A stretch of DNA of 64,000 bases from Hippasteria phrygiana (Eukaryota > Echinodermata > Asteroidea > Valvatida > Goniasteridae): contig JAZGUH010000153.1 in the NCBI GenBank assembly GCA_037893225.1, positions 1,240,001-1,304,000 of the forward strand, read 5' to 3'. How positions within the stretch are numbered: the stretch's first letter is position 1; every line of letters starts with the position of its first letter. Below are positions 1 through 64,000 of the stretch, one piece after another. The notes below the pieces were generated by a model that saw only the letters and a program-made list of their open reading frames with translations, made no database searches and was not told the DNA's origin. The translations under genes were made by a program, and so were the position numbers.

Positions 1-1299
1 ATGAGATAATGATAATTTACCTGCAGATGTGCACTTTAATCTGGGATGTTAATTAGCCAATGTGATAAATAAATGCAGAATAGTCAAATTTTAAAATTAT
101 TTTTCATCAAAGATTGATTTTTGCCAGTCTTGTTTAATTACATGTACAAACATGTGGTGCCTTTTTTTGCAGCCAGCCATGGCCAGGCCCAGTATTGTAT
201 TGGATATTTCAGTCCAGTTAGTTGCATGCACAATTTACAGGACAGTCTTTTGTCAACTTTTGACTGAAAAACGTTTTTACTCACTTTGTCTTCAAGGTGG
301 AGCTTAAATTCACCATTGTCTTATTTATTTATATTTCTCCCAATAAAAAATTCCTCCACTAAATACATTACATTCCTACATGTGTATAGTAATTCATATA
401 TACTAATAGTGAACATGAAGAAGAGAAGTCTGAAATAGCAAGCCCAGCAAACCACTTAAATGCAGTGGATTTAAAATCAAAGTAGATGGTTAACTTCACT
501 CATTTATTTTAATTCTTGAGGTAAACATAATTTTTCACTGGATAAAATGTATTTCTGTAAAGATTTTAAACCATTATTGTAAAGTTACATTTATGTTAAC
601 ATATACTTTACCATTGAAGGTTAGAACTGCCACAGAGTTCATCAGAAATATATATGAAACACACCATTTGTTACATCTCTTTTTTCATGTATTTTCAATT
701 TCCATCCTGAAAAATTAAATTGGCAGATGTACCGGTCATTATACTACTCAGTGTAAAAAAAATCGACATTACATGCATGTATTTTTTCTATTACATGTGG
801 AATAGTAACCACGTAAACACACTGGCTGTCATCAAAGGTTATAGTTCTAAATTTGCATTCGGAAGTATTAAAATATACCTCACATGTTCACTCATCATCC
901 GCACAAATATTTCGTATAGGCCTACACTTTATTTAATGTCTAAATAAACTTCAGCTGCACTACAGAAATCAGCTGCACTACAGATACTTCGCGGATTTTA
1001 ACGACACGTACGTCGCGCGTGCCGCCTACACGTCAACTTAATGACAGTTTCATGCTACTTCGCTGCGCTCATACGCATGAAAAACAGTTTATTTCTAATG
1101 GACGAAAAGATCACAGAATGAGAAGAAAACACAGACATTTTGAATCTCAGAAGTTTTATTAAAGCATGGGAAAGGGTCCGTCACATTGCGGCTGAGTGCT
1201 TTACTCCATTTTTTTTTTTTTTTTTTAACACTATAATAATTATATATCGCGTTGTACAGATTCTATATTAAAAACCCAATACATATGTTGAATATAATA
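1..1299. other. gene-free AT-rich stretch
   Basis: I see no supportable gene. The only open frame here (720-947) has no recognisable domain and starts at a non-ATG codon. A 16-base segment beginning tcagctgcactac occurs twice in a row near 951 and 970, and a T run lies at about 1209-1227. This is probably intergenic DNA, or distal 3' sequence of the retrotransposon that begins downstream. Confidence 0.5.
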
Positions 1300-1800
1300 A
1301 TTCCTGTCATCTTGGCCCTCTAGGCCGTTCGAGTATCGCCCCGGAATCCATCATAATTTCCGTTAAATACAATATAATTCATGTCATCTTGGCCCTCCAA
1401 GCCCTTCGGGTATCGCCCCGGAATCCTCTGTGTTACACAATCAAAATTTCCATTAAATACAATATCATTCCTGTCATCTTGGCCCTCCAGGCCCTTCGGG
1501 TATCGCCCCGGAATCCTCTGTTACACAATCATAATTTCCATTAAATACAATATAATTCCTGTCATCTTAGCCCTGCAGGCCCTTCGGGTATCGCCCCGGA
1601 ATCCTCTGAGTTACACAATCATAATTTCCGAAAATACAATATAAATTCGTGACATCTTGACCTCTGCGCTTCGCCAGGGAATCTACTCTAATACATCCAA
1701 AATACTTAAGAAATATCAATTTCGGAAAACTCAAATTTATGCCATCTTGGTCCTTTATGTTAACAAATCTTAATACTCAAATTCTTGCCGTCTTGGCCAT
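1300..1800. repeat. degenerate ~90-bp tandem minisatellite
   Basis: The phrase gtcatcttggccctc followed by cgggtatcgccccggaatc recurs at about 1306, 1383, 1473 and 1561. Decayed copies lie near 1651, 1741 and 1787. Spacing is 77, 90, 88, 90 and 90 bases. The block lies just 3' of the tyrosine-recombinase frame (which is on the minus strand), so it may be the 3' non-coding part of that retroelement. That link is inferred. Confidence 0.75.
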
Positions 1801-2303
1801 TTATTAGACTGTTTGGGTATCTCCCCTGAATTACTCTTTCTATCTTACAGCCATTACGAATTGATACAATTTTACTCACTCATATTTGATTCTCATTATT
1901 ACCGGTACCCTTTCTCTTCGTTTAACAGTAAAGGCAATTCTGGTTATGCATTTTCTATATTATGTTTATTAATTGCGATAGACAACGTTTAACAATAATG
2001 ATATCAAAGAATTATATGAACAATATAATCCTGATTTCGTTCATTTACTTTATAATTCACTTCTTATTTCCTAACATTTAATAGACCTGCACATCTGGCA
2101 ACTGAGTCGCATAAATCACAATAGCGATCATTTCCTTCTTCAATTCACTGATTCTATTTCCTTACATCTAAAGGTCTATACCTGAACACTAATCGCATAA
2201 ATCATAATTGATATGAAATAAAATACAACGAAATAGAAATTGTCAAACACTTTCAAATGAAAAATGGTTGTTATGCTTGAATTTTTGCATTACACATTTC
2301 TTT

Positions 2304-3332
2304 TCAGTCAGACAAGATTGTGGAAGATACGGCTAGTCTCTGATCCAAGTCTCTTTGTACGTATCTGGTTTTTGCCGTTGTAGTTTTCCAACGCCCATGT
2401 TGCATAATGAGATCTTCAGAGATTCCTTTATTTGCAAGGTGTGTTGCTCCTCCAGATCTTAGGCTATGTAGGCCATAAGCTTTGGGTTCTTCGATTCCTA
2501 TTTGTTTCAAAGCATCCAAGAATATTTCTCTACATCTGGTGTAACTTAAGGGTTTATGAGATAAAGGTTTGTAAGATTTACTACTAGACAGATAAGATAA
2601 TGGAGTGAAAATGAAAGAATCTTGACCAACTTTTAGACCACACTCAGACATGTACCTCAATAATAATGATACTGGGGAGTATTTATCGTGATAATTATAT
2701 ATATAAGCCGTACTTCCTTCTCTAAATACATCTGTTTTAGAACGGGGGATAAATATGCTCAGACCTTTATCATTTGGTAACAATGTTAAATGGCTGGCTT
2801 TGAGCTGTGCAACTTCATCATGTCTAAACATTAATGCGTATTTAAGGGACACATATGAAGCTGTTCTTAATTCCATCAAATTATTGCTCGGACCATCAAA
2901 CTTGTCGATTATAGTTTTTACGTGTTCTAATGATAACGGGCGTTTCTGTGCAGGTGGCTTATGGAAATTCTTCCTTCCGCTTGTGATAATTTGTTGTACG
3001 ATGGGAGAGTCTACGGGGTTAGATTTCGAGTTAACAAGGGAGTGTAGCCATTTGAGTGAGGCAGCTATTGAAATAAAAGTGCTATCTGAATGACAATCAG
3101 ACATTTTTTCAACTAGGTAGGCAGCAATAATTTCGTCCTGAATGGGTAAGTTAATTTCAATTTTTGATCTATTTAGCCAAGCGAAAAAATGACGACATTT
3201 GTAGAGATATGAAGATACTGTTCCCTCGGCCTTAGCGAATAAGACGTCTTGAAAGATTTGCTTCTTGACACCTTGAAAATTGTTGGGGAATTCTGTCCAA
3301 AATCGTTGGTTGTATATAATCTGTTTTGCCAA
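2304..3332 (-). CDS. DIRS-order tyrosine recombinase (integrase)
   Basis: About 342 residues of a phage-type tyrosine recombinase, the enzyme DIRS-order retrotransposons use in place of a DDE integrase. Catalytic signature in order: first arginine in MFRHDEVAQL, the H-x-x-R box in HSLRSGGATHLANKG, the second histidine in HGRWKT, and the nucleophile tyrosine in TRYVQRDLDQRL close to the C terminus. The residues before about 130 form the N-terminal SAM-like part. The frame lies directly behind the RT frame (stop at 3360) and in the same phase, but two TAA codons (3360-3362 and 3351-3353) separate them. There is no ATG at the 5' end of the open frame; the first codon is TTG. The true start, or a splicing or recoding route, is therefore unclear. 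No internal stop or frameshift is seen, so the enzyme looks young. Confidence 0.88.
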   Translation of the reverse strand: MAKQIIYNQRFWTEFPNNFQGVKKQIFQDVLFAKAEGTVSSYLYKCRHFFAWLNRSKIEINLPIQDEIIAAYLVEKMSDCHSDSTFISIAASLKWLHSLVNSKSNPVDSPIVQQIITSGRKNFHKPPAQKRPLSLEHVKTIIDKFDGPSNNLMELRTASYVSLKYALMFRHDEVAQLKASHLTLLPNDKGLSIFIPRSKTDVFREGSTAYIYNYHDKYSPVSLLLRYMSECGLKVGQDSFIFTPLSYLSSSKSYKPLSHKPLSYTRCREIFLDALKQIGIEEPKAYGLHSLRSGGATHLANKGISEDLIMQHGRWKTTTAKTRYVQRDLDQRLAVSSTILSD

Positions 3333-3359
3333 GGAGAAGAAATAAAGACGTTAACTACG

Positions 3360-5333
3360 TTATAGCTTGGTGAAATCTAAGTTTAGTGCACAAATGACTC
3401 CTGAGAATTCGGGGGAACCTAGAAAATAATTCTTATTTCTACACTGTTCCAATAAACTTGAACCTTCGAGAGAAATAAAGCCTGTTATCCATTGTCTGTA
3501 GCAGGACCACAGCAATGGCCAAAAAACTGAAGATGGCCACCATGGAAATACAAGTGTTCCTTTTCCTTTACATGAAAAGATATGCTGAAGAACGGAGGGA
3601 ATGAGAACTACGGGGGGGACTAGAAGACAATTTTCTCCTGCCCAATTTTGAGAAAAGGCATCCACCCCATGTGTCCCTGGGTTCCAGAATCTTGAATAAA
3701 AACGTGGAAGTTTGGCATTATAATAACAAGCAAAGCAGTCTACGGTAAAGGGACCCCATAGGTCCGAGAGCATTTGGAATAAATTATCTGATATCATCCA
3801 GTCATCAGTATCTATGAGTCTACTAATTAAGTCAGCCTGCTCGTTTTCATTTCTTGGGATCCACTGAACCTCTAATCTCACATTATTTTGCAAACAGGTT
3901 TGAAAAATATTAAGCGAAAGTTTATGTAAATCAAGCTTCATGCTTCCCACTTCGACAATTCTAGCAGCAGTTTGGCTGTCTGTAAAGACCTTGAGCTGAG
4001 AATTCCGGATAATTGGCAAAAATGAAGTGATGGCAAAAAGAATGGTATTGAGTTCCCGCCAAGTGGAACTTTTCTGAGACTCTCCATCTGTCCAAAGTTT
4101 ATGTGCAGTGTGAATATCGTTGCAAATTATTGCTCCCGAACCTGTGGAGCTGGCATCACAGCATACAATTTTACTTACAGTCTTGTGAGTAAATAATTGT
4201 CTGACATTTAGGTGGTAGACATTTTCTTTCCAGAAATTTATATCGTCTTTGCAAAACATGTCTAAGCATATAGCATCATCTTCATTTGATGCATTTGCGA
4301 TCTTTATTTGACAGTGTCTAGTCATTAACCTGGTTATATTTCCACATACTGGACTTAGTGAAATGATTTGCCCAACAAATGAATGCAGTTTGCGGACAGT
4401 TATAACTTGTGAGTCTTGAATCTCCGATATCGTTCTGTTAATCTTATTTATTCTTCTTTCTAAAACCTTAATGGTGCCTTCTCGTGTGTTCCAGGTCATG
4501 CCTAACCATTCAGTAATGGTAGAAGGGTCCCATTTGCTCTTCTCTATATTGTAAACAAATCCAGCTCTTAGAAGGTCAACTCTTACATGTTTTGAAACTG
4601 CTTTTGCGATTGAAATGTCTGATTCTATGTTATCGGTACACCTGGGAACTACTATGAAACCATCATCCAAGTATAATGCTATAAGGATGCCACAAGATCT
4701 CCAATGAGTGACAAGGGGCTTAAGAGTTTTAGTAAAGAGCAGAGGAGCTGATGTTAGGCCAAATGGGAGTACGTTAAATTCAAAGAATCTACAAACACTA
4801 TCAATGATCCAAGAAAATCCTAAGTATTTCTGATAATCGGGAGAGATGTCTATGTGATGGTAGCCCGATTTCAAATCGAATGTGAACATGAGGGCGCCCT
4901 TTGAAATATATTGTAATCCGATCTTCCAATCATCAAGCTTGAAGTGTGTCTTCTGAATAAACTTGTTTAGTTTACTTAAGTCTAAGATTAATCTCTTCTT
5001 TCCTGAAGCATGCTGGGATACTGATAGAGGACTAGTAACATATGAAGGTTGACCTTTTTCTGTGATCCTGTTAGATGACAGTAATTCTAAAACCGATTCA
5101 GTAACAAAAGAATTTTCCATTCTAGCAGATCTATTGTTCTCAAAAAACATAGAAGGCGGTTCGTCAGTGAAAGGGATCCTATAACCCTCATTTATAATCG
5201 ACATGACCATTGGAGAAGCCCCAATATTCGACCAGAAACTGGAATGCAAATTTAATCTGCCTTTTATCTTAATTTGGTCTGAACACAAACTATTGATATC
5301 ATGAGAATCGTAATTACATCGTACCTCAAGCAC
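3360..5333 (-). CDS. DIRS-like reverse transcriptase-RNase H polyprotein
   Basis: About 657 residues. The RT core runs from roughly residue 85 to 290 (ILDLSKLNKFI, FTFDLKSGYHHI, PFGLTSAPLLF, and the catalytic YLDD box near residue 220). RNase H follows at about 390-500, with CCDASSTGSG, an ELN glutamate, FTDSQTAA and NEQADLISR supplying the acidic residues. The C-terminal ~130 residues (VDCFACYYNAKLPRFYSR, DAFSQNW) resemble the conserved region after RNase H in DIRS1/PAT-type elements, called methyltransferase-like in the literature; I see no clear DPPY catalytic box. Transcription order is gag-like frame, this frame, recombinase. The listed 5' end is a GTG and the frame stays open further upstream, overlapping the gag-like frames, so the protein is probably made by frameshift or splicing. 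Confidence 0.88.
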   Translation of the reverse strand: MLEVRCNYDSHDINSLCSDQIKIKGRLNLHSSFWSNIGASPMVMSIINEGYRIPFTDEPPSMFFENNRSARMENSFVTESVLELLSSNRITEKGQPSYVTSPLSVSQHASGKKRLILDLSKLNKFIQKTHFKLDDWKIGLQYISKGALMFTFDLKSGYHHIDISPDYQKYLGFSWIIDSVCRFFEFNVLPFGLTSAPLLFTKTLKPLVTHWRSCGILIALYLDDGFIVVPRCTDNIESDISIAKAVSKHVRVDLLRAGFVYNIEKSKWDPSTITEWLGMTWNTREGTIKVLERRINKINRTISEIQDSQVITVRKLHSFVGQIISLSPVCGNITRLMTRHCQIKIANASNEDDAICLDMFCKDDINFWKENVYHLNVRQLFTHKTVSKIVCCDASSTGSGAIICNDIHTAHKLWTDGESQKSSTWRELNTILFAITSFLPIIRNSQLKVFTDSQTAARIVEVGSMKLDLHKLSLNIFQTCLQNNVRLEVQWIPRNENEQADLISRLIDTDDWMISDNLFQMLSDLWGPFTVDCFACYYNAKLPRFYSRFWNPGTHGVDAFSQNWAGENCLLVPPVVLIPSVLQHIFSCKGKGTLVFPWWPSSVFWPLLWSCYRQWITGFISLEGSSLLEQCRNKNYFLGSPEFSGVICALNLDFTKL

Positions 5334-5374
5334 ATCGATCGTTGAACTTCGCTTCGAACTTCTTTACCCGGACA

Positions 5375-5703
5375 TTAGGTAGATGACTGGATTGGTCCTG
5401 AGGAGATCGCTGATCCTGGATCGGTACTGGGTGTGCTTGCGGAGTAGAGATTGCTGGCGGTGGAACCGGCGGTATCGGTGTGCAAGGAAGATGGATATGC
5501 GGCGAGGAAGGGTCGTTGTGAAATGGGGGCTTGCCAAGGGATGATGTTCCTGGTGTGGAAGGTGTTGTAGCCAATTGCGGGACTAGCTCGAGCTCTCGGT
5601 CTAATTGGGGTCGATAGCATGCCTGTGTTGCGGAGGGGGCAATGCCTGGCCCAGTGGCCTGACATCCCGCAGCTGAAGCATGTTGTGTCAGGATTTGGCA
5701 AGC
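5375..5703 (-). CDS. gag-like frame with CCHC zinc knuckle, proline-rich
   Basis: The open frame starts with a single retroviral-type zinc knuckle, CFSCGMSGHWARHC (C-x2-C-x4-H-x4-C), followed by a low-complexity Ser/Pro/Thr tail. A second minus-strand frame (5326-5574), rich in proline, overlaps it and runs into the start of the RT frame. Position 5' of RT fits the nucleic-acid-binding C terminus of Gag. The frame has no ATG at its 5' end. A possible splice acceptor (gttcag) lies at about 5709-5704, so this may be a second gag exon joined to the frame at 5864-6070. The joining is inferred. Confidence 0.6.
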
Positions 5704-5863
5704 CTGAACAAAAAATTTAATTAAAAAACAAAAGCAAGCAAAAGGAAAGCCAGAACAGAAGCAAAATTAAATAAATAAATAAACAAACAAAGGCAGACGA
5801 AATGTGAAACACAATCAATGTTAGGTTCATGATTTAGAAGCAGCAGTAAAAGGAGCAAACAAA

Positions 5864-6070
5864 TTAATAAGCAAAATGTACATTGAAGGAGATTAGAAGT
5901 CTGTTAAAGTATCGGGTGGGGTGGGCTGTAGGGAACGGAAACTTGTCGAAATAATCCTTGAATTTATCGAAGAGAGCTTCAGTATTAAACGAAGTGGCCT
6001 GATCTTCTCGAGACATTGTGATGACATACAAAGGAGCACTCAGCGCAAGGTGTTTGACCTGAACTGTCAT
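5864..6070 (-). CDS. possible gag N-terminal frame of the DIRS-like element
   Basis: A short minus-strand frame (68 residues) between the zinc-knuckle frame and the LINE insertion. An internal ATG in good context (ACAATGTCT, reading MSREDQATSF) is a plausible Gag start; the upstream ATG falls inside the LINE target duplication. The 3' part ends at a TAA at 5864-5866, with no continuous frame to the zinc knuckle. It shows no recognisable domain. The assignment rests on position and strand only. Confidence 0.35.
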   Translation of the reverse strand: MTVQVKHLALSAPLYVITMSREDQATSFNTEALFDKFKDYFDKFPFPTAHPTRYFNRLLISFNVHFAY

Positions 6071-6076
6071 CTGTTG
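6062..6076. repeat. 15-bp target-site duplication, left copy
   Basis: AACTGTCATCTGTTG at 6062-6076 is repeated exactly at 12027-12041. The flanking bases differ (g/c before, t/c after), so the duplication is 15 bp. It brackets the LINE and marks a target-primed insertion. Confidence 0.9.
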
Positions 6077-6553
6077 TTGTTGTTGTTGTAGAGTGGGTTG
6101 GCGCGTACGGCATTATACTATGCCCTTTGCGCCATTAGCGAAAGATAGTGCGTCTCAACAGCAGTCTAGTTGTATACCTGGTACAGTAAGTACGAGTGAG
6201 CGGTATACGCATGCGTGACGGTCAAAATGCGGTAATTTCGACTCTGAACAAATCAAGATTATAGAATCGATACAAAAAAACAAAAACAGGGTGAATTTGT
6301 GTAGGAAGGGCAGGTAAAGGTAGGGAATAAGGAAAGCGTTCATGATCCACATGAGACACAAAGTGTCATAAGTGTCCTGCAAGGCCGGACCGTGTACCGT
6401 GCAGTTTAAGGGCCCGGGCCCCGCTCGGGTGATTCGCAGGTCCGCAACACCTTCAGGTGATGATAAGTGACACTATGTCCAGCCAACCATTCACGCTCCC
6501 CCATCCCAGAAGCTGGTGTAATATCAAGAGTATCGGCGAGGTGTATCGGGGAA

Positions 6554-9500
6554 TTATATATTGACATTACAATTATGTACATACTTGATAATATGGTGGC
6601 CATTTTGTTTGGGTTCAAGGAGTTGTTGGAGTGTTATTTGGGTATTGGGGAGATTAAGTGATTTTATGAGTATTTGTCTTTGGATGTTATATTTACGACA
6701 ATTCAGGAGAAAGTGCTTAACATCCTCTGTACATGAGCATACTTCACATAATCCATTTGGATGTTTGCCGATTTTATATAGGAAATTATTCAGACCTTTA
6801 CATGTGCCAAGTCGAAGTCTATGCATGATAACTTCTTGAGTACGTGTCATTCCCCAACTAGAGAAAATATAGGAGGCCTTATATTTCATGGTATTTAGAT
6901 TAGTGCTGGGAAGGGTTTGGTTCCATTTTTCTTTAAGTTCTTCTTTGAGAATATGTTTAATTTCATTATCTAAAAGGGGTATGTGGTGATCGATGCTAGT
7001 TTTATGTGTGGCTGATTTAGCAATTTCGTCTGCTCTTTCATTTCCATTGATCCCACAGTGTCCAGGGATCCATTCAAAGATAACTATATTGCCTTGGCAA
7101 TGGATGTTATTTAAGGTGTGGCGAATATCACAAACGATTTTATGTTGGGGGAAGGTTTTCGAGATAGACTGGATGGCGCTAAGGCAATCACTGAAAATAC
7201 AGGTGTGTAAAGGTTTAACATCTTCAACCCATTCTAGAGCAAGGAGAATAGCAAAAAGTTCTGCCGTGAATATAGAGATGCCATTATTAAGGCGGGAGGC
7301 TTTACTGTATTTAAGTTGGGGGATGTATATACCACATCCGACAGTGTCATGGGTGGGATTGTAGGATCCATCCGTGTATATATGTAGATAATTAATCCAT
7401 GTTGTATTAATGGTTTCTAAACTAAGATTTCTCTTGTCATATATATTTGTAGCATTTGCCACCCGAGAGAGGATCTCAGTGGAGATAGAGGGCTTATTGT
7501 AATGCCAGAAAGGAGTAGGGTCATTGAGGGGGAAAGTTGTATAAGGGTATTGAGAGATCCTGGCTTCAAAAGGTGTGTTGTGGGTTGTAGACATCCATTT
7601 GTCAGCAAAATAATGCTTTTGCCAGTTATCTGAAAAAATGTAATCATTAGGATGGGTTTTGTGGGCATTTACTTTGATTCCGTAAATATTACATAAGAAC
7701 TGTCTGCGTAAAGCCAGGGGTGGATCTCCACATTCTGTCTGCAGCCTAAAAAGTGGTGAACTGTGAATAGCTCCTGTACAGATTTTAAGAGCTTGATATT
7801 GGATACTATCAAGTTTTTGTTTGATAGTCAAGGATGCAGAGTCAAAGGCTTCACACCCATATTCCAAGATAGGTTTTATTAGTGCACTGTAGAGCTGATA
7901 TAGTGTTTTACAATCGGCCCCCCAGGAAATACCGCTAATGCATCTGAGGATGTTAAGTCTCTTTTTACATTTGTTAATTATATTGTCTATGTGTTGATTC
8001 CATGTTAATTTGCTGTCAAAAATCACTCCCAGGAATTTGGCCGATGACAAAGTCTGCAATTTATGGTTTTGGATGTGCAGGGAGATATTGAAAATTCTTT
8101 TGTTGGTAAACAAGACAGCAATTGTCTTAGGGATGGACAACTTGAAACCCCATTTGTCACACCATAAATTGACATTATTTAAGTTTTGTTGAATTTTCTT
8201 TTCTAGGTAAGATGTGTTCCTGTTGGATTTCCAGATGGCCATATCATCTGCATATTGCGAGACATTGGCATCAACAACATGGTGGGAGAGATCATTGACA
8301 GCAACATTAAAGAGCAGAGGACTGATAACACTGCCCTGTGGGACACCATTTTCCAGAGTTCTTTCTTTAGAAAGAAAGTTATTGACTTTAACTTGAAATT
8401 TTCTATCAGAGAGAAAATTGTCAATCCATTTTATTATTCTGCCATATATACCCATGGATTGTAGTTTGATAACGATACCTTTGTGCCAAAGCATATCATA
8501 AGCTTTTTCGATATCAAGGAAAATGGCAAGGGTGCTTTCTTTATTACTCCGAGCTTTATTGATAGATGATTCTAAATTGACAATGTGATCTTTGGTACTT
8601 CTTCCTTTCCGGAAACCACTCTGATGGTTGGATAAAAGATTGTGAGTTTCTAAGTACCAAAGTAATCGAGAATTTACCATGCGTTCCATGATTTTACAGA
8701 AGGTAGACGTGAGGGCAATGGGTCTATATGATAGAGGGTTGGTGGAGTCTTTTCCAGGTTTAAGGAATGGAATAAGGATAGCATCCTTCCATTGTTTAGG
8801 GCATTGAGAGGTATACCATATCATGTTAAAAATGATGAGGAGGTAATTACGAATTTTCAGAGGGAGATGTTTGATAATAGCGTTACTTATTCCGTCTTTA
8901 CCTGGAGATGTGCACTTGGATGAATCAATAGCATGGTTTAATTCTTCCAAATTAAAAGGTTCATTGATCACACTGTCATTGTTACTATTAATATAAAAAT
9001 CTTTTTCAGCTTCACTTTTGATGGGTATAAATGAAGGGCTGTAATTGTTTGTACTGCTGACATTAGCATAGCTGTCAGCAAGGGCTTCAACCTTGTCTTC
9101 AACCTTTGTGCCATTGTGGTTTAGAACAGGGATGCTGTTGGTATTTCGGTTTTTCTCTATTCGTTTAATTTTATTCCAAATAATTTTGGTATTTGTTTTG
9201 GGGTTTATTTCGTTGCAGAAATTTTCCCAGTCTTTCCTTTTGGCATTTTTAATTGTCTTCCTGGCTATGGCACAAGCCCTTTTGTACAGTATTAGGTCTG
9301 CAGGGAGACGGGTTTTTCTGAGGATTTTAAGAATTTTTTTCTTATTATCAATGGCCTGCTTACAATCATCATTCCACCAGGACGTAGGGGTTTTATGATA
9401 ATTTGGATTGGTTTTCGGAATTGAGTAACTCATGGCTGATTCGAGCTCATTGATAAAGTTGTTATACGTGTCATCAATGTTATCTGATGTGTTAGGTTCA

Positions 9501-10288
9501 GAGATATTTTGATTGCAGGCAGTTTTATATTTACTCCAGTCAGCTTTTTTAATAGACCATTTAGGTGTGAAATTGGCTTTATTTTTATGAATAGGATGAT
9601 TATAATTGATAATAATAGGGCAGTGATCACTTCCCCAGGAATCATCTAGAACCATCCAGTTACATTTAGCAGCTATATTAGGTGATACAAACGTGACATC
9701 AATACATGAGAGAGTGCCATGGAAGGTATTTACTCTTGTACCCTCACCAGAATTGATACAAATCATATCAAAATCTGTTGTAATATCCTCAATAATCCTG
9801 CCATTATGATCCAGTTTGGAGCTGCCCCATAGAGGGTTATGACTGTTTAAGTCTCCACAAATTATGCAAGGTTTGTCGATTTTATTTAAGATCTCTCTGA
9901 AAGACTTATCGTCTAAGGTGTTGCATGGGTTATATATATTAATGACGTTAATTTTATTTTTATGAATATCATACAGTTCACCAATTTGATACTCAATGGG
10001 AGTGTCAGAACCATATATGTATTTGAAAGCTAGGCCACGTTTGACAAGAAAGGCACAGCCTCCTCCCCTTTTTTTAGCTCCTGTGTTTTGTCTGTCATGA
10101 CGATAAATGTCATAACCAGGTAGGGTAAACTGTTTCCCTTCTTTGAGCCAGGTTTCTTGAATACATATGAGGTCTGGTTTTTGTTTAGGGGGATAATTAT
10201 TGATTGAGGATTTAAATTCATTACTATGAGCTGTAAGAGACTGTGCGTTCCATTGTAAGATTAATACCATAATATAAAGGAAAATCAT
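6554..10288 (-). CDS. LINE ORF2: endonuclease, reverse transcriptase, RNase H
   Basis: 1244 residues, intact. AP-type endonuclease at about 10-230 (LQWNAQSL, CIQETW, GDLNSHNPLWG, GSDHCPI). RT at about 470-760 with FLDIEKAYD near 590, NGVPQGSVISPLLFN, and the catalytic YADD near 681. RNase H at about 970-1100 (IYTDGSYNP, ELFAILLALEW, FSDCLSAI, GNERADEIAK). A C-terminal zinc-finger-like motif follows (CEVCSCTEDVKHFLLNC), typical of this LINE group. The start ATG at 10288-10286 overlaps the ORF1 stop as ATGA. These enzymes nick target DNA, prime reverse transcription there and remove the RNA strand. Confidence 0.95.
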   Translation of the reverse strand: MIFLYIMVLILQWNAQSLTAHSNEFKSSINNYPPKQKPDLICIQETWLKEGKQFTLPGYDIYRHDRQNTGAKKRGGGCAFLVKRGLAFKYIYGSDTPIEYQIGELYDIHKNKINVINIYNPCNTLDDKSFREILNKIDKPCIICGDLNSHNPLWGSSKLDHNGRIIEDITTDFDMICINSGEGTRVNTFHGTLSCIDVTFVSPNIAAKCNWMVLDDSWGSDHCPIIINYNHPIHKNKANFTPKWSIKKADWSKYKTACNQNISEPNTSDNIDDTYNNFINELESAMSYSIPKTNPNYHKTPTSWWNDDCKQAIDNKKKILKILRKTRLPADLILYKRACAIARKTIKNAKRKDWENFCNEINPKTNTKIIWNKIKRIEKNRNTNSIPVLNHNGTKVEDKVEALADSYANVSSTNNYSPSFIPIKSEAEKDFYINSNNDSVINEPFNLEELNHAIDSSKCTSPGKDGISNAIIKHLPLKIRNYLLIIFNMIWYTSQCPKQWKDAILIPFLKPGKDSTNPLSYRPIALTSTFCKIMERMVNSRLLWYLETHNLLSNHQSGFRKGRSTKDHIVNLESSINKARSNKESTLAIFLDIEKAYDMLWHKGIVIKLQSMGIYGRIIKWIDNFLSDRKFQVKVNNFLSKERTLENGVPQGSVISPLLFNVAVNDLSHHVVDANVSQYADDMAIWKSNRNTSYLEKKIQQNLNNVNLWCDKWGFKLSIPKTIAVLFTNKRIFNISLHIQNHKLQTLSSAKFLGVIFDSKLTWNQHIDNIINKCKKRLNILRCISGISWGADCKTLYQLYSALIKPILEYGCEAFDSASLTIKQKLDSIQYQALKICTGAIHSSPLFRLQTECGDPPLALRRQFLCNIYGIKVNAHKTHPNDYIFSDNWQKHYFADKWMSTTHNTPFEARISQYPYTTFPLNDPTPFWHYNKPSISTEILSRVANATNIYDKRNLSLETINTTWINYLHIYTDGSYNPTHDTVGCGIYIPQLKYSKASRLNNGISIFTAELFAILLALEWVEDVKPLHTCIFSDCLSAIQSISKTFPQHKIVCDIRHTLNNIHCQGNIVIFEWIPGHCGINGNERADEIAKSATHKTSIDHHIPLLDNEIKHILKEELKEKWNQTLPSTNLNTMKYKASYIFSSWGMTRTQEVIMHRLRLGTCKGLNNFLYKIGKHPNGLCEVCSCTEDVKHFLLNCRKYNIQRQILIKSLNLPNTQITLQQLLEPKQNGHHIIKYVHNCNVNI

Positions 10289-11838
10289 GACGTTTTGTTC
10301 GATTTTGCTTTAGTTGTCTGACTGCTAAGATTATGGGTTTCCACCGGGTCTGTGTTTATTTTGGCCGAAGATATATTGCTCTTATTTTGGGTTGATCTTC
10401 GACCCGATTCGCCTTTCCTTGTATTGGTATGTGTGGGTGTCCTTTGTTTTCCTTGCGTTTCTTTGGTCTGTGATGGGGGATTGTCTGAATGGATGATGTG
10501 ATTGACAAGGTCTTTAATAGCCGTTTGCCTTTCCTCTTTGTTCTTTAGTGTATCCAAAATTTGGATTGTGCCTGTCAGAAGTTCCGTTAGGCGTTGTTCA
10601 TTACATATGCATGTACATCGTGTGTGTTCGGTTTGCGTTCCCTCATCAGTTGTGTTTGTCTGGGTGCTCACATCTTTGACGGTTTTTTTGGGTTTTGCGG
10701 TTGGTGGTGGCATGTCCGTTGTGTCCTTTGTATTTGGTTGCACTTTGCCTGTCGTAGGTTGTGCCATGGAGGGTGGAACACTCCTCCATGGTTGTGCTGG
10801 CGGGGGGGTTAGCTGCTGTGTGGGATTTATTACGATATCCGTTTTTATAGCTTTAGCAGCATCTGCATATGATACATGATATGTAACCCTGATTCCTTGA
10901 ATTTTCTTTTCTTGTTTTATGGTGGTACAGCCTCCATAGGCTGATGAATGGTTCTCACCACATCTGCAGCATCTAGTGTTTTCTTTCTGATGGCATTGTT
11001 CATAGGTGTGGGGCCCACCGCATCGCACACAACGTGTGGCGCTTCTGCAGTTTTTGGCGGTGTGACCTAGTCTCTGGCAATTGAAGCAACGAATTACAGG
11101 TGGAATATATGGTTTTACAGGGAAGTTTTCATAGCCTATTTGTATTTTGGTAGGCAGATTTGGCGAGTTAAACGTTAGGCAGATAGAAAGGCTTTTTTCA
11201 AGTTTGCCTTCGCGTTTTCGCATGAGTCGTTTGGCATCAGTGACTCCATACTTCTTACATGCAGTTACTATTTCTTGGTCTGTTATGTCTGTTTCTATAC
11301 CGTATACAACACCTTTACTTTGAGTTTCGGATTTTGCATACTCCGTTGTGACAGTCCATTGCTCTAGTCGATTTATAGTTTTGAGTTTTTTAGCTTGTGC
11401 TGTGGTGTGGCATTTGACGGTTATTCCCCCTTGGTTGTTCTTGGAAACGTTTTTGATGAGGTCCTTTCCTACACTATTCAGGGCTTTGGCGATTCTAATT
11501 GGGTTTATTTTGGATAGTTGGACATCGGGGGAGTTAATTATTACTAGAGTAGGTTGAGTTTGGCAGGTGTTGTATGTCACAGTGTTTCGGCGTTTTGTTG
11601 GATGTGGAGAGTCGGATTCTGAATCGGTATAAACATCACTATAGCTGAGGCTGTGTTTTGTTCGTTTCCTGTTTTGAGTTTGCCAAGGGGACTGTGTTTT
11701 GTCTTGAGCTTGACTGTACAAGGCTTCAAATGTTGAACGCGGTTGTTCATTTTCATTAGGATTTTGGTCTGCATCCATTTGTTGCGATAACTGATCCCAT
11801 GAGAAATCATTATTAGATTCCGATTCAGCCTCGGCCAT
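10285..11838 (-). CDS. LINE ORF1: zinc-knuckle RNA-binding protein
   Basis: 517 residues. The middle part has an RRM/esterase-free ORF1 fold region, then three adjacent zinc knuckles at about 245-310 (CFNCQRLGHTAKNC, CVRCGGPHTYEQC, CCRCGENHSSAYGGC). Polar, Pro/Thr/Lys-rich tails lie on both sides. In I- and Jockey-type elements this protein coats the RNA and enters the ribonucleoprotein particle. The start at 11838 has a good context (GGCCATGG). The stop TGA at 10287-10285 overlaps the ORF2 ATG by four bases, suggesting termination-reinitiation of translation. Confidence 0.9.
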   Translation of the reverse strand: MAEAESESNNDFSWDQLSQQMDADQNPNENEQPRSTFEALYSQAQDKTQSPWQTQNRKRTKHSLSYSDVYTDSESDSPHPTKRRNTVTYNTCQTQPTLVIINSPDVQLSKINPIRIAKALNSVGKDLIKNVSKNNQGGITVKCHTTAQAKKLKTINRLEQWTVTTEYAKSETQSKGVVYGIETDITDQEIVTACKKYGVTDAKRLMRKREGKLEKSLSICLTFNSPNLPTKIQIGYENFPVKPYIPPVIRCFNCQRLGHTAKNCRSATRCVRCGGPHTYEQCHQKENTRCCRCGENHSSAYGGCTTIKQEKKIQGIRVTYHVSYADAAKAIKTDIVINPTQQLTPPPAQPWRSVPPSMAQPTTGKVQPNTKDTTDMPPPTAKPKKTVKDVSTQTNTTDEGTQTEHTRCTCICNEQRLTELLTGTIQILDTLKNKEERQTAIKDLVNHIIHSDNPPSQTKETQGKQRTPTHTNTRKGESGRRSTQNKSNISSAKINTDPVETHNLSSQTTKAKSNKTS

Positions 11839-12026
11839 GGCCGATAAGGGAGGGGAATATATTCCGATACACCTCGCAATACTCTTATATTACTTACCCG
11901 TGCCCGATGAGTAAAAGAAAAAGATCAGAAGATCAACCGTTGGTGATGAGTGACAATATTCGGATTTGAATTTCGCGCCACAGACTAGACACGTCCGTAC
12001 ACGTCACCGCTCCGCTCGAGAGTCTC
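11839..12026 (-). promoter_or_regulatory. LINE 5' UTR with likely internal promoter
   Basis: The element starts GAGACTCTCGAG at 12026. The heptamer GGACGTG falls at about +31 to +37 from that end, close to the +28 to +33 downstream promoter element used by TATA-less internal promoters of Drosophila I and Jockey elements. A full-length element needs such a promoter to regenerate its own 5' end. Promoter function is inferred from position. Confidence 0.5.
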
Positions 12027-12041
12027 AACTGTCATCTGTTG
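12027..12041. repeat. 15-bp target-site duplication, right copy
   Basis: Exact copy of 6062-6076. It abuts the LINE 5' end at 12026. Removing the LINE and one copy restores a continuous leader between the TATA-like box at 12053-12061 and the gag-like frame. Confidence 0.9.
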
Positions 12042-12052
12042 CTCACAAGACA

Positions 12053-12061
12053 CTATTTATA
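12053..12061 (-). promoter_or_regulatory. TATA-like box of the DIRS-like element
   Basis: The minus strand reads TATAAATAG. Before the LINE inserted, it lay about 12 bases from the insertion point and shortly upstream of the MSREDQ start codon, so it could have driven the gag-RT-recombinase transcript. The LINE now separates it from those frames by ~6 kb. Confidence 0.4.
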
Positions 12062-12489
12062 GTAGTACGCATCATTGGGTTCAGTGAAATGGGTAAAGGA
12101 CACATGACCATTACCCGCGGGAGGACCGTCACCCGAATCCCATGACCACGACGCGGGAAGGATTGACCCATGATCTGATCATTCAACCGAATCAAACTAA
12201 ATACTGGGTCACGCGGATCGCGCAATCCTTCATCCAAAACAATACAACGGTCGACGCGTCGGGCCCGGGCGCGGTGAATTCAAATTTCCAGACAACACAA
12301 CACACATACACAAAAAACCGCACCCAAAGGGTGATGACCGCACCGCGTCCTATTTAATCGTGCATGCTCGCCAAGTTATGAATAATTCATTTGTCAAGGT
12401 CAAACTCAATCGCTGATTGGCTCCCCCGGAAAGTCGGGGGAGAATGTCGAAAAAGTAAAGAAAAAGTTAAGACCCGCGGACAGAAATAT

Positions 12490-12660
12490 CCAAGACCTTC
12501 GTGGAAGTGAAGATGAACCGAGCAAAGAACAGTAGAATCGATTCTTGTCAGAGCGCGGTAATATATAAAACATTATCATTCAATATTAATACAATCAGAA
12601 TCGATTTACTGAGAAACAGCGCCCTCGTTCGGAAGGAAAAAAGGAACACGAAGGTCTTGG
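12490..12660. mobile_element. small inverted-repeat element (MITE-like)
   Basis: CCAAGACCTTCGTG at 12490-12503 is matched by its reverse complement CACGAAGGTCTTGG at 12647-12660, giving perfect 14-bp ends around ~140 bases. The interior has agaatcgatt-type words in both orientations. I could not find a convincing TSD, so family and transposition are unproven. Confidence 0.4.
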
Positions 12661-12661
12661 A

Positions 12662-13953
12662 ACCAAGACTACAAATAGGCCCGCAGATGAACCCAGTAAT
12701 AACTGCAAATAAAACTGTTATTATTGTGTTTATTATTTGATAGTGTTGAAATAACTCTTATGATTTAGCTTTCCATAAATTCCTGCCGTCAAATGTAACA
12801 CAAGGTCGTGGACTCAATATCGCCATCAGAATAGCTGTTTTACTTTGATTTGCTCATCATTGCACGCACAGCCGATTTTAGTCGAAATTTATTTTTGTAT
12901 AGGAAGGGGCTGGTGCATTATTTATTTTACAATTATAAATACTTATTTACTTATTTACTTATTTTCGTTTGGTTCTGTCATGGTAAATTTTGGCGTTTGG
13001 CGGGTGGGGTGTCACGGACTATGTTCGACTGTAGGCCTATCGTATATTTTTGGTGGCACAAACACACGTACAAAATACTTGTACATGCAGTATGTATCAT
13101 AACTACAGGATCATGCATGCAGCAGTCATTGCAATTGTAATCTGATCTGGCGCGCGCGCCCTGGTCAGCGCGCGCGAGCCCGGGTCAGCGCGCGCGCGCC
13201 CTGTAGGTCAGCGCGCGGTCGTGGGGTATTATTTGCAGTTACTGGGTTCATCTGCGTTCATCAGTTCGGAATTCAGTGTACAGCCGCAAGCCTGCTATGA
13301 TCGTGACGACACAGCCCCTTTAAATGGAGATGATGGAGGAGAATTCAGATTGCAAATCAAAAGTGAGTTTTTTATTGTAAGATCAGACTCTATGATCATG
13401 CTATACAGCACTACGTTATGCAATGAAGAGGGACGTAGGCCTACGTCTATTACAACGTTAGCATGGTGAACAGTTACTCCGAAGAATGTGAAGAAGTAAT
13501 ATAATGGGGCTGTCTCCTAGTCCTATGATGAGCCCCATAAGAAAGAAGTCAGATTTTCCCATTACTACCACAGCACGAATAAGAACGAAATGTTCAATGA
13601 TTTTCATGCAACTGTCGCGTGCGGTATTTCCGTCCCGTCGGCGGGAGAGGAAACTATAGAGGGCGCTCTCTCTTCTTCTGCGTCCCGTCCGTCCAGCACC
13701 TGATGATGTTACTGAATGTCGACAATAAATTTATATTCCCGGATTCGTTTGGTTGAAATATACGACCAGGCAGTATTATTTTCTTCTGATAAAATACAGG
13801 GACTCAACAAAAGTAAAGGAGACTTCTGTGTACAGTTGAACAATCATTTATTAAGACTAACTCCAAAACATTCAGCTCCTATACAGGAAATAGCTTTAAC
13901 AATAATTGGCCCTGCTAATTCTTATCTCAACCGCCCTCTATAATAACTGAGTT
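12662..13953. other. gene-free stretch with GC-rich short repeat
   Basis: No supportable gene. At 13149-13215 the words gcgcgcgcgccctggtcag and ggtcagcgcgcgcg recur three to four times, a short CG-alternating tandem that could adopt Z-DNA. The rest holds no recognised feature. Confidence 0.5.
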
Positions 13954-14570
13954 TACTCCGCCAGTTCCCAACTGGATACACGTCAGCTCCCAGCTGAGTT
14001 TACTCCGCCAGTTCCCAACTGGATACACGTCAGCTCCCAGCTGAATTTACTCCGCCAGTTCCCAACTGGATACACGTCAGCTCCCAGCTGAATTTACTCC
14101 GCCAGTTCCCAACTGGATACACGTCAGCTCCCAGCTGAATTTACTCCGCCAGTTCCAAACTGGATACACGTCAGCTCCTAGCTGAAATTACTCCGCCAGT
14201 TCCCAACTGGATACACGTCAGCTCCTAGCTGAATTTACTCCGCCAGTTCCCAACTGGATACACGTCAGCTCCTAGCTGAAATTACTCCGCCAGTTCCCAA
14301 CTGGATACACGTCAGCTCCTAGCTGAATTTACTCCGCCAGTTCCAAACTGGATACACGTCAGCTCCTAGCTGAAATTACTCCGCCAGTTCCAAACTGGAT
14401 ACACGTCAGCTCCTAGCTGAAATTACTCCGCCAGTTCTTAACTGGATACACGTCAGCTCCTAGCTGAAATTACTCCTCCAGTTCCTAACTGAATACACGT
14501 CAGCTCCTAGCTGAAATTACTCCGCCAGTTCCTAACTGGATACACGTCAGCTCCTAGCTGAAATTACTCC
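13954..14570. repeat. 47-bp tandem array, 13 copies, two hairpins per unit
   Basis: Thirteen full units plus the start of a fourteenth, in exact 47-base register (tactccgcc recurs from 13954 to 14565). Each unit contains CCAGTT-N3-AACTGG and CAGCT-N3-AGCTG (CCC or CCT loops), so each strand can form two small stem-loops per unit. The outermost copies carry the most variants. The loop of the second hairpin changes from ccc to cct part-way along the array, which indicates local homogenisation. Not a CRISPR: there are no unique spacers. Confidence 0.92.
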
Positions 14571-14732
14571 TCCTGTGATAGAGCAAGGCCTACGCTGACA
14601 TCGCAGTGATCTCAGCACTGGTAGCATAGAACCCTGTTTCCCTTATGAAAATGAAGTGAACTCCGCTGGCTACACGGAGTTCCGGAGTAAATCGAGTCAG
14701 TGAGTTCCCGCCGGCCGGACCGTTCCTAAAAA

Positions 14733-15120
14733 CCTGAACGACACAGTCGGCTGTTTATGCGGCAACTCATTTTAATAATCATAATTTATGCACAAATTAT
14801 CTTAAGTAATTCATTTCAATAACGACTTGAATCCGTAACATCATTTATTGTCAACAACATTGCATGAGAATTGGTATGTCAGCAATTACACAGCGATAAT
14901 GTCAGAAACACAGCGATAATATGCCAAAATAATCAATGAAAATGTTCCTTAAGCCAGTTTAATTTCAGACAAGAAACACTACACTGCAATCTATCATTGT
15001 TTCCTTATCATCGTTCAAAGTCATGGCTAAGAAATGAGAATGAGTGACTCAAATTCCACTAATTAAACAATAATTCATACACTCACCTGAACGACACAGT
15101 CGGCTGTTTATGCGGCAACT
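14733..15120. repeat. pair of 35-bp direct repeats
   Basis: A 35-base segment beginning cctgaacgacacagtcgg occurs at 14733-14767 and again, identical, at 15086-15120, start-to-start distance 353. The interval is AT-rich and non-coding. This could be the termini of a very small LTR-like or recombination-derived element. The ends are not TG...CA and no TSD was found. Confidence 0.7.
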
Positions 15121-15717
15121 GTTTCGTTAAGGTGGTGAAACTCAAAGCTTTATACTTGCCGCGCGGCACCATGCTCGGATTTTATTGGTCAAAAGTTGAC
15201 CTCGCAGCCGCAACTCGCGCTCATCGCAAAACACACTATTTATCAACAAGGAAAACCATATTTTCCATAAACGTTAAGTTGCACTTAAAAATCTTCCATC
15301 AAAAATAATTACAAGAACTTATAGTTTATAAAGTCAGCCCTAGCAATCCTCTAAAAAGCTGTAGATGTAAGAATCGGAAGATTATTACGTTGCCCAAATA
15401 TGGTTACAAGTGACCTCCAATCTAATGAATATTCATAACAATTGCGAGTAATGAAGATGCACAGTATGTATGGTGCAAACAGACTATTTTCAGCGGTGTG
15501 ACAACATTTCTTTCCATAATAGAGGCAAGTTAGAGAATTTATACAATCATAAGTATTAACATGTAAGACAATTTAATTAAGTGAGACTGACGTGAACCCA
15601 CCTCACGTCACACAACGTGCGCACAAAAACCGCTGCAACTTCACCAATGTTTTATGGTGGTCGTTTTAGAAAAAACAAGGAAGAATGAGGATCGGCTTTG
15701 TTGATGATGACTTTACA

Positions 15718-15748
<31 letters not shown>

Positions 15749-16480
15749 CCTCCCCAAGATAAGTTCGGACTCGCTGCGGCTACTTCTTGGAATGATCCAT
15801 CAAAGAATCCACTGATTATTCTTCTAACGTAGCCAGCACATACCAGGACTGTCATCTTGCAGAAATAGTGGCTAAAACTGACTCCCTCGAAGCGTATTCC
15901 ACTTTTTTAGAAAAGAAAGAAATTACGCTTTGGGTGGGTCAGTCACACACCCACACGGCTGGCATACCCACCAACCTATTCGTAAATATATACAAAAACA
16001 ATTTCTGCAAGACCAGTCACTTACGTAAAAACCGATGAGACCTTGCTCAACAGAATCTTTCTTCCTCCAACCTTTCCCACAAATAAAAGAAGAATGGAAA
16101 GAGAGATTCTGTTGACGCCTTTAACAACCCCCACCCTTCCTACCCCCTAAACGAACTTTGACTCACTGCGGCTATTTCCTGAGATGATCAAAAAAATAAG
16201 ATAAACTGATCATTCCTTGAATTTTGCCTGCACACACCGGTTCTTTCTTTCTTGCTATTTTCAAAATTTAAAAAGCACTTCATCTTGTAAAGAACAAGAA
16301 GTTCAACCAAACTGAACAATCGGTTAACCAAGGCCCTGAAACAAAAAGTTCCATCACATTGACTCAAAATCGTAACACATAGTCTTCATGTATGATTACG
16401 CCCCCTCCCAATAAACACAATTTTATTGCTATCCCATAATGCACACTTAGAACCCTTCAAGTTACTGGAATATTTTACGA
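15121..16480. other. gene-free stretch with C run
   Basis: No gene seen. A run of ~29 C lies at 15722-15750. The remainder is low-complexity AT-rich sequence with no recognised domain in any frame. Confidence 0.5.
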
Positions 16481-16485
16481 AAAGA

Positions 16486-16685
16486 ATTCACGACTGGTCG
16501 CGAAAATATTCACGACTAGTCGTGACTAAATTTACGACTAGTCGTGAATAAATTCACGACGTCCCAAAACAAATTCGCGACCAGTCGTGAATAAATTCGC
16601 GACGTCGCAAAAATATTCACGACGTCGCGAAAATATTCACGACTAGTCGTGAATATTTTCGCAACGTCGCAAAAATATTCACGAC
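16486..16685. repeat. cluster of CGACTAGTCG / CGACGTCG palindromes
   Basis: At least eight short palindromes occur in ~200 bases: TTCACGACTAGTCGTGAA and variants (cgactagtcg, cgaccagtcg), plus CGCGACGTCGCG-like words, joined by aaaatattcacgac or aataaattcacgac. The spacing is irregular (about 20-35 bases). The array ends next to the foldback element that follows. Confidence 0.85.
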
Positions 16686-16897
16686 CGATTATGTCCCTTC
16701 AGGGCCACCATATATTTGCCATTGAAGTTTATTTATTGCATGCGAGTAGCTAGTGACCTGGCAGAAGCTAGCCCGCGATTCAGCCGTCGATTCGCATTAG
16801 GGCCCGCGATTCGCCTGATCAGAGAAGCCGCATATTGAAAACTAGAATCCATGCGACAAAACGAGGTGCTTTTTAAAACGAAATCGCTAGAATCATG

Positions 16898-16921
16898 CAT
16901 GGAGGATATCCTTCCTCCATG
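16898..16921. repeat. CATGGAGG...CCTCCATG palindrome
   Basis: CATGGAGGATATCCTTCCTCCATG (split here as CATGGAGGATATCC and TTCCTCCATG), an imperfect copy of the palindrome family seen at 17237, 19374-19461, 24022 and 54795. It lies within the left arm of the foldback element. Confidence 0.7.
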
Positions 16922-17236
16922 ATTCATGCAACGAATTGTCAAGAAATGTCAAGAAATTACTAACAAATTTTGCATAAAATTTCAGAATAGGTATCAGCAA
17001 AGCGATACATATCATGTTTAGCATTGTTTTATGGGTTATTTTATAAAAATAATGGGTCGTTTCGAGAGGGCCCTTTTCAAAGAATTCTCGACACCAATTC
17101 CATTCGGTCATCCTCCATGATTCGGTTCAGTCCAATAACCTCGGTTTAAAAGAAAGTGTACCGCACATGTTTTGAAAAATTCATATTTTTCCTTCATAAT
17201 TTGTACTGTCATCTTCCTTGGCATACTTAGTTTCAG

Positions 17237-17268
17237 CATGGAGGATCAGAAAGGATCCTTCCTCCATG
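17237..17268. repeat. CATGGAGG...CCTCCATG palindrome, interrupted
   Basis: CATGGAGGATC followed by agaa and then GGATCCTTCCTCCATG. The arms pair with a small asymmetry. It lies in the spacer of the foldback element. Confidence 0.65.
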
Positions 17269-17383
17269 GTTTCAGCAAGGGATTATTTCAATAATGGGTC
17301 CTGTTCCAACTTGAATTAGCCGCTTAAATGTAGTGTATACGATTGGTAATCCTCCATTTCTTTTGTACTGAATTATTACGAAA

Positions 17384-17490
17384 TACCTTACTAGACTGTA
17401 AGTTAATAGTAGTCTCAATCATCCTGTGAAATGATGGCACCAGCAGGTATGCTGTCGTCAAGAAAAGTGAAAATTTATATCAGAGAGCCT
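17384..17490. repeat. dispersed repeat D, copy 1
   Basis: Shares taccttactagactgtaa and catcctgtgaaatgatgg with matching stretches at 58564-58640 and 45060-45100. Non-coding; family unknown. Confidence 0.65.
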
Positions 17491-17820
17491 GAGATTGCGG
17501 GTAACACCGGAAATAGATCTCTTCTATGAAAAAAGCCCTCTCGAAACGACCAATTATTTTTTTATAAAAATTACCCATACAAAAATGCTAAACACAATAT
17601 GTATTACCCTATTCTGAAATTTTATGCATGCGAAAATTCGTTGCATGAATCTAGCGATTTCGTTTTCAAAAGCAACTCCTTGGTGTCGCATGGATTCTAG
17701 TTTTTAATATTCTAGTTTTTTAATCGATCGGGCGAATCGTGGACCCTATTGCGAATCGTCAGCATCGCCGGCTGATCTGAATAGCGGGCTAGTTTCTGTC
17801 AGGTGTAGTCGTGCCATGCG

Positions 17821-19370
17821 CCAGTACGGCGGCGGGAGTCAACTTAATTCCTCCATGAGTTGTTTTCTGAGTTTTGCGATTAAAAATTTCCGTTTGAAGT
17901 GGTCCACATTAAGAAGGGAAAGGGGGAATTCTATTATTACATATCTGAAGGGGGTGAATGAAGAGCAACAATATAAATCTAACTTTACAAAGTGGGTGAA
18001 AAAGCGAGGTTTTTAGCAATTTTCCACTCTGGAACTGGAAGATGTTCTGTGCACGCCGCGCCGTCGAGCTCGACACATGTACTTGGTACGTAACACGTGG
18101 CCTAGGACTAGACTACGTCATGGCCGTGTACATGTAATTGTAATGACTTTCGCATGGCTTTTATTATGCTCTTTGAGGTAGTGAGAAGTGTAGTATATAG
18201 TAGGGCCCCTCTTTAGTTTTGATCAAATTATATATTGTTTACAGTCAATGGAGTTTTCTCAATCCAAAAAGACCTTTTCAACCTAACCAGTATTCAGTAA
18301 CCGTTACTTTAAAGGGTGGGTGGCTGCAATGCAATTTTTATTGTGTATATCGATGAAATAAAGTTTTTAAAACACAACTGTGTGTTGTTTGTATTTTTTT
18401 ATTTCGCGTAAGCATTTGAAAATATTTTTTTAAATGCGGCAGGGGGTCAGCCCTGCCCATCAAGTGGTAACGCCGATGTGACGTCATCCCGGGAACCCGG
18501 CTGGCTGTGGTATGGTCGGCCATAGTACACCGAGCGTGTGTTGCATTGACATGCACGTGTGTTTTCGCTGTGTCGCGGAAAGCTTTTAGTGTTTTGCGAA
18601 TTTTTTCGTCGATAATACCGTGTTGTTGTGTTGCTGCTGGATTCAGCAACGCCATTTTAAAGGATGGTGTCAGTCTTCACCTCTTTCCAGTAGAACTGAA
18701 ATACTTTCATATTTGGACTCGGAGAGTGTTATTTTATAGCCTAGCAATCGTTGTTTTCAAGTCTTTCACGCGTTCCGCATCAGGAGTCCGATTCGGAGTC
18801 TTCAGTAGTTTCGCTGTTACTCTCACCTTCTGGCTCATACATGTACGGAATAGCTCCAAGATCCTCCTCTTCCTCGCCCCAAAAATGTTCCGAAGAAGTG
18901 TCTGAATCAACAAGTCTAAAATCGACACTTGATTGTCGGATTCAGATCCAAAAGATTCTGTTTGAAGATTTTAACGCGACGAGAAATGTTTTCCTGGTCC
19001 CTTCATCCAAAACTATTTAATCGCGCGTGGCTGGTTCCCTCAACGACGGCATACATCCACACGTACACAAACATACACTCATCAAACTACTCTTGCTGAG
19101 TTTCTGTGTTCCCGAGATGACGTCACGCATTTAGGGGCGCGGAAACAATAGAGAAAGGGGGGGCACTTTATTCCGGGAAAATTAAACACCAAAAATGGGC
19201 AGAAACACAGAAAACACATTTTAATCACATTTCCTATATTGTAAAAGAGTTAAATACATCACAAAATTAAATTGTTGGTACAATTTCATTGCAGCCACCC
19301 CTTAAACTGAAAAAAGCAACAAAAGCAGCTCTCTTTCGAATTTATACTTATAGTCTGCTGAGCATGGTCT
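17821..19370. other. mostly gene-free; possible acidic exon remnant
   Basis: On the minus strand around 18960-18790 a frame reads SSEHFWGEEEEDLGAIPYMY, then EPEG and an acidic Ser/Glu/Asp tail to a TGA. The acidic PYMYEPE-type motif resembles the N terminus of some invertebrate P2X7-C-domain-like proteins; this is a weak resemblance from memory. No start codon or flanking cysteine-rich domain is visible. I see nothing else supportable here. Confidence 0.25.
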
Positions 19371-19373
19371 GAG

Positions 19374-19461
19374 CATGGAGAAATTTCTCCATGGTGCGAG
19401 CATGGAGGAAGGATCCTTCCTCCATTGTCCGAACATGGAGGAAGGATATCCTTCCTCCATG
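19374..19461. repeat. three tandem CATGGAGG-type palindromes
   Basis: CATGGAGAAATTTCTCCATG at 19374-19393 is a perfect 20-bp palindrome. A 26-bp near-perfect one follows at 19401-19426 (CATGGAGGAAGGA then its complement, last base changed). A perfect 28-bp one lies at 19434-19461 (CATGGAGGAAGGAT then its complement). Spacers are 7 bases each (gtgcgag, gtccgaa type). Confidence 0.9.
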
Positions 19462-19464
19462 GTC

Positions 19465-22400
19465 CGAGTAACTTCATGACTTGGACCCTTTATCGCCGGT
19501 TGAATTCGGATGTTTTTGTTGGGATTTTAGACGTATTTAATTAATGAATAGAAAATCGTCGTACACGTACTTGGACCCTACTTCCAAAAATGTAAGGCTC
19601 TCCGTTAGCCTTACAACGCTAATCTTTTTTGGACCCCTTAACTCAATGGGATTTGCAATACGCTTTGGTTAGATCAGTTACAATGTTCTAGAATTCCACT
19701 TTCCCAAACGTTAATCTCCCCAGAAAGTTATCCAAACCCTCCTACAGATCTTTGAGACTTTTGCGGCACATTTGCGGAACATTAAAACAATCAATTTATT
19801 GAGAAATCAGAGTTTTTACTCACCAACCGACGTATTCAGCTGAGATGAACATGTCGTCGCACAGCTGACTAATACAGTCCACCTGACTGCGCATGCGCGT
19901 GGAGTTGTTAAAGAGATTTGGGGCTCGACCATTTTTTGAAGGGGGGGGGGGCATCTTGTCTACATCATGCTTTGGTGATGTGTGGAATGTGACTAATAAA
20001 TGGCGCGCTATTATACCTAGTGTGGTTCCTTGGCCTGACAATGTTTGTTATGCCCATACGTCTAAATTTCAGGGCGGGTAGCCACGTAGCTATTTGTAGA
20101 TGATGCAACAAATAAAATTATAACGACTTTTCCAAAATAGGCACAACCCCTAGCTGCATTGACTTTAAATATAGTGAAATTTGGCATTTCTTCTGATGTT
20201 TTTTTTTGCCAATGCAAGCTTTTATTTTATGCAAATCAGAAAAAAACAGAATCTGGATCGATGGTCATTATTTTGTTCACGTTGTTCATTTGAAAACCGA
20301 TAGAATGTTCAATTTCAAACACACACAACACTGTGTAAAGCGCGTCATGCACACACGTATCACCAATAAGGTATTCGAATATGCAGTTGAAAATCAATTT
20401 ACTCAAATATTCGGTATATTCGGAACAGCCCTAGTGGCATTTCATCGATTCGGATTAATGTACATGTACTCTAAGAATCTATATCACATCATAGAAGACC
20501 GTGAACAAGAAAAATGGAAGAAAAAAAATCATGGTTTGATCGAACACAAGGCAAAAGCTGCCTAGTCGATAAAAGTGATACATGTATGTGTATTAAAAAC
20601 GTCATATCTCTTTTTCAGGTAAGAAGAGGACTACTAATTTCTTCCTCGCCGTGCAGTTCACTACTTTGTGGATCTCTGCAGTGTCTGCAGCACTACCTTT
20701 CAGCTTCAGGAAAGACAAAATCCCCTCAAATCCAGTCCTGGCCAACGGTTTTAATCGAAGGTGTCAGGTACAGTATATAGGCCCAAAAAACACAGAAATC
20801 AAGAGACTATTATTGCTACAAACAAAACCCAACAATTTCTTGAGTTACTAACTGGTATTCGCAAATTATGCGTTTAAGGATCGATATTGAAAAAAAATAG
20901 TTTTTTAAAAGCATCAAAAATGCAAACTGCAGGCATGAGAATCTTCCGGTTTTAAATGGAATTTCATTGTTTTTTTCCCCTCCAAATTTGTGGTCTTCGA
21001 GTTCAATGTAAATTTGAAATAAAATTTGGAGGGTGAGTTGTAAAGGGGGTAATGTTGGATTACCACTCTGGAGCTGCAAGTCCCCCTTTATTCCGAGTGA
21101 AATTTTTGAGTTCAGACATCGTTTTATTTTCCGTTTCAATAAAGTCGGCTGAACACGTGTACGTGTACATAACGATTATAATACAACTGTATGATTACTA
21201 CACGCATGGAGACCCCTATGAACCAACAAACAATATTTGCTCGCTCGTTTAACGATCGTTGGTCGGGAAAACACGGGTCGGGAAAACACATGTTTTCCAG
21301 CCTTAACCCGGCCTTGCCGGCATTTGGTGCCGTACTCCACACTAGATTCACGGTGCATTCAACCGGCATTGCCGCTGCCGATCGCAATCGTGGCCACGTG
21401 GTTACTGCACACTGTACATGGTGAACATTTGCACCAAAATGTAAGCTAGCAGCAGTTTGCACTAATCGGTCGAATGACTGAAGTCGCATTGCGGACGTTA
21501 AATGACTTATGTTCGATGCTTATGGTGAATGGGGGGGGGGGGGGGGGGGGGGGTGCATCCCCCATCCCGCCGGGATTTACGCCTATGGTGTTAATATACA
21601 CGAATCTGAGCGCACCAATAAATGCAACCGACGCCACCGCTACATGGCCTTCCGAACCGAACCGAACCGAACAGAAATTGTTGGTAAGGAAGTTCGGCAA
21701 ACTTTAGGCACACATATTGATAGCGCTAGGAATCCATGCGATGATAGGACAAAATTAGCGTACATGGGCGGCACGGATATGATTGAATTTACCTGTTGAA
21801 AGGCCCTTCTTTTCGGCCTTATATTGTAGCAGGTTTGGACTCGAGAACATGTACATGTACTGGTAAACGGTTACATTAGCCCAGGTACTGCATGCAATGT
21901 AGACAGTCTTTAGAATAAAACAAAAAGATGAAGCCTTTTCCATTCCAGGAAGGTAAAAACAAAATCATAAAAGACCAAGTCGCGACCGCTTGCATCCGGC
22001 CGGCCATGCGAGTTTCCATCTCTTCACCCCTGCCTAAAAAAATGTAGTGTGCTCGAAAGTGAGCCCCGCCCAGTATGCAATGATTGGTTGTTCACACGGC
22101 GACAAAACATGAATATACATTTCTTGTTTTGTGGGGATGCACAGTCAAGGGATGAGATTCTAAGAAAATAAAGTTTGAAGTTTGTAAGGATGCAGGGCCC
22201 CATCAGATTCCAGGTACTCTCTCGGACACATTTTAGTTTAGAACAAAAATACTTGCAAAATTGTACCCCCGAAAATGGTTGTAGGATTCTACATGTACAT
22301 GTACATTCCTTCCTAAGCAAAAACTCCTGCCTTGTGAATTATATGTTGCAGCACTTTTCCGCCATGCGCCAGTCCTTCTCTGCTCGCAAAAAAAATTTTG

Positions 22401-23243
22401 AAGAACAAAAACGTCCCAGAATAGAATTAGGTTTTGTCAAAAGTTTTGACTTAATTAAATGTGTACTTTTTACCATAATTTCAAACAAATGGCTGTCAAT
22501 TTTGCTAGCACGCACAAATGCGCTAACGATCATGTTCATGTACTCACATGATCAACATGCCCATCGACTCAGCGCGCAGTGGCCACATCGCCCCCGTGCA
22601 TTGACCCACGAACCTCTCACACCAAGCAGGTCAATTCACATGATTTTCCCGGAGTTGTGTACCTTACCATGAATGCTTGGTACATCCGCATTTCGTCGTA
22701 TATAGTGATTTTGTCAGAAGTCTTAATAAAAATGTGACATTTTCATTGTGACTGCAAGCTTGAATTGTCATCATCCATTGGGTAGATTCATTTACCCGTT
22801 CAAAATTTAGCTTTCAAATTAGATGTTCAATCACCAGTTTTGGCATCGTTTTCGTCCGAGGCGATATATTGCTATGGTCTGGGTTACGGTACAGAATGCT
22901 TGCACAATGCATAATTAAAAAAAATGTATCGCGTGTGCTTTCTGGACGGAAACGTTGGATTCAGCTCATGGGGTGATGCGATGTTTTCATTTCGAGTTCG
23001 ATTGACATGTGCGTGGCATCATCATGCACGGCATATTACTGCATGTGATTTTTTGTTAAATAGAAAGAAAGACATGAGACAGGAAAAAATATTAGGAATA
23101 AATGCATTTTTATTTTATTTCAGAACACATTCAACTTCATTAGTGTTGAAATATCTGATACCATAATAAAGCCAGCTTTCTGAAAATATGTCTGAAAGTC
23201 TAAAATGTCTGAACTTAATTTGAAAGACAGAAGAATCTCATCC
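19465..23243. other. gene-free repeat-poor stretch
   Basis: No gene supported. The longest frame with no recognised domain is 20206-20565 (plus). G runs lie at about 19941-19950 and 21531-21553, a cgaac pentamer repeat at about 21655-21673, and TACATGTACATGTA words near 21848 and 22290. I see no splice-flanked exon with a known motif. Confidence 0.45.
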
Positions 23244-23248
23244 CTGTG

Positions 23249-24514
23249 CAGGGTTCTCCCCAGGATTTTTCAAAACTGTGGGGGATTTCATTTGTGGTTG
23301 AGTGACAATTTGCGAAGCCATGGCGTGGGGTTCGGGGCCCGCCTAAGGGCCCCTAAATTTGTTGGACTTTAGATGCTCTCTGGTGCATTTTAGAGCATTT
23401 CCTGGGCTTTTCAAGTACTTTTTCTCGGGAAAAAACATGAGAGATTTAATAGGCTTTTTTAAATTTAGGATATTAACATTTCATCAAATGACCACTTTTC
23501 CTTTCTGGACTAGTAATTCTAGTCACAAAATGAGCCATTCCAAGTTTCAGATATGCAACAGAAGTCCCCTGCCTCATGTGGTGCTTTTGGCACAATGAGC
23601 ACAGCATTCCTGAAACGTGAATGCAAGTCATTACAAATAAAGTAGAAAAGAATTGCCAGAGCTTACCCTTTTGGGAGTGCCATAAAGAAAATGTTTCATA
23701 AGTTTCAAAAGTTTTGTAATAGGTGTACTGTGTTTATGCATGCTATAGCTTATTAAAAACCCTGAAAATTACAAGAAAAGTACCCCCAAAATTGGCCAGG
23801 GGTTCCCCCATGGGCGGTTAGCCCGTTTTTTATGCCAAAATCCTTTTCATGTGAAACAAAAATTGGCCAGGGGTTCCCCCATGGGTGGTTAGCCCGTTTT
23901 TTAGAATGCTGTAAATAAATCATTGCGTTGTTTTTAAAAATTCATGTGAAAAAAATTCAATTAAAATATTGAAACTAACGTTTATATTATTAATTTTACA
24001 AAAGTAGGCCATTCGTTAAAACATGGAGGAAGGAACCTTCCTCCATGGTTAAAATAGTTTCCATTAAAATCAGTTGCAATTAATATGGGTTTCCATGCGC
24101 GGCACGCACGGACCGCTGATGTTATGTATTGGCTTAAAAAAAGACCCTATTTTTTATTGCTTTTCCGCCACGCGCCAGACAAAAACGTGGTGACTTGGCA
24201 ACGTCCAACAATCTCGTCCCCATCGTAAATGCCTTTAATACAAAGAACTACGGCCATGAAAAAAAACCTGACGTGCGTGGGGTCGATCTTATAAGCACTG
24301 CAAATGGTGTAGTGCAAAATTGTAACCCTCATAAAAGTTGCCCCTGCTTAGCGTATTGAGCACACGACCGGCACTAAGAGAACACACGCGCGCAGGCACA
24401 CAGGAAGGTGCGTGCACGAAGAATTGTCCTACAACGGAGGTTCAGATTTGGGGCGACACCGACCACGATTGCGTATCGGGCCGATACGCAAGTTTGTACG
24501 TGAGGAGAACCCTG
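23249..24514 (+). mobile_element. CAGGG-ended non-autonomous DNA transposon, copy A
   Basis: Starts CAGGGTTCTCCCCAGG at 23249 and ends GTGAGGAGAACCCTG at 24514, giving an 11-bp terminal inverted repeat CAGGGTTCTCC. The flanking 5-mers ctgtg (23244-23248) and ctgtg (24515-24519) form a TSD. The interior holds a twice-repeated ggccaggggttcccccatgg module (about 23797 and 23867) and the palindrome at 24022-24047. No transposase frame. It matches, inverted, the element at 54034-55606 over nearly its whole length but lacks ~300 bases present there. CAGGG ends are typical of hAT-type elements, though a 5-bp rather than 8-bp TSD would place it in an atypical hAT group. Confidence 0.85.
24022..24047. 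repeat. CATGGAGG...CCTCCATG palindrome in transposon A
   Basis: CATGGAGGAAGG-AA-CCTTCCTCCATG: perfect 12-bp arms around a 2-base centre. The same palindrome sits at the equivalent position in copy B. Confidence 0.85.
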
Positions 24515-24836
24515 CTGTGAGAGTTGTGCATGTGGGGGAAAAGAGTTAAAATACATATTTACTCAAGGAGTCCGAGTAAATGTATCAGTGGGATTTTCTT
24601 TCTGGAGCACTGGGCAGTCTTTTCCCTTGACAGCAAGGAATGATGAAGTTTATTTTTTCAGACAATATTAAATGAAATGTACATTCACATGTACATGTAT
24701 GCGTTTTCTAAATAGAAATCTGAACATGTCTTTCTGTTTGTTTCCCCGCCATTTAATCTTTCCTCGCTATAGTCCATTTTCCCAAGCAGATTCAACTTCA
24801 GAAAATGAAACTCCAAGCCTAGCTCGCTATGCCTTG

Positions 24837-24936
24837 AAACTGCACATTGAAACTGCACAAACAGGTCAATGGCGTCATCCGGCCTGGTGGCACTGTTTTT
24901 TTTTGCATCATCCGTACGCTAGGGGTTTTAATAGGG
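24837..24936. mobile_element. 3' half of a TTAACCCCTTG-type MITE
   Basis: Shares ttgaaactgca, atggcgtcatccggcctgg and catccgtacg-ctaggggtt with the complete element at 46721-46943. The left half is not recognisable. Confidence 0.6.
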
Positions 24937-25097
24937 AACAAAGCTTGACAGCCTTGATCAAGGCTAGCATTGGCGCGGCGGTGGCCTACGGGGTGTGACC
25001 ATTGTTCCATTATTATCTATCTTGCGCCCTGCGTGTTTGGCAATGTGCCAATTAACTTGTTATGACTGTAGTGGGGAATGCCGGAAGGACAATGTAT

Positions 25098-25212
25098 ACC
25101 GTAATTTTCGGAATATAGGCCGCGCGGAGTATAAGCCGCAGCACGCAAAAATCTGCAAATTAAGATTTAAAGTTGGCGTATTAGCCGCACCGGCGTATAA
25201 ACCGCACCGCGG
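25098..25212. repeat. ACCGTAATTTT / tataagccgc dispersed element, copy 1
   Basis: accgtaattttcggaatata followed by ggccgcgcggagtataagccgc and further tattagccgc / tataaaccgc modules. A second copy lies in the opposite orientation at 27815-27907. Sequences of this pattern are widespread in animal genomes as small non-autonomous DNA elements; the family name is not assigned here. Confidence 0.65.
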
Positions 25213-25239
25213 CGCTGACGACCGACCACAAAAGTCATC

Positions 25240-25822
25240 GTGCTGCATAGCGCTCATCAGAGACTGTACCTTCTTGTTCAACTTCGCCGAGCTGGCATTG
25301 CTCAGCATGAACTTTGTAAATTTTATTATGCATGTATAACATCAGTACTAGATTATGCCTGCCAAGTGTACCATGGTGGCCTAACTGTAGCACAATCTAA
25401 TCTTCTTGAGTCCATTCAGAGACGTGCAATGAAAGTTATCTCACCTGATCGATCATATGCTGAAGCTTTGGAAAAATTCAATATCCGATCCCTATCAGTG
25501 CGTAGACAATCATTGTGTGAACAGTTGTTCAGAGACGTGTGTAACCCTGACCATAGTCTTAGCCATCTCTTGCCTAAACCAAGGGCAGCGACCATGACAT
25601 ATAATTTAAGAAATTCAAATACCCCGTGTCCTCCTTTGTGTAAAACAAATGGAATGAAGAACAGTTTTATCCCCTGGTGTTTATATAATTTGCAGTAATT
25701 TAATTAAGTACCTTTTACATACATACTAATTTGTGTAACGATTTTGATGTGTCCTGGTTTTTAATCCAACCACTTCTATTGATGTTTGGTTGTAAGCAAA
25801 TAAATAAATAAATAAATAAATT
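25240..25822 (+). pseudogene. 5'-truncated CR1/L2-like LINE, RT C-terminal fragment
   Basis: A 152-residue frame (25240-25698) matches the region after the catalytic RT core in CR1/L2-type ORF2: QLRRAGIAQHELCKFYYACI, SVLDYACQVYHGGLT, LLESIQRRAMKVISPD, SVRRQSLCEQLF. The 3' end is followed by ~100 bases of UTR and an (AAAT)n tail at 25797-25822. Endonuclease and RT catalytic parts are missing, as expected from 5' truncation during insertion. The fragment itself has no stop. Confidence 0.8.
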
Positions 25823-26376
25823 TATGTAAAATGGTTCCACTATTGAAATCACATGCAATCCTAAAGTTTAAGCAGCGCACGAACGAGATAAGCGGAAAGA
25901 AAAGGTGAGTTGGGGTTCAATATCGACGTCATCTTACCTGACTTCAATTTAAGTGTCTGGTTCCCGCTATGATATTCTTATTAAAACGCAATTATCGAGA
26001 GTCGGCAAACAGACAAAGCAATCTCGCTGGGGGTATACGAGAATCTGTGGACAGCGCCCTCATTCGACGCGCACGGAGCCCAATAAACTTTCATAAGTCC
26101 TCGAAATTACCAATTTTGACTGGCTAGATGAGTGTCCTGGCTGGGTGGGCCGCGCGGCATAAAAAAGACAATGACAACTTTAACCACTAATCTGAGCTCA
26201 ACAGTCACCAATTGACCAGTGAAATAATAAACAACATGGATTACACAACGATAAAACAGACGCACCACACGATTTGTGAGGTGTGAACAGTACTTATGGT
26301 ACATTTGCAAGTCTATTCGGTCCCTCTGGATTGGTTTCCTTTATTTTCAACAAGTGAGTAGAGCGAACGTAAACTG

Positions 26377-27787
26377 CAGGGTTCGAAATTCGTAATCTGG
26401 GGGGCAAGGCCATTTTGGCCTTCGTGACGTCAAAATTTCCTTGGGCACCAAGGCCAGATGAAGGTCTTGCTTGCATACTGGTGTATTTGTACAATTAGTC
26501 TCTCACGGCAGTGAGCGAAACTTTTAGACTTGTGGAAGGTGCCAAGAAACAATGAAAACTGAGCTTACGGCTTGCGTATTTGTTTTCTTAACCACTTAGA
26601 AATTAAAGAGTAAGGAATGCGTAGCACTGTTCAATATGTTGCTTTAATATCTTTAGCACACCCATCGATCAATATTAATAAAAAATGATTCATAATAACA
26701 ATGAGTTTGTCGCGGTTTTTCTTTTGCTAGTCAATTCTATCACATTGCTAATCAAATGACAACATAATTAGCATAATTTGCTAATCTTTTTTTTTCTTAT
26801 TTCTATCATGCACTGCCTGAACTTTTAAGTTGTATGGTCATGGAGGAAACACGGCCCGTGCCGGGCATGCCGTGCGACGGCATGAGTGGTTTTACTGTGC
26901 GTTGCCGCCATCTTCACCGGCCACGTTGCGTTCACGCCCCGCACGGGCCATTCGGGAAATCACGGTGAGCTATATCGCTGGCGGACTCCTTTTCCAAGTC
27001 ACCCAGTAAAAATGAGTTTGGTTCCGTGGAGCAGAAATGAGTTTTATCATGATTCATGTCATTCTTGCACTTATTAGCCGACTTGTCGAGTTCAATTTGT
27101 CTGGAACGTTTTAATTAATTAAGCGATGCAAGGCATAATTGTCATGATTGTCGAATAAATCGCAAACGGAAAACGCCTCGGTTTCCACGTGTCCGAGTCA
27201 TCGCAGCACACATGCACTATGCACGATCGTTTGCACGAGGGGAGTTCGTTGTGTTAAGTTGAACAGGCAACGCTACTCCCTCTGGACCATCGCTACTCCC
27301 TCTGGACCATCGCTAAACCGCAACATGACTTAGCCGGCTTTGGGGGGTTCGGGTTACTGTAGTAAGAGCTACCTAGCTAAAGCTAGCCACGGATTCGGTC
27401 GCAGATTCAGAGCTTGTTTTTAGGCTGTGACTGGTTGCCCCAGTGAGAAAGAAGTTAAATAATGCACGGACGGGAACCAGTCTGCTTGGGGAATCGAGGT
27501 TTTGTAAAAGGTTTTTACATGGGGCGCACGGGCCGTGCGGGCTCTAGTGCGATCGCTCATCACGCGCACGAAAAGCGCCGTTTTGTAGGATCCGGCAATT
27601 GTTTGGTACTGAAAAATTTAGCAATTTGAGGGCTTGGTTCGGCAAGAAGGGCACAACGGGCAAAGTATTATTGGAGCACAGCACAACTGGCCGTGAATAG
27701 TGCATTTTTACAAGGGACATCACGGCAACTAAGCCTTAGGGCATCGGTGGCAGTGGCCGTCGTGGCTGTCGTGAATTTCGAACCTTG
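26377..27787. mobile_element. candidate TIR element with CARGGTTCGAAATTC ends
   Basis: CAGGGTTCGAAATTC at 26377-26391 is matched, with one difference, by the complement of GAATTTCGAACCTTG at 27773-27787. The ~1.4 kb interior has GC-rich inverted words (cacggcccgtgccgggcatgccgtg near 26850) and a 20-bp tandem duplication at 27271-27310 (gctactccctctggaccatc twice), but no coding region. Flanking 8-mers match only partly, so a TSD is not established. Confidence 0.4.
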
Positions 27788-27814
27788 TGTGACTGATTTT
27801 ATTCTTCAAATGTT

Positions 27815-27907
27815 GCCGTATAAGCCGCCCGGAGTATAAGACGCAGGGACATTTTTCAGCGTAAGAATCAACGTATAAGCCGCGGCCTATATTCCAAAAA
27901 TTACGGT
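27815..27907. repeat. tataagccgc dispersed element, copy 2 (inverted)
   Basis: cgtataagccgc modules ending ggcctatattcc-aaaaattacggt, the reverse complement of the start of the copy at 25098. Confidence 0.65.
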
Positions 27908-27910
27908 ACA

Positions 27911-28889
27911 TGTATTATCGATCGGCGCGATCGCGATTTGAGAGACTTTTCTTAATGCATATGTACTTCCGAACCCGAACCGAACCGAACCGATCCTGGA
28001 GGATCAGTTGCAGCACTAGCCACCGCAGTTTCTGATGTAACAATGTGGCATTATCTATTTTTTGTATTCCTTCATGGGCCTAAATATTCAGGAGAGTGCA
28101 AGAAACTAAATACGGTGTGAAAGTTTTGCAACATAACCTGGCAAAATTGGCGCAAGGTTCTTAATTTGCAATCACCTTTGCGCAAATTGTAACATACGTG
28201 CGCAAATGTAAATGGTGCAGTGAAATTTGCATGCTTCGGAAATACCTCACGCAATTTTAAACTTGCGCACCCAAGTTTAAGCTTGTGGAGGGACCCAACT
28301 TGCGCTTGACAGATCACTCTTAAATAAACAGATTTGACATTTCCGTAAATTTAGAGTTGTCTGGTGTCACATTATTTTGTATACAAGCTACATCTAGGGG
28401 TTACGATTAATATACATGTACATGTAGTTCAAGGAACTTCATCAGCTATAGCCGGTTTCCCTTTGTGTGCTTATATTTGGTCTTAACCAATTCGCGTTGG
28501 ATGACGTGTATACACGCAAAAGTTTTGCGGTATTCGGAACAGATGACGGATAAATATGCACTTGAGCGGTGCCGGAAATATCTGTCAGCGACCCGCTCGC
28601 AGCGAGCAAGGCCGGAAATATCAGGGTGTGCTACCCGCAGATTGCGGCCTGAACCCGTCTGGCACCCAGGCTTGTGAAAAATAATACCGGTGTGAACTGG
28701 TTAAATTTTTTTCAGGGTAGCATTAAAAAGGTCTTAAAAAGTCTTAAATTTGACTTTCTAAAACGTGCATATATATGTACCCTGTAAAGAGAAAAAACTA
28801 ACGGTAATGTACGTATCTACATGTACTCTTGACAAGTTTTTAAATTGATAAATTTTGTCCGGAGTTTATTTGGTTATTCTTTTTTTCTT
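27911..28889. other. gene-free stretch
   Basis: No gene supported. A short cgaac repeat occurs at about 27970-27995 and a tacatgtacatgta word at about 28415. No other structure was recognised. Confidence 0.45.
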
Positions 28890-29436
28890 TTTGACAAATT
28901 TTCTGTTAAAAACAGTTAAGTAAACTTAAAAGATCCCACTTTGTAATTTGTGGATGAAGGATTGATTTAAAGGTGAAAAGTCTGAGAATCAGTTTAGCAG
29001 CTCCCAGAGCAAAGTAAGCGAAATCTCACTAGCCAATCACAAGATGGCATGTGAGCACTATGACTAACGAGCAGCTTGGCAACATTGTGTAGTACATGTA
29101 GCCACTAACAGTGTTGCCAGCCTTGTTGCCATCTTGTGATTGGCTAATATTTTCTCGTAGTTCCTCCGGTGTGTGTTGTATGCATTCGATAAAACAAACT
29201 TTGGCGGTTTGGTGGTACAGCGTCAGATTTTGAAACATATGCACCGAGTTTGATTCTTTAACTGCATTCTTTGGTTTTTTTTTTTTTCTCTTAAAAAAGG
29301 TTATAGTAAACTTAAAACAATTAAATTTTTTCTAATTCATGGTTTGGATAGTTTTTAAGGAAAAAAGTCTAAGAACCTGTCTTAACACTCCCATAGCAAA
29401 ATACACATAATCTCGCTAGCCAATCACAAGATAGCA
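28890..29436. repeat. two diverged direct repeats with an inner hairpin
   Basis: Segments 28890-29046 and 29285-29436 share taaacttaaaa, aaagtctgagaa/aaagtctaagaa, and end in agccaatcacaagatggca or agccaatcacaagatagca. Between them, tgccatcttgtgattggct (29126-29144) is the exact complement of 29028-29046, so the left copy folds into a ~117-base hairpin. Probably a small inverted-repeat element that duplicated locally. Confidence 0.65.
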
Positions 29437-30106
29437 ACAAGGCTAGGACTAACAAGCGGTTGTGTAGCCTAGGCCGAATTCATATGACACTAATAATCTG
29501 TAAATGTATTTTTGGAGGCAATACAGCCAGATCTCCTAATCCAGTCTCCACTTACTCTACAGTGTGATATCCGTTTGATTTTGTTCAAAATAATAAAACT
29601 TTACTTACTGTACTGGAGGATTTTTGCATCGGGGTCATTTTTGGCCTCCAGTGTAGACCAAAGAGCTCTGCATGATATTAACATCCAGGCAAAGTCGAGT
29701 CATAGTTAATAGAACTCTCTGTTGGTTGCACTAAATTACTAACTTCACTCGATGCTGCAGAACATCATGTTTATAATTTTATCTACGTCACTCAAGTATA
29801 TTTATCAATTTCCACCCTGTCTCAAGCAAATTATAAACTTATAAATCAGCCATTTACATCATTGCGCAAAGTCAATAAATTAATGTAACCAACAGAGGGC
29901 ACTTTTGCACTATGCCTAAGTCTAAAAGGTTCAGTTTTTTTAAAAAGCACTGCAACACTTGCGCAAAATATAAAGGATTCTCCACTATACCATTGAGGAT
30001 TAGTGCAGCTGCAACCCCCCTATCCTCTATCACAGACAAGATTGTTGCTTCCTTAACTCTGAACTTCCGATAAAGTGAGCATTGCCATTTAAACTCTTGT
30101 CTGGTG

Positions 30107-30121
30107 TTCTCTTTCTTGTAG
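30107..30121 (+). other. splice acceptor of the giant NKRF-like exon
   Basis: A pyrimidine tract (gttctctttcttgtag) ends at AG 30120-30121. The NKRF-like reading frame is open from 30122 and its first in-frame stop upstream is the TAG of this acceptor (30119-30121). The exon therefore most likely starts in phase 0 at 30122, with coding sequence upstream. The upstream exon(s) were not identified. Confidence 0.7.
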
Positions 30122-33100
30122 GTACCCAGCAGAATTGATGACCAGGGTGCAGATAGTCTGCTGAAAGAGACCATGAGTAAATGCACAGGCAAACCACAAA
30201 GGGAACAAGTGTCCTCGCTGGAGCTGTGTCAACCAGCCAAGAGGAGTTTGGACGACGAGAATGTTGGTAATGACAAGGTCCAGAAAACAGAGAGACAACA
30301 GGATGCAAGGCAGCGTGCGATCATAGGATGCGATGTCCACCTTGAGCAGAAAGGTGGCACAAGCCAATCACTGGCAAAGAGCACACCTTCCCTATCAGGG
30401 GTGGGGTTCGTGTCTGGTTATAATATCATCTCTGATTTGGCATATAATCTGAGGAATCAGAAATTTAAGCTAGACAGACGTGCACTGAACAGGCTTCAAA
30501 ATGCCAGCAGCTTGCTGTGGCTGAAATTAGAGATCGAGTATATTGAGATCCCAACCCCGAATAGGCCATGTGGAAAAACAGGTTTGGGCAAGAGTCCCCT
30601 ACTCAACTCAACATGGGTGTGCAACCTGTACATACGTGATACACTCCTGGCAAGTGGGGAGGCCAACAACAGACCCGACTCCGAAGGGGCTGCAGCTGAA
30701 AGAGCCGTCCTCATTTTGGAGAGTTCAAGATTTACTGTTAAAAAAATGATGAAGCATAGTATACTTGGCAGGAGCTATGCAAAGCAAGTGGTGCCTTCAG
30801 ACGAGAAATTAAACAATCAGACTTTCCCAGTGGATCTACCAAATAAGTGTGGGGCACCGTCACCAACTCGGACTCTGGAGAATGTTGTGTTTATGGAGCA
30901 AGTGAATCCAGCCTTGCTGGAGTTAAGTGTACCAGCCACGAGGAGTTTGGATGACGAGAGCATTGGAAATAAGGCCCAGAAACCAGAGAGACAACAGAGT
31001 ACAAGGGAAGGTGGGCAAGAAAGTATGACAATACTGTCGGGCAAACTACAGAGTGAACCAGTGTCCCCGCTGGAGCTGGGTCAACCAGCCAAGAGGATTA
31101 TGGACGATGAGCGTGTTGGATGTGACAAGGTCCAGAAAACGGAGAGACAACAGGATGCAAGGGAGCGTGCAATCACAGAATGCGATGTCCACCTTGAGCA
31201 GAAAGGTGGCATAAGCCAATCACTGGCAAAGAGTACACCTTCCCCATCGGGGGCGGGGTCAGTGTCAGGATATAATATCATCTCTGATTTGGCATATAAT
31301 CTGAGGAATCAGAAAATCAAACAAGACAGACGTGCACTGAACAGGCTTCAAAGTGCTAGCTGTTGGCTGTGGCTGCAACCCGAGATGGAGTATATTGAGA
31401 TCCCACCCCCGAATAGGACATACGCCAAAACAGGTTGGGGCAAGAATCCCAGAGACGACTCAACATGGGTGTGCAACCTGTACATCCGTGACACACTCCT
31501 GGCAAGTGGGGAGGCCAATAACAGACCCAACTCCGAAGGGGCTGCCGCTGAAAGAGCTGTCCTCATTTTGGAGAGTTCAAGATTTACTGTTCAAAAAGTG
31601 ATGAAGCGTAGTAAACTTGGCAGGAGCTATGCAAAGGAAGTGGTGCCTTCAGACAAGAAATTAAACTTTCAGACTTTCCCAGTGGATTTACCAAACAAGT
31701 GTGGTGCACCGTCACCAACTCGGACTCTGGAGAATGTTGTGTTGATGGAGCAAGTGAATCCAGCCTCGCTGGAGTTGAGTGTACCAGCCAAGAGGAGTTT
31801 TGATGACGAGAGCGTTGGAAATAAGGCCCAGAAACCAGAGAGACAACAGAGTGCAAGGGAAAGTGGGCAAGAAAGTATGACAATCCTGTCGAGCAAACCA
31901 CAGAGTGAACCAGTGTCCTCGCTGGAGCTGGGTCAACCAGCCAAGGGGATTATGGACGATGAGAGTGTTGGAAGTGACAAGGTCCAGAAAACAGAGAGAC
32001 AACAGGATTCAAGGGAGCGTGCAATCGCAGGATGCGATGTCCACCTTGAGCAGAAAGGTGGCACAAGCCAATCACTGGCAAAGATCATACCTTCCCCATC
32101 GGGGGCGGGGTTCGTGTCCGGTTATAACATCATCTCTGATTTGGCATATAATCTGAGGAATCAGAAATTGAAGCTAGACAGACGTGCACTGAACAGGCTT
32201 CAAAATGCCAGCAGATCGCTGTGGCTAAAATTAGAGATCCAGTATATTGAGATCCCAACCCCGAATAGGCCATGTGGAAAAACAGGTTTGGGCAAGAGTC
32301 CCCTACTCAACTCAACATGGGTTTGCAACCTGTACATACGTGATATACTCCTGGCAAGTGGGGAGGCCAATAACAGACCCGACTCCGAAGGGGCTGCCGC
32401 TGAAAAAGCTGTCCTCATTTTGGAAAGTTCAAGATTTACTGTTCAGAAAGTGATGAAGCATAGTAAACTTGGCAGGAGCTATGCAAAGGAAGTGGTGCCT
32501 TCAGACGAGAAATTAAACTCTCAGACTTTCCCAGTGGATCTACCAAACAAGTGTGGGGCACCGTCACCAACTCGGACTCTGGAGAATGTTGTGTTTATGG
32601 AGCCAGTGAATCCAGCCTCGCTAGAGTTGAGTGTACTAGCCACGAGGAGTTTGGATGACGAGAGCATTGGAAATAAGGCCAAAAAACCAGAGAGACAACA
32701 GAGTACAAGGGAAGGTGGGCAAGAAAGTATGACAATACTGTCGGGCAAACCACAGTGTGAACCAGTGTCCTCGCTGGAGCTGGGTCAACCAGCCAAGGGG
32801 ATTATGGACGACGAGAGTGTTGGAAGTGACAAGGTCCAGAAAACAGAGAGACAACAGGATGCAAGGGAGCGTGCGATCGCAGGATGCGATGTCCACCTTG
32901 AGCAGAAAGGTGGCACAAGCCAATCACTGGCAAAGAGCACACCTTCCCCATCGGGGGCGGGGTTCGTGTCCGGTTATAATATCATCTCTGATTTGGCATA
33001 TAATCTGAGGAATCAGAAATTTAAGCTAGACAGACGTGCAATGAACAGGCTTAAAAATGCCAGCAGCTCGCTGTGGCTGAAATTAGAGATCGAGTATATT

Positions 33101-36100
33101 GAGATCCCAACCCCGAATAGGCCATGTGGAAAAACAGGTTTGGGCAAGAGTCCCCTACTCAACTCAACATGGGTTTGCAACCTGTACATACGTGATATAC
33201 TCCTGGCAAGTGGGGAGGCCAATAACAGACCCGACTCCGAAGGGGCTGCCGCTGAAAGAGCTGTCCTCATTTTGGAGAGTTCAAGATTTACTGTTCAGAA
33301 AGTGATGAAGCATAGTAAACTTGGCAGGAGCTATGCAAAGCAAGTGGTGCCTTCGGACGAGAAATTAAACTCTCAGACTTTCGCAGTGGATCTACCAAAC
33401 AAGTGTGGGGCACCGTCACCAACTCGGACTCTGAAAAATGTTGTGTTTATGGAGCCAGTGAATCCAGCCTCGCTAGAGTTGAGTGTACCAGCCACGAGGA
33501 GTTTGGATGACAAGAGCATTGGAAATAAGGCCCAGAAACCAGAGAGACAACAGAGTACAAGGGAAGGTGGGCAAGAAAGTATGACAATACTGTCGGGCAA
33601 ACTACAGAGTGAACCAGTGTCCTCGCTGGAGCTGGGTCAACCAGCCAAGAGGATTATGGACGATGAGCGTGTTGGATGTGACAAGGTCCAGAAAACGGAG
33701 AGACAACAGGATGCAAGGGAGCGTGCAATCGTAGGATGCGATGTCCACCTTGAGCAGAAAGGTGGCACAAGCCAATCACTGGCAAAGAGCACACCTTCCC
33801 CATCGGGGGCGGGGTTCGTGTCCGGTTATAATATCATCTCTGATTTGGCATATAATCTGAGGAATCAGAAATTTAAGCTAGACAGACGTGCAATGAACAG
33901 GCTTCAAAATGCCAGCAGCTCGCTGTGGCTGAAATTAGAGATCGAGTATATTGAGATCCCAACCCCGAATAGGCCATGTGGAAAAACAGGTTTGGGCAAG
34001 AGTCCCCTACTCAACTCAACATGGGTTTGCAACCTGTACATACGTGATATACTCCTGGCAAGTGGGGAGGCCAATAACAGACCCGACTCCGAAGGGGCTG
34101 CCGCTGAAAGAGCTGTCCTCATTTTGGAAAGTTCAAGATTTACTGTTCAGAAAGTGATGAAGCATAGTAAACTTGGCAGGAGCTATGCAAAGCAAGTGGT
34201 GCCTTCAGACGAGAAATTAAACTCTCAGACTTTCCCAGTGGATCTACCAAACAAGTGTGGGGCACCGTCACCAACTCGGACTCTGAAAAATGTTGTGTTT
34301 ATGGAGCCAGTGAATCCAGCCTCGCTAGAGTTGAGTGTACCAGCCACGAGGAGTTTGGATGACGAGAGCATTGGAAATAAGGCCCAGAAACCAGAGAGAC
34401 AACAGAGTACAAGGGAAGGTGGGCAAGAAAGTATGACAATACTGTCGGGCAAACCACAGTGTGAACCAGTGTCCTCGCTGGAGGTGGGTCAACCAGCCAA
34501 GGGGATTATGGATGACGAGAGTGTTGGAAGTGACAAGGTCCAGAAAACGGAGAGACAACAGGATGCAAGGGAGCGTGCGATCGCAGGATGCGATGTCCAC
34601 CTTGAGCAGAAAGGTGGCACAAGCCAATCACTGGCAAAGAGCACACCTTCCCCATCGGGGGCGGGGTTCGTGTCCGGTTATAATATCATCTCTGATTTGG
34701 CATATAATCTGAGGAATCAGAAATTGAAGCTAGACAGACGTGCAATGAACAGGCTTCAAAATGCCAGCAGCTCGCTGTGGCTGAAATTAGAGATCGAGTA
34801 TATTGAGATCCCAACCCCGAATAGGCCATGTGGAAAAACAGGTTTGGGCAAGAGTCCCCTACTCAACTCAACATGGGTTTGCAACCTGTACATACGTGAT
34901 ATACTCCTGGCAAGTGGGGAGGCCAATAACAGACCCGACTCCGAAGGGGCTGCCGCTGAAAAAGCTGTCCTCATTTTGGAAAGTTCAAGATTTACTGTTC
35001 AGAAAGTGATGAAGCATAGTAAACTTGGCAGGAGCTATGCAAAGGAAGTGGTGCCTTCAGACGAGAAATTAAACTCTCAGACTTTCCCAGTGGATCTACC
35101 AAACAAGTGTGGGGCACCGTCACCAACTCGGACTCTGGAGAATGTTGTGTTTATGGAGCCAGTGAATCCAGCCTCGCTAGAGTTGAGTGTACTAGCCACG
35201 AGGAGTTTGGATGACGAGAGCATTGGAAATAAGGCCAAAAAACCAGAGAGACAACAGAGTACAAGGGAAGGTGGGCAAGAAAGTATGACAATACTGTCGG
35301 GCAAACCACAGTGTGAACCAGTGTCCTCGCTGGAGCTGGGTCAACCAGCCAAGGGGATTATGGACGACGAGAGTGTTGGAAGTGACAAGGTCCAGAAAAC
35401 AGAGAGACAACAGGATGCAAGGGAGCGTGCGATCGCAGGATGCGATGTCCACCTTGAGCAGAAAGGTGGCACAAGCCAATCACTGGCAAAGAGCACACCT
35501 TCCCCATCGGGGGCGGGGTTCGTGTCCGGTTATAATATCATCTCTGATTTGGCATATAATCTGAGGAATCAGAAATTTAAGCTAGACAGACGTGCAATGA
35601 ACAGGCTTAAAAATGCCAGCAGCTCGCTGTGGCTGAAATTAGAGATCGAGTATATTGAGATCCCAACCCCGAATAGGCCATGTGGAAAAACAGGTTTGGG
35701 CAAGAGTCCCCTACTCAACTCAACATGGGTTTGCAACCTGTACATACGTGATATACTCCTGGCAAGTGGGGAGGCCAATAACAGACCCGACTCCGAAGGG
35801 GCTGCCGCTGAAAGAGCTGTCCTCATTTTGGAGAGTTCAAGATTTACTGTTCAGAAAGTGATGAAGCATAGTAAACTTGGCAGGAGCTATGCAAAGCAAG
35901 TGGTGCCTTCGGACGAGAAATTAAACTCTCAGACTTTCGCAGTGGATCTACCAAACAAGTGTGGGGCACCGTCACCAACTCGGACTCTGAAAAATGTTGT
36001 GTTTATGGAGCCAGTGAATCCAGCCTCGCTAGAGTTGAGTGTACCAGCCACGAGGAGTTTGGATGACAAGAGCATTGGAAATAAGGCCCAGAAACCAGAG

Positions 36101-39100
36101 AGACAACAGAGTACAAGGGAAGGTGGGCAAGAAAGTATGACAATACTGTCGGGCAAACTACAGAGTGAACCAGTGTCCTCGCTGGAGCTGGGTCAACCAG
36201 CCAAGAGGATTATGGACGATGAGCGTGTTGGATGTGACAAGGTCCAGAAAACGGAGAGACAACAGGATGCAAGGGAGCGTGCAATCGTAGGATGCGATGT
36301 CCACCTTGAGCAGAAAGGTGGCACAAGCCAATCACTGGCAAAGAGCACACCTTCCCCATCGGGGGCGGGGTTCGTGTCCGGTTATAATATCATCTCTGAT
36401 TTGGCATATAATCTGAGGAATCAGAAATTTAAGCTAGACAGACGTGCAATGAACAGGCTTCAAAATGCCAGCAGCTCGCTGTGGCTGAAATTAGAGATCG
36501 AGTATATTGAGATCCCAACCCCGAATAGGCCATGTGGAAAAACAGGTTTGGGCAAGAGTCCCCTACTCAACTCAACATGGGTTTGCAACCTGTACATACG
36601 TGATATACTCCTGGCAAGTGGGGAGGCCAATAACAGACCCGACTCCGAAGGGGCTGCCGCTGAAAGAGCTGTCCTCATTTTGGAAAGTTCAAGATTTACT
36701 GTTCAGAAAGTGATGAAGCATAGTAAACTTGGCAGGAGCTATGCAAAGCAAGTGGTGCCTTCAGACGAGAAATTAAACTCTCAGACTTTCCCAGTGGATC
36801 TACCAAACAAGTGTGGGGCACCGTCACCAACTCGGACTCTGAAAAATGTTGTGTTTATGGAGCCAGTGAATCCAGCCTCGCTAGAGTTGAGTGTACCAGC
36901 CACGAGGAGTTTGGATGACGAGAGCATTGGAAATAAGGCCCAGAAACCAGAGAGACAACAGAGTACAAGGGAAGGTGGGCAAGAAAGTATGACAATACTG
37001 TCGGGCAAACCACAGTGTGAACCAGTGTCCTCGCTGGAGGTGGGTCAACCAGCCAAGGGGATTATGGATGACGAGAGTGTTGGAAGTGACAAGGTCCAGA
37101 AAACGGAGAGACAACAGGATGCAAGGGAGCGTGCGATCGCAGGATGCGATGTCCACCTTGAGCAGAAAGGTGGCACAAGCCAATCACTGGCAAAGAGCAC
37201 ACCTTCCCCATCGGGGGCGGGGTTCGTGTCCGGTTATAATATCATCTCTGATTTGGCATATAATCTGAGGAATCAGAAATTGAAGCTAGACAGACGTGCA
37301 ATGAACAGGCTTCAAAATGCCAGCAGCTCGCTGTGGCTGAAATTAGAGATCGAGTATATTGAGATCCCAACCCCGAATAGGCCATGTGGAAAAACAGGTT
37401 TGGGCAAGAGTCCCCTACTCAACTCAACATGGGTTTGCAACCTGTACATACGTGATATACTCCTGGCAAGTGGGGAGGCCAATAACAGACCCGACTCCGA
37501 AGGGGCTGCCGCTGAAAGAGCTGTCCTCATTTTGGAAAGTTCAAGATTTACTGTTCAGAAAGTGATGAAGCATAGTAAACTTGGCAGGAGCTATGCAAAG
37601 CAAGTGGTGCCTTCGGACGAGAAATTAAACTCTCAGACTTTCCCAGTGGATCTACCAAACAAGTGTGGGGCACCGTCACCAACTCGGACTCTGAAAAATG
37701 TTGTGTTTATGGAGCCAGTGAATCCAGCCTCGCTAGAGTTGAGTGTACCAGCCACGAGGAGTTTGGATGACGAGAGCATTGGAAATAAGGCCCAGAAACC
37801 AGAGAGACAACAGAGTACAAGGGAAGGTGGGCAAGAAAGTATGACAATACTGTCGGGCAAACTACAGAGTGAACCAGTGTCCTCGCTGGAGCTGGGTCAA
37901 CCAGCCAAGAGGATTATGGACGATGAGCGTGTTGGATGTGACAAGGTCCAGAAAACGGAGAGACAACAGGATGCAAGGGAGCGTGCGATCGTAGGATGCG
38001 ATGTCCACCTTGAGCAGAAAGGTGGCACAAGCCAATCACTGGCAAAGAGCACACCTTCCCCATCGGGGGCGGGGTTCGTGTCCGGTTATAATATCATCTC
38101 TGATTTGGCATATAATCTGAGGAATCAGAAATTTAAGCTAGACAGACGTGCAATGAACAGGCTTCAAAATGCCAGCAGCTCGCTGTGGCTGAAATTAGAG
38201 ATCGAGTATATTGAGATCCCAACCCCGAATAGGCCATGTGGAAAAACAGGTTTGGGCAAGAGTCCCCTACTCAACTCAACATGGGTTTGCAACCTGTACA
38301 TACGTGATATACTCCTGGCAAGTGGGGAGGCCAATAACAGACCCGACTCCGAAGGGGCTGCCGCTGAAAGAGCTGTCCTCATTTTGGAAAGTTCAAGATT
38401 TACTGTTCAGAAAGTGATGAAGCATAGTAAACTTGGCAGGAGCTATGCAAAGCAAGTGGTGCCTTCAGACGAGAAATTAAACTCTCAGACTTTCCCAGTG
38501 GATCTACCAAACAAGTGTGGGGCACCGTCACCAACTCGGACTCTGAAAAATGTTGTGTTTATGGAGCCAGTGAATCCAGCCTCGCTAGAGTTGAGTGTAC
38601 CAGCCACGAGGAGTTTGGATGACGAGAGCATTGGAAATAAGGCCCAGAAACCAGAGAGACAACAGAGTACAAGGGAAGGTGGGCAAGAAAGTATGACAAT
38701 ACTGTCGGGCAAACCACAGTGTGAACCAGTGTCCTCGCTGGAGCTGGGTCAACCAGCCAAGAGGATTATGGATGACGAGAGTGTTGGAAGTGACAAGGTC
38801 CAGAAAACGGAGAGACAACAGGATGCAAGGGAGCGTGCGATCGCAGGATGCGATGTCCACCTTGAGCAGAAAGGTGGCACAAGCCAATCACTGGCAAAGA
38901 GCACACCTTCCCCATCGGGGGCGGGGTTCGTGTCCGGTTATAATATCATCTCTGATTTGGCATATAATCTGAGGAATCAGAAATTTAAGCTAGACAGACG
39001 TGCAATGAACAGGCTTCAAAATGCCAGCAGCTCGCTGTGGCTGAAATTAGAGATCGAGTATATTGAGATCCCAACCCCGAATAGGCCATGTGGAAAAACA

Positions 39101-42100
39101 GGTTTGGGCAAGAGTCCCCTACTCAACTCAACATGGGTTTGCAACCTGTACATACGTGATATACTCCTGGCAAGTGGGGAGGCCAATAACAGACCCGACT
39201 CCGAAGGGGCTGCCGCTGAAAGAGCTGTCCTCATTTTGGAAAGTTCAAGATTTACTGTTCAGAAAGTGATGAAGCATAGTAAACTTGGCAGGAGCTATGC
39301 AAAGCAAGTGGTGCCTTCAGACGAGAAATTAAACTCTCAGACTTTCCCAGTGGATCTACCAAACAAGTGTGGGGCACCGTCAGCAACTCGGACTCTGGAG
39401 AATGTTGTGTTGATGGAGCAAGTGAATCCAGCCTCGCTGGAGTTGAGTGTACCAGCCAAGAGGAGTTTGGATGACGAGAGCGTTGGAAATAAGGCCCAGA
39501 AACCAGAGAGACAACAGAGTACAAGGGAAGGTGGGCAAGAAAGTATGACAATACTGTCGGGCAAACCACAGTGTGAACCAGTGTCCTCGCTGGAGCTGGG
39601 TCAACCAGCCATTGGGATTATGGACGACGAGAGTGTTGGAAGTGACAAGGTCCAGAAAACAGAGAGACAACAGGATGCAAGGGAGCGTGCGATCGCACGA
39701 TGCGATGTCCACCTTGAGCAGAAAGGTGGCACAAGCCAATCACTGGCAAAGAGCACACCTTCCCCATTGGGGGCGGGGTTCGTGTCCGGTTATAATATCA
39801 TCTCTGATTTGGCATATAATCTGAGGAATCAGAAATTTAAGCTAGACAGACGTGCAATGAACAGGCTTCAAAATGCCAGCAGCTCGCTGTGGCTGAAATT
39901 AGAGATAGAGTATATTGAGATCCCAACCCCGAATAGGCCATGTGGAAAAACAGGTTTGGGCAAGAGTCCCCTACTCAACTCAACATGGGTTTGCAACCTG
40001 TACATACGTGATATACTCCTGGCAAGTGGGGAGGCCAATAACAGACCCGACTCCGAAGGGGCTGCCGCTGAAAGAGCTGTCCTCATTTTGGAAAGTTCAA
40101 GATTTACTGTTCAGAAAGTGATGAAGCATAGTAAACTTGGCAGGAGCTATGCAAAGCAAGTGGTGCCTTCAGACGAGAAATTAAACTCTCAGACTTTCCC
40201 AGTGGATCTACCAAACAAGTGTGGGGCACCGTCACCAACTCGGACTCTGAAAAATGTTGTGTTTATGGAGCCAGTGAATCCAGCCTCGCTAGAGTTGAGT
40301 GTACCAGCCACGAGGAGTTTGGATGACGAGAGCATTGGAAATAAGGCCCAGAAACCAGAGAGACAACAGAGTACAAGGGAAGGTGGGCAAGAAAGTATGA
40401 CAATACTGTCGGGCAAACCACAGTGTGAACCAGTGTCCTCGCTGGAGCTGGGTCAACCAGCCAAGGGGATTATGGACGACGAGAGTGTTGGAAGTGACAA
40501 GGTCCAGAAAACGGAGAGACAACAGGATGCAAGGGAGCGTGCAATCGCAGGATGCGATGTCCACCTTGAGCAGAAAGGTGGCACAAGCCAATCACTGGCA
40601 AAGAGCACACCTTCCCCATCGGGGGCGGGGTTCGTGTCCGGTTATAATATCATCTCTGATTTGGCATATAATCTGAGGAATCAGAAATTTAAGCTAGACA
40701 GACGTGCAATGAACAGGCTTCAAAATGCCAGCAGCTCGCTGTGGCTGAAATTAGAGATCGAGTATATTGAGATCCCAACCCCGAATAGGCCATGTGGAAA
40801 AACAGGTTTGGGCAAGAGTCCCCTACTCAACTCAACATGGGTTTGCAACCTGTACATACGTGATATACTCCTGGCAAGTGGGGAGGCCAATAACAGACCC
40901 GACTCCGAAGGGGCTGCCGCTGAAAGAGCTGTCCTCATTTTGGAGAGTTCAAGATTTACTGTTCGGAAAGTGATGAAGCGTAGTAAACTTGGCAGGAGCT
41001 ATGCAAAGGAAGTGGTGCCTTCGGACGAGAAATTAAACTTTCAGACTTTCCCAGTGGATTTACCAAACAAGTGTGGTGCACCATCACCAACTCTGACTCT
41101 GGAGAATGTTGTGTTTATGGAGCCAGTGAATCCAGCCTCGCTGGAGTTGAGTGTACCAGCCAAGAGGAGTTTGGATGACGAGAGCATTGGAAATAAGGCC
41201 CAGAAACCAGAGAGACAACAGAGTACAAGGGAAGGTGGGCAAGAAAGTATGACAATCCAGTTGGGCAAACAACAGAGTGAACCATCATCCTTGCGGTCTT
41301 CTCAGACTTTCCTTGAGAATCCTCAGGCCGATAAGGCAAAGGAAATAATGCCTTCAGACAAAGTAAAATCTCAGATTTTGCTGGGGAATCTACAAAATGC
41401 GAAAATAGAAGCTCTCCCTGCACGCACGAAAATAGAATCTGAGACTTTGCCAGTAAATCCAGAGACCAAGGTGAAGACAGACTTGAACATAAAATCTCTG
41501 ACCTTGTCGGGGAATATGCAGATGGAGGCAAAGGAGGATGTGGCCTCGGAAAAGACATCAAACTCACAGCCTTCCCCGATGAAGCTGCAGAACAAGTGCG
41601 ACGTACCTCTGCCATCATGGTTTGTGAAGGAGTTTGTGTTGATAGAGCCCCGGCACCCGGTTTCTGCTGTCACAGTTTTGATTAGCTCAGCAGCAAGAAA
41701 CCATGCCTCGATCGAGTTCAAAACTAGCGATGATATCCAAACGGTAAACGGCAAATCCGGCTTTGTGTGCACGACTGTAATCGGAGGTGTGGCAATCGCC
41801 ATCAGTTTACATATGAATGAGGAGGAGGCAAAAAAGGTGTCGGCCGAAAATGCCCTGGCATGTTTACGTAAGACCTGTTGCGTCCTCAGGAAGAATCTCG
41901 ATAATGTCAAGGCCATTAAGCGAAATGAGCTTATCGTCGGCGGGCAACAACTGCAAGTGTTAAAGCAAGCCAGCGCCATCAAGGACTGTAACATTGGCCA
42001 CAAGATGCTGAAGATGATGGGATGGAAGGGCGGGGCCCTGGGTGAGGGGGGCATCGTGGAGCCCATCCAGGCCAGTAAGAAGATCTCCCGAGAGGGGTTT

Positions 42101-42235
42101 GGGTACACCGTGGCCCTCCCCGAGAACAACACCAACAAGATCGACATGAAAGCTGTCTACAAGATCCTAGAGGACTTTGTGTGTTCTGGGAAACGGATGA
42201 CCTCGTCTTCTCTGAACTTTCCCCCGACGAGGTAG
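30122..42235 (+). CDS. giant NKRF-like protein with 13 dsRBD-like repeats
   Basis: One exon of 4020 codons from the ATG at 30173, plus 17 in-frame codons back to the acceptor. Residues ~1-3690 are 13 tandem 284-residue units. Each has a domain (GYNIISDLAYNL, LEIEYIEIPTPN, WVCNLYIRDILLASGEA, EGAAAERAVLILES) with the pattern of a double-stranded-RNA-binding fold, then a long polar linker. The unique C terminus has another dsRBD-like domain (~3830-3905; IEFKTSDDIQTVNGKSGFVC, KKVSAENALACL), a G-patch (~3937-3985; NIGHKMLKMMGWKGGALGEG) and the start of an R3H region. This order is that of NF-kappa-B-repressing factor (NKRF), a ~690-residue nuclear/nucleolar partner of XRN2 and a G-patch helicase in vertebrates. 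The vertebrate gene is also encoded mostly in one exon. The stop at 42233-42235 is premature: the R3H core continues one frame over. Function in this species is inferred; the repeat expansion is new to me. Confidence 0.82.
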   Translation, partial: VPSRIDDQGADSLLKETMSKCTGKPQREQVSSLELCQPAKRSLDDENVGNDKVQKTERQQDARQRAIIGCDVHLEQKGGTSQSLAKSTPSLSGVGFVSGYNIISDLAYNLRNQKFKLDRRALNRLQNASSLLWLKLEIEYIEIPTPNRPCGKTGLGKSPLLNSTWVCNLYIRDTLLASGEANNRPDSEGAAAERAVLILESSRFTVKKMMKHSILGRSYAKQVVPSDEKLNNQTFPVDLPNKCGAPSPTRTLENVVFMEQVNPALLELSVPATRSLDDESIGNKAQKPERQQSTREGGQESMTILSGKLQSEPVSPLELGQPAKRIMDDERVGCDKVQKTERQQDARERAITECDVHLEQKGGISQSLAKSTPSPSGAGSVSGYNIISDLAYNLRNQKIKQDRRALNRLQSASCWLWLQPEMEYIEIPPPNRTYAKTGWGKNPRDDSTWVCNLYIRDTLLASGEANNRPNSEGAAAERAVLILESSRFTVQKVMKRSKLGRSYAKEVVPSDKKLNFQTFPVDLPNKCGAPSPTRTLENVVLMEQVNPASLELSVPAKRSFDDESVGNKAQKPERQQSARESGQESMTILSSKPQSEPVSSLELGQPAKGIMDDESVGSDKVQKTERQQDSRERAIAGCDVHLEQKGGTSQSLAKIIPSPSGAGFVSGYNIISDLAYNLRNQKLKLDRRALNRLQNASRSLWLKLEIQYIEIPTPNRPCGKTGLGKSPLLNSTWVCNLYIRDILLASGEANNRPDSEGAAAEKAVLILESSRFTVQKVMKHSKLGRSYAKEVVPSDEKLNSQTFPVDLPNKCGAPSPTRTLENVVFMEPVNPASLELSVLATRSLDDESIGNKAKKPERQQSTREGGQESMTILSGKPQCEPVSSLELGQPAKGIMDDESVGSDKVQKTERQQDARERAIAGCDVHLEQKGGTSQSLAKSTPSPSGAGFVSGYNIISDLAYNLRNQKFKLDRRAMNRLKNASSSLWLKLEIEYIEIPTPNRPCGKTGLGKSPLLNSTWVCNLYIRDILLASGEANNRPDSEGAAAERAVLILESSRFTVQKVMKHSKLGRSYAKQVVPSDEKLNSQTFAVDLPNKCGAPSPTRTLKNVVFMEPVNPASLELSVPATRSLDDKSIGNKAQKPERQQSTREGGQESMTILSGKLQSEPVSSLELGQPAKRIMDDERVGCDKVQKTERQQDARERAIVGCDVHLEQKGGTSQSLAKSTPSPSGAGFVSGYNIISDLAYNLRNQKFKLDRRAMNRLQNASSSLWLKLEIEYIEIPTPNRPCGKTGLGKSPLLNSTWVCNLYIRDILLASGEANNRPDSEGAAAERAVLILESSRFTVQKVMKHSKLGRSYAKQVVPSDEKLNSQTFPVDLPNKCGAPSPTRTLKNVVFMEPVNPASLELSVPATRSLDDESIGNKAQKPERQQSTREGGQESMTILSGKPQCEPVSSLEVGQPAKGIMDDESVGSDKVQKTERQQDARERAIAGCDVHLEQKGGTSQSLAKSTPSPSGAGFVSGYNIISDLAYNLRNQKLKLDRRAMNRLQNASSSLWLKLEIEYIEIPTPNRPCGKTGLGKSPLLNSTWVCNLYIRDILLASGEANNRPDSEGAAAEKAVLILESSRFTVQKVMKHSKLGRSYAKEVVPSDEKLNSQTFPVDLPNKCGAPSPTRTLENVVFMEPVNPASLELSVLATRSLDDESIGNKAKKPERQQSTREGGQESMTILSGKPQCEPVSSLELGQPAKGIMDDESVGSDKVQKTERQQDARERAIAGCDVHLEQKGGTSQSLAKSTPSPSGAGFVSGYNIISDLAYNLRNQKFKLDRRAMNRLKNASSSLWLKLEIEYIEIPTPNRPCGKTGLGKSPLLNSTWVCNLYIRDILLASGEANNRPDSEGAAAERAVLILESSRFTVQKVMKHSKLGRSYAKQVVPSDEKLNSQTFAVDLPNKCGAPSPTRTLKNVVFMEPVNPASLELSVPATRSLDDKSIGNKAQKPERQQSTREGGQESMTILSGKLQSEPVSSLELGQPAKRIMDDERVGCDKVQKTERQQDARERAIVGCDVHLEQKGGTSQSLAKSTPSPSGAGFVSGYNIISDLAYNLRNQKFKLDRRAMNRLQNASSSLWLKLEIEYIEIPTPNRPCGKTGLGKSPLLNSTWVCNLYIRDILLASGEANNRPDSEGAAAERAVLILESSRFTVQKVMKHSKLGRSYAKQVVPSDEKLNSQTFPVDLPNKCGAPSPTRTLKNVVFMEPVNPASLELSVPATRSLDDESIGNKAQKPERQQSTREGGQESMTILSGKPQCEPVSSLEVGQPAKGIMDDESVGSDKVQKTERQQDARERAIAGCDVHLEQKGGTSQSLAKSTPSPSGAGFVSGYNIISDLAYNLRNQKLKLDRRAMNRLQNASSSLWLKLEIEYIEIPTPNRPCGKTGLGKSPLLNSTWVCNLYIRDILLASGEANNRPDSEGAAAERAVLILESSRFTVQKVMKHSKLGRSYAKQVVPSDEKLNSQTFPVDLPNKCGAPSPTRTLKNVVFMEPVNPASLELSVPATRSLDDESIGNKAQKPERQQSTREGGQESMTILSGKLQSEPVSSLELGQPAKRIMDDERVGCDKVQKTERQQDARERAIVGCDVHLEQKGGTSQSLAKSTPSPSGAGFVSGYNIISDLAYNLRNQKFKLDRRAMNRLQNASSSLWLKLEIEYIEIPTPNRPCGKTGLGKSPLLNSTWVCNLYIRDILLASGEANNRPDSEGAAAERAVLILESSRFTVQKVMKHSKLGRSYAKQVVPSDEKLNSQTFPVDLPNKCGAPSPTRTLKNVVFMEPVNPASLELSVPATRSLDDESIGNKAQKPERQQSTREGGQESMTILSGKPQCEPVSSLELGQPAKRIMDDESVGSDKVQKTERQQDARERAIAGCDVHLEQKGGTSQSLAKSTPSPSGAGFVSGYNIISDLAYNLRNQKFKLDRRAMNRLQNASSSLWLKLEIEYIEIPTPNRPCGKTGLGKSPLLNSTWVCNLYIRDILLASGEANNRPDSEGAAAERAVLILESSRFTVQKVMKHSKLGRSYAKQVVPSDEKLNSQTFPVDLPNKCGAPSATRTLENVVLMEQVNPASLELSVPAKRSLDDESVGNKAQKPERQQSTREGGQESMTILSGKPQCEPVSSLELGQPAIGIMDDESVGSDKVQKTERQQDARERAIARCDVHLEQKGGTSQSLAKSTPSPLGAGFVSGYNIISDLAYNLRNQKFKLDRRAMNRLQNASSSLWLKLEIEYIEIPTPNRPCGKTGLGKSPLLNSTWVCNLYIRDILLASGEANNRPDSEGAAAERAVLILESSRFTVQKVMKHSKLGRSYAKQVVPSDEKLNSQTFPVDLPNKCGAPSPTRTLKNVVFMEPVNPASLELSVPATRSLDDESIGNKAQKPERQQSTREGGQESMTILSGKPQCEPVSSLELGQPAKGIMDDESVGSDKVQKTERQQDARERAIAGCDVHLEQKGGTSQSLAKSTPSPSGAGFVSGYNIISDLAYNLRNQKFKLDRRAMNRLQNASSSLWLKLEIEYIEIPTPNRPCGKTGLGKSPLLNSTWVCNLYIRDILLASGEANNRPDSEGAAAERAVLILESSRFTVRKVMKRSKLGRSYAKEVVPSDEKLNFQTFPVDLPNKCGAPSPTLTLENVVFMEPVNPASLELSVPAKRSLDDESIGNKAQKPERQQSTREGGQESMTIQLGKQQSEPSSLRSSQTFLENPQADKAKEIMPSDKVKSQILLGNLQNAKIEALPARTKIESETLPVNPETKVKTDLNIKSLTLSGNMQMEAKEDVASEKTSNSQPSPMKLQNKCDVPLPSWFVKEFVLIEPRHPVSAVTVLISSAARNHASIEFKTSDDIQTVNGKSGFVCTTVIGGVAIAISLHMNEEEAKKVSAENALACLRKTCCVLRKNLDNVKAIKRNELIVGGQQLQVLKQASAIKDCNIGHKMLKMMGWKGGALGEGGIVEPIQASKKISREGFGYTVALPENNTNKIDMKAVYKILEDFVCSGKRMTSSSLNFPPTR
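30173..41250 (+). repeat. 852-bp coding tandem array, 13 units
   Basis: The codon block for GYNIISDLAYN starts at 30416 and recurs at 31268, 32120, 32972, 33824, 34676, 35528, 36380, 37232, 38084, 38936, 39788 and 40640: twelve intervals of exactly 852 bp without an indel. Units 1, 2 and 13 are the most diverged; inner units are near identical. Variants AEKAVL, RLKNASS/FAVDLP/DDKSIG and DERVGCD recur every third unit between ~32.3 and 37.5 kb. Within each linker an older half-unit duplication is visible: SLELSVPATRSLDDESIGNK versus SLELGQPAKRIMDDESVGSD. Confidence 0.97.
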
Positions 42236-42357
42236 GACAAATTCACACAGCTTGTAAACACTTCAATCTGAGGAGTGATTCACACTGGGACGGAAGTAAC
42301 TGTCATCTTGTAGTTGGATGGAAACGGGACATGAATAGGCTCGTGCGGGATCTGTAG
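42236..42357 (+). pseudogene. out-of-frame R3H tail of the NKRF-like gene
   Basis: From about 42193, the frame one base back from the main frame reads TDDLVFSELSPDEVGQIH, then a segment with NLRSDSHWDG and HLVVGWKRD, to a TAG at 42355-42357. This is the conserved R3H pattern that follows the G-patch in NKRF. The main frame leaves this sequence between about 42185 and 42195 (gggaaacgg) and stops at 42235. A single-base deletion, a consensus error or a polymorphism would explain it. The full-length product would be ~40 residues longer. Confidence 0.75.
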
Positions 42358-42409
42358 AAAGTGGTGGAACCTGTGGAGTGTATGAACTAGTTACTCAGGG
42401 ACAGTTTAA

Positions 42410-42415
42410 AATAAA
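42410..42415 (+). terminator. candidate polyadenylation signal
   Basis: AATAAA lies 53 bases after the TAG at 42357, with a second AATAAA a few bases on, on the strand of the NKRF-like gene. Placement suits its mRNA 3' end. Confidence 0.5.
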
Positions 42416-42880
42416 AAATAAAACCTATACAGCTAGTAAGTGGCACAGTGACAGAGGGAAGTTTGGGGGGTTCAAACGCCCCAAGACCAAAAAAACTAAA
42501 CCAAAAAAAGGGAAATGTAAAAAGCTGTGTAAAAAAGAAAAAAGGAGAAATAAATATCAATCGGGGACTGTGCACGCTTTTTGCAAAAAGCAGTTTGCCA
42601 AAAAAATTATAAATAAATAAATCACAGAAGAAAATAAATTTCAATCAAGGGCTATGCACTTAGTAAAACAAAAAGTGCTTTGCCAAGAAACAAAAAAACG
42701 TGGAGTGGTAGTTTATACACTGGGGGTGCGAGATGAATGATAAACAAATGTTAAAGCAAATGTCACAAGTAGTTGCAGCAACATATATTCCCCCCCCATG
42801 CTTTTCAAAATGTTCTGACTTTTTTCTCCCATACATTTTGCCAAAAAAGTGACTCCAATTCGCCTGTGTTTAAATTTGTA

Positions 42881-42881
<1 letters not shown>

Positions 42882-42929
<48 letters not shown>

Positions 42930-43051
42930 ACAACACACGTTAGTGCTGCCATTTATAGTCTGTTTTGTTTTTACCCATACATGTAAAATAAGATCTTTAC
43001 AGGGTTTTGCTTTTCTTTTCTGGTTTGCTGCGGTACTTTAGGCGTAGGCCC

Positions 43052-43088
<37 letters not shown>
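42882..43088. repeat. G47 and C33 runs facing each other
   Basis: A run of ~47 G at 42882-42928 and ~33 C at 43056-43088, 127 bases apart. On either strand the two runs are complementary, and each can form quadruplex or i-motif structures. Run length in an assembly is unreliable. Confidence 0.8.
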
Positions 43089-43350
43089 AGATCTGCCCAT
43101 GGGTGTAGATTTTATTGCATTTGGGGTTGAAAAAACAAATTGTCAGCAGCCATCTGTGTACATTGTAAACAAGATTATAAGTAAAAGTCAAAAGATTATA
43201 AGTAAAAAGTCGTATCCTCATTGAGTGATCCCCACAATGTCGCTTCCCAGGTTGTATCGTAAAATTGGGTGTGATCCTTGGCTATACGGCATTCTGACTG
43301 GCGCCCACCCGAACAAAGATACTGACAATTTGGGAGACCGCCAACATAGG

Positions 43351-43422
43351 GCAAGATAGGTCAGTTGGTAGAGCGCCGGTACGGTAACCTGGAGGTCGCA
43401 GGTTCGAATCCCGCTCCTGGCA
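43351..43422 (+). repeat. tRNA-like SINE head (Thr-like)
   Basis: Pol III A box taggtcagttggtagagcg and B box ggttcgaatcc (43401-43411) at tRNA spacing; the presumed anticodon loop acggtaa would give GGT. The 3' acceptor strand (tcctggca) has no good 5' partner, so it is not a working tRNA. More likely a tRNA-derived SINE. Confidence 0.65.
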
Positions 43423-43429
43423 GTTTCTT

Positions 43430-44766
43430 TGTTAACTTTGAAGATGTATTCAGGTTAGAACGAGATTGAAAAAAATCATGAGTGCCAGCAAACTCATGTT
43501 AAAATTGGACGATTTGGGACTGTTGGTGTAAAAAGATGCTATGTACCGTGGAACGCCGCTATACCGAACACCTCTGAACATTGTTGTTGAAAAAAAAAGG
43601 CAAGGGATTTTATAAACAACTGTACCGGGTATTTGGGCTGTTTGTAATTCCCAAACGGCCGCAGCTTTGACAGGTGGCTATTATTTATCCAAGGAATAGA
43701 AGGGAAAAGCCAACTGTTGCTTTAGAATTTGGTAAGCTTAGAAAATATGAACATGTAATTACATGATTCAATGGCCGGCACATGTTTAAAGTCATCCTTA
43801 AAACCTTCAAGTACAATCAAGAGGGCGCACTTTAAAAGAACGGACGCCATGTTAAAAAATGGGCACGCGGCAGACCAGCAGCTGAAAATCGCTACATCGA
43901 ACAAAATCTGTGGTTCCCGCAATGTTCGTTGCAGCGGCATTCCACTGTACCTACATTTCAGGTGTGGCCACCCGAAAAAAAATTCTTAAATTAAATTGCA
44001 AATTTTCTAGCGTTAAGGTTATGAGCTTTCCAATAAGGTATTAAATGAAAACAAATCTGCCAATGATTAGTTTTGAATTAGGAGTGACAGGTGATTGTTT
44101 CAAATATGTGTCTAAGTTAAGTGTAGGATTGAGTGATGACCAGGTGTTGGTGAACACGCCAGTCAACATCACTCAATCCTGCACAAACTTCAACTTGGAA
44201 GTTTTTAATTTTTTAATTTGTGACCCATCTTTTTTTAAGAGATTGTGGGCTACACAATGCGATTAATATGGTATATATCTAGGGTTCTGTTACATGTTCT
44301 GCATGAACTATAATCATGCAACGTGAACTTAAGGGTCCATATCTTTCTCAGTAAATTCTCTATAAAGTCCAGTCCAGGTTTTGTTTTTAGTAAAAATCTT
44401 GTTATTGACAATCATTAGAAAGGCCAAACTCGAAGCACGTCACATTTGTAAGAAATTAAAGTTGATTTGCTGACAGCTTTTACTGTTTAGTACTGGTCAT
44501 ATGCTTGGTAGTTCAAACTCCTTGTGTTTGCAAAGATAAAACCATTCAGCACTTCGGAAGATATGGGGTAAACAAAGGTTGCATCTAAGTACATATGTAC
44601 TCAAGCACAGCATATTTTGCTTGTCAATTAAATTTATTACAAAATATATAAACACCTGAAACACTGGTTTGAAAACACTCAAATATAAAATACATGCAGA
44701 CATTCTTTTCTTTGTTACAGGATATGGTAGAAAATCTTTGTAAAAGTGTGCAGGAAAAGTTAAGCA
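43430..44766. other. gene-free stretch with one hairpin
   Basis: No gene supported. At 44121-44137 and 44168-44184, gtgtaggattgagtgat and atcactcaatcctgcac form a 17-bp stem with one mismatch around a 30-base loop. Confidence 0.45.
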
Positions 44767-44774
44767 CTGCATTA

Positions 44775-44980
44775 GCCTTTTAGAGGTAGGGCGGACACAA
44801 TAGGAGGGCGCTATTTGATTTGGGTATAAAACATTTTGAAACCACAAATTCCAGTGAAAGTCAGAAATTGTTTTGAGTTAAAGTACAATCCATAGATCAT
44901 GCCTAATCTTCAACTTTGAAATTTCCTGTGGTTTAACAAAAGGTATACCCAAATAAAATAGCGCCATACCTCTAAAAGGC
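44775..44980. mobile_element. GCCTTTTAGAGGTA MITE, copy 1
   Basis: 206 bp between two TA dinucleotides (44773-44774, 44981-44982), consistent with a Tc1/mariner-type TSD. The left end GCCTTTTAGAGGTAGGGCGG and right end ccatacctctaaaaggc are inverted repeats that extend, with gaps, to the gtataccc-type inner words. The ~110-bp centre is unique. The second copy at 46457 has lost the whole centre. Confidence 0.75.
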
Positions 44981-44989
44981 TAATACATT

Positions 44990-45320
44990 TAAATGCAGTG
45001 AAGAAATTAAGGGTTTTTAGTTTCATATATACAACATTTGCAAACAACCAAAACTACGTAAATAATAGTCTTCAAGCATCCTGTGAAATCATGGGTGACT
45101 TTTTTCAAATACTGGCGCAGGCCCAGTTCCCAAATGTCTATAAATCGCTCCGTTTTGTCAGAAGTAGGGTCAGGGAACCAGACTACAAGAACAGCATTTT
45201 TGTCTGTTTTTCTAGCATGTATGCACACGCAATTTTAAACGGGTCAGTGTTACAGTAATTGCTTCAAAAAGTAACCCCCAAAACCATTTATTTCTGAAAA
45301 TTACAGCAAAATAAAATGTC
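44990..45320. repeat. dispersed repeat D, copy 2
   Basis: Matches 58510-58985: atacaacatttgcaaa, aatagtcttcaagcatcctg, gtcagggaaccagactacaa, gggtcagtgttacagta. No coding potential; class unknown. Confidence 0.7.
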
Positions 45321-46019
45321 GACCAGCTGTTACAAATGTTAACTTAATAGTGAATACTTTGTAAAGAATGTACATGTAAGTAATAAAAGCTACCAGCAAT
45401 TTTGTTTGGAAATTGAATCGTATTATTCCATATGTGCTGGTCATTAAGGAAGAGTTGGAGCTTATAAGCTGCATGAGGAGTTTTTGATATACAGTACGTA
45501 TTTCCAAAATAACTACAAGGTAAATTTTTGGTTGTGCAGAATATACTCCATATTAGTTGTACTGCCTACCAAGTTTCCTTCACTTTATTAATTGACTCAA
45601 AGGTCAATGGTAATGACCTTGTTTGCCCCCCCTATCTCGGTATCCAGATATAATAGATGGTGCAAACTATTGTTGCTTTAATCCCGTGACTAAATGAACA
45701 ATTTGAGCTTATTCGCAAAGAAATCGAAGCATTTTAAAGAGGTTTGACCTTTGATACATTTTATCTCGTATCTCCATAACCACAAGTCGTAGATAGTAGA
45801 AACTATACCTTCTTTAAATCCTTATGATTAGACGGATAGTTTGGTTTGCTTTTTACAGTAATCAAAGCATTTTTCAGTTTTGACCCCGGAGTTAGCCCAC
45901 ACTTTTGGGAGGGACTCCCCGGCTAAAATTTTCATTTAACCTTCATAGAAGACAAATCCACTGAGAAACAAACCTTCGCTCTCCACGGTCACAAAATTAC
46001 TGGAGATGACCCAACTATA

Positions 46020-46322
46020 TCCTGGGCCTAAGTTTCATTTAATTATAGTCACGCATCACTGTACAATGGTCAATTGATCAAGTTCCTTGCCTTAATGAAT
46101 TGAAGGCAGTGGTTGGGATTGGAATCATTTGCCTGGCTAGACCTCAGTTTTTAATAATGCTCAAGGGCAAATGATTTCAATCCCAAACCATTTCAGCCTT
46201 TCACACAGCTTTTACATAACACAGCACTGAAATTGATTATGACAAGGAACTTGGTCAGTGTCCAAAAATGGTGTGATCAATTGTGCAGTGATGCATGACT
46301 GAAATTAATTGAGACTCGTAGG
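46020..46322. mobile_element. inverted-repeat element with ~65-bp arms
   Basis: The left arm (about 46020-46079: tagtcacgcatcactgtaca, ttgatcaagttccttg) is complementary to the right arm (about 46241-46322: gacaaggaacttggtcag, gcagtgatgcatgact). An inner pair (gggattggaatcatttgcc and ggcaaatgatttcaatccc, about 46115 and 46165) nests inside. Non-coding MITE-like element; TSD not resolved. Confidence 0.7.
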
Positions 46323-46456
46323 GAGTATCTGCACAAGGTTTTGTAGTTATTTCAGAAATAAACATCAAAAAAAGTAAGTTCCCCCTAAATAACTCCTTAT
46401 AATTTCTAAAGTAACAATTTCTTACAGATTACACCTATCATAGAATATACCTATTA

Positions 46457-46585
46457 GCCTTTTAGAGGTATGGCGGACACAATAGGAGGGCGCTATTTGA
46501 TTTGGGTATACCTTTTGTGCCATACAAAAGGTATACCCAAATCAAATAGCGCCCTCCTATTGTGTCCGCCATACCTCTAAAAGGC
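46457..46585. mobile_element. perfect 62-bp-arm palindrome (MITE copy 2)
   Basis: The left arm 46457-46518 and right arm 46524-46585 are perfectly complementary over 62 bases with a 5-base loop (gccat). The ends are GCCTTTTAGAGGTATGGCGG and its complement, the same as the element at 44775-44980, whose centre is absent here. The uninterrupted Tc1 arm on the other side reads cctatggttatc (complement of 47372-47386), so the palindrome was inserted between cctat and atggtt. Confidence 0.9.
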
Positions 46586-46720
46586 CAATGGTTATCAGGG
46601 AAATGTGTGAAGATTGGAGGCATCCATGACTTTATGATTGACTGAAGACAAAATCACCTAAAGTCAAAGTTCACAAGAGTGAAAGAAGCTTGATTATCAA
46701 ATGTGTTTACAAGGAACAGT

Positions 46721-46943
46721 TTAACCCCTTGAGTACGGTATTTTACGGGAGACGTCGGGGTGCTGTGGCGGCTCTGGCAGTCAAGCGAAACGGCCACAAT
46801 GTGTTTGTACAGTCAAGCGTAACATATACACAATAATCTAACAATGGATTGAAACTGCAAAAACAGCAGCAAATGGCGTCATCCGGCCTGGTGACACTGT
46901 TTTTCTTGCGCTATATTCCGTCATCCGTAGGCAAGGGGGTTAA
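46721..46943. mobile_element. TTAACCCCTTG MITE, copy 1
   Basis: Bounded by TTAACCCCTTGAGTACGG and CCGTAGGCAAGGGGGTTAA. TTAA target and C-run ends are as in piggyBac-like and Kolobok elements; no transposase inside. The insertion lies inside the Tc1-like remnant and removes or displaces the rest of its transposase frame. Confidence 0.75.
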
Positions 46944-47180
46944 CTCCCATTGTGTGAAAAGCATGTTGTGTTGCCTGTTGATGTTCGGTTGATAAGTCGT
47001 CACTTTGGGTCGTCCACTACGAGGTCTATCCATCACTTGACCAGTCTCCATGAACTTTTGGTGCAATTTTCTGATGGTATTTGGGCTAACACCCATCCTC
47101 CGGGCTACCTGTTTAACAGCGGTCCCAGCCTCTAAAAGCCCAATTGCAATGGCTCTGTCTTGGTCAGATAATCTGGGCAT
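46944..47180 (-). pseudogene. Tc1-like transposase, N-terminal HTH fragment
   Basis: The minus-strand frame starts MPRLSDQDRAIAIGLLEAGT and continues with VKQVARRMGVSPNTIRKLHQ and a DRPRSGRPKVTT linker. This is the paired-type helix-turn-helix and GRPR-like hook of Tc1-family transposases. The catalytic DDE part is missing; the frame runs on into the adjacent TTAA element. Start ATG at 47180. Confidence 0.8.
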
Positions 47181-47574
47181 GATTTGAAGTACAGAACTTC
47201 AGCATGCTTTTTGATTCCCAATATTCTTGGTGTATGACTAGTGAATGAGGCTGGTCAGACAACTTACGGGACTAACATGTGAACTTTGACTTTGGGTCAT
47301 TTTTGTCTTCAATTTGTGCTCGGTCAACCATAAAGTCATGGATGCCTCCAATCTTCACACAACATTTTCCCGATAACCATAGGTATATTCTATGCTAGGT
47401 GTAATCTGTAAGAGATTGTTACTTTAGAAATTATGAGGAGTTATTTAAGGGGGAACTTACGTTTTGTGATGTGTTTTGTTAGAGTGACACTTTTTTGAGA
47501 CATACTGTAGAGACCATGGATGGGTAGGTTAGATACCCTGCACGATATGGGGGAAAATGGTACCCCCCCTTTTA

Positions 47575-47720
47575 TCCCTATACCCCAAGCACACTCCAGA
47601 TTATTGTTATCTAACACATCCCCCTAGATTTCTGAAAAGAATTCCTGAGATTCCGGGAACACAATGACCAACACAAAAGGGGGGGGGGGGGGGGTCACTT
47701 TTCCCCCATATCATGCTTCA
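47575..47720. repeat. dispersed repeat F, copy 1
   Basis: Shares ccctatacccca-agcacactccaga and gaattcctgagattccggga, acacaatgac with 62450-62530. It contains a run of ~16 G. The second copy lies in an intron of the EXD1-like gene and has a C run instead. Confidence 0.65.
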
Positions 47721-47825
47721 TATGCCAGGTTATGCTATTTAAATTCACACTTTGTCTGTACTATGAATGAGACTTTCCACACAAAAAAAATCAACCGATG
47801 AAGTTTCATTATTTCAATCCTACAA

Positions 47826-47905
47826 TTAACCCCTTGTGTGCGGATTGAAAATTACCACCTGGCCGGTTGACCTCAATACACGCCATTCTCAGAGTTAACG
47901 TATGT
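47826..47905. mobile_element. TTAACCCCTTG MITE, truncated copy 2
   Basis: TTAACCCCTTGTGTGCGG start followed by ccacctggccggttgac, shared with 51199-51376. No matching right end was found. Confidence 0.55.
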
Positions 47906-48690
47906 CAATCTTCGCACATAGCACAACATAAAACAATATACATGTAGTTTAGAAAGACCAAACAAAGTGTAGTGGTTTTTGTTCAAAAAGATCTCTAATT
48001 CGTTGGTGAGGGAAGATCGATTAAATAAACCAATTTCACAGTAGCAGCATTTTTTGCACACTCCGAATGCTATTGGGTCATTCTATAAATTTGTATAAAG
48101 GGGAGAGAGATTAGGATGAAAGGTGGTGACCAAGGGAATCTCCTTTGCATCCCTATTTTGTGTTTCTCCACCCACCCCCTCATGCATGTGTGTTCCCCAC
48201 ATGTTTGTTTCTTGTACTCTGTCATTTGCCTTTGAGAAAGAACTTGCTTAAGTTCGAAACGTCAGGCCATTTTTTTATTTAATTACTTTGTACTTTGATA
48301 TCCCACCTATCTCCTCCACAAATGCAAAGGATTTCTTTATGAGATGTCTGCATTTTTTTCACATTGTTGTACATATAAATTTGTTACATTCAAGATTAAA
48401 CAATTATGCAGAAGTTTGAATTTTGTTTTTTTCAAAGGTCAGACTCGCCGTACGTCCATGGGCCTTTTTGTACTAGAAAACCTTCCTGAATTTCCCAAAA
48501 TCCATCAGTGTGCAGTGTAATTTTCAAGAAATTTTCAAGGGCTATTAAGCTCTAAGGACAATAGTTGAATTTAACATATACAGCCCAGTCTGCACACTTT
48601 CAAGTTGAAAGGGAAGCTCTTGGTGCTAAACAAACGATACTATTCAACGAATGACTCATGCCATAAACAGCAGTGCAGTGCACATTCAGC
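47906..48690. other. gene-free stretch with ribozyme-like motif
   Basis: No gene. At 48228-48267 the sequence gcctttgagaaagaacttgc followed by ttaagttcgaaacgtcaggc can form GAAC/GTTC and GCCT/AGGC stems around CGAAAC and GTC. This recalls a hammerhead fold but lacks the CTGATGA core; see findings. Confidence 0.35.
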
Positions 48691-48693
48691 ATA

Positions 48694-48810
48694 TTAACCC
48701 CTTGAACCCGGGCATACCGGCTATTTCATGGGGGTGCCACTGAGGCCGGGTTATGCAGCCAAGTATTTTCAATCTGCACGTATTTGTGTCAACCATACAC
48801 AAGGGGTTAA
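48694..48810. mobile_element. TTAACCCCTTG MITE, copy 3
   Basis: 117 bp from TTAACCCCTTGAACCCGG to ATACACAAGGGGTTAA, both TTAA ends intact. Confidence 0.75.
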
Positions 48811-48924
48811 GTTGTTTTAAAAACCCTGTTTATTTGTATGCAAAAAGATGAAAAGTTTTTTTTAATTTACAGCAATCTGAACACCCTTCTTCCAAATCCT
48901 CGCTAAATGTTTGTACACGTCCTA

Positions 48925-49096
48925 TTAACCCCTTGAGTACGGTTGTTTTCGGGAGATGTCGGGGTGTCATGGCGGTTTGTGCAGTCAAGCGTAACAAACA
49001 ATCATCCAACAATGTATTGAAACTGTACAAACGGCGGCAAATGGTGGCACTTTTTTCTTTGACGCCATGTGGCGTCATCTGTACGCAAGGGGTTAA
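48925..49096. mobile_element. TTAACCCCTTG MITE, copy 4
   Basis: 172 bp from TTAACCCCTTGAGTACGG to GTACGCAAGGGGTTAA. Its interior gtgcagtcaagcgtaac is shared with copies at 46721 and 61205. Confidence 0.8.
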
Positions 49097-50029
49097 TGCC
49101 CACACTGAACTCTCATTGCTTGGCAATGCAATGCATTCAGCAGTTAGTATTAGGAGCACATTAACCAAAGAAACCAAACTAAATTCAAGATAAAAACATA
49201 AGCAAATTTACACTTCAAATACTACGTGTGAACATAAAATTATTATACAAATAAAAAAAAAAAACACATAGAATAGTAAATACAGATATTAAAACATTTA
49301 AAAGGTAAATAAAAAAAACATACAGGAGCTTTTGTTTATAAACTACAAATGTCATGCCTAATATAAAACAAAAATAGCACACAAAACATTAGAGGAGTTC
49401 TTATTTACAAAGAATGAATAAAAATGCACACTGAGAAGTAGGCAAGCTGGACACAAATTTAAATATTGAACTACAAAGGCACATTGTTGGGCCGAATAAA
49501 GGAAATCTCATGACCCCCCAAAAATTGATGCTTTTAGCTTTAATAATACTGTTACAGGTGTACTTTATAATGGCACTTTCCTCACCTTTCTCCTCTTTCG
49601 GTCAAGGGTCAAATCCTGGCACTTATTGCTTGGATCAGGATCTGCGGTCCTGCCTACCCGCATGTTTATAACGGCAATAATCAGCAGGTGATGAATTGAC
49701 ATCGTTATCTATGTGATTATTGGGACAAGGATTTCTGCTAAAATGGATAAAGGAAGCACTGCATCAGAACTTCTATTTTGATGTGGCATTTGATGTTGCG
49801 ACAAACAGCAGAAACAGGGCAGTCAGCCGCTTTGATTCTTGTTGAGATGCAGCATGTGGATTGGATTTTTCGTCCCAACCTGGTTGCGTTGGTTTCCTCC
49901 AGAAAGAATTGTTCTCGGAGGTTTTCCTCCCATTACTAAAACGGAAATTTCCTTTCTTTTCTCATTCAAAAGCTGTGACCTATGAGAGAACAGTGCTAAT
50001 GCACTAATTAGGAAATCCAGGATGAAGTA
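49097..50029. other. gene-free AT-rich stretch
   Basis: A-rich sequence with no recognised gene or repeat. It probably belongs to the 3' flank or distal 3' UTR of the EXD1-like gene on the minus strand. Confidence 0.4.
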
Positions 50030-50850
50030 ATGAATACACGAAAGGAGCTGGTCGGCCCAGGACAGGGGCACCTCCTAAAGACCCTCCTAAAGACATCTTC
50101 TTTAGGTGTTGTAGAGAGCTTGGAGAAGAACAGTCAGGGGGTAGAGTTATATAGAGTACCAAAGTCTGACGTCAGTTGCAGTTTAGAATGTATTCTGGTT
50201 CCAAACATTGAGTGATTGACGTCATCACTTCGGTACTCTATATCAAAGAAAACTGCTGTCTTATGCCTTGGTAGCCATATGATGAAAGCTAGCTCGGACT
50301 GGACATCTCCTGCCATCTTCTTTTGATATTGAGGAGAGCTATAGGAGGGAAAGAATAGTGGTCAGGGGTTATAGTTATATATCAAAGGATGCTGCTGTCT
50401 TATGACTCGGGAGACGTTGGAGCTGGCCTGAAAGGGTCATCTCCTTATAACCCTTTTGTCATAGTAAGCACGAGGTAGGAACTGACCCTTCAGATTTGTT
50501 GAAGGGTTTTGTGAGGATGAAAAGAGTAGGTAAAGAGTAGCTGCTCTCGTGTCTCTGTAACCACATGATGGTTTGAGATGCCATCTCACAAAGACACTGT
50601 GGTCTCCTTCAGGTGTTGCAGAGGAAGAACAGTGGCCCTGGGTGGTGTAATATGTCACAAAAAGCTGCTGTCTAGTATCTCAAACCCTATAATGGACCGA
50701 GGACCCTCATTAGGACCCTGCCAAGGTGTTATAGAGAGCTTGAAGAGGATGAATGGTGACGACAGGGGTGTTGTGATACATCAAGAGTGGCTGATGTCTG
50801 ACGTCTCTGGAGGCACATAATAGGAGCTGGCTAGGCGGGGCATGCTCTTG
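50030..50850. repeat. degenerate ~120-bp tandem repeat spanning the 3' UTR and last codons
   Basis: The theme aggtgttgtagagagcttgg followed by agaa-agtggt/caggggt, gctgctgtctt and ggagctgg recurs at about 50105, 50322, 50490, 50611 and 50730, with later spacings of 121 and 119. The last unit includes the coding sequence for the C-terminal ~20 residues of the EXD1-like protein, so the repeat bridges coding and untranslated sequence. Confidence 0.65.
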
Positions 50851-50921
50851 GGCACCTTGTCCATCTCCTCCTTTGACGGGAAGTCAAACTGCTTGACTCG
50901 GATACTTCTTGTTTGGAGTTC
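50781..50921 (-). CDS. EXD1: EXD1-like, last coding exon
   Basis: Acceptor ctgtccag at 50922-50924. It encodes ELQTRSIRVKQFDFPSKEEM onward and ends PPETSDISHS with TGA at 50783-50781. It enters in phase 0, matching the previous exon's phase-0 end. It is a basic/acidic tail without a known domain. Confidence 0.8.
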   Translation of the reverse strand, partial: ELQTRSIRVKQFDFPSKEEMDKVPKSMPRLASSYYVPPETSDISHS

Positions 50922-51198
50922 CTGGACAGCCAGAGGAAAAAAAAAAAGGTCATCAAACAAGTCAGCACTCGTATAAAAGTATGAAATGGCATTGATAACA
51001 TGACAACACATTTCCAGACAGTTCATATTTCATGTGATTCAATATATCAGAGTTGTAATCGAGTCAGCTCACAAGCTACATGGGTAGAACAATGACAAAG
51101 GAATGCTTTTGTTATACAGTGTGTTTGAATAGCTTGTTAATACATGGCTGGATACCAGAATTGTGAAATCACTTGTGATGTGACTTGTGATAACTCGA

Positions 51199-51376
51199 TT
51201 AACCCCTTGCCACCGGTTGACACAGATACGTGCAGATTGAAATTGCCACCTGGCCGGTTGACGTCTATACACGTCAATTTCTGCATTTTCAATCCATTAT
51301 TGGGGTATTGTGTACGTTATGCTTTGCTGCACAAGCCGGCCGGGCGCCCATATGAAATCCGGTGTCAAGGGGCAAC
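51199..51376. mobile_element. TTAACCCCTTG MITE, copy 5
   Basis: TTAACCCCTTGCCACCGG to CCGGTGTCAAGGGG; the right TTAA is mutated to caac. It shares ccacctggccggttgac with 47826. Lies in the last intron of the EXD1-like gene. Confidence 0.7.
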
Positions 51377-51942
51377 TCTGCATTATATACATGTTCATGG
51401 AATAACAAACCTGTGAAAGTTTGAGCCCAATCCATTATCTGAGTCACGAGAAAACAGTGAAAGACCATTCTATTTCAACAGTGATTTTCTGTTTATAAGC
51501 CACAGCATTTTCAGAGGTCTTCAGATACAATTTTCTCGAGGATGACAACATTCTGGATGGAAACATTTCTCTCGAAGATTGGTATTGGTGCCGTCTTTAT
51601 AATGCGCCTTCAGATTGAAACTAATCAGTTTTAATTTTCAAAGTGAAAAAAAGAAAACTGGCTGAATCAAAGTGGCTGAGGTCTGGTGATAGACTTACGG
51701 TAAAGTGTGGGCAAAGAAAACATGGAGTGTATGTACATAACTGGCAACTTACAGAAGGAACCAATGGACATATCGCTGTGGAATCTTGTCAACGCAGCTC
51801 GTGAACTATTATTGGATCACAGTAGTTATAAATCGACACAGAACGTGCAAAATCTGAGGCGAACATAAGTTACTGTACAAAATTCCACAGGGTTGTCTAA
51901 GGGGTGTCGTTTATTCACAAATGGCAGTTTTTGTTCCAAGAG

Positions 51943-52185
51943 AGGGGGAGGTGAGTTGATCTCACCGACAGTGGAAGTTAGCCCGCCTGGGTCTATAGGT
52001 CTGAAAATTGGGATAATTTCTCTGGAACCTGTTGAAGAATGGTCCTCTATTTAGATTTAGGGCCCAGGAAAACCGTAAGGGTGGTAGGGTTGGCAATTTA
52101 AAATGTCACCAACCCTACCACCTGATCATAACCCTTTACCTAGAGAGGCTTTTAGCAATGTATTGGGTGATTTCAATAAATAAAT
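51943..52185. repeat. dispersed repeat E, copy 1
   Basis: About 235 bp nearly identical to 60539-60772 in the same orientation: gggggaggtgag, gcctgggtctataggtctga, ggtggtagggttggcaattt, tgtattgggtgatttcaat. Both copies end in an A-rich tail, suggesting retroposition. A tagggttgg...ccaaccct hairpin lies inside. Confidence 0.8.
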
Positions 52186-52260
52186 AAAAAAAAAAAATTT
52201 AAAAAATTACCCAATGAAAACCTTACTGAAAAAATGACTAATGCTGAACCAAAAACTCAC

Positions 52261-53579
52261 CACTGGTCTGCGTATGTTCCTTAACATTTCCTCACTGCAC
52301 GCCAACACTCGTGCACGTCCACGGCCAATGGTTGGTCTGGCCGTCGGTTCTGGTGACTGCTGCCTGATGCCGCCTGTACTGTCTAGCAACTGGCGTGCAT
52401 TTTCTTCTGAGAAACCGAGATGCGCCGATGGTGTCTTCGGAATGGCACCTGGCTGTCTTCGCTGAATCTCGATTTGTTGGGTGGTGGCTGCTGCGTCTTC
52501 AAGTCTACTGGCCTCTGTCGTATCCAGTGGTTTGCTGGGATCTGAGGGTGTCCATCCCGCGTATTGCCTGTCCCCGCCACCAGGAGAATGACGCTTCTTG
52601 TGTTTCTCCTGAGACTCGTGATCCAGTTCGGGGAACTGGCTTCGAGAATGCATGTTGAGTACATCTCTATGTCCATTACTTGTTTTGACAAGCCCCGCAT
52701 CTTTCAACGCTATGCTGTACAGACGATCCCCAGAGCCATCTCTCCTTGTAGAGACGGATTGAGCACCGGTTCCCCGGGAACTAAGGTAGTTGTTTGCTAG
52801 GGTCCTGCCTTTGATCTGAGCGCTAAGGTCACGGCTGGGCACTTCCTGCGTGGGTAATGTCTTTTTCTGCCCAGGGGAGAGACGAAGGAGAATTTGGGCG
52901 GTTGCCGAGAGTCTGCTGGAATTGGGAAGAGGATCCGTGACAGCTCCTGCCTTCTCCTTGTCAGACTCTCTCTCATCATCTTCTTCATCGCCATCACTAT
53001 CATCGTCATCTTCATCGTCATCATCATCACTATCATCATCATTCTCATCTTTTTCAATTTCGTTGTCAAATTTCATCAAAGCTCTGTGAGTGCCTGTGTC
53101 CTTCTCAGCCGACTGTACCCTGTTTAGCATCGAGGATGCCGCAGCTGGCTTCTGATCTGGCACTGTGGTAGGATCATCCCAAAACCCCTCCTTGTTCTCC
53201 TCCTTCTCCTCCTTCCCCGCTAAAGTGATACCTCCGGGTGCTTCTCTATCCACTTCCACTACTGATCTTTTATCTGAGATCGGTGAGAAGTATACAGTGG
53301 AACCTTCCTTTTTGGCTCCATCTCTTGTCGTGCTGCTTTGCTCTCCTTCCTCCTTTGGTGGGGCAAAGCCATTTGAAAGTCTTCCGGGAGATGGGCGTGG
53401 TGTCTTATGGCGGACGGTTATCTTTGGCATGCAGAATCTGGGCCCATTGATATGTGGAGGCTGGGATGTGGTCGTGGCAATGCGAGTAGGTTCACTGGGG
53501 TGTGTCTTTGTGGGATGGTGGGATGGTGGGTGCTGAGATTTGGAGTGTGTCTTGTCTGGTTCTTCACGCGGTGGTGCTT
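52261..53579 (-). CDS. EXD1: EXD1-like, large disordered exon
   Basis: 1319 bases, acceptor ttgaacag at 53580-53582, donor gtgagt at 52260-52255. The first two bases complete a split codon from exon 55757-55637. It encodes a low-complexity region with an Asp/Glu tract (TCATCA-type repeat at about 52980-53055) and near its 3' end TIGRGRARVL, a GRGRAR motif of the kind methylated and read by Tudor domains (inference). It has no stop except beyond the donor. Confidence 0.8.
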
Positions 53580-54033
53580 CTGTTCAAGAAATAAAAGAAA
53601 AATAACCAGTGGGTGTCAACTTTGATTATGGCCTTTACCATGTACACACTAAATAACTAAACCAGAGGCTACATTTTGGTTTACATCTCTTTTTGTGTAT
53701 TTTCTCTTCACAAATAAAGTTTCATTACATTCCACAGCAAACGAGAATGCTATGGGATTTACATGTCAGTTTCGGGAACACATAATGAAAGGTCACCTAA
53801 AAATTACACCAAGTGTTCTTGTCTTACAAATCTAAACATTTATCATTACAGATTTGAAATATATGTGACTCTGGATACTTAAAGTGTCCTTTGGACACTT
53901 TTTGACTAAGTTTGGATGTAAAAACAATTATGAAAAACAATTATGGATGCATTCGACTGTAAACTGCAGTGATATGGTTAAATTCGAGGCAAAGACCTTT
54001 GGTGATATTTCTCACAGAATCTGCATTCATAAT

Positions 54034-55606
54034 CAGGGTTCTCCTCACGTACAAACTTGCGTATCGGCCCGATACGCAATTATTTCTGCCCGATACGCAA
54101 ACAAAACGCCGATACCCATTTTTTCATCCCCGATACGCACAATTGTACGGCTCAGTATTATCTTACATGATGCAGGTCCATGCATGGCGTAAGGCCTAGC
54201 TTGCAATTTTACATGTCCGGCGAAACCTAGGAGAAAAAGCAGTAAATCTTCCTACATTTTCCGTGTCGTACACGACGTACATTGTACACCGTGCAGATAC
54301 GTACACATCGCACCACCATGCACAACGCGTGGCCGGCCACACAGTACATGTATCGGCACCACACACGAGTTCCTCGTGGTCGGTGTCGCCCCAAATCTGA
54401 ACCTCCGTTGTAGGACAATTCTTCGTGCATGCACCTTCCTGTGCGTGTGCGCGCGTGTGTTCTCTTGGTGCCGGTCGTGTGCTCAATACGCTAAGCAGGG
54501 GCAACTTTTATGAGGGTTAAAATTTTGCACTACACCATTTGCAGTGCTGAAAAGATCGACCCCACGCAAGTCAGGGTTTTTTCATGGCCGTAGTTCTTTG
54601 TATTAAAGGCATTTACGATGGGGACGAGATTGTTGGACGTTGCCAAGTCACCACGTTTTTGTCTCCGCGCGTGGCGGAAAAGCAATCAAAAATAGGGTCT
54701 TTTTTTAAGCCAATACATAACATCAGCGGTCCGTGCGCGCCGCGCATGGAAACCCATATTACTTGCAACTGATTTTAACGGAAACTATTTTAACCATGGA
54801 GGAAGGTTCCTTCCTTCATGTTTTAACGGCCTAATTTTGTAAAATTAATAATATTAACGTTAGTTTCAATATTTTAACTGAATTTTGTTCACATGAATTT
54901 TTAAAAACAACACAATGATTTATTTACAGCATTCTAAAAAGCGGGCTAACCGCCCATGGAGGAACCCCTGGCCAATTTTTTTTTTCACATGAATTTTAAA
55001 ATATGATTTTGGCATAAAAAACGGGCTAACCGCCCATGGGGGAACCCCTGGCCAATTTTTGGGGTACTTTTCTTGTAATTTTCAGGGTTTTTAAGCTATA
55101 GCATGCATAAACAGTACACCTATTACAAATTTTTTTTTTTTATTGTAGCTTGAAAATGAAACATTTTCTTTATGGCACTCCCAAAAGGGTAAGCTCTGGC
55201 AATTCTTTTCTACTTTATTTTTATTGACTTGCATTCACGTTTCAGGAAAGCTGTGCTCATTGTGCCGAAAGCACCACATGAGGCAGGGGACTTCTGTTGC
55301 ATATCTGAAACTTGGAATGGCTCATTTTTTGACTAGAATTACTAGTCCAGAAAGGAAAAGTGGTCATTTGAAGAAATGTTGATATCCTAAATTTAAAAAA
55401 GCCTATTAAATCTCTCATGTTTTTTCCTGAGAAAAAGTACTTGAAAAGCCCAGGAAATGCTCTAAAATGCACCAGAGAGCATCTAAAGTCCAAACATTTT
55501 CGGGCCCCTTAGACGGGCCCGGAACCCCACGCCATGGCTTCGCAAATTGTCAGTCAACCACAAATAAAATCCCCCCCAGTTTTGAAAAATCCTGGGGAGA
55601 ACCCTG
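54034..55606 (-). mobile_element. CAGGG-ended non-autonomous DNA transposon, copy B
   Basis: Ends CAGGGTTCTCCTCACG at 54034 and CTGGGGAGAACCCTG at 55606, flanked by the 5-bp TSD ataat (54029-54033 and 55607-55611). It is inverted relative to copy A at 23249-24514, matching it along the element, with ~300 extra bases (about 54087-54385) that copy A has lost. It contains the CATGGAGG palindrome (54795-54820) and two ggccaggggttcc modules. It lies in an EXD1-like intron. Confidence 0.87.
54795..54820. repeat. CATGGAGG palindrome in transposon B
   Basis: CATGGAGGAAGG-TT-CCTTCCTTCATG, the complement of the copy at 24022-24047 with one arm mismatch. Confidence 0.85.
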
Positions 55607-55636
55607 ATAATGTTCCTATTAAAAAGGGTCAAGTAC

Positions 55637-55757
55637 CTTGATGTAACGGATCATATCCAATTGGCGTGCTGCCGTGATTGGATACAGGTGGATTGGTACT
55701 CGGTAGGTGACCATACACTAGCCTCTCCAGCTGCCTGGGCACCAGTGATGGACCAAC
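55637..55757 (-). CDS. EXD1: EXD1-like exon
   Basis: 121 bases, acceptor atccag, donor AAG|gtactt. Encodes VGPSLVPRQLERLVYGHLPS and ends in phase 1, which matches the next exon. The transposon copy B ends only 31 bases past this donor. Confidence 0.75.
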
Positions 55758-56238
55758 CTGGATAAAAACATGAAACACAACAATGGCCGTCAATATTTGA
55801 ATAATATGCTTTCCTAGCTCCATCTATCGGTGGCTCATAACTGTAACACCAGGAAATAAATTGTTTTCAAAAATTATAATTCTGAATCACAATAACCCAC
55901 TTCGGAAATGAAGAAAAAAAATATAATTTTACAAACCCTTTTCACTCAAGAGACCAAGTGTACTAATGCGGCCATATTGGACTGCCTTGGAGCTGATCAT
56001 ATTACGCGTAATAGCATAACATTTATACACAAAAATGGCTCTTTCTTTTAACTCTTTCTCCATCGCTCAACCTGCAAGGTGATGAGACACATACATTTGT
56101 CTAAATGTATGCACTGAAAATAACAGGTCATATCTGATCCCACAAGCACTATTATTGCAGGTTTTGGCAAGTGCTCTTCAATTCAAGGCGCTGTTTCCAG
56201 TTTTTCCGCTTCCTTTTAAGCTGTAAACATCATCTTGT

Positions 56239-56645
56239 TTAACCCTAACCCACATCAATCCTCCAAAAACCTCCTTGCTGTTTTGGAGGATTTTGGAGGA
56301 TTGAGGATGAATGATGATATAAAAAAAGGAGGATTTTGGAGGAATGAGGATTAAATGGTGTTTGAGAAACGGGAGGATTTTAGAGGATTGAGGATGAATG
56401 GTGTTTGAGAAATGGGAGGAATTTAGAGCATTGAGGATGAATGGTGTTTGAGAAACAGGAGGATTTTAGAGGATTGAGGGTGAATGGTGATTGAGAAACA
56501 GGAGGATTTTGGACGAACATCAATGCAAACATTTGGAGGATTTTGGAGGATTGAGTATGAATGCATTTTTGGGGCAGGGCAATCGGAGGATTTTGGAGGA
56601 TTAAGGATGGTTCCTAGAAAAAAGGGTCTAGGGGGTTAGGGTTAA
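56239..56645. mobile_element. TTAA-flanked element with internal minisatellite
   Basis: TTAACCCTAACCC at 56239-56251 and GGGTTAGGGTTAA at 56633-56645 are perfect inverted ends including TTAA. The interior is a degenerate ~40-bp tandem: ggaggattttagaggattga followed by ggatgaatggtgtttgagaaa, about six copies. Resembles a piggyBac-like MITE that captured or grew a minisatellite. In an EXD1-like intron. Confidence 0.7.
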
Positions 56646-57179
56646 TTGACCTCCACCTGGGGCTGTCCCGAATATACATGTACAGATACAACACTGATGC
56701 CTAGCAGTGTCAAATGCCGCATTTTTATCAACGGTAACTTTTTGTGCATGGAGGTTTATTATTCCAGTCCGTAAAACCCTTGACACTTATAAAATCATTA
56801 CTGCAAAAATCCAGACTGGAGTTTGGTTTCTTATTCAGAACATTACATGTACCCGTAATGATCTCGATACAACAGGCGCATGCAAAAAAAAATGTCAAAT
56901 CGGGCAGTCCATAATATCGTTCGCCGCACGTAAAACACTGGCATGCTTTGCGTACAACTTTCTAGCAAGCAGTTGCAGCTGACACAAAAAAAGCTTGATT
57001 GGCGAGCATCGAATATTCAAATAATTGGTCAAACCTAGTTTCAAATAATCGAATACTAAATTATTCGAAAATGAACAGCCCCACCTCCACCTAAGAACAT
57101 TTTACGAGGTGGTCCAATATGGCGGCATTAGTTTGAGCACAGAGTGGTGACATCACATGTAAAGGGTCCTACATCTTAC

Positions 57180-57374
57180 ATTAGCCTTGCTGCGGTTCAT
57201 GTCCGACATGTCTCGTATGCAACCAAGGAACACATCCACGGAGGCCGTAAATTCGGCAAAGAGGTGATGGAGGGTGACAACACGCAGCCTTGGCAGGTGA
57301 AGCACCTTACTGGCTGCTAGCGAGAGCAGCTTGGGCGGTAGAGGGCGTTCTAACCAGGAGGAAGCCACTTCGGT
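57180..57374 (-). CDS. EXD1: EXD1-like exon
   Basis: 195 bases (65 codons, phase 0 to 0), acceptor attccag, donor AAT|gtaaga. It encodes TEVASSWLERPLPPKLLSLA and a helical region after the exonuclease fold, similar in position to the EXD1 segment that packs on the domain (LLSLAASKVLHLPRLRVVTL). Confidence 0.82.
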
Positions 57375-58244
57375 CTGGAATGGGGCAGAACCGATCAAGT
57401 TAGTACATGTCTTATGTACTGATGGAAACTGTGTCTGAACAACAAAGTGATGATTATGCAAACATGTAATGAAAATTCATGACTCTTAAGGGATCATTTC
57501 ATATTATCTGACAGCGGTATCAATTGCGGTAATTCTGGTTTTTTTCTTGCAGTACCAGCATTAATGCCCAGCTGACTGATATAATGTGCTCGTTCTATAA
57601 AGGTCAGTGCACACAGGCAGCTTCATCACCACAATATTCATGTGAAACGTGTGGTCCACCGGGCCAAGAGTGCTTGCCGCACATGCCAAAATTCCTTGCC
57701 TGTGAAATACGCAATGTTAATCTATTATTTTTTTCTAAAATGCTGTTGTTTTTCCTTAAGATAAAATCATGGTCACAGCAGAAGTCACCTGGTTAACCCT
57801 CCTATGATTATAACTATCACAGCCTATCAAAAACTCTACCCACCAACTCTCACAGTTTGTGTGTGTTTCAACCTGTCACTTGATAGGTGTTGATATATAG
57901 GGTAGCTGGCTCCATTTTGGCCTTGAGAACAGGAGGGTTAACCTTATCTGGTCGTAGCTAAGCAGCAAGCAGCCAATTTCGTGCATTTTGCAAAGCGAGT
58001 TTTTTTTCCAGACTTCAGTGCTACAGTAATGTGTGTGCCTCAAGTGTGTAGTGAGTGCCTTGAGTGACATCACAGCAGTGGTGCCCTCATAACATCAGGA
58101 AATAGCACGAACATTTCGAATGGTGAAAAGAACACTTAATCCTTAATTTCAAGTGTGCAGGGTGTTCCATTGTTACACAGTCCAAAGGCGTTGATATCCC
58201 CACAAAATCTCTTTTCAAATTATTTTGATTGGTTGGATGCCTAC

Positions 58245-58388
58245 CTCCCTGATCTGGTCGTCCTGCCACTGCGGGTAGATCTCAGTCATAGGGATGTTCA
58301 GATATTCTAGTAGGCATGCCGGCAGACTACTTAGCTTGTGTGGTAGCTCACCCTGCGTCTGTCTCATTCTTACCAGTGCATCAGCGAC
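58245..58388 (-). CDS. EXD1: EXD1-like exon
   Basis: 144 bases (48 codons), acceptor tgtgcag, donor GAG|gtaggc. Starts VADALVRMRQTQGELPHKLS, continuing the NVYDTQ motif of the preceding exon into the typical DTQVAD sequence of EXD1. Confidence 0.85.
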
Positions 58389-58509
58389 CTGCACAATCAT
58401 GATCAATATCCGAGTCAATGACAAAGGTATATCCCCTCACGGGATGACATTTTTATACAGTCATCCTTCAGAAGTTGCCAAATTGGGGAGTGCCTTTAGT
58501 CCAGTTAAA

Positions 58510-58985
58510 GGTAATATACAACATTTGCAAAAAAAACCAAAAAAAACAAAACTGTTATTATGGAAAACCTTACTCGACTGTAAAAAAATAATAGTCTGAA
58601 GCATCCTGTGAAATCATGGTAGCTGGTGTGCTGTCATTTTCAAGAAAAGTGGAAATTTTGTATCAATTTCCAGCAATGGTAGGCCGACTATCAATGAGGA
58701 AAAATACTACCCCCAGTTTACCAGCTTTCCATATTTTGCGTGGCAATTGATTACACATCCGAAGGGTTGCAAGCCAGCTACATGTAGTCTAGTTCCCAGA
58801 CATCTATAAATTGCTCCATTTTGTCTGAAGCTGGGTCAGGGAACCAGACTACAAGAACAGCAATTTTGCTGTTTTCCCGGCATCTATGCACACAAAACTT
58901 TAAATAGGTCAGTGTTACAGTATTTGCTATAAAATAGTAACTCCCAAATCCATTCATTTCTAAAAATTAGGGCAAAAGCAAATGT
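58510..58985. repeat. dispersed repeat D, copy 3
   Basis: Matches 44990-45320 in the same orientation and, over its start, 17384-17490. Longer than copy 2 by internal sequence around the aaaatactacccc segment. Confidence 0.7.
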
Positions 58986-59106
58986 TATACAGTTATGCCC
59001 AAAATTATTCATACCCATGCCAATTTCAGGGTATTGTGAATCATTTTAGTTATTATCAGTGTTGGAGGTCTCGAGACCGGCCTCGTCCTCGAGGTCGATT
59101 TTTATG

Positions 59107-59190
59107 GCCTCGGCCTTGGAGTGCAAGGCCTCGGCCTTGAAGTGCAAGGCCTCGGCCTTGAAGTGCAAGGCCTCGGCCTCGGAGCCTTCC
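59107..59190. repeat. 21-bp tandem repeat, ~3.5 copies
   Basis: ggcctcggccttgaagtgcaa repeated with few changes. The flanks are ggtctcgagaccggcctcg and gtcgaggccggctcgaggcc, themselves palindromic, so the whole 59068-59230 segment is strongly self-complementary. Confidence 0.8.
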
Positions 59191-59977
59191 GGACTCGATG
59201 ATCTGGTCGAGGCCGGCTCGAGGCCGCCCACTTTGACCAATTTTCCCACCAATTCACATGCGTTTTCTGTTTCAATTAATTTTAATTGTTTACCTCATTA
59301 AACTTTCGAGAAGCTGCCACAGTGGGTTCCGTGAAACGAAATAAAGTTTCAAGTAGATACGCACGAATGAATGAACTGGTATTTACATTATTGCACCATG
59401 GAGCTATATAGATAGCTCTCTGATTGCACGTACTCACGTACGTACATGTACATGTGTCATCTTCTTGTAGAACCAGTCTACTCCCGCTAATAGACTAGTT
59501 CCTGGTCGAGCACTTCACTCGACCCATGAAGCGCCACTATTGCGTTACACGTACTCGGGTAGCATCTAATCTGCTTGTTAGATAATAAGTCTATTTCCGC
59601 TTTAGACTGGTTCCTGGTCCACCACTCGGCCCTGAACGAGTGAACGTTAAAGCGATAATCATAATGGCCGGCAGTGAAGTTGAGGGAACCAACCTGTTAT
59701 TCACGCGTGCTCACGCAACGCGAAGCCTGTCGCATGTCTACTAGTCTATGTACCCATCACTGCATGCCCTTGCAAAGACTGTCCTCTCTATTCCAGCTAG
59801 TCTTGGTTCCAAGACGTTACTATTGTACTTTTGCAGTTGCAATGCACAGGCAGCGCGATTAGGTAGTTGCAATAATAGGCCGACAGCGCAATAAGATTTT
59901 GGATCTGTCTGTAGTAACGTCTTTGATAAGTTCTTTATATAATATAATTTCTTTAAGGGTATGCAGGCATGTCCTAC

Positions 59978-60058
59978 CTGAGTATCATAGACATTGGTGA
60001 GTTTGACTGAATACTGATGGTATAGCTGGTCAGAAACCCACCTGGTGTCATGCATTAC
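59978..60058 (-). CDS. EXD1: EXD1-like exon (exonuclease motif II)
   Basis: 81 bases (27 codons), acceptor ctgcag, donor CAG|gtagga. Encodes VMHDTRWVSDQLYHQYSVKL and TNVYDTQ. The pattern H-D-x-R-x-x-S-D-x-L and the N-V-x-D-T-Q motif are EXD1 hallmarks. Confidence 0.88.
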
Positions 60059-60374
60059 CTGCAGGAAATGTACGCATCACAAGGAAAAAAATGGAAGAAA
60101 AACAGTCATTTGCAAAGAGTTACCTTTTGAATTCTCATTCTGATAAACATGATATTCTTTCTTAATCCTAACTCTCTCAGGAATTTCAAGATCCACTGGT
60201 GGTTTTGAAGGACTTGGCAGGGTTGTAGAGATTAGAGCCAAGGCACTATTACTTTACATGGATGTTCCGTGAAAGTTAAGTACAAAGAATGTGCCATAAA
60301 AATCAAACGGTGAATGGACTGCACAACTATGTTTATCAAGGTTAGAATTTGAAGATATGTGATAAAACCGTTAC

Positions 60375-60479
60375 CTTGACAACAGTGGGAGACTCTAAGA
60401 CATCAGCCAGTCCCTCTGTGAAGACGGACGGTCCTATGTCCAAAACGTCAAAGATGAAGACTTGGTTGGTGCAACAAAC
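60375..60479 (-). CDS. EXD1: EXD1-like exon
   Basis: 105 bases (35 codons), acceptor ttgccag, donor AAG|gtaacg. Encodes VCCTNQVFIFDVLDIGPSVF and a GLADVLESPTVVK helix; this is the strand and helix before motif II. Confidence 0.88.
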
Positions 60480-60538
60480 CTGGCAAATGAATTCACCGGT
60501 GTTCAACAAAAATCCTGTACTACATTGCAGGCATAAAG

Positions 60539-60772
60539 GGGGGGAGGTGAGTTTGTATTACCGACAGTGGAAGTTACCCTGCCTGGGTCTATAGGTCTGA
60601 AAATTGGGATAATTTCTCCTGTTGAAGAATTATCCTCCATTTAGATCTGGGCCCAGGAAAGCCGTAAGGGTGGTAGGGTTGGCAATTCAAAATGTGGCCA
60701 ACCCTACTACCTCTGATAGTAACTCTTTTAATACCTAGAGTGGCTTTTAACCTTGTATTGGGTGATTTCAAT
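60539..60772. repeat. dispersed repeat E, copy 2
   Basis: Second copy, same orientation as 51943-52185, about 60 bases upstream (gene sense) of the exon at 60479-60375. Ends in an A-rich tail. Confidence 0.8.
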
Positions 60773-61204
60773 TTAAAAAAAAAATGAAAAACAATATAAA
60801 TAACAATGAAAAAAAAAAAACATTCAGGCCACATTTTGTTTGGTGGAATAAAATTAGCCTTTGAACGCTAACAAGTTTTTGAGAACCATATTTTGGTGAA
60901 ATTTCGATCAATATATATTTATTTTCAAGAAAGCTGTTCTTTGCCGAAGTTGAAGGGAGGGGGATAACTTGAATTTCTCTTTCCCAAAACAGCTGATCGT
61001 CTGCTAGCTCGCTGCTCCCACTGTAGTTTACTATCGTAAACATTGCAGCGTGGGTACCAATGATACAGCTCAATAGCTAGCTGGCTGCGCTGATGTGTGA
61101 TATCATGCTTGGAGTGTGCCATGCGTTTTTATAGACCGGGCACGTGATCGTTCTACGCCAATCAAAATACAGTATCCAAGATGGGGATATAACAAAAAGA
61201 CTTT

Positions 61205-61519
61205 TTAACCCCTTGTTTTTAGCTGTCATTGATAGGGGCTGGGTATGCCAAGAATGGGCTGTGCAGTCAAGCGTAAACACAAACAATAGGCACCACACTG
61301 AATAGAGTGGTCCTATTCATTGCACTTGGAGCCCCCCTTCTGTGTGAATAAAAGCTGTTTGAAAAAAAGCTCCATCTATTCATTACACTCCCATTCAAGA
61401 ACAATACAGTTGAAACATGAATGGATTGAGTACTTGCAGAAATGTGCATACAAATGACAACCGGCCAGGTGGTCTTTTTCAAACTGCGGTATGGCCGTTG
61501 TCCGTACGCACAAGGTTAA
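61205..61519. mobile_element. TTAACCCCTTG MITE, copy 6 (longest)
   Basis: TTAACCCCTTG to CCGTACGCACAAGGTTAA, 315 bp, both TTAA present. Shares gtgcagtcaagcgtaa with copy 4. In an EXD1-like intron. Confidence 0.7.
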
Positions 61520-61616
61520 CAATTGTTGAGTTCAGCATGTTTTAACAGTACAAGTCAAAAGGCCCGAGAATACAAAATGTGCGTTTTGCTATTTGACCCC
61601 AAAAGCAATACCTCAC

Positions 61617-61703
61617 CTGCAAGACGGACACTTTGGCCCTACGTCCCAGCTTCTCTGCCTCCATAGCAACACCAATCAGTTGCTGCGTCTTGATATGGTC
61701 CAC
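61617..61703 (-). CDS. EXD1: EXD1-like exon (exonuclease motif I, D replaced)
   Basis: 87 bases (29 codons), acceptor gttcag, donor CAG|gtgagg. Encodes VDHIKTQQLIGVAMEAEKLG and RRAKVSVLQ. Active DEDD exonucleases have an aspartate where this protein has the alanine of GVAME; the nearby glutamate is kept. Confidence 0.87.
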
Positions 61704-62217
61704 CTGAACGAATAAACTGTATTTTAATTGGATTTTCACTGAAATTCTGGGGCTTCGAACACAACAAACAGCCAAATAAGATGAAAAAAGTAAGAAATTA
61801 ATTTAAAAGCTCTCATGAAAAATACTAAAACAGCTTTTAGAAGAAAACCATGAGTATGTGTACTAAAACAGAGCATCAGAAACAAAATTAATTCTTTGCA
61901 AACTTGATAAAGTTGTATTTAGGGAAATCTTAGTGCAAAGTTGAACATTTCTTTTTATTTGGCTAACATGACCTACATACACACAAATGTACTCTGTAGC
62001 ACAGTATACACAACACTAGTTCCTCAACAACAGAAAATAGATTTTTCTTTTGCAAAAGCCCAACATTTTATGACTGAAAAAAATCCACAGGAAAAAGCAT
62101 GGGAATGAGTGGTTTGATGCTGGAAAGAGACATGTACCAGGTTGGTGGATTTGGATGGAGAACAGAACAAGGCAATCGGTGAACAAGTAAACAGAAAAAA
62201 TGCCAGTACAGACTTAC

Positions 62218-62322
62218 AGCTTGCCTGAACCTAGCTCCCATGCGATGGAGATAGATGTACCCATCAGATGTCTTGAAGTCCACAATATCTTCATCTTCCG
62301 TCTCCAAGTCACCATTTTCTTC
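62218..62322 (-). CDS. EXD1: EXD1-like exon
   Basis: 105 bases (35 codons), acceptor ctcacag, donor GCT|gtaagt. Acidic start (EENGDLETEDEDIVDF) then DGYIYLHRMGARFRQA, the lead-in to the exonuclease fold. Confidence 0.83.
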
Positions 62323-62404
62323 CTGTGAGAGTATCCATAAACTGAACTATGTGAAAAATGGCGGCTAACACAGTTCAAATACTTTTGCCAACACAACCTA
62401 TACC

Positions 62405-62545
62405 CAGCACAATATGGGACCGAGAGGTATCCCCCCCCCCCCCCCCCCCTCTTGTCCCTATACCCAATACACACTCCAGATATCTGAAAGGAATTCCTGA
62501 GATTCCGGGAACACAATGACAAACAATCTCATATCTTGCTTCAAA
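62405..62545. repeat. dispersed repeat F, copy 2
   Basis: Matches 47575-47720 around gaattcctgagattccggga and acacactccaga. Includes a C run at about 62430-62450. In an EXD1-like intron. Confidence 0.65.
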
Positions 62546-63094
62546 TGCCACAACCTAACAGTACTTTTCCAGTACATTACCATAATCCATGAAGCCATTT
62601 TTAAACAAAGACAGCACACAAAACATTATCACTGAAGTCCAATTTTACTAAATCTGGCAAAATGAAAAATCTCCATAATTTCTGGAATGACCACTTTTTA
62701 TTTGTAAGGCATGGGTTTTAGACAGGGTTTCTCAGACCAAACCCCCTCCCCCAAAAGGTCAGTAAAGGAAAAAACAAATTGAAATAGCACATTGGTATGA
62801 AAAACACTATTCCTTTTTTTTTACCATTGGTCTTGTGAAATACATTGTACCTTCCGGTCTGTAGTAAAAATGTTGGGCCACTAGCCCGATGTCTAGTAGA
62901 TTTTAACCTGAAATTTGAGCCCTGTTAAGGAGCTCAAAATCTGGTAATCTTTAAAATCTCATTTAGCAGAAAAGAAAAATCAACACAAAAGCATGTAAAT
63001 TAGAACAGAGTTTTTCTCTTTTTGCCCTATCCCGACGTAATGTATAAAGCACTCAGTGCTTTACGAGAGCCTGTGTGAAAAAAATTCACAGGCT

Positions 63095-63167
63095 AACTCG
63101 GGCGGGATTCGAACCCACGACTTCCTGCTTACTAGTGCAGACGTCTTAACCACTCAACCACCGAGCT
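63095..63167 (-). repeat. tRNA-like SINE head, 73 nt
   Basis: On the minus strand, 73 bases with acceptor strands AGCTCGG and CCGAGTT (seven pairs, one G-T) and a T arm GTGGG-TTCGAAT-CCCGC. The A box is tggttgagtggttaagacg and the B box gggttcgaatccc. The anticodon arm is disrupted (four clean pairs and an 8-base loop), so a functional tRNA is unlikely. Adjacent inverted sequence (gatgatgatgtaaat) may be the SINE body. Confidence 0.7.
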
Positions 63168-63340
63168 TGCTGGGGTCGGTTGGCCGATGATGATGTAAAT
63201 CTCTATTCTAATTTACATCATCATCCCCGATGAAAAAATTCCATCTTCACATTATTAAACAAAAGCAGACATATTGAAGACAGATGTATAAAAACATGCA
63301 CACTCCAACGGCAGCGATTTCAGTGATTTCTATGACTTAC

Positions 63341-63411
63341 CTTGTTGTTCTCACTCTGTGGTTTGCTTTTCTGATCTATCTTGTCTTCAAGCTTATCAAC
63401 CACCTCAACCA
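63341..63411 (-). CDS. EXD1: EXD1-like, most upstream exon in window
   Basis: 71 bases, acceptor ttccccag, donor AAG|gtaagt. Encodes VEVVDKLEDKIDQKSKPQSE and NNK after two bases of a split codon. Linker sequence; upstream exons lie beyond the window. Confidence 0.7.
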
Positions 63412-63462
63412 CTGGGGAAAAATGATACAAGAAAGTCAACACGATGACAAATTTCAACTTAT

Positions 63463-64000
63463 GAGGGTCGGCTGAAAAGTTTGTACGTTGACTCTGAAGG
63501 AGTAATGCCAGATCACTGAAACTTACATGTAGCATGCATTTATTTCAACCCTTTTGATAACTAATTGCATTGTTTGTTTCCAGGTAAGGTCGTATTTGGA
63601 GGTTCGTAAACGACTTCGTACAAATGGACAAAATGTGGTATTGAAACGCCCTTGGCCTTCTTTGGAGGGGGCGAGGACGTGTGTTTCCACTGCATGGATT
63701 GCCTCTTTGTCTCTGGCTCAAAGTGATGGACCCAGCACTCATCCTGGGTTAGGAAACGTTTCATGAAATTAGCTGGATCTGATTCAAAACGCTCAAAGTT
63801 ATCCTTTGACATGACCAGCCTGGTGCACCTTTGATCAGGGGTCAGAAGAAGTGGCACCCAAAGAAAAGAAACCTTTGACATTTCAAGTTCTGTACTCGGA
63901 ATGCTCTCAACTCTCTCACGGGATATTCCAACAGCATGCAATTAGTTATCAAAAGGGTTGAAATAAATGCATGCTAAGTTTCATTGATTTGGCATTACTC
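63463..64000 (-). mobile_element. mariner-family remnant, right end beyond window
   Basis: The left terminus gagggtcggctgaaaagttt is of classical mariner type, preceded by TA. About 63497-63585 is complementary to 63935-64000, so the right terminal repeat continues ~40 bases past the window. Most of the transposase is deleted. It lies ~50 bases upstream of the EXD1-like exon acceptor at 63412. Confidence 0.8.
63561..63941 (-). pseudogene. mariner transposase fragment
   Basis: A minus-strand frame contains RLVMSKDNFERFESDPANFM, KRFLTQDECWVHHFEPETKR and QSMQWKHTSSPPPKKAKG. These match mariner transposases around the first catalytic aspartate (TQDE) of the DD34D triad. The N-terminal DNA-binding domain and the later catalytic residues are missing. 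Confidence 0.85.

Follow-up and report, generated by a model that had tools for sequence, protein, structure and literature searches.

Proteins of the NKRF family are known for rRNA processing, and binding of XRN2 and DHX15 is a trait of NKRF. Human NKRF and an NKRF-like protein of Acanthaster planci (isoform X2, P0002, 526 aa) carry one copy of a module that in the latter is followed by a dsRNA-binding domain (dsRBD) and a G-patch. Two lysines in region 3 of dsRBDs are described as critical for dsRNA binding, and dsRBDs without them as type B, which binds proteins (PMC5716075).

Here we characterize a locus of Hippasteria phrygiana in which an NKRF-derived paralogue (hereafter the giant) has this module multiplied thirteen-fold in a single 12-kilobase open frame. 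It lies in a 64,000-nucleotide stretch of contig JAZGUH010000153.1, referred to as the window. The frame runs uninterrupted from 30173 to 42235 on the forward strand and specifies 4020 aa (440 kDa, pI 9.0); the stop-free stretch around it starts upstream, at 30122. Across the array there are no stops in this frame, as against 86-217 in each of the other five. Self-matching of the protein gave a module period of 284 residues, and 13 units of 852 bp occupy residues 20-3711, with pairwise identities of 90.8-100% in ungapped comparison. The 4020-codon frame, the 13 modules of 284 residues and their multiplication within one exon, all reported in the initial annotation, were thus recovered, the last as a single exon-like open stretch. 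The array escaped Tandem Repeats Finder because the longest period of that program is 500. The features, in window positions, are as follows.

30079-30121, + strand, conserved polypyrimidine tract followed by a putative 3' splice site (AG 30120-30121; 38/43 identical to paralogue)
30122-30152, + strand, remnant of second XTBD exon, YPAELMTRVQ, frame 3 (28/31 nt identical to paralogue; 10/11 residues by tblastn)
30138-30164, + strand, upstream ORF of 8 codons whose start codon is the Met codon in the XTBD remnant, T at -3
30173-42235, + strand, giant ORF, 4020 codons, likely start ATG 30173
30230-31081, + strand, unit 1 (dsRBD-like core 30419-30739)
31082-31933, + strand, unit 2 (core 31271-31591)
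31934-32785, + strand, unit 3 (core 32123-32443)
32786-33637, + strand, unit 4 (core 32975-33295)
33638-34489, + strand, unit 5 (core 33827-34147)
34490-35341, + strand, unit 6 (core 34679-34999)
35342-36193, + strand, unit 7 (core 35531-35851)
36194-37045, + strand, unit 8 (core 36383-36703)
37046-37897, + strand, unit 9 (core 37235-37555)
37898-38749, + strand, unit 10 (core 38087-38407)
38750-39601, + strand, unit 11 (core 38939-39259)
39602-40453, + strand, unit 12 (core 39791-40111)
40454-41305, + strand, unit 13 (core 40643-40963; last ~16 codons diverged into linker)
32241-34961, + strand, exact 2721-bp repeat, first copy (second copy at 34797-37517)
41306-41653, + strand, linker from array to tail dsRBD
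41654-41878, + strand, tail dsRBD-like domain (region 3 EEEAK)
41972-42112, + strand, G-patch, similar to human NKRF (6sh6)
42125-42190, + strand, start of R3H homologue, still in frame
42196-42404, + strand, remainder of R3H and conserved C-terminus, split over two other frames (frame 1 as far as 42354, then frame 3 up to 42404)

Pfam identified a G-patch in the giant ORF (PF01585, E 1.8e-6), which keeps the conserved Trp and Gly in alignment, and PDB sequences yielded a single match at E<=1, the G-patch of human NKRF (6sh6, E 3.3e-6). The dsrm signal summed to 142 bits over the ORF, with no single stretch passing alone. The dsRBD-like domain and G-patch previously read after the array were thereby found again. 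A check of one unit by HMM or structure prediction had also been proposed. Each of two units scored singly reached 14.6 bits for dsrm, below the cut-off of 23, so that 'dsRBD-like' is a fair description, if a weak one per unit; two AlphaFold2 models of the module, built on shallow alignments, had pLDDT of 34.7 and 33.9. Comparison of the module with the tail dsRBD by hhalign gave a probability of 1% (E 0.056) on incomplete input, the A. planci tail row being empty. The NCBIfam scan gave no match above its cut-offs. A PDB profile search with the module returned five sequences, all DARPins, at E 0.41 to 2, and these were rejected as chance matches.

The proposed kinship with NKRF was supported by the order of module, dsRBD and G-patch, shared with A. 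planci P0002, by 56% identity of the tail to that protein over 225 residues and by the match to 6sh6. The R3H remnant is likewise real, and its homology to P0002 in tblastn runs on outside the ORF frame, in frame 1 at 54% identity (42196-42354) and in frame 3 at 82% (42354-42404). The end point given earlier for the gene, 42357, falls inside this out-of-frame homology.

A search of the genome (944 Mb) revealed an intact single-module NKRF-like gene 51 kb upstream of the giant, on the same strand and contig (G000:C153:1211777-1218689; exon limits predicted). In this paralogue an XTBD exon precedes module, dsRBD, G-patch and R3H, and identity to P0002 is 62% over residues 1-525 (E 7e-203). In its long exon Pfam detected two dsrm stretches together with G-patch and R3H; XTBD was detected at E 4.6e-21 once two exons had been joined by hand. 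The giant has the same exon start, a similar splice context and a tail with 62% amino acid identity over 219 residues, whereas the paralogue has one module and keeps both the XTBD joint and R3H in frame. Divergence between them is patchy: nucleotide identity is 82-90% across the G-patch and, in the six other blocks, 63-67% in five and 80% in one. The G-patch has a dS of 0.25, the tail dsRBD one of 1.13. The resemblance of G-patch and acceptor between the two copies may be due to gene conversion. We consider it very probable that the giant is an NKRF-like tandem paralogue by identity and origin. It would be the terminal exon of an additional tandem copy of the intact gene, and amplification inside this exon would have raised the number of modules from one to 13, with unequal crossing-over or replication slippage as the most likely cause. 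At the 5' end of this copy the XTBD joint, at the 3' end the R3H frame, and in its dsRBDs the majority of region-3 basic residues would have been lost. Unit 2 is the most diverged unit and its core is the nearest to the intact paralogue.

Relatives were sought more widely. No relative of giant size was present among 1823 scored candidates of the protein collection and none of intermediate size among 7980; a further search yielded one relative among 8000 candidates. These negatives carry little weight because scoring was limited to word-sharing candidates of fitting length. Pattern matches numbered 21 and 180 in scans of prokaryotic and viral contigs, and none was a relative; no description of such an array was found in the literature searched (partial coverage, at the level of listings).

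In the giant exon the XTBD piece is cut short and lies in another frame than the array. The giant lacks the N-terminal XTBD joined in frame, as well as the in-frame R3H, of human NKRF and P0002. The link to XRN2 drawn in the initial annotation is weakened because of the truncation and loss of frame of the XTBD piece. The sole XTBD match found in the genome was the first exon of the intact paralogue, and this exon had no match within the window (best E 3.1). When it was joined to the giant exon, reading stopped after 72 codons, so that a splice to the only known XTBD exon gives no array protein. The paralogue locus suggests that an XTBD-only protein and the NKRF-like protein share one first exon. 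Translation of the giant might begin at ATG 30173, by leaky scanning past the 8-codon upstream ORF.

Twelve of the 13 units read RPDSE at the region-3 positions and unit 2 reads RPNSE, a placing that rests on weak alignments, whereas the same module positions read KPNSK in A. planci and the intact paralogue. In the tail dsRBD, EEEAK stands in the giant against KREAR and KRDAR in A. planci and the paralogue. As aligned, most of the basic residues of region 3 are thus gone from each of the 13 units and from the tail dsRBD, in contrast to human NKRF and P0002; the lysines whose loss defines type B are missing, at positions taken from weak alignments. We judge the giant to be a putative G-patch adaptor derived from NKRF, whose dsRBDs are degenerate and type-B-like, and not a strong reader of dsRNA.

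When columns 796-852 were omitted in all 13 units, 114 distinct inter-unit variants were counted. There were no stops among them as compared with 4.9 expected (P=0.006) and no indels among the 13 units in ungapped comparison, so that the frame looks selected. Amino-acid selection among the units themselves is barely visible, with 37/114 variants synonymous against 30.2 expected (P=0.09) and an overall pN/pS of 0.59 (78 pairs). The full count against the consensus was 137 variants, one formally a stop near the end of unit 13, where that unit diverges; this is a multi-change codon, and the real sequence has no stop there. Between giant and paralogue, dN/dS was 0.38 in the tail and 0.35-0.52 in the core; taking both lineages together, it was 0.36 in the G-patch and 0.23 in the tail dsRBD. 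Residues unique to the giant numbered 42 among 219 tail sites and those unique to the paralogue 15 (chi2 12.8), which indicates that the giant is evolving faster. The XTBD piece contains one frame break and the R3H homologue two, with none in the 12 kb that separate them; since the frame is open between the breaks, the giant ORF is probably translated.

The faster residue change, the lost XTBD joint, the two R3H frame breaks, the weak constraint between units and the presence of an intact paralogue would all be expected of a decaying duplicate, a copy becoming a pseudogene or untranslated, whose array would evolve as a coding minisatellite, nearly neutral and kept open by recent ancestry. However, units 1 and 2 have diverged at 13.7% of their synonymous sites and still the 13 units contain neither stop nor indel (the indel expectation used here rests on assumed ratios), and the dN/dS values for G-patch and tail dsRBD also argue against decay, which we consider rather unlikely. 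The giant exon could alternatively serve as an untranslated last exon, with the sole XTBD exon spliced in to give a short truncated XTBD protein and the array forming a 12-kb 3' UTR. The single XTBD exon found, the end of the joined frame after 72 codons and the resemblance of the acceptor and first 31 nt to those of the paralogue are consistent with this, but 4020 open codons are unexpected in a 3' UTR and an alpha-L-fucosidase exon on the opposite strand separates the two copies, making it highly improbable.

The array might also contain fewer units in reality, if the assembler stuttered. Units 4 and 7 are identical, as are units 5 and 8 (100%), and the exact 2721-bp repeat, offset by three units, stems either from the most recent duplication of three units or from expansion during assembly, so that the unit count could be inflated by three. 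Ten units nevertheless remain after removal of one exact-block copy. Expansion of one or two units, named earlier as an outcome that would undo the finding, is unlikely because 11/13 unit sequences are distinct, by up to 9.2%, and expansion by the assembler is in general very improbable. A genome DNA search for more unit copies listed the paralogue alone; the window's own array was missing from the listing too, so this search is no test for other haplotypes. A different proposal concerns function. In the initial annotation the array was put forward as a possible avidity-based reader of long or structured RNA, and in this form 13 weak modules would together hold long structured RNA and pass it to DHX15. 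The modules are dsrm-like, each unit is mildly basic (net charge +2 to +7) and avidity is possible even from many weak sites. The idea is weakened because the basic residues of region 3, still present in A. planci and the paralogue, are largely lost from every unit and the tail dsRBD, and we regard it as unlikely.

A duplicated, fast-evolving NKRF-like exon with its module multiplied 13-fold, probably translated and acting as a DHX15 scaffold without XRN2, is the best explanation as a whole, and we give it an even chance of being correct. The C-terminal G-patch would recruit or activate the DHX15 helicase, the 13 degenerate type-B-like dsRBDs would form a long multivalent protein-binding arm and no tight dsRNA clamp, and the adaptor would work apart from XRN2. 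This scaffold mechanism, G-patch and DHX15 combined with a multivalent arm, is tentative. More doubtful is a separate 440-kDa helicase adaptor whose 13 dsRBDs have switched from RNA to protein binding, which ends in a DHX15-activating G-patch, is free of XRN2 and varies in copy number between individuals. The intact paralogue nearby offers a ready comparison, so that direct tests of DHX15 dependence, RNA binding and copy-number variation are feasible. If translated, the giant would amount to a natural experiment: an RNA-processing adaptor that keeps its helicase hook, drops its nuclease- and RNA-binding parts and multiplies the rest.

Filaggrin (FLG) likewise consists of tandem coding repeats in a single exon; profilaggrin differs in being degraded to monomers, and we know of no sequence relation between it and the giant. 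FLG repeats are altered by duplication and loss, with 10-12 complete repeats in human (PMC5225520). Region-3 basic residues are missing in the giant as they are in the type B dsRBDs (the third dsRBD of TRBP, PACT and Loqs, and dsRBD5 of Staufen; PMC5716075), although for the giant the likeness is one of sequence and the models are of low confidence. The same source gives three dsRBDs for each of TRBP, PACT and Loqs and five or more for Staufen. If translated, the giant would have 13 dsRBD-like modules in a single chain, well above the number in any of these.

The frame at 30173-42235 (+) is open over 4020 codons, within an open stretch that begins at 30122. The encoded protein matched itself with a period of 284 residues, and the array region had no stops in this frame as compared with 86 to 217 in each of the other five. 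A giant single-frame array of 13 such units, followed by a dsRBD-like domain and a G-patch, had been proposed in the initial annotation and was borne out, as was the R3H remnant behind the G-patch. The rest of the R3H and C-terminal homology runs on in two other frames, indicating that the giant frame stops early, at 42235.

Features of the giant ORF and its 3' end
30230-41305 (+): 13 units of 852 bp, from self-comparison
41306-41653 (+): linker after the array
41654-41878 (+): dsRBD-like domain, 3' of the linker
3' of the G-patch (+): start of the R3H homologue, in frame
41972-42112 (+): G-patch (Pfam, E 1.8e-6)
42196-42354 and 42354-42404 (+): remaining R3H and C-terminal homology, in two other frames (tblastn with Acanthaster planci P0002)

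Judged by eye, the linker apparently holds several diverged copies of a motif of ~25 residues like the SDEKLNSQTFPVDLPN stretch of the units. The window also contains the following features, and a partly acidic 458-codon open stretch at 52207-53583 (-) that had no Pfam match above the cut-off.

Other features in the window
2304-5363 (-): element that we term DIRS-like (Pfam Phage_integrase tyrosine recombinase with adjoining reverse transcriptase and RNase H-like matches)
6554-11838 (-): retroelement of non-LTR type whose long open ORFs comprise a zinc-knuckle ORF and an endonuclease-RT-RNase H ORF
13803-14713: tandem array of 47-bp period (14 overlapping register positions)
42882-42928: run of 47 G; 43056-43088: run of 33 C; both at most 1 kb 3' of the giant ORF

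One relative from a search of the protein collection, P0002 (A. planci NKRF-like isoform X2, 526 aa), has one module, a dsRBD, a G-patch and R3H. Its single module matched all 13 giant units at 45-48% identity. When the H. phrygiana genome (944 Mb, 1285 contigs) was searched with P0002, 16 of 16 matches (18 candidates scored) fell at the giant and at an intact single-module paralogue. The long exon of the paralogue (C153:1217108-1218689) lies 51 kb upstream on the giant's strand and is 62% identical to P0002 (E 7e-203); the module was its top dsrm stretch in Pfam. Between the two copies, on the opposite strand, is an alpha-L-fucosidase exon (L011, local coordinates 7145-7582, -).

Predicted exons of the paralogue (C153:1211777-1218689; L009, local coordinates)
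1777-1952: first exon, XTBD
5642-5705: possible alternative second exon, between the first and long exons, completing XTBD before a stop
7108-8689: long exon, from XTBD into the NKRF-like part

Both hand-joined forms matched Pfam XTBD (E 4.6e-21 and 2.7e-20); an exon-by-exon search of the genome gave this locus as its sole XTBD match. With one XTBD first exon and two possible second exons, the locus may produce an XTBD-only protein (CDKN2AIPNL/PAXT-1-like) and an NKRF-like protein from one gene. The first Met of P0002 corresponds to a Met internal to the paralogue's XTBD (L009 7108-7140); its annotated start may thus be too short, as happened with human NKRF. In this P0002 resembles the short human form lacking most of XTBD described in PMC7054742.

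The giant exon reads as a further copy of the paralogue's long exon. The splice context at its start agreed with that of the paralogue at 38 of 43 nt (P=1.2e-4 against an expected identity of 62%), and the XTBD piece opening the exon is the paralogue's (28 of 31 nt identical). Fourfold sites of the tail agreed at 34 of 49 positions. After this piece the final portion of XTBD has been deleted out of frame, and joining the XTBD exon to the giant exon in silico gave a stop after 72 codons. The likely start codon of the array frame is ATG 30173; the sole other ATG between the acceptor and this one opens an 8-codon upstream ORF. The giant is, on its sequence, NKRF-derived but is not classed as NKRF, because in-frame XTBD and in-frame R3H were both looked for and found absent.

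Units differ pairwise by 0-9.2%. Unit 4 is identical to unit 7 and unit 5 to unit 8; both pairs fall within a 2721-bp stretch that recurs without change three units further on, the result either of very recent duplication or of expansion in the assembly. The unit that has diverged most, unit 2, has the core closest to the paralogue (66% amino acid identity; 61-63% for the twelve others). Synonymous sites differ by 13.7% between units 1 and 2, less than the 36-40% between unit cores and the paralogue, which argues that amplification postdates the gene duplication.

No stops occurred among 114 distinct inter-unit variants, where 4.9 were expected from the variants' own mutation spectrum (P=0.006; variants taken as independent, columns 796-852 excluded in all units), and the ungapped comparison revealed no indels between units. 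The excess of synonymous variants was small (37 against 30.2 expected, P=0.09). Pooling both lineages, the tail gave a dN/dS of 0.38 between giant and paralogue and the core 0.35-0.52; dS was uneven (G-patch 0.25, tail dsRBD 1.13). Residues unique to the giant outnumbered those unique to the paralogue in the tail (42 against 15 of 219, chi2 12.8) and in the core (14-17 against 5-7 of 109, chi2 3.5-4.3, four of 13 units tested), indicating faster evolution in the giant lineage. We read these patterns as a maintained frame in which many residues are relaxed or altered; the giant is probably translated.

The region-3 consensus of dsRBDs is KKxAK. Two alignments, both weak, set its position: a gapless BLAST hit between module and dsRBD (E 0.008), and a hit of the A. 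planci dsRBD to PKR, 1x48 (E 0.49). As placed by these weak alignments, region 3 of the module reads KPNSK in both A. planci and the paralogue, and RPDSE (12 of 13 units) or RPNSE (one) in the giant; that of the tail dsRBD reads KREAR in A. planci, KRDAR in the paralogue and EEEAK in the giant. Type B dsRBDs, as described in PMC5716075, lack two region-3 lysines and bind proteins. Counting against a type B reading, the giant units, predicted to be dsRBD-like, are still mildly basic, and some weak RNA binding by them is possible.

The giant G-patch retains the human NKRF pattern in alignment; the human G-patch braces DHX15, according to PMC11459146. At the DNA level the giant G-patch shares 82-90% identity with that of the paralogue; of the six other blocks in the tail, five are at 63-67% and one at 80%. 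This may reflect constraint or gene conversion. The giant may bind DHX15, and could act as a scaffold. No description of a 13-fold NKRF module was found in the literature searched, which was of partial coverage. Amplification of coding repeats within one exon, as in the giant, is already known from filaggrin (PMC5225520).
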